NCBI GenBank assembly: GCA_964017235.1
Contig: OZ024935.1
Coordinates: 2,108,001-2,172,000 of the forward strand
Reading direction: 5' to 3'
DNA length: 64,000 nucleotides
From: Sabellastarte sp. h YS-2021
Lineage: Eukaryota > Annelida > Polychaeta > Sabellida > Sabellidae
The position numbers and the translations under genes are program-made. Within the stretch, counting starts at the first letter, position 1, and the number at the start of each line of letters is the position of its first letter. This document shows, piece after piece, positions 1-64,000 of the stretch. Under the pieces are notes generated by a model. That model was not told the origin of the DNA. It saw only the letters and a list, made by a program, of their open reading frames with translations, and searched no databases.

Positions 1-430
1 GAATCTGAGGACCTTGTAGATTATGACACTTTTATTCGGCTTAAAAAAATATTTTCCACTGTTAATATGGATTACAGCAGGATTGTTTTTTTGCATAGAA
101 TGTGTATTGAATCAGAATTTATTCTGATATTAGGTTTCAATCAAAGTAAATTATATGCATGTATTATCTGTAAATACGTACAAATAAATAACACACAGGA
201 AACAAATACATTACATCATTGATTTTTAGGGTACCCTTGAATAAAATACTGATGAACTTTTGGAGACAGAATAACTCTACAACATAAGTTGTAAAGTATA
301 TAGAACATGTCTTATGACAATCTATGTACATGTATCTCAATAATGTAATTTAATTTCATTTGCATTTGTAAATGAATTAATAAAATCCAATTTTAATCTT
401 CTTATTATTGCTCATCTTTTACTTTACCAG
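1..430 (+). other. Partial intron of the first C1q-domain gene
   Basis: AT-rich non-coding sequence without a convincing exon. It ends in a pyrimidine-rich stretch and the acceptor CTTTACCAG at 422-430, which matches the acceptor CCTTACCAG of the complete paralogue at 28940-28948. By that comparison it is the 3' part of a phase-1 intron whose signal-peptide exon lies left of the window. Confidence 0.6.
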
Positions 431-849
431 ATGCTGCCACCAAAGCATTTTGCTCCAATGTCCGTGAACCTAAAATATACAGTGCTGGAGAGAAAATCCT
501 CTTCAATATGTTGATTTTTCAGAAAGGAGGTGGCTACAACACACTACTGTCCCAGTACACCTGTCCTAAGTCAGGCATCTACTTCTTCACATTCTCACTC
601 TATTCATCTAGAATCCGATCCACTGGCCCAGTGCGTAGCAGTGCAGAACTGGTTATTAACACTAGCAGGCGAATTGATGCTCTTTCCTTCAACAGCAACA
701 TTCCCTACATTGTTGTACACACAGCCCAATCCATTATCCAGAAATGTAACAAAGGGGATGTTGTCTATCTCAGATCCAGATACAATGACAACAGCATTGG
801 GGCATTTGAGAGAAGAACATCCTTCTGTGGGTTCTGCATCAGCTGCTAA
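431..849 (+). CDS. C1q-domain secreted protein, terminal exon (gene partial at left edge)
   Basis: This exon encodes a C1q domain of about 138 residues ending at TAA 847-849. It begins with two bases (AT) that complete a codon split by a phase-1 intron. Visible C1q features are the central G-x-Y-F-F-x-F strand (KSGIYFFTFSLY), the SAELVINTSRRIDALSFN strands, the IIQKCNKGDVVYLRSRY strand and the closing TSFCGFCISC, where canonical members have S/T-F-x-G-F. The domain carries extra Cys residues near both ends (KAFC, CGFCISC), which suggests disulphides. C1q-domain proteins are secreted trimer-forming recognition or adhesion proteins, and molluscs have many short ones implicated in binding microbes. 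The exon is very similar to 28949-29367, and the similarity continues past the stop codon, so the two are paralogues by duplication. The signal-peptide exon is outside the window. Inferred role: secreted immune-type lectin-like protein. Confidence 0.85.
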
Positions 850-956
850 TGCATGTGAATACACAACAATATCGATCTGTATGTATATATTGAAATATAT
901 ACATATTTACATGGGTTTTAGTAACTGAAAATTGTATCTTAGATATACTAAGTACA

Positions 957-962
957 AATAAA
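957..962 (+). terminator. Poly(A) signal of first C1q gene
   Basis: An AATAAA hexamer lies 108 bp after the stop codon, the nearest canonical signal. The paralogue at 29485 has one at a comparable distance. Confidence 0.5.
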
Positions 963-1785
963 CAGTGACAAACCTTGTTGTCTCGTTTTCTTACATGCCT
1001 TGATACCGTTCAATCATTTAATTATATGAATGTGAATATTGCACCAATAGTCAATTTGTGTCTATCTAGAGTCATACTTACACTAACACAATATTTGAGA
1101 AAGATGAAATTACCAAGGTGATGTAATAAGTGAGTGAGTCGAAACAACATTTGTTGCCTGAAGATATAGATTCAGGCAAGAAACAATTTTACCAACTACA
1201 GCTTGCTGTAAGTTCAAACCTGTAACAAATATTACAATATTCATTGCAATATCTGTAACAAGCAATTTGTAAAGGATGATTTAAAAGTGTAAGTATTTTA
1301 TTTGATTAATTTATTTCTAGAATATTTCCAAAATAGAGTCAAAAGGTTTGAAATCAATTAATTTCCACTTGTGCCAAAGTATGAAGCAGAACTAGCCCAA
1401 CATTTTCCCAGACAATACTTGCTGTCATGGGAATCAAGTAATGGTAGACTAATGCCAATTCACTCTTCTGGTTGGCATGATGCTTCATCTTTAAAGGTTG
1501 ATCTTGTCATGCATGACATGCTCCGAAATTATACTTCAGGCGTTGCTCAGGCTGTTCCTTCTCCATCAATTTGAATTCAATAATACACCTCACTTAATAT
1601 TAGCTGGATTGCATCATCTGTTCACTCTATTCTCTAAACACTACCTTTTGGGGGGTTTTCAAGACCACTGCAAAATGAGTCACTTGGGCATTCAGAACAG
1701 TCAACACACAGGCCTCTATCTTCCTAATTCTCTCAGATGATGTCAACACAATACAGGACCACTACTCGGTACCTTAATCTAATTT
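963..1785. other. Intergenic stretch, nothing recognised
   Basis: AT-rich sequence with only short open frames (for example 1371-1574) that resemble no family and lack consistent splice sites. No repeat family shared with the rest of the window was seen here. Confidence 0.5.
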
Positions 1786-1789
1786 TATG

Positions 1790-2045
1790 TAGACTTTTAT
1801 AGCGCTTATTGTCCATTAATTGACAGATGCTAAGGCACAACTGAACATAAAAACAAGGTGATTAACGTTAATCCAAAGACATAGCCAGGCCAAACGAAGA
1901 AGACACAGGGGTGACAGGGGAGGCTATAGCAAGGCTTTTGCAAACAGGTAAGCTTTGAGCTATTTCCTGAAGGAGGCAGGTGATGTTGCGCTGCATACAT
2001 TAACAGAGAGTTCATTCCAAATCTTTGGAGCATCAGAAACGTCCT
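1790..2045 (-). mobile_element. 3' relic of a CR1/L2-type LINE
   Basis: Read on the minus strand, 2042-1940 gives VSDAPKIWNELSV...SPASFRK-LKAYLF, which aligns with the C-terminal end of the LINE relic at 4525-5127 (FDAPTVWNALP...SLASFRKQIKTYLYN). Stops interrupt the frame. The left end (TTTTATAGCGCTTATT) resembles the LINE tails at 28770 and 15020. Only the last part of ORF2 and the 3' end remain, as expected for a 5'-truncated insertion. Confidence 0.75.
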
Positions 2046-2195
2046 CAGGGGCCTAGTGGTAAGCAAGTGTGGCATTTAATCACAAGCAGTCAGCTATGTG
2101 GGTTCGAGTCCCACAAGTGAGAATGCTGAGGACCTGTCCCAATACGACCCTGGCTGTTGAACGGGATGTAAAATCCTAACTGTGACTTTGACTTA
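2044..2195 (+). mobile_element. tRNA-derived SINE, family 2
   Basis: It has a polymerase III B box (GGGTTCGAGTCCC) and an A-box-like GGCCTAGTGGTAAGCAAG, followed by the family body AATGCTGAGGACCTGTCCC, CCTGGCTGTTGAACGGGATGT and a GACTTTGAC tail. Other copies in this window are at 46018, 47985, 52125 (minus), 27345 (minus) and 58690. Confidence 0.85.
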
Positions 2196-3605
2196 GGAGA
2201 ATCAGAAGCAATATATGTTTGACTGACTTATAGACTGAGTAGTGGAATGCCGGAACTGTAAGGTATAAACAATCAGGATAACTATGGCGGGTACTTTAGG
2301 TGTAGCTTCTGAGAGACAAGAATGGTTCAAAATACCAAGGAGAACCACTGTGTAAAAATTTATAAACCAGTATTGCAGTTTTAAACATACAGTGATACTT
2401 AGAGACAAGTGGAGTCGCTTTAGTATGGATGTAATATTGGTCTACTTTCTATGATTTGTTACAAAACTAGCAAGGGTATTCTAAATACTCTGCAGCTTGT
2501 CCTGAGTGCCAGTGCAACCATCAATTACCTGGTCCAGGAGACAGAGTTGGACATACTTGGTCTCACACGGACTTTGATGAAGCTGGATGACACTGAAGGA
2601 TGGCTTTTGGATCTCACCCCTGCAGGGTCCACTTTAGTTCACAAAACCAGAGAATTTAAGAACTGGCAAGAGTGCATAATTTTACTCAGAGATAACATAG
2701 CTTTGTAAACTCTACTGTTTCGTAGAAAGGCACTGTGCCAATGCATAATTAAAGCTGAGGAAAGTGTTGTGTGTATGTGTTGTCTTAAAGGTAATTGAGT
2801 TGTTGATTTGTTGCGTTCTTTTGAACTTGTCTAGTTAACACTGATGTATGCCTCCTCACTGATTTTGGTGACAGTATTAATTTTCAAGTTAATTGTGTAA
2901 CCTCTTGGCCACAGCTGTATATGTAAGTGCTATAAATCTATGAATCTGACCATGATAATTACAGATCTTGCTTGCTGTAAGGAAGGCTAATTGTGTCTTA
3001 AAACTGCTATTATGTACTATTTACATTTTGTGGTGAATTTTTGTTGGAGTGAAATGGATACAGTATCTGGATCTACAAGAAAGTGGATTTGCTGTATTTC
3101 ATATATTGTCCAACTCTCTGTATACTGACATTTTGTATTAGTCAATACCAAAAAGATCACAGGATACAGACATTTTGTGTTAATTGACTCAGAATGGATC
3201 ACAGAACACAGACATTGTGTGTAAAAGGACACCAAACGGATCACAGGATAGATTGCCGGACACATTGGACAAACTTAACTGTTAATTACATACATGGGAC
3301 CCTGGTCAGGTCAGATTGATTTCATTATTGTATGGTTGTTTTATTGTATGAATAATTAAGTGCATCTCAGTTGAATGTTATCATTATTTTAATTATTAAA
3401 TATATTTGTTAAGAATAATTTTTTCTCTTTTCCTGTTGCTTCTTAAAAGCAACCTTGTAATTGGTACTACACTTTCACTTGACCGTAACACTAACTGAGA
3501 CACTTACAACTCTTGTTAACACATATCCATTGAAATGAAATGAAAAAGTAGATTACCATTTTTTTTTCGAGATAGTGATCTAGATCAAAATTTAATGGGA
3601 TATAT
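2196..3605. other. Intergenic stretch with a short degenerate tandem repeat
   Basis: No gene was recognised. At about 3115-3265 there are roughly three degenerate copies of a 45-50 bp unit built on GGATCACAGGATACAGACATT and TTGTGTTAATTGACTC. The rest is AT-rich and featureless. Confidence 0.5.
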
Positions 3606-4144
3606 GGGCTTGTTCCACTGCATCCGGCCCTACCACCGACCCTACAATTCTAGGGTTAATTAGCTGAGTCAGGGATCAGGAATAAAAATCCAGAAAAGAG
3701 GGTGCGAAAAATTGGATCAGTTTCAGCCTCCCCAACTGGACATACTCCATCCTGCCTTGTCTGGATCAACCTCCTGACCTGACTTGGGATTGGAGTGCAT
3801 TTCTCCATAACTGAAGGGAAATTACCAGGACGAGTCATGCTCACAAAAAGGGACTCATCTGAAGCCAGAACCAGCTGAATCAGACCACAACAAGCTGTAG
3901 TGACGAACCAATAAGACTGGAACAGTGTCCCAACCCACCCTGACAAGACTATTTTCCAGCTCAGTCCCCACCCCAGGCAGAAAAAAACACAACTGCGGGT
4001 ACTTGTAATTGGGATCAAACTAACACTATGTCAACCCTTCTGGCTGCTATGATGCATCAGTTATGACTGAAAAAAGATCCCAACTTCATATCAGAAAGAC
4101 TTTCTACAGAAGCTTCTTGCCCTTAATATTTTGATTTTTATTCT

Positions 4145-4360
4145 AATTTGCACTACAGCAGGAGACAACTCACAAGGGAAGATAACTACAGGATCTCCAG
4201 AGGCCATAGGGTAATGAAGAATGCATTTGGAATCCTGGCAAGCAATAGTCCTACTACAAACGATAAAGCAAAGGCCAAAGGTTCTCAGAGACATTGTTTT
4301 AACAGGAGTTGTGTTGCAATACTTTGCTCCGTATTTGTCTTTATGTACATCTGTCGTTAA
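4145..4360 (+). pseudogene. Harbinger transposase relic
   Basis: The fragment LTREDNYRISRGHRVMKN and the following AFGILAS match the region around the catalytic Glu of the intact transposase (LTREERIANYRISRGRRV, then ENAFGIL). In another frame the DNA continues as VLRDIVLTGVVLQYF, matching VREVVMTCVVLHNIL. The catalytic Glu position reads Lys (MKNAFG instead of VENAFG). A frameshift and loss of the N-terminal three quarters make it a dead fragment. Confidence 0.75.
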
Positions 4361-4484
4361 ACCAAGACATAGTAATCCAGAAAATATGTTTCAAAAAGTT
4401 CCCTTCTACAGCTCTTCAGTTCATGAATCAATCACAACAAACAAAAAGCAGACATCAAAATTTCTGTATCCAGGGGCATAGCAG

Positions 4485-6020
4485 GGGTCAAGCACCACGG
4501 AGAACGCCAGGGGAATGATCCAGGCTAAGGTGGGTATGCTTTGTTGTACAGGTAGGTTTTGATCTGCTTTCTGAAGGAGGCCAGCGAGGGAGAGGCATGA
4601 ATCGCATCAGGGAGAGCATTCCACACAGTGGGAGCATCAAACGCAAAACTATTACCAAACTGTTTGACAGATTTGTGAACGGAGGGGCAGAACTTTGGAA
4701 TGACAAGAAAATTTCCACCACTTTGACTGCGCCTGGTGCTATAAGAACTGCTGTAGGAGGAAAGATATGGAGCAAAATACCTGGGAAAGCCTGTGTGAAG
4801 ATACTTATAAACAAGTGTGGCCGTCTTGAACACTGTGCGCTGTTCAACAGGAAGCCAATGCAGTTTCTTTAGCACAGGAGTTATACTGGTGTATCGACTG
4901 GTGACTAGCTGCACTATTTTGGATGCACTGTAATTTGCGTATATTGAACTTGGAGAGGCTCCTGAAAAGTGAGTTGCAATAATCCAGCCGACTACTAACC
5001 AGAGCATTAGCCACAAGCACAGAAACATCATGAGTGAGAAACCGCCTGACATGTCGGAAATCACGGAGTTTAACAAAACTGCAGACAGGTCGAGCAATCC
5101 CAAGGCAGTGGTTTCACCTCTTGACAATGATAAGTGAACTTCATTTTTATGTAGAGAAGAGCTGTCTCAGTTGAATGGCCGGCCTTATATGCCGACTGGT
5201 ATGGATTGTCTAAGTTATGGACATGAATATGTTCTAATAGCTGCTTAGCAACCACACGTTCTACCAGTTTTGAGATAAAACTGAGGCCAGATACAGGACG
5301 ATAATTCTTCAGGTCATTTGAGGGAAGATTTGGCTTTTTCATAAGAGGAGTGACCACAGCAGATTTGAAAGCATCAGGGACACATCCCTCCATGAGTGAG
5401 CAGTTAACCAGCTTTGTAAGGGATGGTAACAGTATATCAATGCATTCCTTGATAAGGAATGTCGGCAAAGGGTCCAACAGGCATGATTTTGTTGGTGATG
5501 TTTTAATTATTTTATCAACAGCCTCCTCAAAAACTTGCCTAAAGACGTTAATTTTTGGAGGATCTGAAGGAGGGTGAATATCATTTTCAGTGCCAGTGGA
5601 ACCAAAGTTATCTCTAATTTTCTTAATTTTGTTGGAGGCAAACTAGTCAGCCAGTGATTTTTTGGACTCATGGGATGGAAGTGTGGCATCAGAAACCTTA
5701 TTCAGGGTTTTATGGAGCTCATGCCAAAGTTTTCGAGAGTCATGACTATTATCTGAAATCAGTTTGCTATAGTAGTCTGATTTATCTTTGTTTACAAGTG
5801 CATTGTACCGGACAATCTGACTAAGCCGACTTCTGTTCAGTGGATTTTTAGCCCTATGCCAGGTTCTCTCAAATTGGCGCCTAAGGGACTTTGCACGTCG
5901 ATAATCGTCAGACATCCAATCTGCGGAATCTTTTTTTATCATCCTAGATACGAGGGGTGCTGGAGACTTGACAAAGGACGTGTTTTTGAGATCCAAGCGG
6001 AAGTCAGACATATTTACTAA
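4485..6020 (-). pseudogene. CR1/L2-type LINE ORF2 relic, reverse-transcriptase core deleted
   Basis: Minus-strand order: 6011-5643, the linker before RT (WMSDDYRRAKSLRRQFER, KSDYYSKLISDNSHDSRKLW); 5477-5130, the N-terminal RT blocks (DPLPTFLIKECIDILLPSL, LKNYRPVSGLSFISKLVE, NPYQSAYKAGHSTETALL); 5127-4525, the C-terminal region (ITPVLKKLHWLPVEQRTVFK, FDAPTVWNALP). After SRGETTALGLLDLSA the text jumps straight to the post-catalytic region, so the blocks carrying the catalytic aspartates (F-D and x-A-D-D) are missing. Frameshifts also occur near 5600 and 5000. In life this protein would nick DNA and reverse-transcribe the element RNA; this copy cannot. The same family supplies the relics at 1790 and 60598. 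Confidence 0.85.
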
Positions 6021-6189
6021 AGGATTACTTCAATCCCGTTGGTGCATCGGCTAGGCAGGACAGTTTCTGAGAACACACAATGAACTACCCATAAAGTGGC
6101 ATCTATTGATTCTTTTCAGGACCACCCAATTATTCCAAGAACTTTTTTTAAAACTTGTGTTAAAACTAGTGTTACATCAATGTCCCACA

Positions 6190-6860
6190 AATTTCCAACA
6201 AATTTCCAGAAAGATTTCCCATAAATTCCCAACTAATTTTAAATAACTTCCAAACAAATCACAAGTCCATTACTAATCTTAATAACTTCAATACAAGTTT
6301 TTTTTGAAATTGAGGAAATCTCAAAATTTGAAACCTTCGGACTTTGTTCATCTTTCAAAATTGATTTAAAAGCTAAAACATTTACAAAACTTAACTTTTT
6401 CTTTTGTTATGACTTCTTTTCAATTTTTAAAAATAATTTAAACTTTAAAACTTTTTAAGTGTCAAAATCTTATTATAACTGCAAAAGTTGGTCGAAGATC
6501 CAAAGTCAAATATCAAATCCAAATGTCTGTTTCCATCTTCAGATATTTCTCAAAGTTTAAACCCAAACTTGTTGTAAAGTCAAAGTGTTTTTTGAATTCT
6601 GAGATTTCTCTCAAAGGTCAAAATATTTTGAAAAATTTTCAAGTTTCTTTAGATAAAAAAGTTTTTTTTGAGGGTCAAATTTTTTCAAGTCCATGTTTGA
6701 AGTTTTTTGAATTTTAAATTTTCACTCACTCATTCATTTTGTTTCTTGTGCTTCGGGGGCATGTGTTTGGTGTCCATGTTTCAAGTTTTTTTGAATTTTA
6801 AATTCTCACTCACTCACTCACTCATTAATTTTGTTTCTTTGGGGTCATGTGTTTGGTGTG
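6190..6860. repeat. AT-rich low-complexity block with a tandem duplication of about 84 bp
   Basis: From 6180 to 6500 the sequence is built of AAATTTCC and CAAATTT-type words. At about 6690-6860 a unit containing TTTTGAATTTTAAATT, a CACT/ACTC run and TTTGTTTCTT...CATGTGTTTGGTGT occurs twice. The open frame across it is low-complexity translation and not a gene. Confidence 0.55.
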
Positions 6861-7249
6861 TTTTCATGTTTTTGGTTTTGTTTTTTTACGCTCTATTAAC
6901 TGTTTTGTTCAATGCCTTGGTAGGGCTGATGGTGAAAAGTAGCTGTCTTGAAGTCCTGGGTTGTTGCTCGTCAACAACTAGGTATGACGTCTGTGGCATT
7001 CTGGGCTATTGCTGTCTACTGGGTACTACTTGTTTCTGTTGAGCTGGTTGTATGACCTGGTTTTCTGGAATATGAGTTTTTGAAATAGTCAAGATGTATT
7101 CCATAGAAGAGGCTGCTCACTGCTGCTGCACCTGATCATAAGTCTGTGGCACATATGTGGAAGTCGGACTGGAGCTCCTAAAAAGTGTAGGTTGCTGTGG
7201 CTGATGGTTCCTTTCCTCTGCCTCACTCTGGATCACACTTAAAAGTTTT

Positions 7250-8210
7250 CCTGCATCATTTCTAAAAGTCTGAAAGTCTCTTTCCTTCATGTTTTTAACT
7301 TCAGATGCCAGGTCGTTGCAGAAGTCTGCTCTGGTGGTCTCATGCCTGTGCCTATATGGGAATATATGAGCATAGTCTTCATCTGGATAAATTGATCCAT
7401 GACCTGTTGATCAACTGATCTAGGATGGGGCACTACACTTGAACTGGCAGCTCTGCAGGTGGGTGGCTGGTGTGATGTCTCAAAGTGAATGCTGGTTTCC
7501 ATACTGTCAATATCTGTGCACCTTCATGATTGTGGGACAAAGTTGTGGGCTGAGACTGCACTATCATTGGATGTTCTCTTTGGGGACTTAAAGCCTGGAG
7601 ATATACTGAGCCCTTCCTTCTGATGTGGGGCTTCAAGAAATTAAATTTGTCCTAAATCCAGTTCTGCTTCTCTGTCATTTCCTTGGGAACCTGGCCAGAC
7701 TTGGACTGCATTAACTTTTCATAGCGAGTCTTAAGGGATTTAAACCAAGTCTTTCAAACTTTCACTGAGAGCATTCAGCTGCTTGCAAACCTCTCCAACA
7801 GGCTATCCTATCTAGTCTTGTCCTTAAAGTGGTTTTATTGTAAAATCTATAATAGCCTCCTCATCTGAGTCTGTTAAATAAATGTTCATCATACTTCCTT
7901 TCTTGCACCTTGATTGGCATTCAGTGGTTATTTTCACCTCTCCTCCATTTCACTTTCACTCCTCGTAGTTTTTTGGCCTCTGCCTCCTCAATCTGTGACT
8001 GTGGAGTTTCCAACCGACTGGATTACTCCCTCTCCCACTCCTCCCTCTGTTTTTTCACTACCTCCTCCCTCTCCTTCTTTTCTCTCTCCTCCCCCCTCCT
8101 CTGTATGTAAGCAGTTGTATCTCCCAACACAAACTCTGTAGGTGTGTCTGTGGGGATTTGTGTCCTCTTCACATTTTTCTTTCCATTTTAGGATCCAACC
8201 GATAGAACAA
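7250..8210 (-). pseudogene. Myb/SANT-like (MADF-type) Harbinger accessory protein relic
   Basis: On the minus strand, 7755-7620 translates to WFKSLKTRYEKLMQSKSGQV, PKEMTEKQNWI, a stop, then DKFNFLKPHIRRKGS. This aligns with the intact accessory protein at 41.9-42.1 kb (WFESQRTRYGKLSKLQSGQA, PREMTKRQSWVYQQMGFLKT, HIRRKGA). A Glu/Lys-rich stretch upstream (8141-7990) corresponds to the acidic N-terminal region of the intact protein. Stops and frameshifts inactivate it. In intact Harbinger elements this partner protein binds DNA and helps the transposase reach the nucleus and the element ends. Confidence 0.75.
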
Positions 8211-8840
8211 ATCAAAGTAGTATTTGTGAAAAACGAAATCCTATCAGCTACCTAGTCTAAGTCATATCTGTACACCCAATATTCAGTTAATTTGTTTAAA
8301 AGCTTATCTGAATGCTGCCAGCTGTAATCCCTCAGAGTTTAAAAATCCAAATGATGCATTCCGCGCCCCACTCAGCTTTTACAGGCACAAATTGTATAAC
8401 CAACCAACCATGAGTCGGTAAATGAAGCGGACCAGTCCTTGACACTTCCCGGCTTGTCTATTGTTGTAAATGCCTTGTTTCCTTTTATGTCATGTCCTGG
8501 TGTGTTCCTGGCTTATCCTTCTGTGATGTAATCAACTCCGCGGCTAAAGACTTAAAGACTTCCCATCTTGATGGGAACCAATCATGTCAGGTCATGGTTG
8601 TTTGTAACAGGCTAGTCTCCTTTCAAGTATGGTTGGTTTTGTTCTACAGCTTGTCGTGATGTTATGTCTGGATTTGGGCAGGCCATCAAATGACAGACCA
8701 TCTTATGACAGGCCATCAAATGTTTCCCTTCAAGATGGTAACAGTATAGGACAAGACAGGAAGTGACTATGACATGACCTAGACAGGCAAGACAGGACAG
8801 TTTCCCAGTGGGTGGAGCCATGGTCGAGATCAAGCGTCAG

Positions 8841-8888
8841 GGAGGGTCACTGAAGTATCAAACATGTTTGATATTTTGCCGACCCTCC
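8841..8888. repeat. 48-bp imperfect palindrome near the right end of the decayed Harbinger copy
   Basis: GGAGGGTC and GACCCTCC form the outer arms, and the perfect 18-bp palindrome TATCAAACATGTTTGATA at 8856-8873 forms the core. The intact element has the same core at 40911-40928 within different outer arms. Confidence 0.8.
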
Positions 8889-8999
8889 ACAACAAGCTGG
8901 GAAACTATACCCAACCCTAACCAACTATGTAAACATTGCTCCTGACCCACAGTTACCGACAAGACAGCTACAGAGGAATAGGCAGATTAAGTTGGACCA

Positions 9000-10395
9000 C
9001 AACATGTTTGAGAATTTTATTTACATGTTAGTAGAACTGTACAGTGCAGAATTTTAAAATGAATAAAATTTATTTTAAAAATCACCATAATATCAAAGTA
9101 TCATAACATAAAAATAAATACAATGGAATAATTACACGGTCAAAGTGATGCTTTCAGCTCAAAATCCACAGGTGAAGCAAAGGTCACACACAAGGTCAGG
9201 GTGGGGATTGCAAATTATATGTCATGAGCAGTGGTGTGGTCTGTTATAGTTTAGTGGGGTTTTTCCCCTTTTCATATGTCTTTGGGATATGATGTTTGTA
9301 CTGTGTGTATGTGCAGTGGCCACGCTTCCACCCCCTTCTTCTGTGATAAGAGTTAGAATCCTGGCCAGACCTGAAATGGGAAAGCTGGTAGTTGCTTGCT
9401 GTTGATCCGTAATTTACAGTACATGACCTTGACCAACTGTACATAGTGGTTTAAACTACCCATTACAATATAAGTAATATAAAGGTTCTAGGTGTGGCAT
9501 AAAACAGTAAATAAAAAATTGCTTTGACCAGCTTTTCGTTTAGTTTACAAGATCATTCTAGTCTTAATACATCCTCCACAAGACAAATAATCTAGGTTAT
9601 CCTATTTACTTATCATTATGTGCCTTGGCAGATGTCAACACTCTCCTGTTACTCTTCTACACTATGCACTCGGTCTAAAAATAAAAACAGAAACCCTTGC
9701 AGTTGCTACTAAGATGGAATAATTACAAGGTCAAAGTGATGCTTTCAGCTCAAAATCCAAAGGTGAAGCAAAGGTCACACACAAGGTCAGAGTCCAGCTT
9801 ATGACACAGAAAAAACATGTTTGAGAATTTTATTTACATGTTAGTAGAACTGTACAGTGCAGAATTTTAAAATGAATAAAATTTATTTTAAAAATCACCA
9901 TAATATCAAAGTATCATAACATAAAAATAAATACAACAATCATTTTGGTATAGGTTAAAAGTGTTAGTGGTTAGTTTGACAACACGTAATCAAGATAGAA
10001 AGTTCATGGACAGAATGAGGTCGAAAGGTCACAATTGAGGTCATGTTTGAGAGGGGGAACCAGGGTCAGCCTGGCCCAGCCTATCCCAAGGTCACACTAG
10101 CCAATATCAATCCATAAGGAGAACTCCCTTCTGGCGAGACAACCAGAAGGGGTCCCGGCAAGTGAAGGTCAAACAGTTTTATATCAAAAGTTGACCAAAC
10201 TTAAGGAAACTGGCTGCAAGGGATCCTAATCATAACCCTGAAAGTGGATCAAGCCAACGGGGTGTGTAGTCGGTAGGGAGTACCCAGGTATGATCTGGAT
10301 CTGCCTGTTAACCCCTAGCCTTGCTGCCTGTGGGAGGGGTAACCACACAGGAAGAAACGTGAAATAATTGTAACAGAGGGGGGATAGGTGGGTAA
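9000..10395. repeat. Repeat mosaic at the 3' end of the Ngaro/DIRS-like element
   Basis: Three repeats interleave. Unit X (begins ACATGTTTGAGAATTTTATT) lies at 9001-9124 and 9814-9937. Unit B (CAGTTGCTACTAAGATGG, then GGAATAATTACACGGTCAAA and GTCACACACAAGGTCAG) lies at 9700-9791 and 10591-10682, with a shorter copy at 9124-9199. A segment of about 270 bp at 9203-9473 recurs at 11584-11859. No gene is visible. B copies on both sides of an A repeat are what split-direct-repeat elements show. Confidence 0.65.
9203..9473 (+). repeat. About 270-bp repeat containing SINE-like sequence, copy 1
   Basis: Nearly identical to 11584-11859 (copy 2, in the 5' region of the LINE). The second half (GGGAAAGCTGGTAGTTGCTT, TTTACAGTACATGACCTTGA, CAACTGTACATAGTGGTTT) is the body of SINE family 1 without its 3' end. 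The short open frame on the minus strand of both copies is a by-product of this repeat. Confidence 0.75.
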
Positions 10396-10590
10396 ATTCA
10401 TAGATGTTAACGCTTTGCTGTTCATTTTAAAAGTGGCGGCCAAACTCCCGCCCTAAGAGAGGTTCTGTAACTAGTGATGTGATTGGATGGTTTACACCAT
10501 AGACTTCACAATGTGGGTGCTAGGTGTACCTAAAGTTTTTGAGGTTATTATCAACTGCCACGCCAGGCTCCTGCATAGCCATGCCATTCA
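10396..10590 (-). repeat. Internal split direct repeat A2
   Basis: About 195 bp nearly identical to 24044-24239 (shared AAATTCATAGATGTTAAC, GTGGCGGCCAAAC, GATGTGATTGGATGG, CTCCTGCATAGCCATGCC). In element orientation it follows B1 directly, at the junction CAACTG/TGAATGGC. Confidence 0.75.
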
Positions 10591-10621
10591 CAGTTGCTAC
10601 TAAGATGGAATAATTACACGG

Positions 10622-11216
10622 TCAAAGTGATGCTTTCAGCTCAAAATCCACAGGTGAAGCAAAGGTCACACACAAGGTCAGGACTGGACATAAGTAAATG
10701 TTGGAGAGGGAGGGGATTTGGACTACATGGTGAGCTTTTGAATCTTGTAGGGTCTTAGTCCATTTGATTATTATATGAGCCCCAGGGGGGCCAAATATCA
10801 CGTCTTTGTGTAAGAGGTGTTTGTTGGGGTCGAAGGCCAAGATACTATAAGGGACAATATTTGACATGCGCAGAAAAGCAAAGTAAGCAGTTAGAAAAAA
10901 TGGCCCTATACAGAATGAGATCAGGAAGAAAGTTGCATGCCAAAGAAATTTTGTATAACATTTGAATGGTAAATATCCCTCTGGGGGTGGGGGAAAAGGG
11001 TAAATTAATAGTGATACTCCTGAGGTATTTACTGATGGTCTCATGTTTGGTGGGAGTTGGGTCCAACTTGTAATGAGAAGCCATGGTTGAGATAGAAGCA
11101 AGGTAATTTTTGATCAATTTCAGAGAAAGTGAGTTATTGTATAGATATTCTAAGAAGATAAGCAAATTATGAACACTGATGACCAAAGGAAGGTGCAGGA
11201 ATATAAGGGATGACAA
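10622..11216 (-). pseudogene. Tyrosine recombinase (integrase) of the Ngaro/DIRS-like element
   Basis: Two overlapping minus-strand frames (11216-10845 and 11101-10622) carry a tyrosine recombinase N-terminal and early catalytic part: NSLSLKLIKNYLASISTMAS, the long hydrophobic segment ending FFLTAYFAFLRMSNI (the catalytic Arg is expected within FLRMSN), and DVIFGPPGAHIIIKWTKTLQ. A frameshift separates the two halves near 10900-11000. The second-half residues (H-x-x-R, H/W, Tyr) are not seen before repeat B1, so the enzyme is truncated. In working elements it integrates a circular DNA intermediate, which explains the lack of target-site duplications in this order. Confidence 0.7.
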
Positions 11217-11315
11217 AACTGTTCTGAAATGTAGACGATGAGTTGCAGAGGTGGAAGGTCTATGTGAGGCCGCTATCCTACTCCATGCTGCTTCAAAGAG
11301 ATGATTGGAATGTGA
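11172..11315. repeat. 144-bp target-site duplication, left copy
   Basis: Identical to 19377-19520 except for one base (GTTGCAGAG here, GTTGCCGAG there). It belongs to the Ngaro-like element, which would be contiguous if one copy and the intervening DNA were removed. It is therefore best read as the target duplication of the LINE insertion. Confidence 0.8.
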
Positions 11316-11583
11316 CTTTAGACTTTCAGGATTTTATGTTAATTGTTAAATCAAGTAATTTTAAATCTATCACCTCATCATGATCTATATGGACAATGAC
11401 TCTAGATTGATTGATCATGAAGTTATTTATGCATTACTAATTTCTGATACTATATTTACATATTTTAACGAGATTGTGTATATCAATTGACTTGTATATA
11501 ATTTTTAGTAGTAACTATATATATACATTTATTTTGTTAACTGTATTAAATAAAGAGCCCTCAACTTCGTGTTTTACTGTCTT

Positions 11584-11859
11584 GGGGTGGGGATTGCAAA
11601 TTATATGTCATGAGCAGTGGTGTGGTCTGTTATAGTTTAGTGGGGTTTTTCCCCTTTTCATATGTCTTTGGGATATGATGTTTGTACTGTGTGTATGTGC
11701 AGTGGCCACGCTTCCACCCCCTTCTTCTGTGATAAGAGTTAGAATCCTGGCCAGACCTGAAATGGGAAAGCTGGTAGTTGCTTGCTGTTGATCCGTAATT
11801 TACAGTACATGACCTTGACCAACTGTACATAGTGGTTTAAACTACCCATTACAATATAG
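11584..11859 (+). repeat. About 270-bp repeat, copy 2
   Basis: Second copy of 9203-9473, here inside the presumed 5' region of the LINE. Its right edge diverges after CCATTACAATATA. Confidence 0.75.
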
Positions 11860-11910
11860 ATTTAGTAATATAGATTTAGTCTATAAAGAGAAAAAAGGTG
11901 TATAGAATAT

Positions 11911-12206
11911 AATGGACTACCAAACTTGGATAGTAAATATGGATTTTAGGATGTGTTAGACATTAAAGTTCAGGTGAGCAGTAATACCAGATTTTACCAG
12001 ATCATGGGGGACAGGAAATTGACATTTTGGATGGAGTTTATTTGTTGACTTTCTTACAATGGACTACCAAACTTGGATAGTAAATATAGATTTTAGGATG
12101 TGTTAGACATTAAAGTTCAGGTGAGCAGTAATACCAGATTTTACCAGATCATGGGGGACAGGAAATTGACATTTTGGATGGAGTTTATTTGTTGACTTTC
12201 TTACAA
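11911..12206 (+). repeat. 147-bp tandem repeat, two copies, LINE 5' region
   Basis: Copy 1 is 11911-12057 and copy 2 is 12058-12204, differing at very few positions. Each starts AATGGACTACCAAACTTGG and ends GTTGACTTTCTTAC. Tandem monomers upstream of ORF1 often carry the internal promoter in L1-type elements, so this is a candidate promoter array. Confidence 0.8.
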
Positions 12207-12408
12207 GACCATATGGAAAATCAGTCATTTGAAGCTTAATTAACAAAGGGGCTTGTGAAAAGTGTATTGAAAAATGCATTGAAACTTCATTGGAAGTGAT
12301 AGTCACAATACAACTAAGACTAAGTGTTAAGATCTCATCAGTATAAAAACATAATTCTGCCACCTTGATTACTGTATCTTACAAAGGCTATATAAAAATA
12401 CAGTGAGA

Positions 12409-13793
12409 ATGTCTGATCAGACCCCAGCAAAATATGTTCGATCACATAGTGATGTGGAGCCGGACACTCCCTCACCCTCCATTACACCTTGATTACTGTA
12501 TCTTACACTCCCTCACCCTCCATTACACATCAGCCTAAAGCAAGTAGGCTTGGTTTAACTGGCACATGTGATAGCTCAGATTTACTGTACACAGGGCAAA
12601 CGATTCATACTAGGGACATACTAGAAATGATAAAGGATGAAATGAGGAGCAATTTCAGATTGATACTAAAGGAAGAAATTGCAGCTGGAAATAATAGTCT
12701 GCTGTCAAAGCTGGAGATATTAAAAAATCAGTTAGAAGCACAGGGTAAAGAAATTGAATTGTGCAAAGATGAGTTAAGGAGAGAGAGACAGCTGAGAAAA
12801 AATCTTGAACAGAAACTGTTGAATCAGGAGACCTACTCAAGAAGGGACAATCTACTTTTCTCGGGAATAGCTGAAGAAAGAGGCGAGACCTATCAAGACT
12901 GTGAAAGAAAAGTAATACAAGCACTGGCACATACAGGACTAGGGAACCTCAATCCTAGAGCTGTGGTACGTGCTCACAGAATTGGGAGACCACAGATCAA
13001 ACCTGGAGGAAGACCAAGACCAATTTTAGTGAGGTTCTTAATGTATAAAGACAGACAGTATACTTTTGAAAACCGTAGTGCATTGAGACAGAGTAACATA
13101 TTTGTGAATGAAGGCTTTCCAGAGGAAGTGGCAAAACGCAGGCAAGTACTAACTCCTTTATACTGGGCAATGCACAACTACACAGCTGATGGTAAACAGT
13201 TCCCATACAGGCAGCCTGTGAAATTGGTGTCTGATAAACTAATTTTCAATGGACAGCCATACACAAGTGATAATGTACACAAACTACCATCAATGTTCCA
13301 ACCAGAGACTGTTGCCTCACCTTCAAGACATGGAACGACAGCCTTCTTCACTTCTTCAAGTCCACTGTCCAATCATCACAGAAGCTTTTTCCAAGTTGGA
13401 AAAAAAAGTTACAACTGTGTGGAACAATACCTCATGTTCCAAAAAGCCTGGCTATTTAAAGATGAGGAAACTGCTGAAAGAATATTGGCTTCTGAAGATC
13501 CAAAAGAACAAAAGAGGTTGGGATATAGAGTGAATGGTCTAAGGAAGGATGTTTGGGAAAGTAACCGGGACAGAATTATGAAAGTGGCACTGGAGGCAAA
13601 ATTTGAGCAGTCTGAACCATGCAGATCCTTTCTAAAGGGTACACAGAAAACCAGACTAGTGGAGGCAAACCCGAATGACAGATATTGGGGAGCTGGACTA
13701 GGGTTAAGAGATAAAGACATTTGGAATCACAACAAATGGAAGGGACAAAATAAACTAGGAGATATGCTGATGGAAATTCGTGAGAAACTGTAA
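12409..13793 (+). CDS. LINE ORF1 protein with C-terminal NADAR domain (frameshifted near N-terminus)
   Basis: The frame is open from 12489 to TAA 13791-13793. The likely original start is ATG 12409, but an extra 41 bp at 12488 puts a stop at 12490 and shifts the frame. The first ATG inside the open frame is 12627. Domains, numbered from 12489 as residue 1: coiled coil about 50-115 (EEIAAGNNSLLSKLEILKNQ); RRM-like L1-ORF1 core about 120-205 (NLLFSGIAEERG, VRAHRIGRPQ, RPILVRFLMYKDRQ); basic C-terminal ORF1 part to about 265; then a full NADAR/YbiA domain at 286-434. NADAR signatures seen: VEQYLMFQKAW with Glu312, the IMKVALEAKF helix, LVEANPNDRYWGAGLGLRDK with W400-G401, and NKLGDMLMEIRE. NADAR enzymes cleave N-glycosidic bonds of ADP-ribose-like or riboflavin-pathway substrates, and some remove ADP-ribose from guanine. 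L1-type ORF1 proteins coat element RNA. The fusion is unusual and its role is unknown. Confidence 0.88.
12464..12528 (+). repeat. 41-bp templated insertion breaking LINE ORF1
   Basis: ACACTCCCTCACCCTCCATT occurs at 12464 and again at 12505, a 41-bp offset. The DNA between the copies (CACCTTGATTACTGTATCTT) also occurs upstream at 12361-12380. The extra piece thus joins a 5'-UTR segment to a duplicated coding segment. Because 41 is not a multiple of 3, it creates the stop at 12490 and the frameshift. Confidence 0.75.
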
Positions 13794-15433
13794 AACTATA
13801 AATTTAATCTATAAGATAAATGTGATGAGTGACAAAGTTTTATTGGAATGTTGGAAGGTAACTTGGGCTTTATCTAACCTGTGATACTGTATACATACTT
13901 TGTTAGTATATGACCAGTACACCATACTTTAACAGTCGTGCAATTGTGAGTAATGTTGTTGATACAATGAAAACTACAAATCTAGCTAAAATGCAACAGT
14001 TCATACTAGGATGCATTACTGATTTGAAGAATGTAATATGGGACTTAATTACTTAAACGTTGTCATCACAGTCTCCTAATTAACTTATAATTATGTGTAA
14101 TTGCTGGTTCTTTTATAAAACAATAAAAATACTTAAAAGTGATCAAAACACAATTCAATATTTTGTCAATATTGACTTATATATTGGGTGAATGAGCTAT
14201 ACGTGTTGAAAATTTATTGGGCAGTCTGGTAGTTAACACACAGTTTGATATGATGGCCTGTATGTCATAAAATCAATAAAAACCAGGTTGACACCAGGTA
14301 AAATAAGATTGGTTTATCGAAACTCTGTTCGTGAGGTGTTAGTGTTAAAAATACAAAATCATTCTGATCAAAATACATTTGAAAGTTAAAAATACAAAAT
14401 CATTCGGATAAAAATACATTTGAAAGTTTATTAGCAATATTGGGCTGTAATGTTTAAATTTTTTTTTTAATACAAGATTTGCTTGGCAACACTATAAAAC
14501 ATTATAAATACCTTTGGATAAAAGATAACAGTTCAGCAATTGATTTCAAAAACTGGTAACACTTAGCCTAATATAGAGTTCAAGAATGTTTAATTATAAG
14601 AATGTATGTGTGTAGATAGAGTCTTACAAGTTAATTCTATTCTCATCTAATTGATGGTAGTAGAATAAACAAAAATAAATCTTCAAGCCAGTGAAAGCAA
14701 CATCGTATTTCTAATATACTTGATTTTCTCCTGTAAAAAGGGATTTATCAACTTAATGTTCTGATGGTGCTGTGGCTTGTATGGAACTTACAATATATCA
14801 GCTTGGTGGTACTTTCATGAAAACTATAAAGCTTGAGTCATGTTAAAATGCAATGGTTTGAAACATTTTAATAGTCTATTCATATTCTTTGTGTCATATT
14901 CTCAGCTGTAAATTTGTAATACATGAATATAGACACAGTAGCCTTGCTATGCTATTGGACTCATGATTCTTTTATACTCCTTTTCAGTGTTGCCTTAGAG
15001 TCTGTTTAATGCTTGAGATTAAGCGCTATAATAAGTGTACATTAGATTAGATTTTACAAAATTATGTTTGTTGCAGGCTCTTGCTAAATTTGTTGTTGAA
15101 CGATACAGTTATACCATTTAAATGTAGATGTCCATAGGTGATGAAATGAAGATTTTGCTGCTCACCAAACAAAATATTTAACCTTAAATATGTATTGTGT
15201 AGCCATTTATGGTTATTGTGTTGTCTTGATTGATATCTGTGTGTATATGTGTTCGTGTTTTTGTATTACCTCTGAAATAACTCCTTTGATTGAAAAATGT
15301 AACTGCAAGGATGTTACTAAACCTGTCTCAATAATGTTGGTCTTGGGCAAGGCATTCAAATTTATGGCAACAAAAGTATCAGAGACATTAAACCAAAATA
15401 GATATCGACCTCACTACATTGGATTTCACTTAC
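13794..15433 (+). other. Spacer between LINE ORF1 and ORF2
   Basis: 1.6 kb, AT-rich, with no recognised coding sequence. It has a 41-bp tandem duplication at about 14343-14426 (GTTAAAAATACAAAATCATT twice) and, near 15000-15055, a stretch resembling other LINE tails (GAGATTAAGCGCTATAATAA). The short frame 15190-15444 just upstream of ORF2 matches nothing I know. The spacer may hold the 3' end of an older insertion. Confidence 0.5.
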
Positions 15434-18400
15434 ATGAGCAATAAGTTCGACATAATAAAGTTTAACTCGTTCAACTGTAGGGGTCTACGTGACAAAACTA
15501 AACGAAACCATATTTTTTCTTGGTTAAGAAATTCTCATGCTGGAATTACACTCATACAAGAAACTCACTCAACTGTAGATGATGAAAAAATATGGCAAAC
15601 AGAGTGGGGCAATAACATTTTATTCTCACATGGCACATCTGTGAGCAGAGGAGTGGCTATACTCATTCCCAAAAACATCAAAATTGACCTTAGCATTCTG
15701 TCAACTAAGAAAGATACACAGGGACGGATTCTCACAATAGAATGCAAGTTAGAAGAAAAAATATATATATTCGTAAATATATACGCTCCAACAAAGGACA
15801 AACCTAACGAACAGATTTCTTTTTTATCTAAGCTTAGAGAAATGCTACAAAATTGCAATGGCAACCCTCTGATAATTGGAGGAGATTTCAATACTTGCTT
15901 AAATATAATGCAAGATAAAAGGGGTGGGACTCTTGAAAAAAATTCTGTTTACAGTTATAACATTAAGGGGATATGTGAGGATCTCTCATTAGTAGATATT
16001 TGGAGGGTTAGAAACAAAACAAATCCAGGTTTCACTAGAAGACAGAGAACTAGTGCCGGTCTGGTTCAATCACGCCTTGACTTTTGGCTAATTTCAATCC
16101 AACTTGAATACTTGGTAAAAAATGTATGTGTTTCACCAGGAAATATGTCAGATCATAGTGTTGTAGCGATCGAGATTGAGCTAATAGGAAGCATTAAGCG
16201 AGGTTGCGGGTTCTGGAAGTTCAATAACGACCTTTTGTCTGACCCAAACTATGTACAACTCACAAAAAATATTATAAAGAATGTAAAAGAAAACACTTCT
16301 TTTGAAAATAAGAATACTCTATGGGATTATCTAAAATGTGAAATAAGGTCTCAAACAATGATTTATTCAAGCAAAAGAGCCAAAACATTAAGGAATGAAG
16401 AAGCATATATAAAGAAAAAAATAATACAGCTAGAACAAAATATAGGCGATGAAAACCGTGATAGTTTTCAGGAGTACTTAGATTATAAAAATGAATGGGA
16501 AAAAATAATGGAAAAGCGACATAATGCTATTATTTTAAGATCAAAAGCTAAATGGGTAGAGGATGGGGAAAAGAACACTAAATTTTTTTTGGACTTAGAA
16601 AAAAGAAATTATAACAACAAGTACATTAAAAAACTTATTACGAAAAACAACAAAGAAATAACAACTTTGGCAGACATAATTGAAGAGGAAAAGTGTTTCT
16701 ATAAAGAACTCTATACATCTCAATCGAATAAGTCTCACTTAGCTGATGATTTCCTAAGTATAGACAATATCCCTCAATTAAATTACCATGATCGAATGTT
16801 ATGTGATGAACCGTTAACAATTGAAGAATGTACCAAAGCACTTAAACTGTTAGCAAACAATAAATCCCCTGGTTCTGATGGTTTCACCACCAATTTTTAC
16901 AAATTTTTTTGGATTGATATAAAAGAGATTGTCTTTGAAAGTTATAAATATTCTTTGGACAACGATAACCTAAGTGATGATCAAAAAAGGGGCATCTTAA
17001 ATCTACTACCAAAGCAAAACAAAGACTTGCGCTATTTGGCAAACTGGAGACCTGTTAGTCTTCTACAGACTGACTACAAAATTTTGACAAAAGCCTTGGC
17101 ATTAAGATTGCAAAAAGTTTTGCCAAAAATCATCAGTTCGGATCAAGTAGGATATATAAAAGATAGATACATAGGAGAAAATATCAGAACTCTGGAGGAT
17201 TTAATAATTTATACTGACAAATTTCAAATACCTGGATATTTCGTTCTCATTGATTTCAAAAAAGCTTTTGATTCTATAGAATGGGATTTCCTTTTTAATG
17301 CACTACACAAATTTAATTTCGGGCCACAGTTTATCAAATGGATCAAAATTCTTTATAATGATATCTCTTCCTGTGTAGGAAACAATGGTTATTATTCAAG
17401 TTATTTCAAACTAACAAGGGGGATAAGACAAGGGTGTCCAATATCAGTCTTACTTTTCCTGATTGTGGCAGAAATAATGGCCATTAAACTGAGACAAAGC
17501 AATAACATAAAAGGTATAACCATAAATGGGGAAACTTACAAAGTAAAAATGTTGGCAGACGATACCAGTCTTATCCTAAAAGATATGGCCTCTATAGAAC
17601 TTGCCATAAAAGAATTTCAAGCATTCTCAAAGTTTTCAGGCTTACAACTCAATCTTGACAAGACTGAGATAATACCAATTGGCGTTAATACTAAAAAACA
17701 TCACAAAAAGCCATTGTCATTATCTGAAATCAAAATTAGAACTGGGTGCTTTAAAACTTTAGGTGTATGGTTTTCAAAAAGTGTTAAAGAAATGGTTCGT
17801 TTAAATTTTGAAGAACGGGTAGAAGATATGAGAAAAATATTGTGCATATGGAATGTCAGAAATCTATCTTTAAAGGGGAGAATTACAATCATAAAGTCAC
17901 TGGTTCTGCCTAAGGTAACTTTCTTACTGAGTTTGATTTATGTCCCAAAAGAAGTACTTGATAGAATAAATAAAATACTCATGGATTTCTTATGGAGACA
18001 CAAAATGTCAAAAATTAAAAAAGAAACTATAACAGGTCTTATTGAGGATGGAGGACTAAAAATGGTGGATGTTCATAAAATGAATATTGCTGCCAAGTGC
18101 GCCTGGAAAAAACGCCTTGTTTGTAGTGAAAATGTTAATAGTAAAGTTTTGTTTTTAAAAATGTTGTCTATCAATGAATTCATGTTGAACAAAAAAATAA
18201 GTCTTTCTTATATACAAAACTGCCTGTCTCCCTTTCATCAACAGGTACTTGAAAGTTGGGATGATTTCTATGGCATGGAACCAGTGTCAAACTCTGAAAT
18301 TCTAAATGAATATGTACTGTACAATAAAAATATTAAAATTGGCAAAAGACCCATCACAGTAAATCAATTCCCAAATAAATATGGCAACAATCTGAAAATA

Positions 18401-19234
18401 TTAGATATACTAGATAATAATGGTTGCATATTAAAAAGGGTCAATCTTAATGAAAAGTTAGAATCGGACATAAGTCAAATGTTTTACAATTGTATGTTGA
18501 CCGCTGTACCTGTAATTTGGAAGAAACAGGTAATGCATGAGAAATTGAATAATATAGAGCGCTGGTCAGATGATGTTATGCTTTATATAAATAAGAAATT
18601 AATACCAATAGAAAAAGTCAGTAGTAAATTAGTATACACTCATTTGATCAAAGAAAATACAAAACCACCTACATCATAAAATGTATGGGTTGAATTATAC
18701 CCCTTTTTGGAAAACTTTAACTGGAGTCATGTTTTCAGATTACCATATAAAATTATGAAAGAAAGTTATATTCAAAGTTTTCAATATAAAATCTTGAACA
18801 GAATCTTAAATTGTAATTATAATTTACATAAATGGGGCATCAAGGATTCACCACTCTGTATTTACTGTAAAAAAACTGACACCATTCAGCACCACCTTTA
18901 TGAGTGTAAAGACAGTATGACACTATGGATCAAAATTGGGGATTGGATATATGAAAAGTTACAAGTAAAATTTAAATTTACTGTTTGTGAAGTTATTTTT
19001 GGCTTACCATTAACAGAAGACCCATTGTTTGACGTGTTGAACTGTATTATAATGTATGTAAAACATTACATAAATGGTAAAAGAAACAAAAATAAAAGTC
19101 TCTTGTATGTTGAACTCCTTGGTTTAATAAAAGAAAAAGTCAAAGTATTAGTCCAAATTGAAGAAGATGGTTGCCCTGTTATAACAGATAGGGGCAAGAT
19201 TAAAGTGGCCTTTTATAAATTGCTTTTGGTTTAA
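15434..19234 (+). pseudogene. Tx1/L1-like LINE ORF2: APE endonuclease, reverse transcriptase, zinc knuckle; one internal stop
   Basis: First ATG is 15434; the frame runs to TAA 18677-18679 and continues in the same frame to TAA 19232-19234, so one nonsense codon interrupts about 1,266 codons. Domains: an APE-type endonuclease at about 15450-16190 (FNCRGLRD, LIQETHS, NIYAPTKDK, GGDFNTC, LDFWLIS, DHSVV); RT at about 16830-17700 (NKSPGSDGFT, NWRPVSLLQTDYKI, DQVGYIKDRYIGENIRTLED, IDFKKAFDSIEWDF, RQGCPISVLLF, LADDTSLIL, LNLDKTEII); and, after the stop, a knuckle CIYCKKTDTIQHHLYEC at about 18858. The RT box reads LADD where [FY]ADD is usual, and the GCPxSPLLF box has Val for Pro. The enzyme would nick target DNA and prime reverse transcription there. 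Apart from the stop it looks intact. Confidence 0.9.
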
Positions 19235-19376
19235 CACAGTTTTGTTAGTTATTTTTCTACCTAAGTCCAATCCTTTCATGCATATATTTTGTTCACACTT
19301 GTTCTTGTATTTTGTCTGAAATTGTCTTATTTGTATAATATTTTATATGTATAAACTCTATGTTCTTTCAAAAAAA
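19235..19376 (+). other. LINE 3' UTR and short A tail
   Basis: AT-rich 3' UTR that ends in TTCTTTC followed by about nine A, immediately before the right copy of the 144-bp duplication. Confidence 0.7.
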
Positions 19377-19520
19377 AACACTGATGACCAAAGGAAGGTG
19401 CAGGAATATAAGGGATGACAAAACTGTTCTGAAATGTAGACGATGAGTTGCCGAGGTGGAAGGTCTATGTGAGGCCGCTATCCTACTCCATGCTGCTTCA
19501 AAGAGATGATTGGAATGTGA
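19377..19520. repeat. 144-bp target-site duplication, right copy
   Basis: Matches 11172-11315 with one mismatch. After it the Ngaro-like element resumes. Confidence 0.8.
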
Positions 19521-19722
19521 AGTCAAACCTGAAATTACAAGAAAAGGTCAAGGTTAAAATGGGAAGGTGATACCCTTTCCCAGATACAATTCTGCTGAAG
19601 GTACCTAAGCAGCTGCACATCAACTGGTTTACTAGAATAAAGATAAGATAAGAGGTGTGCTTTGGTGTTGAGATGTCCTGGAATATGTTGAATCTGAAAG
19701 TGAATGTCAAAAATAGCAGTAA

Positions 19723-20187
19723 TTAGCCACAAGTTGCGTATACATGCACCCAGGAAGAAATCTTTAGTTTGGACTGGACTACTGCTTCATTATCACAATA
19801 TATCTTGACCTCAGAATGCCTCCAGCAAGGACCCCATAAATGTAATGCAACAATGATGTTAAGCATCTCAAGATGCACAATAGTGGGGGTAAAGCCTGGT
19901 ATAACAGGTATTGCGGCAGAATACACTCTGTCATGCCATATGCCGCCCATGCCCGTGAGAAATGCTTCGAGATGTAAGGCTTCAGATTCAGGAATGTTTG
20001 GTTTCTTATAAATGGTGGTGCCATTAAAATGGGGCAGAAATTGGATAAACCAATCAAGGTCTTTGAATAATTCTGTGGAAAGGTGAATCCTTCTCTTGTG
20101 GGCATTGTTACGAAGTAGGTCTAACATTCTGTTAACAAATATTCTAGCAGGGATCACACATTTGTGAAGGTAGATCAGTTTACCCAA
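19723..20187 (-). pseudogene. RNase H-like domain of the Ngaro/DIRS-like element
   Basis: Minus-strand frame 20187-19723 begins GKLIYLHKCVIPARIFVNRM, typical of the connection after RT. It continues with LFKDLDWFIQFLPHFNGTTI and an RNase H pattern: EALHLEAFLTGMGGIW (first acidic position degenerate), VHLEMLNIIVALHLWG (Glu) and VKIYCDNEAVVQ (Asp in CDN). It would remove RNA from the RNA-DNA hybrid. It lies downstream of the RT fragments in the same orientation and is cut off by the 144-bp duplication and LINE. Confidence 0.75.
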
Positions 20188-20851
20188 GAGAGATTGGAAA
20201 TTTTTCTTAGATAGATACTTCCTACCACTTATGTGGTGGCATTCCTTATGGATGGCTGCAAGCTTCTCGGGTTCGATGCTGAGGGATGCTTCAGGTATAT
20301 TTATACTAATGCCTTAAGGTCCTTACAGGGAGGACATAGCTTGTCCTGCTTTATAGGAAGCCCTAATCGGACTAATAGATCATGGAGATGGTTAAAGTGA
20401 CGCCTAGCGCCATGCTGATCAGCAATGCTAATGTAGTCATCAATGTAGGCCACTACAGTAGCCCCATGCTTGCTCATGATGTACGTGACGGCATCGGAGA
20501 CCATTTGGGAAGGTAGATCAGTTTACCCAAGAGAGATTGGAAATTTTTCTTAGATAGATACTTCCTACCACTTATGTGGTGGCATTCCTTATGGATGGCT
20601 GCAAGCTTCTCGGGTTCGATGCTGAGGGATGCTTCAGGTATATTTATACTAATGCCTTAAGGTCCTTACAGGGAGGACATAGCTTGTCCTGCTTTATAGG
20701 AAGCCCTAATCGGACTAATAGATCATGGAGATGGTTAAAGTGACGCCTAGCGCCATGCTGATCAGCAATGCTAATGTAGTCATCAATGTAGGCCACTACA
20801 GTAGCCCCATGCTTGCTCATGATGTACGTGACGGCATCGGAGACCATTTGG
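20166..20851 (-). repeat. Perfect 343-bp tandem duplication inside the RT domain
   Basis: 20166-20508 and 20509-20851 appear identical throughout. The unit contains the RT catalytic stretch (AYIDDYISIADQHGARRHF) so this is encoded twice. 343 is not a multiple of three, so the duplication also shifts the frame. Confidence 0.9.
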
Positions 20852-21710
20852 AATGCTGCGCTGACATGTGTCCAGTTGAACGCGATGCTTTGGTCTAAGA
20901 AATACATACCATTCCAATGAATGCCGAATTTGGTAGCGTCAACGGGGTTGACCCTGAGGTTTCTAAAGGCCATGGCCACATCAATTTTATAAATGACAGG
21001 GTCTCCTACTATGCTGGTAATGTGGTTGATAATGTCATCAATAGTGGGAAATTTTATGAAAATTTTCTGCCACCAATGAATCCTTGGTCACATTATCATT
21101 CACAGAACATCCATAGGGGTGAGATAAGTTAAGGATGACACAACGCTTGTCCTTAACTTTTGTACGGGTAAGAAGGGGAGAGCAGTGAAAGTGCTCAGAC
21201 GTTACAGCGTTCTCTGGTCCCAACATAGCCCCAAGGCTTGTTTCCTTATGCAAATAGTCTTTGATGGCAGTGGGAAATTGATTTTGTAGAGTGATGATTT
21301 TTGACACTAGTATTATGAAGCTGACTTGGATTAAGAAGGGACAATGGAAAGCCAAACTTTAGGTATTGGATGAGCATCTGGTCTGGGTAGTCCTGTAGTT
21401 CTACCTCCCACTCTGCAATGTTTAGACCGGAAACCAATGGTACTCTGGCTTTTACATAATTGGGAACCCCTGTATCAGAAATAACACTGGCTATCTGAAG
21501 ACATTTGTCAATGGAACTAGCAGTGATAGGGGCCCTATCAGGACCTATGAACTGAAATTTTTCAGGTGAGTGATTTAAGAATCCCACACGCTTACTTGGT
21601 ATAGATACACCTGGATGAGTATCCTGACCAATGTGAGCCCGAATACCATGGGGGACAGTGCCCTGCTCCTGGTGAAGATTGTTAGTCAAAGTTATTAGTA
21701 TCAACATCAC
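20852..21710 (-). pseudogene. Reverse transcriptase of the Ngaro/DIRS-like element (frameshifted)
   Basis: Minus-strand pieces in order: ITASSIDKCLQIASVISDTG and VPLVSGLNIAEWEVELQDYP (the entry to RT in DIRS-type elements); AIKDYLHKETSLGAMLGPEN and HFHCSPLLTRTKVKDKRCVI with LNLSHPYGCSVND (RT blocks 1-2); VDVAMAFRNLRVNP-like FRNLRVNPVDATKFGIHWNG; and the catalytic AYIDDYISIA in the duplicated segment to the left. Frame changes near 21300 and 21020, plus the 343-bp duplication, prevent a continuous protein. Confidence 0.8.
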
Positions 21711-22740
21711 TGTTTAAATGATACAATGAATCAACTTTACTGTTGTCACTAGCATTGTCTTGCACGAGATTGCATTGATGATGAGATAATTTGTCAATTA
21801 TACGTAAAATATATACATCATATGGACAACCATGAGTCTGCCAGCTGTATTGATCATTCATATAGTCATCATATGCAGACTTTGCCATTGATTTTAAATG
21901 TTCGTTACTAGAATGTGACGTATTTGCATTATCACACAATATAAACCACATCTGACCTCTATATGCTACATAAAGGGCACCACTGGGGGTTCAAGACATG
22001 GAATAAGTCTCCCAAAGTGTAGTTATAATAAAACCAAGGCACATTGTCCATATCAGAAGCATGTGAAAATATCAATTGCTGAATGAAATTTGAAATACTG
22101 TCATTGGTGCAACACAAAAAATCCACATTATGTGGAATCAATATTTGAAAATAGCTCTTACTGAAACCCCCGTGTGCTTCACTGATGCATGGGTACCGTC
22201 CACTATGGCCATGTATCCCAACAGGTCCATTCAAAACCAGACCATCATAGTATTTGTTAGTATGAAGAAACCCGTCACCTGTGTTAGTAGAATTACATGG
22301 ATTGATGTGTTCCCACTGCTTGACATCGACAATACACTGTCTGCATTTGGCTGGATTCGCCTATAATTATCAATAACATTTACATGTGAATATTGACTTT
22401 TTAAATTTTCATGAAATACCAATTTTTTCTGGTCATATTGATTTTATTATTCACACATGCTACATGTGATACCACTTTCCTATTACGCAATAAATTATTG
22501 GGGCACAATGAATGATCACTATACGATTGTATGATATGTCACAAGAATGCCACCAATTAACACCTTTGTCAACACTCTGATTAACACGACCTAATTTGGC
22601 CACACAAGATACACTGTCTTCAGATGAAACCGCTTGATGTAATACAACATTATTTGTCATTAGAATTGCAGAATTATCAACATAATGGGCCCTCCCTGTT
22701 ATAGCTGAGTCCCAGGTCACATCGAGACCAACAGAAGGAC
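21682..22740 (-). pseudogene. Uncharacterised coding relic between gag and RT
   Basis: Broken minus-strand frames (21951-21682, 22234-21959, 22422-22231, 22720-22460) read like one decayed protein: IHGHSGRYPCISEAHGGFSK, PWFYYNYTLGDLFHVLNPQW, TWDSAITGRAHYVDNSAILM. I do not recognise the family. Position and strand suggest the N-terminal part of the polyprotein or an accessory ORF of the Ngaro-like element. Confidence 0.4.
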
Positions 22741-22805
22741 GAGGTGATGGCTTTACCCACTATTTAGTCTGTTGTCTGTCCTGCCCCCTCTGTTTTGCGA
22801 GACAT

Positions 22806-23871
22806 TTAGACTCCGGGTGTGTCAAGTTTTTTTCCTAATTTCGCACAAAATGCACAAACATGTCGAAATTTGGCATGGTTATTCTCAAAGTTACAAGCCC
22901 CTTTATTGAAGTATTTACAGATTTTTTTATATGAACCTTGGTTTGCAATTGTGTTAGCATTTGCAATGGCAATCTGTGAAACTGAAAGCCCATTCAAGGA
23001 CCATTGGGTGTGATTAATCCAAGTGAGAATTCCTTGCTCCATGTTGTGCATAGAGTTTGCGTATGCTGATCGGACTGCTGGCCAGGGTAATGAGGTGGCG
23101 TCTTTGAGGGCCATGATTGTTTGAAGAAGGGCTTTCTTAATTGTGGCTGGGTCATGGATTTGATAGATGTTTCTAAGTTGCCCCACTGCCCACTCAGGGA
23201 GGAGGAGGTCATCGTAAACCATATGCTTCCTGCCACTAACACTGTGGTAACCCTCATTGGGCCATCTCAGCTCAGGAACAGAGGTAATAGTATCTGTTGT
23301 GTTAAAACGACCTGACTTTTTGCCCTGTTGGCCCTTACCTATAGCTGCTTCCTGCTTTGCCTGGTTTTCATATGTTGCCATAACTTCAGCAACTGTTTGT
23401 GCAAACACTGGGGTTCTGTCGAAGAGTAGTAATGCTGGGCAGAATGCCGTCCCAGTTGAATTGTGAGTGCTGGTTGATGACAGACTGGCCTACTGCTGTG
23501 TCCGAGTGAATGTTGTGGTTACTAGGTCCTGGTAGTGATCCACATCAGATGTGAGTGGTTGTAGACACAGAGGTGGGATCTACACTTTTGGGTCCCCACG
23601 CTTGATGCTGATCACTCTGACCAATACGTGGACTGTGTATATGGTTTGCAGACAGCTGTGGCCGAGGACCTAGGGGTTTTGAACTGACAGATCTGTTGGA
23701 TTCCAACTCACTAACTCTCTTTGCTAGGGATTGGTTTGACTGATCAATTTTCTGTAAGTATGCGAGAATGGCGTCAGATTTATCAGCAAGTGATTGGTCA
23801 TGGTGTTGTATTTCTGATCGTACAGTATTTAAGGTTTCCAACTGCTGCAGTTGTAGGAAAGATCTGTCCAT
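22806..23871 (-). pseudogene. Gag-like protein of the Ngaro/DIRS-like element with CCCH finger
   Basis: The minus-strand frame 23871-23545 gives a coiled-coil N-terminus (QLETLNTVRSEIQHHDQSLA, QSNQSLAKRVSELESN) followed by a Pro/Ser/Gln-rich linker. Frame 23408-22806 gives ELRWPNEGYHSVSGRKHMVY, WAVGQLRNIYQIHDP and an end with the CCCH-type finger CKYFNKGACNFENNHAKFRH. Only a frame change separates the halves. A coiled coil plus a Cys/His finger fits an RNA-binding capsid-like protein of a retrotransposon. Confidence 0.7.
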
Positions 23872-24043
23872 GTCCGTTACTTTCTTAGAACTTTGTTCTC
23901 GCAGTTTTGTTAAGTGGTAATGACATCCCTGTTTTCTTGTTGGCAGGGGTCTTCTTATTCTTTCCAGGCATTGTGAATTAAGACACTAAAATGAATAAAA
24001 TCCAGGAATAATCCAATAAAATTCAGTAACTCCCAGTTGTATG

Positions 24044-24239
24044 AATTCATAGATGTTAACTCTTTGCTTTTCAGTTTAAAGTGGCGGCCAAACACCCGCC
24101 CTAATAGAGGTTCTGTAACTAGTGATGTGATTGGATGGTTTAAACCATAGACTTCACAATGTGGGTGCTTGATGTACCTAAAGTTTATGAGGTTATTATC
24201 AACTGCCACGCCGGGCTCCTGCATAGCCATGCCATTCAT
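24044..24239 (-). repeat. Terminal split direct repeat A1 (5' end of the Ngaro-like element)
   Basis: Paired with A2 at 10396-10590 over about 195 bp. It marks the 5' end of the minus-strand element about 170 bp upstream of the gag frame. Confidence 0.75.
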
Positions 24240-24245
24240 AGGCAT

Positions 24246-25527
24246 TGTGGAAGTACTCATCATATCCAGTTTTCATGGACCAGTTTTCATCCTACAAAAA
24301 TTCTGGGATCAATTATTTGGCCCCTAAACTTGCTCACACCTGCCTGAATTAAGAATAAAAGAAGTTCTTACTTTCAAAGGCTCTCATCCTGGCTATGCTT
24401 CTGAACAACGCCCTCGTAAGACAGGAACTACCTTTGGTTAAACAAATTTTGGCATAAATACCTGTTGTATTTCTGACCATCAGAAAAACTCTGTTGGTGA
24501 ACAATTTCCTCAATCAGGAGCCACATCTTCTGCTTTAAGCCCATTAAATGCAACACACTCTGGTTGATTTCGAGCTATATTTTGTGGCCCACTTTAGTAC
24601 CTTAAAAAGGCCAGAATCTTTACACAACATTAGCATTGTCCTCAGAGCTTGTTCATGGGGTGATTGAGCAGAATAAAAATCTCTACTTGACTTTAAGACT
24701 GAACTTGCCTTCCAGTCTTGCATGCTCGCTGGATATTCAATGACATTATAAATGCAACATAAGCTCAATGCTTGATACTTCTTGAATGGAAGCAACTTCA
24801 AGATTTGGAGCTCCAAGGGTGGGAACATCTGATGGCTAACTCAAGAGTTGGAGCAGCTTCAGGGGTGAATCTAGTTGCATATTTTGGTTTGTGGCATCTG
24901 CAGGAGAAGGAATATCTGGGCAAAAGAGCATCATCTGGGATCGGTGTGTCTGCTGCTGTACTGAAATTTGGCTTAGAAGCATATTCTGTGACAACGGGGG
25001 ATGTCATATTGGGTTTCATCTGTAAGTACTCTGTAAGTTCTCATCTTCAACAGTTTTAGGTCAATCTGTTCAACGTGCCCCTTTGCTGTCACCCCTGTGG
25101 TGATGCAGGTGAGGAAGTCAGTAAAAAGTTTGGTAGTCAGACCAAATGTCTGCTTGTTTCCAGTCAGTACCTTGTATGGACACATTTGGATTGCTTCATT
25201 TTAGTTTTTTTATGGACGACTGAAAAACATATATTCACACACCAGGAGGCTATGCCTTCACGAACACAGCTTGGAAGTTAACATTTCATGGATCCATTCC
25301 TTTCACAGTACCATAGCACTGGATGCATCTGGGGCAAGCCATTCCCAATGACATGCCCCGCCCATGAAGTGGACAGTTCCCTGTAGACCTATGTTACTGG
25401 CTACAGTCAGATTGAAGAATCGTGGAGCAGATTTATCAAGAATTATACACAGCAGCTCTTTAACAACCTCTTCAGCATTTTTGTCTTTTTTCAAGCCAAC
25501 ATTCTCCTGATATATCAACAATAACAT
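24246..25527. other. Unrecognised stretch with coding-like but unplaced minus-strand frames
   Basis: Open minus-strand segments (25527-25303 with ELLCIILDKSAPRFFNLTVA; 25019-24798 with ATRFTPEAAPTLELAIRC; 24828-24544) could be relics of a mobile-element or cellular protein. I recognise no domain and see no consistent splice sites, so no gene is called. Confidence 0.35.
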
Positions 25528-25716
25528 TGATATTCATCACATGCAGCTAATCAAGGTTAATATATCTACGTTTTGTTAAAGGAATGACATGTTTAGTAGT
25601 AGGTTGTATGGACGCTATTGTGCAAATATAATTGTGAGCCTCACTAACACATACATTATTTTCATAAACAAAACGTAGATATATTAACTTTGATTAGCTG
25701 GATGTGATAAATATCA
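25528..25716. mobile_element. MITE-like element with terminal inverted repeats of about 50 bp
   Basis: The left arm (TGATATTCATCACATGCAGC, then TAATCAAGGTTAATATATCT, ACGTTTTGTT) is the near-perfect reverse complement of the right arm at about 25668-25716. About 90 bp of non-coding DNA separates the arms. The target duplication is not clear. Confidence 0.75.
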
Positions 25717-26424
25717 CTCCCTTATTGTTGATAAGTCATTAGGTGCAGGATGATTGATTTTATAAATATTGCAGGACAATACCAATCAAGGTCAAATATT
25801 GTCTAAGTAAAATAATACTAATAATGTCCATTAGTTATAGCACATTGTTTACTGACACATGAACAATTTTCTTCCAGTGTCTTGCAATTCAGGCTCAATG
25901 GAATACTGATTGACAAATAAATCTTTCCTTTCTTTGTGCTGTATCTATCATGAAACAACTAATTAGGAAACACCACCATCTGCAGCCAGCCGCATGTCAG
26001 CCAACACTCTATTTAAACAGCCAAACATTCTAGTGCAGATCACTTCAGTCTTCACATAGAGGTAAGTTTGAATCACTTCATGAGTTGACATTGTAATTCG
26101 TACAAGGATCTTACATGTGTAACAAATAACATAGGGCATTTTACTTATAAAAGGAACTGAGATAAATATGATATTTTGCCTCAAAACTTGTAACAGTAAA
26201 TGTTTGTCTAGCATTAAAGCATTGTTTAACATAGAACAGCTTCAACTAATCTCAAGATTAAATCCAAAAGTGCTGCTTATAATACAAGACTTCACTACAA
26301 TTAGTGTTGTGAATAATTCCTCAACTGTCTTAGTGTCAAAGGTATTGGACAATTCAGTGAATTGTAAATAACAATAGGAACAGAAAGGAGAGGATCGAGC
26401 TGGTGGATGTGCCAATCTCAACAT
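25717..26424. other. Intergenic, nothing recognised
   Basis: AT-rich DNA with short chance frames only; no splice or domain support was seen. Confidence 0.5.
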
Positions 26425-26690
26425 TATACCATGACTGTGGCCAAGTGGGTAACACACTCATCTAGGAACACAGAGAACGTGGGTTGTACCCCAGGTACAG
26501 ACAGATAAATATTGGCTCAGATGACCACTTAAAATGGCGCTCCTCTGTTATAGGGACCTCTACCAAGTGACAGGCTAAAGAACCTCAAGGATATTGATAA
26601 ATGTTTATCCTTAAGCCTCTGCCTTTCAGTTAGGGGAAAGTCAGTCACTTGAGAGGTTGGGAGATATTGAGCTGAGTATAAATACTCATT
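26425..26690 (+). mobile_element. tRNA-derived SINE, family 3
   Basis: It starts with an A-box-like TGTGGCCAAGTGGGTAACAC and a B-box-like GGGTTGTACCCC. The body (GGCGCTCCTCTGTTATAGGG, TATTGATAAATGTTTATCC, AAGCCTCTGCC) recurs in diverged form at 59895-60150. Confidence 0.65.
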
Positions 26691-26699
26691 ACAATATGA

Positions 26700-27180
26700 T
26701 AGGAAAATTTACTGAATAACATATACAGAAAAAAATATCACAAATGAAGATAATAATATTAATACGAGTGTGTAGCACAAGTATTATATTGTTAATCTTC
26801 ATGAATGATATATTTTTTTCTGTATATGTCTGTTGAGGGATGTTTTACTGTTATTATCCACCATTATGGGCCAGATAAGCTGAACATTTAATGAAAGAAC
26901 GTGGAAAAAGCTGTCAAAAAGCATGGGCAGCTGTGAATATAAAAACTTGAATCTTTAACTTGCCATAACATGACCAGAAGAGCTATAGGAAGACCTTTCT
27001 AATTATATATTACAGATATTTGTAAGCTACATAATTTTCGAGATATTGTTGAAGAAAACGAAAGTTATTTACTCTCATTACACAAGGTACCGGGGTGCGG
27101 ATGTTTACAAAAACAATACATCCCGGCCTGTATTCCCTGTATTCAAGGCAAATATGTCACTTGGTGGATAATAAAATATA
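26700..27180. repeat. Dispersed repeat with an internal fold-back segment, copy 1
   Basis: About 480 bp similar to 55480-55995. Near its left end, CATATACAGAAAAAAATATC (26721) and GATATATTTTTTTCTGTATA (26808) form inverted arms of about 40 bp around a loop of about 25 bp. Shared downstream words include GAGGGATGTTTTACTGTTAT and CAAAAAGCATGGGCA. Confidence 0.75.
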
Positions 27181-27344
27181 AGCAATACCTGAACAGGTAA
27201 CAATGGGTTTCTCATCCAATATCACCTTGACAATCAATGATTTCCTTGGTGATCACTTCAGTAGCGGATAAAGCTGTCCCAGTAAGGCAAAAATATCTCT
27301 CAAATTGTAGTGTTGTTCAAAGTTCAAGTTTTACATATCGTTCA

Positions 27345-27430
27345 ACAGCCAGGGTCATAGGGTCATATTGAGACAGGTCATCAGCATTTGTCACTTGTGG
27401 GAGTGGACCACCATGGGCCTTTCACTCAGA
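27345..27430 (-). mobile_element. SINE family 2 fragment
   Basis: CAGCCAGGGTCATAGGGTCA, CAGGTCATCAGCATTTGTCA and CTTGTGGGAGTGGACCACCA are the reverse complement of the family-2 body, diverged and truncated. Confidence 0.65.
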
Positions 27431-27548
27431 ATCTAAGTTTATCGGTAAAAATAAAGGATTTGACTATTAAACTTTTTCCTGTTGACTGAAAAATATGTGC
27501 AAGAATAGGTTTGTTGTTCATTAAAGATTTGTGGCCTTCTATTCACAG

Positions 27549-29490
27549 TGATTCTGGGAGAAAGATTACAGAACCAAACAAACACAAGATGCGGGTTGCA
27601 GTTGCTGTCACTTCAGTTTTGTTGTGTCTTTGTTTGTCACAAAATGTCGTAGGTAAGTTAAACTAGTGAGTCTTCCCATTTCAATGGAAATACTTTAATG
27701 TAATAGGTTTAAAAAATCATCTCCACTGCATATTCCAAATCATGCTGAGGACTGAAAAATCTCCAAGGTTTGTCTCTCTTGGCTTTAACGGTGCTTATAT
27801 TTTTTATGGTGAGTTTCAAAGCCTTAGTTAGGGGCTATGGTCATAGAGTAGTAACACTCTCGCATCCCACCTCTGAGGCCGGGGTTCGATTCCCGGCCCA
27901 ACTTCAAGTGGTAAAGCTGGTAGTTGCTTGCCGTTGGCCAGCAGTTTACAGTACAGAACCTTGACCGACTGTATGTACTGGTTTCCTCTGCCCTCCCAAC
28001 TACCCGTCGTGATATGACCTGTACAGTGTTGAAAGCGATGTAAAACCCAAAATAAATAAATCAAAGCCTTGGTTCTTCAACAGAAAATGGTCTATCATCA
28101 ATATTTATGTATAATTGTTTAAGCAAGATGCCTTTATTATGTCTTCATTCTTGTGTCACTGATGTCAGGGAATAAATCAATGGAGTACATTAAACCTCAC
28201 ATGTTGAACTTTATTATGTTTAATAATCCAATACTCAGTTTTTCTCTAAAAATGATGGCCTTATGTAGACATCACAAACACAGGATTACTGTATCAATAA
28301 TAAATATAAAACAAATGTAAGAATTGCAAATAATATCAGACGTCTACAATGCCTAGGTTGAGTGGTGGTAACAAATTTAACATTTTCATAGGGACCTTGT
28401 TCCATCTACAAAGCTATTTTCCTCTTATTTCATCAAGCTTAAAATGAAGTTGAAAATGTGGTTTAATTAACAATACCTCAGATGCAGGGTAAAAACATAA
28501 CTTTAAATTGGCTGTAAAAAGCACTTCAAATAAGGAATTATGTGATCATTTTTAGATTCCAGTTAAATCGTGCATATATACAACACATAATAGATTTCCA
28601 TGATACTTTTATAAATAAAATACTGAAACATATTTGTATAACATAAGCTGTAAAGGATGTATACACAATACCTCCACATAATGCATTTTTCTCTAAATGA
28701 GTTTCAAATGACCAAAACTATGAAACTAGAGGATGATGTTTATTCTATTCTCTTCTATTCTGAACTTTTATAGCGCTTAATCTCTGCCAAGGCAGACTCT
28801 AAGGTGCAACACCAACATGATCAATAATCATGTTTAGTACAAAATGTGTACACAAATATTACGATAATTTATTTAGTTTCATTTCAACTACTAATGAATT
28901 AATTAAATCAATCAAATAAAATCAATCATTTATTTTTCACCTTACCAGATGCTGCCACTAAAGCATTTTGTGCCTATGTACCATCACCTAAAGTCTACAG
29001 TGCTGGAGAGAGAATCCAATTTACTGGTTTGACTTTTCAGAAAGGAGGTGGCTACAGCACATCACAGGCCCAGTACACATGTCCTAAGTCAGGAATCTAC
29101 TTTTTTACCTTCTCACTATATTCGGGTTTCATCAGATCCTCTAGCCCAGTGCGTAGCAGTGCAGAATTAGTTATTAACACCAGCAGACGAATTGATGCTC
29201 TTTCCTTCAACAGCAATAGTCCCTACATCATTGTGCACACATCCCAGTCCATTATCCAGAAATGTAAAGCAGGGGACGTTGTGTACCTCAGATCCAGATA
29301 CAATGACAACAGCATTGGGGCATTTGAGAGAAGGACATCCTTCTGTGGGTTCTGCATCAGCTGCTAATGCATGCGAATACACAACACTACCCAATAGTAT
29401 GTGTACACAGGGATGTGTACACAGGGATGTGTATACATGGCATGAAAATAAATGAAATTTGAATCTTAGACAACAATATGGGCAAATAAA
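27549..29490 (+). CDS. Secreted C1q-domain protein, complete (coding exons 27589-27652 and 28949-29367)
   Basis: Coding exon 1 (27589-27652) encodes a signal peptide, MRVAVAVTSVLLCLCLSQNV, and ends at the donor G/GTAAGT. The 1,296-bp phase-1 intron ends at CTTACCAG (28948). Exon 2 (28949-29367) encodes the whole C1q domain, giving 160 residues. Domain landmarks are KAFCAYV (first strand), AQYTCPKSGIYFFTFSLYSG, SAELVINTSRRIDALSFN, IIQKCKAGDVVYLRSRY and a Cys-rich end TSFCGFCISC. An acceptor TTCTATTCACAG at 27548, 40 bp before the ATG, suggests an upstream 5'-UTR exon. Poly(A) signal AATAAA is at 29485. A SINE and a LINE tail sit in the intron. Expected role: secreted trimeric pattern-recognition or adhesion protein, inferred from the family. 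It has no collagen stalk and is close kin to 431-849. Confidence 0.9.
27828..28068 (+). mobile_element. tRNA-derived SINE, family 1 (in a C1q intron)
   Basis: Head with polymerase III boxes (GGCTATGGTCATAGAGTAGT; GGGGTTCGATTCCC), then the body GTAAAGCTGGTAGTTGCTTG, GGTTTCCTCTGCCCT and TCGTGATATGACCTGTACAG, ending in (AAAT)n. Full copies lie at 46243, 54231 and 62440; partial ones at 38295 (minus) and 56310. Confidence 0.9.
28745..28820 (-). mobile_element. LINE 3'-tail fragment
   Basis: ACTTTTATAGCGCTTAATCT followed by CTGCCAAGGCAGACTCTAAG matches the tail of the relic at 1790 and the tail-like words at 15000 and 38700. It lies in the intron of the C1q gene. Confidence 0.55.
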
Positions 29491-30159
29491 AGTTGTTGAA
29501 CCTAATTGTTTTCCTTATTTCTAATTTTATCACTGATTGATTGATGGTTTTAACGACCACAGTACATTAATATTTTTTGCATCCCTGAACAGATTATGTA
29601 CTCACATTTTATAATATATTCTATCAAGTAAAATGTTTTCTGTTTACTATAATTTGTACTGGCATACAAAATAACTGATTAAAACAAAAAAACAAACCAT
29701 TCATGTAAATTACTAATGTAAATGTTTTACTGTTGTTTTCATACAAACTCTTAGGATATATTCATGTTTTTGTGCTAAAAGTTATAAATATGTCATACTT
29801 GGCAATTTTCATTTTATTTTGAGACTTGTAACTACACATACTCTAATTTATGAAAACTTAAGTCACCCCCTAGGCAATCTTAGATTTGAGACCAAATCTG
29901 AACCAAATCTCAGCCTGGGAACTTTTATGAATCCCAGCTGAGCAAAACGTCTCAAATCTGAGAAAATTTGAGACAAAAATCTCAGATTTGAGACTTAAGA
30001 CCTTTCGTGAATCCGGCCCCTGAAGTTTATTCTTAGACTTCTGATGTCACTTGTAGTGATACATTCATCTTTTATACAAGTGCAATAGCAATCTTCGTTT
30101 ACAAATCATATGGTTATCCATAGGTTTAATTTAGCAATATTTTAATTTGTTGTTTGATG
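29491..30159. other. Intergenic with a short inverted-repeat cluster
   Basis: At 29878-30004, words of the type AATCTYAGATTTGAGAC recur in both orientations, forming a potential hairpin followed by GAATCCGGCCCC. No gene was recognised in the rest. Confidence 0.45.
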
Positions 30160-30535
30160 CACCTTTTTTTTATTTGTTTTTTTTTTGTGTGTACAGTGCA
30201 TACATACATCTATTAGGACATTTACAATAAGTATAAATCTTTCTATCAGGAAAACTATTATCAAAAAAAGTAGAAAATTACAAAAACATAGGTCATACAT
30301 TGACAAGAGGTAAATTACACTAAATGACACTAAATTTTAATTTAAACTCAGCAAAGAGGAATGAGCTCGCAAAAGTTATGCAACCCTTGTATCTATAAAT
30401 ACACATAAAATAAACACCACATCAATTTTTAGAATTACAACTATATCACAAGCTTTAAGAGCTCTTAATTTAGGACATCACATACAAAGAATTAGATAAT
30501 ACTTACTTTAATTATGGTACATACATAGCAATAAT
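30160..30535 (-). mobile_element. 3' end of a Tx1-like LINE relic (left part)
   Basis: Begins with a T-rich run (CCTTTTTTTTATTTG, then T9), i.e. a poly(A) tail on the minus strand. It is the 3' continuation of the LINE relic at 36824-38085, separated from it by the DIRS insertion. Confidence 0.55.
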
Positions 30536-30741
30536 ATTGCAAATTTAATAAGTAAGTTAAATTTTTATAAGTTAATACCCTATCCAATGGACAATAGCTT
30601 ATCCGGTCGGCGCAGTCAGAAAAAGACGTCCTGTGTTTCCGCCGGCAGGTCGGTCCATAGTACTAGTGCACTCGCCAGATGGCGTGTCGTACTTCCTTCC
30701 TGTCTAGACAGCATGACGTCATAGCATCTTTTTCGTTGTCT
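30536..30741. repeat. DIRS inverted terminal repeat, left
   Basis: Reverse-complementary to 36626-36823 apart from the outermost bases and an extra segment of about 20 bp in the right repeat (near 36750). Contains the palindrome TGACGTCA at 30714-30721. Confidence 0.9.
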
Positions 30742-30794
30742 AAACCTATTAGACCCCTAGTAAGTTGATAGCGGGGTCGGTGGGAGGGTCTTGT

Positions 30795-30893
30795 GTGTCC
30801 ATTGTATAGGGTATTAACTTATAAAAATTTAATTTACTTATTAAATTTGCAATTTTATTGCGTTAATACATCCTATCCAATGGACAATAGCTG
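30795..30893. repeat. DIRS internal complementary region
   Basis: The first half (GGGTATTAACTTATAAAAAT...AAATTTGCAA) is the reverse complement of the left outer end (30536-30590). The second half (TTTTATTGCGTTAATACATC...) is the reverse complement of the right outer end (36785-36823). In DIRS elements this region templates completion of the ends and preserves the circle junction. Confidence 0.88.
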
Positions 30894-30899
30894 AATAAC

Positions 30900-31209
30900 T
30901 ACCGCTTGGTAGGCGGGTAAGTTACTAGGGACTTAGATGAACTCATAAAATAAATTAACAACTTTCAGGCCTGGGTCGACCCTGAGGTCAGGAAACCCTT
31001 AAGGCTATAGTCGGTCAAGAGATACCGGTTAACCGGTCCAACCGACTTACCCCCCCCCCCCTTTTTGACAGACCTGCTCTGAGGTAGGGGAAGAGAGGGC
31101 TGAGTTCAGTCCCCTGAGAAGAAATAAACCTCCCAAAGAAAGCACGTCTGAGTTTTTTTGTTGTTTTTTTTAACTGTATGTACACTATTTACATATTTAC
31201 AAATCTCCT
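30900..31209. other. DIRS non-coding 3' segment with a C12-type run
   Basis: Lies between the recombinase stop codon and the complementary region. It has a run of about 12 C at 31052-31063, and otherwise no feature. Confidence 0.6.
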
Positions 31210-32340
31210 CTAGGTCCTAGTTTGCTGGTGGATCTGCTGAGCAGCCACTACAGGACCTAAATGGAAGAGCTCTGAATCAGCCCAGGCCACATCCTTCAGA
31301 TAAAACTGTGTGAAGGTATTATGGGATTTCCAGTGGCAAGCTGACAAGATTTGCTCTAACGAAACTCCCGACTGGAAGGCCTTAGAGGCAGCAAAGGCCC
31401 TGACATCATGAGCTTTAACTTGATGCAGGGTGTGGGCTTGATAATCAGAGAGCTCATAGCACAGGATCACAGTCTGCTTGATCCATGAGGAGATGGTGGT
31501 AGGGGAGATGTCTTTGTCGAAACCTCTCTTGAAGGAGACAAAGACTAACTCCTTGTGTTGCCTGAGGTCTGAAGTCCTGTCCAAATAGTAGCGCAAGGAT
31601 CTGACTGGACCCTCTTTGGCCAGCTGATTCTTGGAAAGAAAGCTGGGAGATGGAAACAGGGACACCTTAGACCAATCGGATTGGTGTCTGATGTTCTTGT
31701 GCTGCCATGCATGGATCTCACTTCTTCTTTTGCCAGAGCCCAGGGCCAAAAGGAAGACAGTTTTGAAGGTCAAATGCTTCAGAGATGCCTCCCTAAGAGG
31801 TTCGAACGGGGCCTTTGTCAGCTGGTGTAGTACCAGGGAAAGGTTCCAGGAGGGTATTCGCCTTCGCCCTTTGGGTCTATCTCTGTGGAAACTTTCCAAG
31901 AGATGAGTGAGATTATCATCCTTACTGATATTGACTGTTGTATTACCTAGTTTATCAGCAATGGCAGACCTGTATCCGTCAATGGTGCTGGGCTGTAACT
32001 TCTTGTCCTCAAAGAGGTACAGTAGGAAGTCAGCCACCGACTTTACAGGTGGTGACCTAAAGTCCACCTGATTAGTGATGCACCACTTTGTAAAAATGGC
32101 CCACTTGCCTCATAGACTGATCTGGTTGATCTTCTTTGAGGAGCCTCAATTCTTGCTGCCACTGCCTCAGAGAAGCCTGTTTCGTTGATTTTTGGGGCTC
32201 TAGGAGCCAGGCATGGAGATTTAGATTTGTCAGATTTCTGTGAGGAATCTGATTGAAGGGCTGTGTCAGCAGGCTGGGCAGGTTGGGCAGGCTGAGAGGG
32301 ACCTGACTGGACATGTTCACCAAGTCATGTTGGGCCAACC
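31210..32340 (-). CDS. Tyrosine recombinase of the DIRS element (frameshifts near N-terminus)
   Basis: The frame 32067-31210 (285 residues) holds the core: LLYLFEDKKLQPSTIDGYRS (arm-type N-terminal domain), FKTVFLLALGSGKRRSEIHA with the first catalytic Arg, the box HQVKAHDVRAFAASKAF with H-x-x-R, the CHWKSHNTFTQFYL box with His/Trp position and the nucleophile Tyr. All expected catalytic residues seem present. The preceding stretch (32330-32072, with LNLHAWLLEPQKSTKQASLR) is the N-terminal part in another frame, joined by a frameshift near 32085. The protein would integrate circular element DNA by site-specific recombination. It is the last gene of the element in transcription order, directly after RNase H. 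Confidence 0.85.
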
Positions 32341-34485
32341 CGGGGCAATCAGAATGAGTCTCTTGTACGGGGAGTCCAGTAGCTTCTCCACCACTTTGCC
32401 CAATATGGCGGTCGGTGGAAAGGCGTATGCATCCAGGTCCTCCCATGGCAGAGTCAGTGCATCCACTGCTATAGCCAGGGAGTCCGGTACTGGAGAGACA
32501 AACTGAAGTAATTTGTGGTTGAACCTCGTGGCAAACAGATCTATTTGAGGGAGGTGCCACTGGTTGCATATTTGTTGAAAAACTTCCGGAAGGAGGGACC
32601 ACTCTGTTTGAATGGTTTGACCCAGCCTTGATAGCTTGTCTGCTATGACATTTAAACGGCCTGGGATGTGTCGGGCTTTTAGAGTCACTTGTCGCTGGGA
32701 ACACCAGGTCAAGATTCTCCACAGTAGGGCACACAGTGGGCCCGATCTCATGCCTCCTTCCTTGTTTATGTAAGCTTATGTAAGTATTGTCGGTTGCCAC
32801 TAGAACTATTTTGTCTACACAGAGGTCTTGGAACTCCTTGAGAGCTAGAAACACTGCTTTGAGTTCCAGATAGTTTATGTGCAGCTTGCTTTCCGGCACC
32901 GACCAGGACCCCCTTGCAGTGAACTCGTTTAAGTGAGCGCACCACCCTTTTTTGATGCGTCTGTAAATATTTGCAGAGCATGTCTTATTGGGTGTAATGG
33001 TTGACCTTGAAGCACATTGTCTTCCTCTAGCCAGCATTGTAAGTGAGGGTGCAGGGACCTTGGTAGAGGGATAATCTTCTCCAGAGATTGTGGTACCCTC
33101 CAATTGTTTTTGAGATGCCACTGTATGGGTCTCATGTGCAGTCGGCCGAGGTGAACCTGTTTTTCTGTGGCTGTTAGCAGACCTATCAGGGACATGAACT
33201 GCCGGACTGGACAAGCCGGTAGTGAAAGGAGTACTTGTATCTTGTCCTGAAGGCTTTGCCACCGGTCCGGGGTTGGTCTGACCCCGCCGGACCTGGGGTC
33301 GAATTGGTAGCCTATGAAGTCGAAGACTTGTTTGGGTTCCAGCTCTGATTTCTCTAAATTCACCAGCCAACCTAGGTCCTGGCACATTTTGACTAGGGTT
33401 TGGGTGTGTTGGAGACAGGTTTCTTGGGATCTGGCTCTCACCAACCAGTCGTCTAGGTACTGGTGGATTCTTATACCCTTGCGTATGGCCATCAGTTTCA
33501 CCTCCTTTGCTAACACAGTGAACTCCATGGGCGCTGTGGACAGGCCAAAGGGCAACGCCTTGAATTGGTAAGTCCGGCCCTGGATATGAAATCTTAGGTA
33601 TTTCCTCGATTGTTCCTGTATTGGTATGTGGAAGTAGGCATCCTTGAAGTCTACTGAGGTTACCCACTCCCCTTGTTGGAGGGATGTCCTGATGGTTTCT
33701 GGTGTCTCCATTTTGAATTTTTCCACCTTGAGGAAAAGGTTTAGTTTGCTTAGATCCAGTATTGGCCTCCATTTGTTGTTGGGTTTTGGAACTAGAAAAA
33801 GTCGGTTGAAAAACCCTAGAGAAGTTTGATGCTTTACCAGTTCTACGGCATTTTTGTCTATAAGCTGATGTAATGCCTCCAACAGGTAGCTGTTCCTGTG
33901 GGGATTGACATAGCAGCTTACGACCATGGGAAATCTTGCCAGTCTTGGCCGGGTCTGGAAGGGGAGAGTGTAGCCCTCTCTGAGGATTTGAACAACCTTG
34001 GGACCGGCCCCCAAATCTAGCCAGGTTTGCAAAAAGTTCTGAAGTCTGGTCCCTACAGGCAGATTTTGTGCAGCATTTTTGACATTTGTTACAGGATTTA
34101 CACAATACAATTGAGTGACACAAGAAACACCTTTCACAGAGTTTAATAGACTTCTTTTCAAATGACAGTCTGACACACCGGGACTTACTCCTTTCTTTTG
34201 CGGAGGCCCGTGTGCAGAAGGAACAGGTGAGACAACATGCAAGTTTACATTTAAATTTGAGTTCAAAGTCTGTTCTGTGGAGATGCTCCCGGCCAGCAGC
34301 CGTCTTTGTGGCCTATTGTAACAGTGATTCTCATTTATACGGCTGCTGGCCCTTGGCAGAACGGGAAGAGAAGTTAGCACTCTTGCCTTTAGGTCGTCTA
34401 AACTGTCTTTTGTTGATATTTTTCCATGCGGGTCTTTCCTGCTTGTTTTCCGACCGACCCTCCTGTTTCTTATCATGTCTCTCAT
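32317..34485 (-). pseudogene. Reverse transcriptase / RNase H of the DIRS element (frameshifted)
   Basis: The RT frame 34485-32929 is 518 codons and includes LGFFNRLFLVPKPNNKWRPI, DLSKLNLFL, VTSVDFKDAYFHIPI (first catalytic Asp), RTYQFKALPFGLSTAP, IRIHQYLDDWLVRA (YLDD box) and VFDFIGYQFD. RNase H begins with QIFTDASKKG, then changes frame near 32945 at a run of T (minus A) and continues INYLELKAVFLALKEFQ and VLVATDNT. A second frame change near 32755 leads to TLKARHIPGRLNVIADKLSR (RNase H end) and LFATRFNHKLLQFV down to 32317. Homopolymer slippage explains the first break. The enzyme would copy element RNA. The N-terminal end overlaps the gag frame by about 150 bp. Confidence 0.88.
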
Positions 34486-36506
34486 AAGGGTGAAAACGTG
34501 CTTTCACTCGTGAGGATGTAGCTATCGGCTGGCTCTTGCTATCATAATGTGAGATTTCCTCTTTGGCCCGTTTGATAGCTGACTGTGGGAAAAGAGTAGT
34601 GATGTACAGAGGGCCAGTCCGGAGTGCAGCAAAGGTGTCCGGCTTGATACCATTCTTCAAATGGTTTAGATAAGCGTCTCTCCTAGCCAGAGTAAGGTTC
34701 CCCATGGTAAAAAATACAAATTCAGTCAAATGTTCCATGGCTTTGGCGGCAGCCTGGGTGATGCTGGAGTTAAACTCCATCAGAAATTGTAACTCCTCCG
34801 TGGCTTCTGAAACTTTGGCTGACCCTTTTCCCTTGCCTTCACTACGTACTGTCCTAAGCTGTGACTGCATGTCAGCCTGCACCTTAAAAAGGCAGCGGTT
34901 AAAACTAGCGGCCTGATTACACACTACAGAAGCTTCCCTAGCAGTCCTTTCCCACCTCAGAAGTGTATCCTGGGAGATTCTGGGTGAGGCTGGTGGTGTC
35001 GATGCCAAAGCCGCCTTTCTAGCTATCCGACCAAAACTGCTGTTAAGTTTAGAATGTCCTGTACTCCAAGAAGTGACTTTGGTCGGATCAGCTTGTTGTT
35101 CTGAATAAAGTCCGTACCACTTCAACTGAGGGCGTGGTGGCCTCAAGAATTGATCCATCGGTAGACTACCGGCCTCTGCAGTACGGGAGGGGTATCCCTC
35201 GACCAAAGTCAGATTTAGTTTGTTGAGTTTCTTGCAGAGCCAGTCTTCCATCGGCATATGAACGGAAATCTTACTAGGAGCTGGTGCCTTGGGGCCAGCA
35301 AAAGGGTTGTCATCAGATGGATTCGAGCTGTCTATGTCAGGCACATGGGTCCACCCCATAAAAGAACGTATACCTCGCATGGTTTCTCTATACGTTTGTT
35401 CTTCCGACGTTGGTAAGTCTTGTTCGGTTAATTCCTGTTCATCAGAGAGCTCGCCCTCTTCAACAAACAGTTCCAGGGGCGGAGTGTCTGAAAAAATGCT
35501 CTCTGCATCCGACTCTCCACTGGATATGCTGTCCTTGCCAGATGACTTTTGGAGGGTAGGTGATTCCGAACCAGTGAGACCTGCAGATGAGGGTCGGTCG
35601 GTCGGTGGGAGATCGGTCGGAAGTTGATTTACCAGATTTCTGCACCGACGATGCAGCCTGTCGGTGAGGGTCGGTGTATGGCTTGCCGGTTGACTTATGC
35701 TTACTAGAAGTGATGTCTGGACCAGTGCGCCCTGATGAAGTCTTGGCATGTTGATCCGACTTAGGCTTACCGGCCAACTGCTGCTTGGTAGCAGTAATGT
35801 CTGGGCCAGTGCGCGTGGAAAAAGTCTGATCTTGTGAAGTAGAAACTTGAGGAAGCTTGCCGGCCGACAGCTGCAAGGCAGCATCAGAGTCTGGGCCAGT
35901 GCGCTTTGCAACAGAGTCCACAGGTCGGTGAGACGGCTGAAAGAAAGGCTCTGAGTCCTTAGAAACAGTGGCTGGTGGTGAGTGTACAGGGGTAACCCTA
36001 ACATCAGCAGAGAAGGAAGGTTCCAAAGACCTAGCCAGTAACAATGCTTCCAGCCTGTTAAACCGCTCGGACCATTTAGCATCCATTTCTGAAAACCTGT
36101 CATCCGTACTTGAAGAGGCAGATTTCTTAGACTTAGTACTGGGTTTGTCCTTCTTTGTTTTCTTTTCAGGCGGTACTGATGGTGATTGAGAAGAAGCGGC
36201 TCCACCCACAGCCCCTATAACTGAGACGCTAGCAGGGTCTACTAGGGCAATATCCTCCGTGGGTGTGGGGTTATCCACGCGCTTGGCATCCCGTTTCTCC
36301 TTCTTGAGCTTGTAAGAGGGAGTAGCAAGCTGAGCCCGTTGCTCTGGAGAAAAAAGATTGCAGAACTTACATTCCGTAGTGTCTTTGTTAGCAATACAGG
36401 GTTCCTCACCCTTTCCCTTCTCCCTACAGCGGGCGCAAAATGAGTGTCCATCAAACCCCGCCATGGCATGTCCACAACTGCCCCTTTTTTGTCCAGGGGA
36501 CGACAT
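34331..36506 (-). pseudogene. Gag-like protein of the DIRS element (one frameshift)
   Basis: Starts at ATG 36506 with a Cys-rich N-terminus (CGHAMAGFDGHSFCARC, then TECKFC), a Lys/Ser-rich segment and a Ser/Pro/Thr-rich region with repeated RTGPD words. At about 35600 the frame changes at a GGTC tetranucleotide run (GGGTCGGTCGGTCGGTGGG) and continues in the frame ending at 34331, with an acidic stretch (ELFVEEGELSDEQELTEQDL), a folded-looking core (LRWERTAREASVVCNQAASF, MEHLTEFVFFTMGNLTLARR) and a basic tail. A gain or loss of one 4-bp unit would explain the break. Capsid-like or RNA-packaging role inferred from position. Confidence 0.75.
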
Positions 36507-36625
36507 AGTGTGCTATGAGTATGTAGCAGCAAAATAAAATACTCAAAAAGAAGAAAGTCCTTCAAAAACTTAAACAATTGCACCAAAAACTGACGAGAAA
36601 ATTTTTCCTCGTGCACTAGTTTGCG

Positions 36626-36823
36626 CCAAACGAAAAAGATGCTATGACGTCATGCTGTCTAGACAGGAAGGAAGTACGACACGCCATCTGGCGAGTGCAC
36701 TAGTACTACGGACCGACCTGCGGGTGGAAACACAGGACGTCTTTTTCTGACGTTTGGCGGGCCGGTCTGCGCCGACCGGATAAGCTATTGTCCATTGGAT
36801 AGGATGTATTAACGCAATAAAAT
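36626..36823. repeat. DIRS inverted terminal repeat, right (5' end of element)
   Basis: Partner of 30536-30741. As the upstream end for the minus-strand genes it probably contains the promoter. The CRE-type palindrome TGACGTCA is at 36645-36652. Confidence 0.88.
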
Positions 36824-38085
36824 CACCATTTCAGCAAGTATTTACACTAAGTCTTGTAATTTCAAGTATAGAACACCATACATGTCATTAAAGACTGACA
36901 AGCTATCCTTAGAGGAATATATGTTCTTTTCTATATTAAGAAAATATCGTAAAGTTTGTAAGAACACAGAAAAAAACTTGTCATTTTGATTTTGTTTACA
37001 AGTTTTTATAAAGTATTTCCCAATCAAAATTACACTGTTTATAATATAGAAAAAATATTTGTTGCAATTTTTCACCCCAAAAGCACTTCCAAAACCGTAA
37101 AGCTGTCTGTATAATCAATATTTTCTGATAACCATTTTTCAATTTGGGTCCAGAAAAACATAGATTGGTCACAATAAAAAAAGAAGTGTTCAATGTTGCC
37201 AATTTTAGTGCATACACTACATTCTGGCAAGTCAAGAATTTTCCAGTTAAAAAGGTTGTAATTACAATTAAAGATTCTGTGGATAATTTTAAACTGAAAA
37301 GTTATTAGTAATGTACTTCTGGCTATTTGAAATGGTAAAAGGTAAATCTTTTTCTAGTTTATTGCTTCTAGAAAAGGATAGTATTCTACCCATTTATTTT
37401 GACTTGCAGGAGTTTTATTCATTAATTTTATTTTGTGCATATACACTTGTTTACTATTTACTTCGGCTATATTTTTTAAACATAACTATGGGATAGTTGT
37501 TTCTAATGAATAATTATTACCTAATGGGAGATTCCCTATTTTGGATTTCAATGAACTAATAATTTTGTTGTATTTCATGTTCGGTATAGTTATGTTGTAA
37601 ATAGTTTCCAATTCTATCTTACTCTTGAAAGAGCGGTCATGTTTTGAAATATCACAGACTTTAACTATGCCCCTGTGTTGCCAGTCAGAATACTCAGAAT
37701 CAATAGCCCTGTCACCTATGGTAATTAAGTCATTATAAAAATGGTTTTCTTCTAAAAGCTCTTTGAATGTCATTGGTTCAACAGTAACAAAGTGGAACCA
37801 GATGGACAGAAGATCAGAGTAAAAAGTAGTTTGTGGTTTAAGCTTAATAATTTTGAACATACTTTTTAAAACAGTTGTTCCCTTTTTAAACCCATTAGAT
37901 TTTCAGGGAGAACTTTCCATTTTGCATTTATTTCATTAGAAAACCTTTTAACCCACATTATTTGGGCATTGTTTATTGTTTGATGCACCTTATTGTCCGT
38001 TGATTTGCCTATAGACTGATTAAATATTTCATTGTTTAGAGTCACTTCTACTGATGGGCACATTTTGTTTCTGTGTGCCACATCT
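36824..38085 (-). pseudogene. Tx1-like LINE ORF2 C-terminal relic, host of the DIRS insertion
   Basis: Minus-strand translation in several frames gives, in order, NNEIFNQSIGKSTDNKVHQT (38040), TFKELLEENHFYNDLITIGD (37770), NKIISSLKSKIGNLPLGNN, then a knuckle LPECSVCTKIGNIEHFFFYC (about 37230-37170) with FFWTQIEKWL, and NSVILIGKYFIKTCKQNQND (37050). This is the C-terminal end of a Tx1/L1-type ORF2, comparable with 18700-19230. Frameshifts inactivate it. Its 3' end resumes at 30535-30160 on the far side of the DIRS element. Confidence 0.75.
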
Positions 38086-38294
38086 TCATTTTAGCTTCAC
38101 AATGTCAGTTATATGGGATTCTTTTCACTGGTCTGGTGTTGAAATTATTTTTCTCACTCTTGTCACCAATGACCCTTGACACAATAATATTTCTTGGGTT
38201 TCACATATGCCAGTTTCATGGAAATATTCACGGGAAACAAAAATCTTTCATGTTGGTGATTAATGAGCTCACAAAAGAAGTTGATTTTTTTTTT

Positions 38295-38458
38295 TTATTA
38301 TTTGGCATTTAACGTTGCTTTCAACACTCAACAGGTCATATCATGACGGGTAATTTTGTGGTCAGAGGAAACCAGTACAAACAGTCAGTCAAGGTTCAGT
38401 ACTGTAAACTGCCGACCATCGGTAAGCAACCACCAACTTTCCACTTTGCCACTGTAGC
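38295..38458 (-). mobile_element. SINE family 1 fragment
   Basis: Reverse complement of the family-1 body (GTCATATCATGACGGGTAA, GGAAACCAGTACAAACAGTC, AGTACTGTAAACTGCCGACC), lacking the tRNA head. Confidence 0.8.
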
Positions 38459-38479
38459 CCTCGACATTAATTTTGTATT

Positions 38480-39148
38480 TGCAGAATAAAACACTTCTTT
38501 CTGGGCAATATCGTGATTTATGAAGCCCGAGGGCAAGTGATATTGCCCGAGGGTCGATAGGCCCAAAGGCAATATCACTTGGCCAAGGGCTTCATGAATC
38601 ACATTGTTGCCTAGAAAGAAGTGTTTTATTCTGTTTATTATACCGAAAGTATTTATTTTTCACATTTTGTTATTTAGCAGTAATTGTACACAAAGTGCAA
38701 GAGTCTCTGCCTTTGCAGAGATTAGACACTATAAAATGAGGATAACAGAGTAGAATATTTGTGTAAAGACTCTTTAAATATGCTTACCAACAATGCAAGT
38801 TTTATAAAGAATAAATTATTATTTATCTTGCGTTAATGCTTTTGCTAAATATACAATGAAATGTGATGTCACAAACCAACTCCATTTACGTCATTCACTA
38901 TCCAGTTCTGCTGCTAGAGAAAATCAATATCACCCCCCACCCCAACTTTTTGTTCTCAAATTACTGAATAACGTCATTATGTGACGTGACAATGACATAT
39001 ATAGTAAACAACATCTACGTAGTTTGTTTACATTCCAAGACGAAAGGGCATCAGAGTGATATTTTTTGGTCAAAAAGGGCAATATCATGTTATATTGCCC
39101 GCAAATACTGCAATCTGATTGGCTGAAACTCACTTGAGGTATAATAAT
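38480..39148. repeat. Inverted-repeat element built on GGCAATATCA motifs
   Basis: CAGAATAAAACACTTCTTTC...TGATTTATGAAGCC (38480-38528) is inverted at about 38583-38632, forming a hairpin of about 150 bp. A second part to 39148 carries GGGCAATATCATG...CTGATTGGCTGAAACTCAC. TTATTATACC near 38635 and GGTATAATAAT near 39138 are complementary ends of this second part. A related CTGATTGGCT block is at 57735. Confidence 0.6.
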
Positions 39149-40793
39149 TACAAATATTGTATGGCAAGAGTAAGGCAAGATTCACGTTGAGATCACTTAA
39201 GGAAGTAGCTCCTTGCTAAACTCATTCTTGATTTTTTTTACATATGTAATAAATTGCAGTAATGTAGTAATTATCATATGTTTAATATTATATAATTATG
39301 CTCTGCAAAGTTAATTAAATATTTCAGAGCTTAACTGTTATTAATTTGTGAAATATCCAATAAAGGGAGAAATTTAATAAGTGAAAAAAGTTACTGTTTG
39401 AAATCTTGCTTATGCATTAATAATAGTTTAAACATTTAAGTAGCCACACCAGGCAAATGTACTGTTTATTTACATGTATGTACAGAAAGTGTGTTATTGC
39501 ACATTTAAAACCTAACATACTTGACTTGGTAGACCTTTTCCCTTATCCACAAAAACTTTTAAAAAATAAATCATTTTGACATCTATTTTATAACTTTCAT
39601 ATCAGGGATTACATTGACCAATGGTTAACGAGTGTGCAATTTAATGCCTCACATCTATGCCAGTGGGTTTGAATTATGCTTATACTAGCATGTGGGATTT
39701 ACTGGAGCCCTGACATAATCAAAGCTGTTGGGGGAAATAAAACCCCAATTTGTGACCTCTATAATAAACAATATCAATGTTTATCACAGTTATAATACTT
39801 GACTAAAAGGATACTTGATTACATAACATTAAAATAGATACAAAGGTTACGTTAATTAATCAGATTAATATATAGTGTAAATATATGTTACATGTTAAAA
39901 TTACATGTTAAAACCGTTAATTACCACTCATCACACTAAAAACCACCCATTTTCTCGTTTAGGAACAATTGAAAATCCAAGCTTCAGTACAAGGGGTGGG
40001 GATCATTTCTCAGAATGACTGTTTTTCTTTTAAATTCCCTCCTTTTTCAAACAGTCAATAAAAAGCCTGTTCACATTAAACCCAGCTACCCATAAATAAT
40101 ATTGCTTTCTACTGTTTACCTGTGTAGACTGGTGCCCAGGGCGAGACCTCTAAAATCTCTGACTAGGACGAGTAATGAAATATTTATATTCAGTCGTTCA
40201 GTTTGCTATATTTATACATGGTTTCAAAAATGTGGATGAAACGAGACACACATAAGAGGGCGAGATTAACACCTTTAGTGGTCCCAGTCATAACTTGGAA
40301 CTAATTGGACAAAATATCCTTATTTCGGCTTGATTTCATGAGTTTTTCATAATAATATGCATTTGTACAAATGTATTTATGTACAAAACAATCAACACTT
40401 TTTAAGAGGCCACAAGAGCACTTGAGGAATGTAAGCCTCTGCCAATTCTCGTAATAAGTAAATGGGTAAATTTAGATCTTTGATATTATCTCTTAGTATC
40501 TAGACGGTGACCCAGATCAGTCTCAAAATTTAATGGGGTCCATATTGAACCAAGACCCGTCTGTTTTTTTTCATAAAGATTCAACCTTTAGTATTTAGAA
40601 TAGCCTCCTAACAAACAAAGAGACAGACAGACAAACTGTCACGAATTTAATAACTCCTTGTTGGAGATAATAATATAATTTCTATATATTATTTGGCATA
40701 AACCCCTAAATTTATGTACTGATATTCCTAAAAACAATTGATTGATGTCTGTCGTCAATTTGGTTTCCATTGTTTTCACCTTATATATGTGGG
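39149..40793. other. Intergenic, with one degenerate SINE
   Basis: A diverged SINE-family-2-like segment lies at about 39630-39750 (CAGTGGGTTTGAATTATGC, GGGGGAAATAAAACCCC). Nothing else was recognised. Confidence 0.45.
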
Positions 40794-40839
40794 TGTTCCA
40801 ACACACGACTAAGGCTCCCGATTAAGGGTTTTTGGGGGT

Positions 40840-41380
40840 CGGTTTGAAATATTTGCTTAGTCCCAGGCTTCCTGTAAGGGTCGGTTGTGGTCGGTTGGGG
40901 CCGTGTGAAAAATCAAACATGTTTGATATTTCACACGACTACAACCGATTCCTATTTCCCGCCGTCAACAAAATGTCCAGTCCCAGGCGTCCTCAGGCCT
41001 CCTCAGACCCAAATTTACAGAGTCGGTTGTTGTCCCAGGCGTCCTGTGACCCTTAGTCCCAGACCTCCGTAGCTTAGTCCCAGGCGGCCGGTTCTTAATC
41101 CCAGACTCAAATATGATGCGTATGAATTTCATGCGTCTGAAAGTGAGTCGGTTTCATTAGTCCCCGGAAGCCTCAGACCGTCTGCGGTGTCCTGCGACCC
41201 AAAAATCAAGGTCTGGGACTAAGAACCGACTAAGGGTAACCGACCCTAACCGATCCAAACCGGCCTCCCCAGGACGCCTGGGACCACGCATTTTCAGTCT
41301 GCGGCGGCCTGAGGACGCCCCAGGCGGCCTGGGACTAACAACCGATTAAGAACCGACTGTTTTCCGCGCGTTGGAAATTA
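40840..41380. repeat. Left subterminal repeat array of the Harbinger element
   Basis: Many copies, in both orientations, of short words such as CTTAGTCCCAGGC, GGCGTCCT, CCGACTAAG and GGTCGGTT. The same words recur at 45535-45880. Such clusters are usually transposase or accessory-protein binding sites. Confidence 0.75.
40902..40937. repeat. Long palindrome in the left subterminal region
   Basis: CGTGTGAAA and TTTCACACG arms surround AATCAAACATGTTTGAT. The wider context (GGTCGGTTG...ACAACCGAT) extends the pairing with mismatches. The core is shared with the decayed element at 8856-8873. Confidence 0.8.
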
Positions 41381-41409
41381 AAACGAGGCAATGAGCAGGT
41401 CTGGGACTA

Positions 41410-41416
41410 TATAAGC
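41410..41416 (+). promoter_or_regulatory. TATA box for the Harbinger accessory gene
   Basis: CTATATAAG within GGGACTATATAAGCGACCGC lies about 175 bp upstream of the ATG at 41589, just after the subterminal array. Confidence 0.6.
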
Positions 41417-41588
41417 GACCGCGCACACTTTGTCATTGTTACTGACTGTTTGGCTACTGAGAGACGTGTGTCACTGATTTGTAGGGGTTTTCAATTTTTA
41501 TTTTACATTTTATATACTTGAGCTTAAGGCAAATTTCACAGTTAGGAGACACATTTTACTATTTTTTTATTATTTTGTCGACTGGATC

Positions 41589-42805
41589 ATGAGAAAAGAG
41601 AAAGGAGGGAAGAGAGGAAGGAAAAAGATGGATGAGAGGGAGAAGGAAAGTCAAGTAGAGGAGAGGAGTGAAGTTATTACAGAAGAAGGAAGTGAGAGGA
41701 GAGAGGAGGAGGAGATTCAGGAAGATCCAGCTATTGGGGAAGCTGTGGCAGAAGAAGAAGAGAGGTGTGAGGAAGATCCGGAGTGCCATTCTTCAGCCAA
41801 GAGAGCCAGGGTGTGTGCCACTTTTACAGACAGTGATGAAGTTTCCATTGTAGAATTCGTCAAGCTGCACCCTGAACTGTATGACAAGGAACATTCACGT
41901 TTCCACGACAGGAATAGAAGAGAGGCTCTCTGGGCAGAAATATCTGCAGAACTTAAGCTCCAGCCCTTTGATGTGAGAAGGTGGTTTGAGTCCCAGCGAA
42001 CCCGTTATGGAAAGCTGTCTAAGCTCCAATCTGGCCAAGCCCCGAGGGAGATGACCAAGAGACAGTCCTGGGTCTACCAACAGATGGGTTTTCTTAAAAC
42101 CCACATCAGAAGAAAGGGGGCCAATAGAAGTTCAGGTTTTGAGGCCAGTCCAAATACCAGCAAGCAGGACGAATCACGTGGGTCAACTACTGACACAGAA
42201 CACCTCGAGTCCAGTGTCCTGAGGGAGAGGAGTCAGTCCATCATTACATCAACACCCGTTTCAACTACAGACTCCAAGATTCTCGAACACTTTGAGCAGA
42301 TGAGGACACTTATCTCAGGTTTTCTGCATCAGAAGTCAGACAGGCAGCCCTTCTTTGACTACGTGGCATCAGAGGCCGAAAAGATGACTCAAGAAGAATT
42401 GAAGAATTAAAGGGCAAGATATTCAGAGATATCGAAAATATTAAGAGTAACCGCAGACGTCAGCCATTGCCCAGAAGATCAGCCACTGTTACCACGGAGT
42501 CCCAGAGGGTCGGCCTACTGCCAACAACCACTCCACAGGCGTCAAGTTCCACTCAAGCAGCAGCTAGCAGCAGTTTTGTGTACTATACACCAAGCCCCAT
42601 TGGCTTCAGCAACCCTACATCTGTCCTAACTGTACAGGACGAAGGGAGCAGACACAATCTGAGTGGAATCTTAAGCCAGCTACCAGATCTGACATCAACA
42701 CAGATCGTCGAGCAGCCTCAGCAGCAGCAGCAACAACCGCAGCAGCAGCTCTTTACTATCACCACTTCAGCACCGCCTCAACAGCAGCAGCAGCCTCCTC
42801 AGTAG
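41589..42805 (+). pseudogene. Harbinger Myb/SANT-like (MADF-type) DNA-binding protein, one frameshift
   Basis: The first frame, 41589-42410 (273 residues), has a Lys/Arg/Glu-rich start, an acidic stretch (about 30-70), then a helical DNA-binding domain of about 85-160: SIVEFVKLHPELYDKEHSRF, RREALWAEISAELKL, FDVRRWFESQRTRYGKLSKL. At about 42385-42405 the coding potential passes to the next frame (RRIEELKGKIFRDIENIKSN), continuing through a Ser/Thr-rich and Gln-rich tail to TAG 42803-42805. One indel thus shortens the protein. In Harbinger transposons this protein binds DNA and partners with the transposase, which is encoded convergently at 45431-44118. The relic at 7250-8210 is a homologue. 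Confidence 0.8.
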
Positions 42806-43560
42806 CCATCCAGTCAGGGCGGGTCTTTGACCTGCCAGGCCCTTTTCAGGGCCACCAATTCTTCCAAAAACAATTATTCAGCTACGTGTTCTTCCAATTC
42901 CCCTCCCAAAACAAAAAAGTTCAGTACAAATACTTATCACAAGAAAAAAAAAATTAAAGTCCAACACTTACACCACCCCAAACATGAAACAAATAACCCA
43001 TGGTACTACACATAACCAAAAAGGCCACATAAAAAAATATTAAAAGTAACTCCCAATATGGCCATTAATCAGCCCATTTTTAGATTAAAATCCATGGGAT
43101 AGTTTAAAATCTGTAATTGAAAAGTCCAACACTTGCACCTTCCCTAGAGTTAAAAGGCATAATTACATACTTACCAACCCACAAACAGACAAACCCAATA
43201 CCAAACATAACCCCCAAATAACAAACCCAGTACCAAACCTAATACCCAACTACCCCAAAAAAACCCAACCCCAGTAACCACCAACCAACAAACACCCAAA
43301 CCCAAAAGTAGATAGAACCCATGCCAACGAACTGACAAACTATTTAGCAAACACAATCCCCCATTATTGAAAGCAAAACTAGTTCCATGGTTATATTTTC
43401 CAAATTTTTGTGATTAGAAATGAATATTTAAAATTGAATATTTCCATAAAAAAATTTCTGCTACAAATAAGTTTCCCAGCCATGAAAAAAGAAAAATGTT
43501 TAAATTATGGTGTGGATTTGAAAATATATAAAATAATTATTCAATTTAGGATATTATGTG
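42806..43560. other. Harbinger non-coding middle, A/C-rich
   Basis: Runs of A and CCCAA/ACCAAAC words (43165-43330) and AT-rich DNA. Short frames here are low-complexity translation. Confidence 0.55.
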
Positions 43561-43599
43561 TCACTTTGTGTTTCGCTTTTGTTTAACAGTGGGTTTGTC

Positions 43600-44031
43600 T
43601 GTTTGTTGGGTGAGTAAGTTGTGTTTGTCTGTTTGTCTGTCTGAACAAGTTATGTTTGGCATGGGGTTTGTCTGTTTGTCTGTCTGAACAAGTTATGTTT
43701 GGCATGGGGTTTGTCTGTTTGTCTGTCTGAACAAGTTATGTTTGGCATGGGGTTTGTCTGTTTGTCTGTCTGAACAAGTTATGTTTGGCATGGGGTTTGT
43801 CTGTTTGTCCGTCTGTACAAGTTATGTTTGGCATGGGGTTTGTCTGTTTGTCCGTCTCAACAAGTTATGTTTGGCATGGGGTTTGTCTGTTTGTACGTCT
43901 CAACAAGTTATGTTTGGCATGGGGTTTGTCTGTTTGTACGTCTCGGCAGGTTATGTTTGGCATGGGGTTTGTCTGTTTGTCCGTCTCAACAAGTTATGTT
44001 TGGCATGGGGTTTGTCTGTTTGTCCACATAG
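43600..44031 (+). repeat. 43-bp minisatellite, about 9-10 copies, inside the Harbinger element
   Basis: The unit AACAAGTTATGTTTGGCATG + GGGTTTGTCTGTTTGTCYGTCTG repeats at 43645, 43688, 43731, 43774, 43817, 43860, 43903, 43946 and 43989 with few differences. Since 43 leaves remainder 1 on division by 3, all three frames read a periodic peptide (MAWGLSVC...), which I regard as spurious. Confidence 0.92.
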
Positions 44032-44117
44032 CTGATTAATTGTTTTTGGAATATTTGGTAGTCCTGAAAAGGACTGTTATAGTTAGTCCTGAAAAGGACT
44101 GTTTACTGCAACAGGAC

Positions 44118-45431
44118 TTATATTCTGCCATCTTGCCAGGCCACTGCTCCCTCATTATTGAAGTAGTCCTTCAGGTAATCCCTCTGTCTTTTGGCCTCTC
44201 TAGCAGGGTTTCTGTCTTGGCCACCACCAGCAGCACCACCAATCAATCCACAATCACCAGGCACATCATCATCATCATCATCCCCCCCAGGCTGCTGACC
44301 AGCAGGTTGACCTTGATACTGGCTTCTGAGTATATTGTGCAGAACCACACAGGTCATGACCACTTCTCTAACTGTTTCTGGGGGTAGTTCAATGGTGGTC
44401 CTCATGACTCTAAATCTTGACACAAGGATGCCAAAAGCGTTCTCCACAACTCTCCTGCCCCTTGATATTCTGTAGTTGGCAATCCTTTCCTCCCTTGTTA
44501 ACAGCCTTCTGCCATAGGGTTTCATGAGCCAGGTCTTCAGGGCAAAGGCATCATCTGCCAAAATGAAGTAGGGGACATCTGTACCACCCTGTGTTATAGG
44601 AGCTGGGTCAGGGAAGCCTATCCTGCCATCTTCAATCCTCCTCTTCAGCTGAGAGGCATTAAATATCTGGGCATCTGAGCAAGACCCTTCTGTACCCACA
44701 TCCACCCATCTGAATTTGTACTGCCCATCTACCAAGGCCAACATGACAATGGAAAAGAACCCCTTGTAGTTGTGGTAGAGGGCTCCAGAGTTCTTGGGTT
44801 TCTTCAGGGCCACATGCTTTCCATCCAGGGCTCCCAGGGCATGTGGAACATTCCACCTGATCCTGAATTCCCTTTCCAGTTCTTTCCACTCATCTGGAGT
44901 AGTAGGACATTTGAGGTACTCTCTGGTGAACTCATCCTGGATGGCCCTGCAGACCTCTGGTAGAAACTTGGAAATGGTGGATCTGCCAACCCTGAACTGA
45001 CAGGATAATGATGTGTATGACTCTCCAGTGGCCAGATATCTGATGGTGAGGGCTAACTTCTCCCCAACACTGATAGGAGCTCTGTAGTTGGTGGCCTGCC
45101 TGGCTAGACGTGGTTCCAGTCTGGTCTTCATCATTTCCAAGAATTCTGGGGTCATCCTCATGTAGTTGGTGAATCCTGGAATGTCTGTGGCATACAGATC
45201 AGCCATAATGTTGTGGTAGGCCCCCCTCTCCTCTCTCTGCAGAAGCCATGGCCTGACCCACATGTTGTGCCTTCTTCTAGGTCTCTGTATGGGTGCTGGT
45301 GGTGCTGGTGGTGGTGGTGGTGGTTGCTGTGCTTGACGTAAAAAATGGAAATACATGATTATTTGTAACTGAATAAAAACCAAGAAAGCCCTAAGTTGTT
45401 GTTGAATCTGTCTTCCATTAAAAGGTGGCAT
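44118..45431 (-). CDS. PIF/Harbinger DDE transposase, apparently intact
   Basis: 437 residues from ATG 45431 to a stop ending at 44118, a normal length for the family. An N-terminal Gln/Pro-rich region is followed by helical DNA-binding sequence (PGFTNYMRMTPEFLEMMKTR, GEKLALTIRYLATGESYTSL, CQFRVGRSTISKFLPEVCRA) and the DDE_4-type catalytic domain: GALDGKHVALKKP (first Asp), YFILADDAFALKTWLMKPY (second Asp), NYRISRGRRVVENAFGILVS (Glu), then VREVVMTCVVLHNIL. The C-terminus has an Asp run (GGDDDDDDVPGD). It would cut and rejoin the element ends together with the partner protein. A TA-rich tract at 45475-45488 could serve as its promoter. With no visible break it is the best candidate for an active enzyme in this window. 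Confidence 0.93.
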   Translation of the reverse strand: MPPFNGRQIQQQLRAFLVFIQLQIIMYFHFLRQAQQPPPPPPAPPAPIQRPRRRHNMWVRPWLLQREERGAYHNIMADLYATDIPGFTNYMRMTPEFLEMMKTRLEPRLARQATNYRAPISVGEKLALTIRYLATGESYTSLSCQFRVGRSTISKFLPEVCRAIQDEFTREYLKCPTTPDEWKELEREFRIRWNVPHALGALDGKHVALKKPKNSGALYHNYKGFFSIVMLALVDGQYKFRWVDVGTEGSCSDAQIFNASQLKRRIEDGRIGFPDPAPITQGGTDVPYFILADDAFALKTWLMKPYGRRLLTREERIANYRISRGRRVVENAFGILVSRFRVMRTTIELPPETVREVVMTCVVLHNILRSQYQGQPAGQQPGGDDDDDDVPGDCGLIGGAAGGGQDRNPAREAKRQRDYLKDYFNNEGAVAWQDGRI

Positions 45432-45474
45432 CCTGGTGTGTTCCTAGAAAAGCAATGATGATTAGATCGCAAAT

Positions 45475-45488
45475 TTTATATATATATA
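45475..45488 (-). promoter_or_regulatory. TATA-rich tract upstream of the transposase gene
   Basis: (TA)6-type sequence within TTTTATATATATATATACCC lies 45-60 bp upstream of the transposase ATG on the minus strand. It is rather close to the ATG, so this is tentative. Confidence 0.35.
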
Positions 45489-45534
45489 TACCCAGAAAAT
45501 CCAGCAACTTTGCAAAACAATAATCGGGGATCGT

Positions 45535-45880
45535 GGTCTGGGGAGGCCTGAGGAGGCCTGAGGACGCCTGAGGACGCCGGTAGTTAATCGTGTGTTAGTC
45601 GGCTCTTAGTCCCAGGAGGCCTGAGGCGTCCTGGGACCCAGTCGGTTTGTGTCCGACAGGATCGTGGTTGAAACCGACCCGAAAACTGGCTTAGTCGGTT
45701 CTTAGTCCCAGACCAGTTGGGGACTGTCTGCGGCCGCCTGAGGCGTCCTGAGGTGTCCTGAGGCGTCCTGGGGACGATCTGTTCTTAATCCCAGACTTCA
45801 GTACCGACCCAGTATTCCCGCCCATTTTTGTCTTTTTTCAACCGACTGTGCACGATTAAGGGTCGCCGACAGGATCGGGG
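45535..45880. repeat. Right subterminal repeat array of the Harbinger element
   Basis: Repeated GGCCTGAGGACGCC, CTTAGTCCCAG, GTCCTGAGG and CCGACCC words match the left array in both orientations. Confidence 0.75.
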
Positions 45881-46017
45881 CTTAATCCTTTGGTGGAACA
45901 GGGGCAATAGTTTGCCTGCAAAGTGCCAAATTGAGGAATGTGCCCTATTATGAACGGGGTGTATATTTAAAACTTAATTTGTTGGGAATCTAGTATTTAA
46001 ACTTGTATTATTTGTAG

Positions 46018-46170
46018 GTGTTCGGTGGCCTAGTGGTTAGCAAGTTTGGCATCTAATCATAGGCTGTCACCTCTGTGGGTTCGAGTCCCACAAGGGGCAA
46101 TGCTGAGGACCTGTCCCAATATGACCCTGGCTGTTGAACGGGATGTAAAACCCTAACTTTGACTTTGACC
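46018..46170 (+). mobile_element. tRNA-derived SINE, family 2
   Basis: GGTGGCCTAGTGGTTAGCAAG (A-box region) and GGGTTCGAGTCCCACAAG (B-box region), then AATGCTGAGGACCTGTCCC and TGTTGAACGGGATGTAAAAC. Confidence 0.9.
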
Positions 46171-46242
46171 TTTGTATTATTTGTATTATTGCACTTCCTG
46201 TCTTATGGAAGCACTTCATTGGTTTTAGTGTTAGTCTCATGA

Positions 46243-46475
46243 AGCCATGGCGGTACAGTGGCAAACACACTCACCTCCTACCTCTGAGGTTTGCGGTTCA
46301 AACCCTAAACCATATGTGGGAAAGTTGGTAGTTACTTTCCGATGATTGGCAGTTTACAGTACAGGACCTCGACCCACTTTATGTACTGGTTTCCTCTGGA
46401 CATATTACTACCCATCGTGATATGACCTATACAGTTTTGAAATCGATGTTAAAACCCAAATAAATATTGTCAGCC
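46243..46475 (+). mobile_element. tRNA-derived SINE, family 1
   Basis: Head with TGGCGGTACAGTGGCAAAC and GCGGTTCAAACCC, body GGGAAAGTTGGTAGTTACTT and TGTACTGGTTTCCTCTG, tail AAACCCAAATAAATA. It directly follows a family-2 copy. Confidence 0.88.
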
Positions 46476-46754
46476 TCAATGTTATTTTGTCTTTAAAATG
46501 GCTGAATATTTCAATTTACCTTTGGCATATACTAACATAAGCCAGATTTATCTTTTGTCTGGTAAATGAATTCAATTCTTAAAAAGGAATCAAAGATATC
46601 TCGAATGACAAAACAGTTTAAAATGTTCATGGAATATTTTAGCATTAAATTCCCTCATAAAGTACAGTCTAACCTGTTTCAGAAACAACCTCTGTAAAAG
46701 CACCGACCTCTGGTTAAAGAACAATTCTTTATTTCTCAGGAACTGTCTTTATAC

Positions 46755-47243
46755 TAGGGATGGGTCGGTATGAAAAATACGTACATCGGGAGGTCGCCAA
46801 TGCAAAACCGTACCGATTCCGGAATTCCGCGTTTTAGTAAACCCCAAACAAACATGGATGTTTTCTCTTCACGACATCACAATAAAAGTGATCAAATGGA
46901 CGAAATACGAGATAAAAGCTTATAATTTCTTGTTTGTTCCCAATATTTTAAGTTTTCCTTCAGTTATATAAGCTGACAAGCGAAATTGAGGTTATAAATT
47001 GTCGTAACCTAAACATGGCAGTTCTGCTCAACGTAATCAATAGTACTGTATAAAGTCTGCAAATGCTGGAAAATATGGGACAAAAGCTTATAATTTCTTC
47101 AGATTTTGGGTAGGTTTCTAATATTTTAACTATTCCTTCCATTACATGTGTTTACAAGTGAAGTGGCGGTTGTAAAATCTCATCACGGTATTTTAGTAAA
47201 ATGCTCTCGATACCGAGATACCGGAACTACCGACCCGTCCCTA
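46755..47243. mobile_element. hAT-type MITE, 489 bp
   Basis: The ends TAGGGATGGGTCGGTA and (complement of the right end) TAGGGACGGGTCGGTA are inverted repeats of hAT type. They are flanked by a perfect 8-bp duplication CTTTATAC (46747-46754 and 47244-47251), the hAT target-site size. No coding sequence; an internal segment with AAAAGCTTATAATTTCTT is directly repeated at about 46914 and 47088. Mobilised, if at all, by a transposase encoded elsewhere. Confidence 0.92.
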
Positions 47244-47251
47244 CTTTATAC

Positions 47252-47984
47252 CCAAGTCTCATAATTAAGAGCAACTGGTGCTCTCACACAGCCAATACAG
47301 ACCCAAAATCTGAACTATAAACCAAGATCATTACGTAGAGGTCACATTCAAATAACTGATATATTCAGGTCAAGGTGACTGGGCCAGGGAGCCATTTGCT
47401 GTTGAAATCCTATTGGCTCATGCGTTTATTCAAAAATTTGTAGGTTATTTTGATGTCGTGTTTTAGTTGTGTTAGGATGCCCACCCGAATTTTGAAAAGT
47501 AATCTTTAAATGTAGAAAAAAAAACATGTGTTTATAATAATTTGTTACATGTGTGCAAATGATAATCAACAGTTGCCTAAAGGTTCGTTGTATTTCTGGG
47601 TTATCTTCTATTTAACATTTAATAAAATCTAGCTTTCTTGTAACTATTTACATACTTGGTAAGTCAGTTTATTATTAGTGTGGGGAGAGCTCACCTGAAT
47701 GGTGATGCTAAATAGAGATGGGCACAGTAAGGTCGTCCATTAAGGTGACCTTAAACTGGCTTATTAGTCCTTTGTAACTTTAGGTGAACTTATGAGTTTA
47801 TGCAGTAGTTTATGACTAGTCATGCCCTAAGTTAAGGTTGGGGAGATACGTTTCCTAGGTGATTTCCAATTAGCCTATAGGCAAAGAAGAAAGGAATTTT
47901 GAGTTTGATATCCTTATTAAAGATTACCTTTAGTTCCTGGGATTAATCTTTATGTTACTGAGACCATATCTTTTATTGGGAGTG
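47252..47984. other. Intergenic, nothing recognised
   Basis: AT-rich DNA with no supported feature. Confidence 0.5.
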
Positions 47985-48145
47985 AACATAGCCCAGCACT
48001 GATAATGGTCACCAACCCCTAGTATTTGTGTGGGGTCGGCTCCCACAAGTTATAAAGTTGAGGACCATTCCAGACTGGACTTGGAATTTCCAGTAGAACC
48101 CTATCTGTTGAACTAGACGTAAAACCTCAAGTTTGACCTTTGACC
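47985..48145 (+). mobile_element. Degenerate SINE, family 2
   Basis: CACCAACCCCTAGTATTTGT, GTCGGCTCCCACAAGTTATA, TTGAGGACCATTCCAGA and CTGTTGAACTAGACGTAAAA follow the family-2 order with many substitutions. Confidence 0.6.
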
Positions 48146-48409
48146 AAACCCCTAGTGTTTACCAAATGTCTATTTATTGGTTTGGCAGGCCATTGGATAA
48201 ATATTATAAAGAATTTTATCTTGGCCTTTTATTACAGTTATCTACTAGTTATAAACTGCTGATTTTGTTATCACATTTGTTAAAAAACAGAAAAATATTT
48301 ATGAAGAGCTGTTCAATGCACGTGGAGTATTGTCAGTCAAAAGCAATATTCATTGAAAATGGAACCTTGGAATGTTTGGATTTTTTTGTATCCAAAATAT
48401 GATCCAGAA

Positions 48410-49030
48410 TTGAATCACCTTTTCCTTTGTTCAGACCGTATCCATAAGGAAAATTCAGAAAGGTCACTTCATATTGTGAAAACAGACTGATAAACAAACG
48501 CACCCAAACACATAGCTTCCTGGTAGAAGTAATTAACTGCCTGAATCACATATTGTTTCATAATGTCCTCAGGCAGAACTTAAATTCGGTTATTTATTTA
48601 CAGACATTGAAAATATCCATGTTTTGGGTCACAATGATCTCATATAAGTTATTTTTTCAATACACTGTATCATTTGCAAAACATGAATATACTAAATACA
48701 ATTACGTTGTTAAATGCAATATATTGATGTGTTAAATTGTTTGGTATATGTGAAACTATTCCTGTACAGCCACAGTCAAAAATACCAAAACAAACTTAAT
48801 TAGAAATGACTTGTAGATCTACTTCTTCCTTTTGAATTGAAACACTTCCTGAATTGCAAAATAAAAACAATAGATAGATAAACAAACAGACAAACAAATA
48901 CGTCTGAAAGTATAACCTCCTGGGTAAGGTAATAAAAATGTAAGGACGATTTGAATTTTGTCATAATGTCATCAGGCAGAATTTAAATTCGGTTATTTAT
49001 TTACAGATATTGAAAATATCCATGCTTTGG
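48410..49030. repeat. Diverged direct duplication of about 200 bp
   Basis: The segment at about 48480-48640 (containing TTTCATAATGTCCTCAGGCA and AAATTCGGTTATTTATTTAC) recurs at about 48885-49040 (ATGTCATCAGGCAGAATTTAAA), offset about 405 bp. No domain was recognised in the frames. Confidence 0.65.
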
Positions 49031-49965
49031 GTCATAATAGTTCAATAAGATTTCATTGGAAAACTAGAATTTCATGAAAAAAACTAGATTACAAAAGCAC
49101 TTGGTTAGTGGAAGCAATTTGCTCACATTAAGTCATGTTTAACACTTGGATTTTGTTCTATACTCCCAAACACGTTAAAGAAAGGTACTGGCTTTGGGTT
49201 TATATTTTACTTCAGAATTAACTCAAAAGCCTTGGTTCGTATTTTATTGAGCCAGGAGAGTGGAGTCTATTGCTGTTTATATGACCCTTTCTCTTTTCAC
49301 TGATACATATTCACTAAATAGTGACTGTGTTACCGTAGACTGGAAATATACCCAATGGATAGCCAATTTGTGTAAGAACATAACCTCTGACCCAAAATAT
49401 GAACACAAATTAGCTGGGTGGTTGCTTGTTGGCATATCTTTGCTACATATAATACTGTGACTATTTCATGGGGAACTGAGACCCTAAGTCTGACAAGTAT
49501 TTAGTATGCACAGTACATCAGATGAACATGTATTAGGTTATTAATAACAAATAATTGTAGATAACTCTGTGATCATGTTATATTTGTTTCATAAGGGTGA
49601 CAACTTCTAAAGTGATATTTGCACAGTGTGATTAACATATGTCAAAGATATTTGGATGTTTCATCAAGTTCTTCTAACTTATGTCTTTTAGACACTTGTT
49701 TATGTTAGAATAATTGTAAGTGCAATAGATAATTATTCAAGGGTGACAACTACTTGAGTGATATTTAGCAAAAATGCAATTCACACATTGCAAAGATTTT
49801 TGGATGCTGTAATCAATAATCCTCTGTCTTTTACTCACTTACATGTTTTAGTTTTACTAAAAGTTGATTGATTGATTACAAACAGATTAGGTGCTATAAC
49901 AGTTTATACTGAATCACATTCTTATGAGATTGTGATTTTTGTTTAACATATTCTCTTTGAGAGTA
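49031..49965. other. Intergenic, nothing recognised
   Basis: The open frame 49260-49460 has a hydrophobic end but no family resemblance or splice support. Two stretches near 49590 and 49735 share GGGTGACAACT plus TGATATTT words. Confidence 0.4.
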
Positions 49966-49971
49966 GTTATT

Positions 49972-50095
49972 TCCAGGGGAGCGATTTGACTGAGGTATTT
50001 TTTCCAGGGGACCAATTTGACAAGGGTATTTTTTCCAGGGGGCCGATTTGACAAGGGTATTTTATTTTGGGGGCCAATTTGACAAAGGGCCAACT
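49972..50095 (+). repeat. Tandem repeat of about 34 bp, four degenerate copies
   Basis: The unit is TTTTTCCAGGGGACCAATTT followed by GACAAGGGTA; the last copy is diverged (TTTTATTTTGGGGGCCAATTT). Confidence 0.8.
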
Positions 50096-50619
50096 TGTCT
50101 ATAATTCCTTTACAGAATTGTTAGAAAATCATTATCCATATTTCACAGAGACATTAAAAGTTTAAAAAGTCAAAAAATTATGTTTGACTCAAATTTCTTC
50201 TTATAACATCATGTTACAGCAGCTTGCTGATCCAGTTATTAATTCATTTGAATTCATTGCCATCTGTCATTTAACAATCCCCTGGTTCTGGTCACTTATC
50301 TGGAAACAAGGTGATTATAGCAATACTGGCCTGACAAAGAAAAGAACTAGTTTATAAAGTCCAAAATATTCGTTTAATATTCCAAGGAATGTTTGTCAAA
50401 TAATGTGAAATTCAGTTTCAAATGAGTAAATTTAACTCTCAAAGCATTCTTGTCGATCTGAGTTTAGAATTTAATCCAAGTGTAATATGAAGAGGTCACT
50501 TCTTAGTTTCAAACTTCTGCCTATCTCACTGTCTCATTTTAGCCTTTGCAGAACTCATGACTAAGAATATTAGGCAGCTACAAATAGGAAGATTTTGGAT
50601 ACTCTATATTGTTTTCCAG

Positions 50620-50835
50620 TTGATCAGGGGTTTCATTTTCAAGTAGATTGTGTGAAAATTTAGAGGCTACACTGTAAAGTGAATTAGGCCAAGTTAGGGG
50701 TTTCATTTTCAAGTTGATTGCAGCAAATTTAGGGACTTTTTTTTCAAGTAGATTTTGATAAATTTAGAAATTTCATTTCACATGGATTATGACTAATTTA
50801 TGGGTTTTTTTCATTTCTAAGTGGTTTTTGGCCTT
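50620..50835 (+). repeat. Degenerate tandem repeat of about 48 bp
   Basis: About four or five copies of GGTTTCATTTTCAAGTAGATT followed by GTGAAAATTTAGGG-like sequence, with lengths varying. Confidence 0.6.
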
Positions 50836-52120
50836 TTTATGATTTAACTAGCACGTCGCTAATTTGTTAATTTGTTAGTGGTGAACGTTACTTTATTAGT
50901 GGTGAAGCTGATGTTTAATACTAAAATAGTACAAAATCAACTTATGGTCCAGGTACCTTTTAGCACAAAGAAAGTTGATTTTACTTAATTTATCACAATT
51001 ATAATAGCTTATTTATTCTAGGACATCATGTAGCTTTGTTTCTCTGTCCAAAATGGGGCGTCTTTGGCAGATAAATTACTGTTACAACAAAGGCTTTTCA
51101 ATACTGCAAGCTGCTCTAAAAGACACACAATACGAAGGCATCAAAACACTTTCACAAAAGAAGCCAAGAAATATTTATGACTTTGTTCATTATACATAAC
51201 ATTATCAATTTTAGTAACAACAAACTTTAAAATCTTAGTTTTCTGTGAATTCCATTAGTGCTTCAACAGTGCATATAACAAAAATAAATGACTTTATTAT
51301 TTATGAAAATACACGTTAAAAATATTTTAGTGTGAAAAACAAGGGAATGAGTTTCACAGTCTATTTTTTAAATATGTCTGCACTTATTCAAATTAACTGT
51401 ACCAGCACATTAACATATATTACTGAAAACTAAGTTAAGTGTTTGTCAGGGGGTGGAATCAAAAAGTAAGAAAGTCCAAGATAGAAGTCTAGATTCCTTT
51501 GAACACAAGATGAAACACCCAATGGTGCAACTGTACCCTGTCAGTGTCAAAACATGGGGTTTTGAATCAATTACCAATGATTATGGCATTTCGTCAAATG
51601 ATATGTTCAGAGATTTACAACCTGTCCTGGGATTTGCTTAGCCCTTCACAGGGACATTATACATCGACTTTGACTATGACCGTGACGGAATTCCCAAAAC
51701 ATTTCAAAAACTTTTTATTGTTATTTTGGGTAGAACTTAGCCCTTTTTAATGAACTGTAAACACCTGCCCACTATATTATAACAGCTTAAATAGTTTAAG
51801 TATGTGCATAACAAACCTTAAATGTCTTTCTGAGTCAGAATGTTCAACTTTGCTTCAGATCTATAGCAAAAAGGTGTGCAATATTAAACGATTTACCTGT
51901 GAAAGACCATCCTGTTTTATGGGGATGTAAGTTTTAAGGTATTCATTCTAGTGGGGTAACAGACATAACAGTGCACTAGTGGGGCAACAGACATAAGATT
52001 GTGTTTGAATTCTGGCTTTCGGCAAGAAGGGTGAGATTTACCTTCTGATATACTTTCATACTGTAAGAATTGTCGACAAAAGAGGTTTGGGGATTGAATT
52101 AAACTTTAGCTACTTCAATC
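50836..52120. other. Intergenic, nothing recognised
   Basis: AT-rich. The open frame 51453-51641 has no recognised family. TAGTGGGG(T/C)AACAGACATAA occurs twice at 51950-51998. Confidence 0.45.
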
Positions 52121-52124
52121 TAAA

Positions 52125-52290
52125 CGTTTTACCATAGGTCGTGGCTAGGGTGTGACATTCTGTTCAACAGCTAATGTAGTATTAGGACAGGTCCTCAGCA
52201 TATGCCACTTGTGAGATTCGAACCCACACATAGGTGACAACCTGTGATTAGAGGCCAAACTTACTAGCTGACCAGGCCATAGTGGACCTC
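52125..52290 (-). mobile_element. SINE, family 2
   Basis: Reverse complement of the family: TTTTACCATAGGTCGTGGC..., TTCTGTTCAACAGC, GACAGGTCCTCAGCATATGC, CTTGTGAGATTCGAACCCAC (B box inverted), TGACCAGGCCATAG. Confidence 0.8.
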
Positions 52291-52815
52291 TCTAAATGTA
52301 TTAAATGTTCTATTTCTTACATAGCCTGATATTTGGACAATGTATCAAATAATCTGCAATAGCATATTGTCAAGAACCCTCGTAGTCACAGGATTACAAA
52401 TTGGCACAAATTCTCCAGATAGTCTTTCCCTTCTTCTGAGCAAAAGAATGTTGTACTTTAAGATAACCCCTATAGGTCTTAGTTCCTTGGGGTTAAGAAT
52501 CTAAGACAGAAACTGATGACTTAAATGATGCAAACACAATGAAACAATGTGGTGTCCACATGAACAATGGATGACATTAAATTGTGTGAAAATATGAAAA
52601 AGTCATGGCGACGAAATTCTGAGAAGATCAACAAAGAGGATAAATAGGTCGTCTAAATACAGTTATTGTCCATACAAACAAAGCTGTCACAGATAATATA
52701 TAGCACAATATATATCTTCAGACAGGTTTCTACTTTTGTATAGTAGAGATATTGATATTTTCTGTTCCTTTTTACAGCCTGAAAACAGGTCTGTAATTTA
52801 TAATCTTTTTTATAG

Positions 52816-53147
52816 CTTTGCAGAGCAATTATGCCTCGTTTCTTCGAAGGGTCTCATTTTGCCTAAGACGGCTTGGCATCACAAAGAACCTGACACAAAA
52901 ACGAGCCCATTTGTCAGATTTCTTGAAACCATTGAAAAAGCCAACAAAAGAAAGAATCTTATTGAAAGACAGTTCTTGTGTCATATTCTTTACATCATTG
53001 AAAATGTAATATGGGCAAGAGACAGTGAGCCTATAAGACGTGCTATACTGGAATCATTGACCAAACACATACACCTGGAGAAAGAGACTTAGTAAGGACC
53101 TCTTGAGACAACTTGACCGTTACTACACCAACACAGATTCTTATCAG
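52816..53147 (+). pseudogene. Candidate internal exon of an unknown gene, with a frameshift
   Basis: After a pyrimidine-rich acceptor (TTTTTTATAG at 52815) the frame FAEQLCLVSSKG...LILPKTAWHHKEPDTKTSPF, FVRFLETIEKANKRKNLIER, QFLCHILYIIENVIWARDSE, PIRRAILESLTKHIHLEK looks like a helical, mixed-charge soluble protein. It stops at 53090, but the neighbouring frame continues at once with RLSKDLLRQLDRYYTNTDSYQ and ends at a donor CAG/GTAAGA (53147/53148). A single indel near 53080-53088 would explain the switch. I do not recognise the family. No partner exons were found nearby. It may be an exon of a decayed or mis-sequenced gene. Confidence 0.4.
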
Positions 53148-54230
53148 GTAAGACAGGCTAGTCATTTGAAACAGATCCAATCTGTATATAGGTATAGCCA
53201 TAGCTTGTTGGTGACTTGTGGAGATTTTGATTTTCATATATCTCCAAATGAGATAAAACTCGATTGTTGAATAAACACTTCAATTTAGTATGTAAATACT
53301 TTTTTTTTCACTTGTCTTATGTTTGTAAGCCAATTAGGGTTTTGTTGTTTAAATGGGTCTCCTTACCCGCAATCTCACAACTCTAAGTAATGTGAAAGTA
53401 CATGAAAATAACCATAAATAACTGTATTTTAAGCTGGTCTGTTTGGGTTTTGAAGCAATAGCTCTGGTCACTTTCGAGTTTCTGTTGTGGCTTCCAAAAG
53501 GGGAAGTGTGATTTTGGGTTTTTATAGGATCCCAAAAGATTGTTATAAATTAACTTGTTTAATAATACATGTAGACCATAGCATAGGTGTTGGGCAATTA
53601 AATATGCATATAAAGTATTTGTTTACAAAATATATCCACAGTGCACTTGTAGCTTAATACTGATCAGCTGTTTTTTTCAGTTTTAGATTAAATGTTTTGT
53701 AGCCATCACTATATATCATAAAATTTTCACTAGGCATAAATTATTTACTATTTAAGCTAATAAGGTTGGATAGTGATAATTAATTCCTAGTGAAATTTTA
53801 ACGCTGTCTTAATATATCAAGTAGAAACCAGCCAATAGTGAAAATTTATTCCAATATATTTTTTTTTGAATTAATAAAAAATTTAAAAAATATTCTAACT
53901 TAAATTTCTGTTAATGTACTTTGTATTAAAACTATGCATCTCAGCACACTGAAATCAATAACATCTTGCATGCAGTCAGAGCAAGTACAAATAATCAGGT
54001 TTAGAAGATTGCACATTTCATGAACCAATGAAGGAAATATCCTTCTATGAGTAATTTCAGTCCACTTATTCTTTGCTTCAAAACTTTCATCTTAAAAACA
54101 ACTTTTTGATTGTTTTGTCCATGGTACTTCAGCCCTGTATTATAAAGCTATGGTCACATTGAAAATTATTTATGCATAATTTACACATTATACAATATGT
54201 ACCAGTAGACTGCAGCTCATCTTAACTTAG
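53148..54230. other. Intergenic with a small hairpin repeat
   Basis: AAAATTTTCACTAGGCATAA (53719) and TTAATTCCTAGTGAAATTTT (53780) are inverted over about 25 bp. Otherwise AT-rich with no gene seen. Confidence 0.5.
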
Positions 54231-54455
54231 CAGGTAGCCACAGCACCCATGGTACGCTCGACTCCCATCTCTCAGGTCAGCAGTTCAAATCCCGAACCCT
54301 ATGTGGGAAAGCTGGTAGTTGCTTACCGATGGTCGGCAGTTTACAGTACAGAACCTTGACCAACTGTATGCACTGGTTTCGTCTGCCCTTCCAACTACCC
54401 ATCGTGGTATGACCTGTACAGTGTTGAAAGCCATATAAAAATAAATAAATAAAAT
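54231..54455 (+). mobile_element. tRNA-derived SINE, family 1
   Basis: Body GTGGGAAAGCTGGTAGTTGC, TACAGAACCTTGACCAACTG, CTGGTTTCGTCTGCCCTTCC, tail ATAAATAAATAAAATA. The B-box region reads CAGTTCAAATCCCG. Confidence 0.85.
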
Positions 54456-55479
54456 ATCTTAACTTCGCAACTGCCTCAATTTTTCGCACAAAATAAAATA
54501 TACAAAGTTAATCAACAGTTGTTAGTCATTAGAACCTCTGGTGACCCGCCAATTAAGGCGCAGGAAATGGTTACTGAAAAGACTACAGAAAAAAAATCCA
54601 ATTATATTGGGCACTTTTAAAGTACAGATATTGAGTTTTGTAAAAATCTAGGGCATCCAGTTAGAAACTTTATTATCGCACCTTAAAAAGTTCTTCTACA
54701 GGTTAATTGGGTTAAGTACATGTGAAATTTGTGTGTCAAATATTTTTTCTCTTAAATAAACCAAATTGATAACAAGCACTGACAAGGCTTTCGTGTTCAA
54801 GTTGCGCCAAGTTACAGCTAGTAGAAGTGTATGTAAAAAAGTAAAAAAGAATTATCCAAATAATGTATATTTACATATTTTCATCATAAAATCACTAAGT
54901 CGTCCTTGTTGATAAAAAGTTTAAGGAGGACTGTTTTACTGATATTAGAGAGGGTTAGTTCACCGTTTAAAAGGCATGTAACGTTAAATAATTCCCGTAA
55001 GAGATACGTTAGGTTTCAAGTGGAAGCGTTTGCTATGTTAGGGTTTAGCAATACGTCCATATAAAGGCATGAAGGTCCACGTAGTTTCTTTGATGTACTA
55101 CAAAAGAAGCATGCTTTGTAAATATGCTTCTGGTATTTATGTGGCAAAATATAGTTAACTGACACTTAACCAAAATGTGGTGTACATATTTGTCTGCATT
55201 GGGGGCTGTGATATATTTACTTGTATTATGTAGTTTTTAAATAAAATAGACAGGGGTGAGTGAAGGTAAGGAAGTCACCCTTTACGTATATAAAAACGTA
55301 ACATAACTAACCCCCAAATTAACGCTAAAAATCACCTGATACACATCTACTGCTGACGTAAATAAGTTTGCGTTCACGTTTTTATAGTCAAAACGTAACA
55401 CTAAACCTCTCTATCAGCTATGGCTTTCCTTCACATATAAGTAAACAAAATAAGAAAACTTCCAGAATGACAAAAAAAA
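54456..55479. other. Intergenic, nothing recognised
   Basis: No supported gene or repeat was seen. Confidence 0.5.
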
Positions 55480-55995
55480 AACACAGAAAAAATGTATCAC
55501 AAATGAAGATAACAATATTTCATAAATACGAGTGTGTAGCACAAGTATTATATTGTTAATCTTCATGAGTGATATATTTTTCTGTATATGTCTAATGAGG
55601 GATGTTTTACTGTTATTTGCCCACCTTTTTGTATAATTTGTGAGTTAAAAAATGAATATTTAATGAGAGACCTTGAAAAAGGTTGTCAAAAAGCATGGGC
55701 AACAGTAAAAATGAAAACTTCAATCTTTAACTTGCAATATCTCAGACATTTCTGCATAGATTTATGCAAAAAATACCTAAACAGAAGCACCACTGTAAAA
55801 ATACCTTTTAATGATATATAATACATATTTGTAGGTTACATAGTAAGATATTTGTTAAAAACCCGTTATTGAAGTTATTGACACTACTTCTCCATGGTCA
55901 GCTGACACCGGTGTACACACACACAAAACATATTCTGCACTGTATGTCACTCCTTTACCAGTCAAATATGGCGTGTTTTGGATAATAAATGTACC
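55480..55995. repeat. Dispersed repeat with fold-back segment, copy 2
   Basis: Homologue of 26700-27180: it keeps the inverted arms (ACAGAAAAAATGTATCACAA at 55481; GATATATTTTTCTGTATATG at 55570), CGAGTGTGTAGCACAAGTAT, GAGGGATGTTTTACTGTTAT and CAAAAAGCATGGGCAACAGT. A longer open frame here (55588-55821) is not conserved in copy 1. Confidence 0.75.
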
Positions 55996-56309
55996 TCTTA
56001 AAATTGTGAAAAATAGGGTCCTTATTTGTGAGAATCAGCTGTAAATGTATCTTATACTTATATAAGCTGATTACTTTGTTTTATTTCTATATGTATTTGA
56101 ATACACACCAAAAAGAAACATTCTCTCACACGATATTCTCTCAGTTGAAAACCATTTCTCTCTTATTAGAAACCATTGACCCACAGTTCATCTATGAACT
56201 CTTATACTTCACACTGTTACTTGCATGCATTTTCTAATAAATATCAACAAGCATATATGTGTTAATAAATAGTTATTTATTAATTTACACAAATATATAA
56301 CAAGTACAC

Positions 56310-56425
56310 CTTACAGAACCTTAAATAGCTGTATGTACTGGTTTATTCTGCCCTTCCAACTACCTGTCACATATAACTGATAAGGTACTAGGTGTAATGT
56401 AAACAACAAACAAATAAAATATTGA
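56310..56425 (+). mobile_element. SINE family 1, 3' part only
   Basis: TACAGAACCTTAAATAGCTG, TGTACTGGTTTATTCTGCCC, TTCCAACTACCTGTCA and an AAATAAAATA tail; the tRNA head is missing. Confidence 0.7.
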
Positions 56426-57045
56426 TACAAAAAATTGTAAAAAGTTTGCTGTTGTCTGGACTAGCCTAATACAGCCACACAAATTACAAATGTGTAAAGG
56501 GGTTTTCTATAAGTCAAGTTAACAACATATGGCTTACTCACTGGCTAATTTCCACATCCGAAAACTGAGCAATTTTTATTTTTCTTATGTGATCATTACT
56601 TGCCTAGTTCTATGTATAAAAAAGAAATATTGAAACTATTAGCTGAAACTTTTCAGATGAAGCTTATGAAGAAAGGTTTTGTGTTGTTCTAAAAAAACTG
56701 GATTGTACTTATCTGATCTTTAAGATTACAGTATACTGTAAGTGCTAATCAGATTGCTATACAAAGTGTAGATTTCATTTTCAAATTTTGAAAATCTAGA
56801 ACCAGATGTTTTGCTCCTTTGAAAACACAAAAATAGAACAGCTATAGAAAGTTATCAAACTAAAATATTATTAAACTGGGAATGTCTCACCTTGATACAT
56901 AAAGATTCTTTCAGATTCACTTCCAGTTAAATGTATACATTTATTCCCCAGGATCCTTCTTGATCTTTAAAACCCAATGCACACCACTTGCTTCTGTATA
57001 TGCCACTATGCCCAGGCATACTATTTTGTTAGTAGAATCATTACC
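56426..57045. other. Intergenic, nothing recognised
   Basis: AT-rich DNA with no supported feature. Confidence 0.5.
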
Positions 57046-57895
57046 ATAGGAAAAAAGACATATTCGAGTGCTTTATGATGGTTTTAAACTATCAATCGGC
57101 TGAATATTAAAGCCACGAAGCCCAAAAACCATCATAAAGCATGAAAATATGTCTTTTATTCCTATTCTAAAATGGTTTCATTGATATTTTGATCAAAATA
57201 AGGGGTAAATCTTACGCAAAATTCAAAACAAATCCAACGCCATGTTGGCTGTTCCATCAACGAAACATACATATCGATATCTAAGGTAAAAAAAAATATT
57301 TTTGTCACTCTATTTTCATATAATTTGTTATGAAATATCAAAAGACTGTCACTGTAGATGCTTTCAATTTGTTGTAAGCTTTAAAACCAAGCAAGAAATG
57401 ACAATTTTATGAATATTTTAACCTTGAGTCATTTGTTTACCTTTGTATGTGAAGGGACGATGAACGCAGAATTCAACAGCATTATTTTATTTACCGTTCT
57501 ATATTCACGATTCCAGCATTGCGCAAATGACATGTCTAAGGTCACTGTGAAGCGTACCATTTTAGAATGAGATGTACAATACCCTACTCCATAACCACTT
57601 TTGCATATAACTAAAATATTCAGAAAAATCAGGGTGTACCAAATCAACACCCCCAACTTCTCTCCTGCTAATTTAATGTATTAAAAGTAGTTTTAAAACT
57701 AAATTCTAACATGACACGCCTGTGTCCGTGATTCTGATTGGCTAATCGAGGAAAAATTTCATCAGTTATGTCAGTGTAACAAGTAGTTCTATTATCGCTC
57801 ATTATGGCTGTCTTAACAATTTTGCGAAAACATGTAATAACACATTTTATTTATGAAACTTAAACACTTGTCATGTTAGAATAGGAATAACCCCA
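57046..57895. repeat. Inverted-repeat element (candidate MITE) with AATAGGAAT ends
   Basis: CATAGGAAAAAAGACATATT...GCTTTATGATGGTTTT (57049-57094) is inverted at 57118-57167. A further copy of AGAATAGGAATAA ends the region near 57890. It contains CTGATTGGCTAATCGAGG (57736), similar to the element at 39117. Confidence 0.55.
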
Positions 57896-58150
57896 GTCCA
57901 AACCATGATATATGCAGAATTTTACCATGGTTTGAGGCAGTAAACCCCAAAGGTGAAGCTATGAATATTAAATCTTGGGATCAAGGTCTGTAGTTGGTTA
58001 CTGATGCCCAATGTTTTTCAGTCCAAAATCTTATATAACGTACAATCCCCCACAACTAACCCTCATACGGTGAAAATTTGTTTAAAGTGAAGGTAAACAA
58101 CTGTTTCCAGAAGACCATAAATTTTATGTTGACTTTTAATATAATTCCAG

Positions 58151-59469
58151 GTTCAGTAGCCCACCTGAAAGCAGACCATCATGTTCATCGCCAAGGTTAC
58201 AGCTTTGGTTGTTTTATGTCTGATTATCCAGCAGTCAGGTACAGTATTACTGTCCATCTGTATATCTGAATGGTATCGAACGGTAAGGTTAATGTCTTTC
58301 AAATACATTGAGACCCTGATCATCAAATACATTTAAACCCTGATCATGTTTCTCACTTTTTGTCAAGCCTTATTACCCCCTTCACCCTTTAAAACTCAAA
58401 AACACTTTAAGTTTTGTCATTCCATATATTTAAAACTTCAACTCTTTGTATCTTATCTTAATTGGTGTTCATTTAAATAATAAATGTTTTTATACAGCGC
58501 AAAATCTACAAACAGTAATCAATGCGCTTTACAGCCTGTATATCTACATAATTATTTATTGTCTAAAGGCACATTGCATTAGAACATGAACTTTAAATGT
58601 TTTCAATGCCTTAAGTATATTACGTCAATGTTACATGAAATTGCAGCTCTTCAGAGGCTTAATTTGTCATTAAATCATGGTCAAGGTTATCTATTCAAAT
58701 CTAGGTCATTTCAACTTGTGGGAGACACTGAAGAGCTGTCCTAATGTGACAGCTGTTGAAAAGGAACATTAGACCACAAATTTAGCATTTAAAAAAAGTA
58801 TGCTTATTGGACAGTAAATAAAAACTTACAAAAATGAAATTGTAAAAGATGCTTGTCTTACAACAAGCTGAATAATGGTATAGGTGTAAACCATGTCATC
58901 TGTAAGCTGTAATATTTTCTTTTCAATCTTCTTGTAGAAGCTGGAAAAAGTTGCAGTTTTACGGCAGTTCATCCACAAGCGATTCTATATCTCCTACCGG
59001 GTACTAGGCTGAGGTTCTCATCAGAATTGCATGACTCTTGTGATGCCTTTGATACAAGCCGGTATGAATATGTCTGCCCAAAAAGAGGAGTGTACTTCTT
59101 CAGTTATTGCCTGTATTCTGGTATCTTGAAGTACAGTGGCAGTTATTACAGGAGTGGTGCCCAATTGTTCATCAATGACAAAGCTATCATTGACACCCTG
59201 TCCTTCAATGGTGATCCAAATTACCACATGGTGGTGAGCACCTGTCAAATAATAGTTTACAAATGCAGCAAAGGTCACAAGGTTCATCTGGAGACCAGAT
59301 TTGCACCAAACTACATCGGCAACTTCTACAGAACCACCTTCACTGGATTCAAATTACAATAGACTCAAGCAATGATGAATATTTGTAAAATTTTACTAAA
59401 TTTCGTTTAGCAACAGAAGCTGTCAGTCTGGCACTTATGTTCTTGAGAGAATAAATATCTAACAATAAA
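58151..59469 (+). CDS. Secreted C1q-domain protein, complete, divergent paralogue (exons 58181-58238 and 58938-59362)
   Basis: Exon 1 codes a signal peptide, MFIAKVTALVVLCLIIQQS, and ends at G/GTACAG. A 699-bp phase-1 intron ends at CTTCTTGTAG (58937). Exon 2 carries the complete C1q domain to TAG 59360-59362, for 160 residues. Landmarks: CSFTAVHP (first strand), LPGTRLRFSSEL, YEYVCPKRGVYFFSYCLYSG, RSGAQLFINDKAIIDTLSFN, IIVYKCSKGHKVHLETRF and the canonical end TTFTGFKLQ, so the Cys-rich end of the other two paralogues is absent. An acceptor AATTCCAG at 58150, 30 bp before the ATG, again hints at a 5'-UTR exon. AATAAA occurs at 59450 and 59464. Expected role: secreted C1q-type recognition protein. 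Length and exon phase equal those of 27589-29367 despite clear divergence. Confidence 0.88.
58488..58600. mobile_element. LINE-tail-like fragment in a C1q intron
   Basis: TTTTTATACAGCGCAAAATC, then CAATGCGCTTTACAGC, resembles 'TTATAGCGC' LINE tails in the window. The match is short, so this is tentative. Confidence 0.35.
58690..58790 (+). mobile_element. Degenerate SINE family 2 fragment in a C1q intron
   Basis: CAACTTGTGGGAGACACTGA, AGAGCTGTCCTAATGTGACA, GCTGTTGAAAAGGAACATTA follow the order of family 2. Confidence 0.5.
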
Positions 59470-59894
59470 AAAATTCTTCCACACTTACTTTGATGTGTTT
59501 CATTCTGATTTCTCCAATATGCTATATATGTAGGAACATAGACTTCTCACTAATAATCCATACAGAAGTCACTTTGGATGAGTGGTAAACAAGTTTCTCA
59601 CTTAATCACTTGACTTCCGCCATTATAGTCGCCATTTAGAATATAGCTAAATAGATGCACTGAGAAGCTCTCCTAAAATAATCTCCACATTTGTAACCTC
59701 TAATAACACAGAACTTGTGATGTTTGTACATGTGAAAGCAGAAAGTTAATGGTATACATAAATTGATATCAGTGTTATTTTATAACATTTACTTTGTGAG
59801 TTCATCAGACCAGCACACATAAAAATCAAAATTCATTTTATTCATCATAACTGCATGACAAAAGAGGAGCATATTATCTTCATAGAAAGAAGAG
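59470..59894. other. Intergenic, nothing recognised
   Basis: AT-rich; no gene or repeat could be supported. Confidence 0.5.
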
Positions 59895-60150
59895 AGTATT
59901 GTGTTCACTCGCCCAGAAACACAAAGGACCTCCGTTCAATCCCTGTTACAGACAGTAGTTTGGCTAGCCATTTTAAATGCTCCCCTCTGTCAATGGGCCC
60001 TATCCCCATTACATTGATAAATGGTCATCCCTGAGCATCTGCCTTCAGTAAGAGGACAGTCCATTCCTTTAGAGCTTCAGCTGTACCTGCCCAAATGGGA
60101 ATGGCCAAGTAGCTCTTTAACTTCTGTGGTAAAGGGAATATTTAACCGTG
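59895..60150 (+). mobile_element. SINE family 3, diverged copy
   Basis: CCGTTCAATCCCTGTTACAG, ATGCTCCCCTCTGTCAATGG, TTGATAAATGGTCATCCCTG and CATCTGCCTTCAGTAAGAGG parallel the copy at 26425. Confidence 0.6.
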
Positions 60151-60597
60151 TATAAATATGCCAAACAATAAAAAAGACAATTTAAAGTTAACTGATGCAC
60201 AATCTGAATCATGAAAGCAATTATTAAATATATGGTGGGAAATTTATTCTTGTAATGTGTATTTTTTAAATTTTATGATGAAAAAAAACAACAATATATA
60301 AGTTCTGATTTTAATGCATTGAAAACGAGTAGAAGCTGGCATAACTTTTTAGAGATACATATGAAATACTTATAGGTTGCAGGGCTTTTTGAAATGTTTG
60401 GCTCTTGTGACAAATATTGCCCAGTATTTAATTCTTCCTGATTCAGTTAAAAAATAATATTAAACTTTGAGCCACCCTGTCAACATATGCTAGATCTTGC
60501 CAACACGATTTTCTCTATGGATGAACATATATTCTGAAATCCTTATGCAAGTCCTTGCAGGGTTTACAGACTTTGTGCCTGTTACAGCTGAAGAATG

Positions 60598-61090
60598 ATA
60601 TGATTACTTTAACCATTATAGGCTGGGCTTAAGAAAGATATTTTACGGAAAGCTTTTTCGCGATCAAACCTCCGGATGTTGCAGTGTATCCAGAAATGTT
60701 TTGTCAGGGTTGTTAGCAACAGTAGTAGGATGATGCATGTGACATCTATCCTGAGAAGTCTACTTTGACTCCCTGTTGAATATTGCTCCATTTTAAAAAT
60801 GGCTACATTGTTGTGTAAATACATTCACACTGTCTATCCCAAATATCTGGGTTCATGGTTAAATGTGCATCTCTCTTCATGTAATACTAGGTGACAGGTC
60901 TCACAGATTATTTCTACAGGTCCCAACTTTTTAATCATTCTATCCATCATTTATAAATTAAGGCTTTGACAATAGTTATTCTTGTGATACACCTACCATA
61001 GGGAATGGTTTACCCGGGGACATCCAATCAGCTACTTCTTTGACAACATCTAGATCAAAATTATAAGTTTACTAGTTTTCAAAAGCTTCT
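60598..61090 (+). pseudogene. CR1/L2-type LINE ORF2 C-terminal relic
   Basis: Translation across frames gives NLRMLQCIQK, VTSILRSLL-LPVEYCSILK, MATLLCKYIHTVYPKYLGSW and WNGLPGDIQSATSLTTSRSK. This follows the minus-strand relic at 5127-4525 (KLQCIQN-like, ITPVLKKLHWLPVEQRTVFK, TATLVYKYLHTGFPRYFAPY, VWNALPDAIHASPSLASFRK). Stops and frameshifts make it dead; the RT core is absent. Confidence 0.75.
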
Positions 61091-62330
61091 CTGCCTTAGA
61101 TTGTCTTCTCTGGTGTCTACATGGTTGCGGATGGTTTTTCAATCCCAGGATATGTGAAACTGGACTCCAGTATTATTTTGTTCCGCCTGATATGCTGCCA
61201 TCAGCAGAAATAAAGCAATATAAAAGTTCAATTAAAATTACAATTATGTGGTGCACCAAACAGGTATTTTAAATATGCTGAGTAAGGGGCCCAGGAGAAT
61301 ACCAAAATATTACCCAGTCTGTATATCAGGGTATTTAGATTAAATCTATTGAGTGGTTAAAAAGAGCATATTAAATATGACAAAAATATCATACGTGCAT
61401 ATTTTTCATCTTAGTAAAAAGATTGTTCCTAAATTGTTAAAATACTGTTGGAGCCACAGTCTCCTTTCACAGATGATGTTGTCATAAACATATGTGCTCA
61501 TCCTGAAATTAATTATCCAATATGCAACATATTTTTCCTAAATACCAGGACGCAGACCAGCGAAATAATTTTTCTAATTACCCAGGATCCCTTTTGTAAA
61601 GTATGATTTTGACATTAAATATCTTTTTAAGACACTATGTAACCCATAAATATCGTGTATTTATCATTATCAAGATAAGTTTACAGAGCGTTAGCTTACA
61701 TTAAATAACTTTTAAAATGGCTCCTAGTCAGATGTGTAGCTTTGATATTTTCAGGTCAAATGTGGATACTTTTACTTATAATTCATATATTGTGGTTACT
61801 AGTGATTGCCTCAAATAACACAAAAAGTAATGTCCTTGTCCCACAGACTCTGATGTTAATTTTTTCTGTCATTACTTCTGATAAGCCTTTAAATACTGGC
61901 TTATTTTCTACATTTTTTGCAAAATAATTAACATCATTGCTAACAGATTCCTGACTTTATTCACACACTATATTCCACAAATACTTTGCATAGGGTAATC
62001 CATTCAATATCTACAGATAAAGGTCTAGATAATTCAGGGGCTTCAATACTAATGAACTGACAAGAAAGGTGGGGTTATAAACCCCAAAGATGCGGGTTGA
62101 GGAATTGATATCAGGGATAGGGTTTTTGGCAGCAAATTTTAAGTTTATTATTTGTAAAAAGAAATCTAGTCCTGCTCCCTGGGGTGTAGATAGACAAAGC
62201 ATATGCCAGTATATAGATAAGGCACAGTATTAACTATTTATTACACATCTGTGTCTAGATCTATGCAACATGATAGCCAAGACACTGATCCTACATATTT
62301 TGAAATAGTGCTGTGTGTCATCCTTCTACT
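61091..62330. other. Intergenic, nothing recognised
   Basis: AT-rich; short frames such as 61742-61927 lack support. Confidence 0.5.
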
Positions 62331-62334
62331 AGGT

Positions 62335-63060
62335 TAAGTTTGAAATCAATCAGCGGAGGCATGTTCCAGTTATAGTCTGGAAACATAATTTTAAGATGGC
62401 AGCAATGGCGGCCATGTCGTTTTTCATAATGGCACCCAGGGGCCACAGTGGCCGAGTGATAACACTCTCACCTCCCACCTCTGAGGCCAGGGTTCGATCC
62501 CCAGCACGGCCTCAAGTGGGAAAGCTGGTAGTTGCTTGCCGTTGGTCGGCAGTTTACAATACAGAACCCTAACAAACTGAATGTACTGGTTTCCTCTACC
62601 CTTTCAACTACCCGTCATGATATGACCTTTACAGTGTTGAAAGCGACGTAAACCCCCCCCCCAAAAAAAAAAAAAAAAAAATTTTAAAAATCATAATGGC
62701 ACCCATTTCAAAGGCAACCTAGCCAAGTTGGTGTCCACTCTGCAAGGGTTCAAATCGAGCAGAGGAAGTCCCCAGAAACCAAACTTGTGACAGCTGCACA
62801 AACAGACTGACGCACAAACTGATACCAGTTTCAAAAGTATTCTAGACCGGTTGGTGTCCAACTGCCCCGTCAAATTTCAAATCGATTGGCAGAAGCATCT
62901 TACAGTTAAAGTCAATGTTTACAGATGGACTCACCAAGGAGCATGAATTTGAAAGTAGCCTAGCCCAGGTGGTGGGCTACCATCCTGTTAAATTTCAAAA
63001 AGATCAGCCGATGTCTTTGAATTATAGTCTGGAAACCAAAATGTCAATGGAGGGAGAGAC
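62335..63060 (+). repeat. Degenerate direct repeat array interrupted by a SINE
   Basis: About four copies of a unit around AAATTTCAAATCGATTGGC, AGAAGCATCTTACAGTTA and AGTCTGGAAACCAAA lie at about 62338, 62745, 62868 and 62985, spaced about 115-125 bp outside the SINE insertion. The open frames over it follow the repeat and are not called as genes. Confidence 0.6.
62440..62692 (+). mobile_element. tRNA-derived SINE, family 1, with long A tail
   Basis: Head GGCCACAGTGGCCGAGTGAT and GGGTTCGATCCCCAGC, body GGGAAAGCTGGTAGTTGCTT and GTCATGATATGACCTTTACA, ending in C10 and A19. The long clean tail suggests a young copy. Confidence 0.9.
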
Positions 63061-63795
63061 AGATGCACATGAGCAACTCAATCCAACAGGATGGTTGGTT
63101 ATATGAACCAGCCCCCCAAAAAATATTTTCCAACTGACTTAAACTGATAAGGAAATTTTACAGATATAATTTATATATGTATTACTTTAGAAAGATGTTT
63201 GTTTTATAGAAAATGAACAGTTAATGGAGAGTTTACAAACAATTAACTATTGCCAAATAGGCCATTATTTCGACTAATTTCGAAATAAAATAAGGGATTT
63301 TAATAGTGACAAGTTAAAAAAACTTTTCAATAAAAACGCCAAGGTAAATTTTTGTGGCCACAAAACAGGCAAGCTACATACTCAGGCCATACCTTTGTCA
63401 TGGGAAGTAGATAGTGTAGAACATACAAATTTAAAGTAACAGGCAGCATACAGAAACACACTCTCCAATGAACAATATTCTTTCTCAGAGGAATGTTATA
63501 TTTTATTGAACACCCAAATACAAAGCATAATAAACAGAAAATAAAGTTATAGTTATGTCAATATTTATAAAAAACAATCCTTTTCGGGTAGGGTTAAGTT
63601 TTTTATTCAATCTTTTTCCCCCAATAAAACAAAGAATGCAGCATTTTCACAAGAAATCAGAGAAAATCACGTTTTTTGCATAGCAATAAAAACTAAAAAT
63701 ATAATACTCCTATTGTAACAAAAAGACACATACATCTCTAAAAAGTAATTCTGTTATATGTACAAAATGTCTACAGAACATCTTGTCTGTTAGAC
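63061..63795 (-). other. Probable 3' UTR and flank of the right-edge gene
   Basis: No coding sequence was seen. Several minus-strand AATAAA signals (TTTATT on +) lie at 63500-63640. Otherwise AT-rich. Confidence 0.4.
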
Positions 63796-64000
63796 AGTCT
63801 ATGTATTTACAAGCAGTCCTAATACACTCATGACACAAACCATGAGAGCCGACACATGGTTGACTGATGCCTTCCCAAACACACATTCACCTTCAGGCCT
63901 CAGGGTTGAGGAAGGAACATCTACAATGGGAGGGTAATCAGCACATCCGGACTGCATCCTGGCTAACTCCCCTTTACGTTTGAACATCCCCCTCCGCGCC
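63796..64000 (-). CDS. Candidate terminal exon of an unknown minus-strand gene (partial at right edge)
   Basis: The minus frame is open from the window edge through ARRGMFKRKGELARMQSGCA, DYPPIVDVPSSTLRPEGECV, FGKASVNHVSALMVCVMSVL, GLLVNT and a stop. The composition is less AT-rich than the surroundings. The last 20 residues form a hydrophobic C-terminal segment after a small/polar stretch, as in a GPI-anchor signal or a terminal membrane helix. I recognise no family. ATG 63987 is inside the open frame, so a single-exon start is possible but not required. Confidence 0.45.

Follow-up and report, generated by a model that had tools for sequence, protein, structure and literature searches.

The window, the 64,000-nucleotide stretch of DNA analysed here, contains one copy, now damaged, of a multicopy LINE in which a type II ORF1 carries a C-terminal NADAR domain, and both this anatomy and the copy status of the element can be regarded as close to certain. 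Related ORF1s show conservation of the NADAR domain at the protein level, with hardly any change at the active-site residues, and ORF2s of two deeply divergent lineages accompany the fused ORF1. As a fusion this is not novel, because NADAR-like domains of the YbiA family appear to be held by ORF1 of several Crassostrea gigas Tx1 LINE families in Repbase, as noted in PMC12477816 (Genome Biol 2025); like the window element, these are invertebrate L1/Tx1-type LINEs with NADAR in ORF1. That report overtakes the remark in an earlier note on this DNA that NADAR is not among the known ORF1 add-ons. In its available text the oyster account is a brief comparison that does not go into copies in the genome, counts of active-site residues, selection or the accompanying ORF2, and the likeness to the window element is one of description, not of sequence. 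What is new here is the proposed exchange of ORF1, the copy evidence and the active-site conservation; among the matches listed by the literature search, supplements aside, none dealt with NADAR LINEs in terms of their copies in a genome, the conservation of the active site or the exchange of ORF1.

The main ORF1-NADAR frame (12489-13793, +) encodes 434 amino acids plus a stop at 13791-13793. It is open from 12453, its first TTG is at 12489 and its first ATG at 12627, and from stop to stop (12453 to 13793, +) it comes to 446 residues. The earlier note had described a coiled coil, an L1-ORF1-type RRM core and NADAR in one frame, and the coiled coil, the RRM/CTD and NADAR are indeed contained in this single ORF. 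The profile search it suggested for NADAR/DUF1768 gave a PF08719 match of 146.9 bits (E 8.1e-43) against a curated cut-off of 35.1, covering residues 289-434 of the 434 (13353-13790, +) and profile positions 9-162 of 163, so that the domain is near-complete. As a single sequence the window ORF1 matches the solved NADARs 2b3w (YbiA, E 3.6e-14) and 8bau (E 3.6e-11) and, weakly, human LINE-1 ORF1p (E 0.015), while a family profile made from 59 aligned rows matches 8bau with E 2.4e-35 and LINE-1 ORF1p with E 8.9e-14. It is through this family profile that the protein is recognized as type II ORF1 (coiled coil-RRM-CTD), PF02994 itself matching 3 of the 59 rows. The alignment to LINE-1 ORF1p takes in the coiled coil and the RRM (residues 70-190; 12696-13058, +), and we infer a CTD-like stretch reaching about 13298.

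The start that the earlier note had given, the ATG at 12409, has to be given up, as its reading frame is not that of the main ORF and runs into a stop. The N-terminal codons in that other frame (12409-12463, +) are separated from the main frame by 41 extra bp, formed by a 24-bp direct repeat with a spacing of 41 (12464-12487 and 12505-12528, +) enclosing 17 bases which, together with adjoining ones, match 12361-12383 upstream; a plain tandem duplication was considered for these 41 bp and ruled out. In the homologue P0001, 92% identical, the N-terminal part and the main part share one frame. A short conserved motif, RSHSDVEPxTPSPSI, precedes the coiled coil in the N-termini of P0001, P0004, P0006 and P0009.

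The N-terminal two thirds of the window protein resemble LINE ORF1 type II of the L1, CR1, L2 and R1 clades (PMC4120745), which as described in the available part of that source has no NADAR and, like the NADAR form, occurs in several clades. An enzyme on ORF1 has a precedent in the esterase of ORF1 type IV from the same source, which is an unrelated enzyme.

That the fusion sits in a retrotransposon with its own ORF2, as the earlier note had it, is borne out 1.6 kb downstream by an ORF2 (15419-18679, +) encoding an APE-type endonuclease and a reverse transcriptase, with Pfam matches to PF00078 (117.7 bits) and PF03372 (48.3 bits). Its match to human LINE-1 ORF2p, 295.7 bits over residues 15-886, compares with 72.7 bits for the best R2-type protein, and an L1-related reverse transcriptase together with an APE-type endonuclease places the element in the L1/Tx1 superfamily, human LINE-1 being the only named reference. 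The reading frame from 15419 to 18676 hits an in-frame stop at 18677-18679, and the copy therefore looks inactive; a C-terminal continuation past the stop (18680-19234, +) has a zf-RVT match of 31.6 bits (cut-off 27.5). Between ORF1 and ORF2 lies an AT-rich spacer (13794-15418, +) with 41-bp tandem repeats at 14344-14425. The presumed 5′ leader (11316-12408, +), of which the first 270 bases or so are only presumed to be LINE, contains a 147-bp tandem repeat (11908-12201), and the 3′ untranslated region (19235-19378, +) ends in A9 (19370-19378). A 274-bp stretch inside the presumed leader (11585-11858) is 100% identical to one outside the element (9199-9472).

The whole is flanked by a 144-bp direct repeat, 11172-11315 on the left and 19377-19520 on the right, 99% identical, which is read as a target-site duplication of very unusual length. 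With the A9 tail and the ten other linked loci described below, this unusually long repeat marks the element as a mobile insertion. Minus-strand fragments that we take to be DIRS-like flank the LINE on both sides (9143-11333 and 19308-20656), and the LINE seems to have inserted into them. A preference for such targets was considered and dropped, since DIRS-like protein matches occur, within the stretches compared, at just 4 of 21 LINE loci of the genome, window included.

The genome to which the window belongs (1.786 Gb, 647 contigs) was searched for copies with a linkage probe, window 12900-16400, that takes in the end of ORF1, the spacer and the start of ORF2. With 40 of 298 candidates scored and 76 rows grouped by hand, the NADAR part followed by the ORF2 start was found in the same order at at least ten other loci: C8:9163183, C18:33109992, C5:20833788, C14:93164497, C5:14179691, C8:78178592, C6:105986849, C5:135861075, C5:27573352 and C7:67001422. 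The repeat copies beside ORF2 that the earlier note asked for thus exist. The spacer is almost entire at C8:9163183 (96%) and C18:33109992 (99%) and aligns in pieces at the other eight. A probe of the L015 type, one of the loci described further below, recovered a second complete copy (C14:59871853) along with several others whose starts vary and which reach the probe end, a pattern expected of 5′ truncation. Because independent copies of both kinds share the spacer nearly whole, a derivation of ORF1 and ORF2 from two unrelated nested elements is ruled out. Beyond this genome, the protein database holds 58 related clusters, 26-92% identical to the window ORF1, and of the 59 aligned rows, one of them the window's, 57 match NADAR. 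When database matches to ORF1 and ORF2 were compared for a common contig, none was seen by eye among those listed (120 of 933 ORF2 matches).

The window copy is frame-shifted, its ORF2 has a stop and its ORF1-ORF2 spacer is long, features that could suggest a one-off chimaera or a host gene outside any mobile element. The ten other linked loci, the 58 clusters elsewhere, the second full L015-type locus with its companions of differing start points and the 11-14 bp repeats that flank six copies of the second lineage described below have already refuted that reading, the probability of which is practically nil. Neither outcome that the earlier note named as fatal to the fusion, a missing NADAR profile match or a one-off chimaera, came true.

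For the active site, the P. nicotianae NADAR, in which E43, K50 and E125 contact ADP-ribose, provides the numbering (PMC11543638). At the equivalent positions of the E. coli C7 enzyme, according to the same source, E88Q is inactive while E88A has a minor effect in vitro, K95 is essential, and substitutions of D171 lose efficient activity. A set of 60 LINE NADARs was assembled from 11 sequences of the window's own genome (that of the window among them) and 49 of the 58 clusters, the 49 being unnamed proteins that are assumed to be LINE ORF1; P0009, P0011, P0012, P0018, P0033, P0048 and P0053 were omitted because the start pattern was absent or fewer than 120 residues remained, as were P0057 and P0058. 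E43 is kept in all 60, K50 in 57 (with Arg in 2 more) and E125 in 59, P0035 being the sole sequence with another residue there; W89 is kept in 59, D130 in 57 and W133 in 54. The window equivalents of E43, K50, W89, E125, D130 and W133 are E312, K319, W356, E392, D397 and W400. In the whole 59-row alignment E43 is present in 58 rows (1 gap), K50 in 52 (4 Arg, 2 gaps) and E125 in 54 (4 gaps). Among 149 well-filled columns, with a median conservation of 45%, E43 ranks 4th, E125 9th, W89 11th, D130 20th and K50 21st. R79, Y84 (often Phe), D86 and R93 are variable, so the contacts on the pyrophosphate and adenine side are not kept.

NADAR antitoxins of DarT1-NADAR systems and stand-alone YbiA-family NADARs belong to the same domain family and have the active-site residues of the window protein (PMC11543638, PMC11125620). 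With E312, K319 and E392, the last-strand residue being Glu and not Asp or His, the window domain falls in the YbiA subfamily. It differs from the DarT1-associated (BC4488) type, in that Glu instead of Asp occupies the E125/D171 position (Glu in 59 of the 60) and there is no DarT match in the genome. The closest bacterial relative among the matches listed is a Cupriavidus plasmid protein at 47%.

Protein-level conservation is also apparent from pairwise comparison of 13 own-genome ORF1s (78 pairs): in divergent pairs NADAR pN is 0.24-0.44 with pS at 0.70-0.94, mostly saturated, and NADAR identity equals or exceeds that of the rest of ORF1, which includes the fast coiled coil, in 78 of 78.

Twenty ORF1-NADAR loci of the window's genome were fetched, picked from 150 scored rows of 2705 first-look candidates mostly for their long open frames, so that their intactness is not a genome-wide rate. 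Of the 20, 19 have a same-strand ORF2 match downstream; the exception, L025, belongs by its DNA to the L019 family. Eight loci have an L1-like ORF2, namely L009, L010, L014 and L018, nearer the window, and L015, L017, L027 and L028, here called A2. The other 12 form lineage B, whose ORF2 in the 11 with a match resembles the window ORF2 around the reverse transcriptase alone, at 23-26% identity by tblastn. Five lineage B copies are open in both frames (L012, L019, L020, L022 and L024), and L019, L020, L022 and L024, with frames of 458 and 1146 amino acids, are 99.4-99.5% alike across 5.7-6.3 kb. Ten B copies were examined for flanking repeats, and six of them (L011, L013, L019, L020, L022 and L023) are bordered by repeats of 11-14 bp; those of L021 and L024 are 7 bp, within chance, and L016 and L025 have nothing convincing. 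Spacers between the ORF1 and ORF2 frames of L009-L028 range from about 0.6 to 3.6 kb, long for LINEs, and some contain repeats.

Trees of the two proteins disagree, and from this an exchange of ORF1 between LINE lineages is drawn. In the reverse transcriptase tree the A2 sequences form a single clade (100/100) that falls on the same side as human LINE-1, the sole named reference, and B is remote (100/100) on a branch of 3.69 that raised a long-branch warning. For ORF1, a pattern-based split of NADAR from the core (L013 and L016, both relatives of L011, dropped out) was followed by an RRM-CTD tree with 41 of the 49 database proteins, those with at least 170 residues before NADAR. There B is one clade (98/95), its sister is L015 of A2 (99/93), and L028, P0014 and P0016 join B and L015 at 100/99; in the NADAR tree too B groups with L015 (98/93). 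AU tests, with groups picked after viewing the trees, reject the A2 clade on ORF1 data (p 1e-48) and L015 plus B on reverse transcriptase data (p 0.023).

An alternative that needs no exchange is a long-branch effect, lineage B ORF2 being a fast derivative of an L1/Tx1-like ORF2. The length of the B branch, the flagged meeting of long branches, the modest p of 0.023 and the post hoc choice of test groups speak for it, but the pairwise identities point the other way: L015 is nearer L028 in ORF2 (48% over 1123 amino acids, against 26% over 345 for L015 and L019) and nearer L019 in ORF1 (48% in the core and 57% in NADAR, against 37% and 50% for L015 and L028). With the strength of the ORF1 rejection, p about 1e-48, also against it, the long-branch alternative appears quite improbable, and the finding of the fused ORF1 with two such different ORF2 lineages is, with considerable confidence, best explained by ORF1 exchange. 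The transfer probably went from an A2-like donor to B. If the exchange is true, the passage of an enzyme-bearing ORF1 from one LINE superfamily to another would clearly illustrate modular evolution, with pressure from the host as a possible cause.

As to the class of lineage B, L019 ORF2 scores up to 90.9 bits against LINE-1 ORF2p and 66.9 bits against R2, and zf-RVT, above cut-off in the window and L015 only and weak in L017 and L019, decides little. The reverse transcriptase motif GVPQGSVLGPLLF is one that we take to link B ORF2 to Jockey/CR1, and by this motif B may be Jockey/CR1-like.

In the unrooted NADAR tree the 60 LINE rows are on one side of a branch (100/100) and 10 of 11 non-LINE rows on the other, E. 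coli YbiA, on a long branch, landing on the LINE side; a single origin of the LINE NADARs is allowed.

ORF1 trimers of L1 coat LINE RNA, and a NADAR fused to such a protein would thereby ride on the ribonucleoprotein. There it could cleave ADP-ribose off LINE RNA, nascent cDNA or bound proteins, and so undo host ADP-ribosylation that would otherwise block retrotransposition. The kept active-site residues fit such an eraser, an idea already raised in the earlier note, and it is the likeliest function, our belief in it being evenly divided. Guanine-N2-ADP-ribose would be the foremost candidate substrate, as its bond is cleaved by members of several NADAR subfamilies, and every one of the tested NADAR/YbiA proteins of E. 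coli and phages cleaved guanine-ADP-ribose in vitro (PMC11125620). The roles of eukaryotic NADARs, animal ones included, are termed unclear in the same source. E. coli YbiA has also been described as acting on riboflavin intermediates, and the substrate of LINE NADARs may differ since the contacts of R79, D86, R93 and Y84, often Phe, are not kept. With a NADAR active site retained on the protein that coats its RNA, and with copies open in both frames, such a LINE makes the relation of ADP-ribosylation to retrotransposons testable.

Three other functions can be weighed against the eraser. Cleavage of small ADP-ribose-type molecules (cADPR variants, NAD-derived) instead of tags on macromolecules, with the ORF1 fusion providing co-expression only, has been proposed for phage NADARs (PMC9503650) and would suit the variation in adenine-side contacts among LINE copies. 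In the fetched LINE loci, however, NADAR forms part of an RNA-binding protein instead of being encoded by itself, which suggests a tethered target, and for the NADARs found in RNA viruses of eukaryotes PMC9503650 names macromolecular targets; the small-molecule role is unlikely. So, to the same degree, is processing or repair of the LINE RNA itself, at its ends, at ADP-ribose by-products of RNA repair or at NAD-derived caps. This is suggested without test in PMC12477816, and a link to RNA-repair systems is discussed in PMC9503650, but the ORF1 and ORF2 proteins scanned have no ligase, KptA or 2H domain by Pfam. Finally, NADAR might merely bind ADP-ribose and target the particle to modified sites, catalysis being unused: the conserved residues also touch the distal ribose and phosphate, and chromatin-reader domains occur in other retroelements (PMC12477816). 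Against this, 59 of 60 sequences retain the residue at E125, the C7 counterpart of which hydrolysis requires, and the adenine-side contacts, which a pure reader should keep too, drift; binding only is decidedly unlikely.

As to a host writer that the eraser would oppose, the DarT profile PF14487 gave 0 matches in the genome, searched in six frames without intron handling, while one control genome gave a match; the Scabin-like PF22596 also gave 0 matches and, the controls being equally silent, is uninformative. Guanine-N2 DNA ADP-ribosyltransferase activity of the CARP-1 kind is reported in six edible clams (PMC11209040), and erasure of the CARP-1 product by NADAR is a stated assumption in PMC11543638. 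Should the host be a bivalve, the writer and the NADAR eraser could come together. More broadly, ORF1-NADAR might be a portable counter-defence cassette against a CARP-1-kind transferase of bivalve hosts, which would have armed LINEs of two superfamilies, partly by ORF1 swap, and a DNA-element-like repeat; this is speculative and rather unlikely. Among the matches listed by the literature search no paper dealt with restriction of an animal retrotransposon through ADP-ribosylation of nucleic acids.

NADAR is carried by other selfish elements. In Ectocarpus it is present in Pol of a Gypsy element, a retroelement like the present one that differs in being an LTR element with the domain in another protein and position, and for which possible horizontal acquisition is suggested (PMC12477816). 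Polyproteins of animal RNA viruses have NADARs (PMC9503650), again in an RNA-based selfish element and on a different carrier protein, the likeness to the LINE NADAR being by description and not by sequence. A search of viral contigs for the NADAR part of the ORF1 fusion gave 5 stretches that fit a pattern and no relative among them.

The window's own genome contains a second multicopy repeat with NADAR. The 38 best NADAR rows of the genome search are short open frames of 167-179 amino acids, and among eight such loci (L001-L008) L001 and L004 each share flanking DNA with the other seven. Near one copy (C1:16776015-16796014, including L029 and L030) there are a dUTPase and a 1002-amino acid frame that is without a Pfam polymerase match and by its motifs is presumably a family-B DNA polymerase; the repeat may be a Polinton- or adintovirus-like element. 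A BIR-RING protein some 7.5 kb upstream may lie outside it, and L030 holds 166-bp tandem repeats. The NADAR of this repeat clusters with those of bacteria and phages in the NADAR tree and was for this reason probably captured separately. The literature search returned no paper with both whole words 'polinton' and 'nadar'.

Elsewhere in the window, long and partly overlapping ORFs at 31210-36506 (-) include DIRS-like recombinase and reverse transcriptase matches within 31231-32679. A MADF/Myb-like protein (41589-42410, +) and a DDE_Tnp_4 transposase (44118-45431, -), both by Pfam, lie within 41589-45431 and are presumably a Harbinger-like pair.
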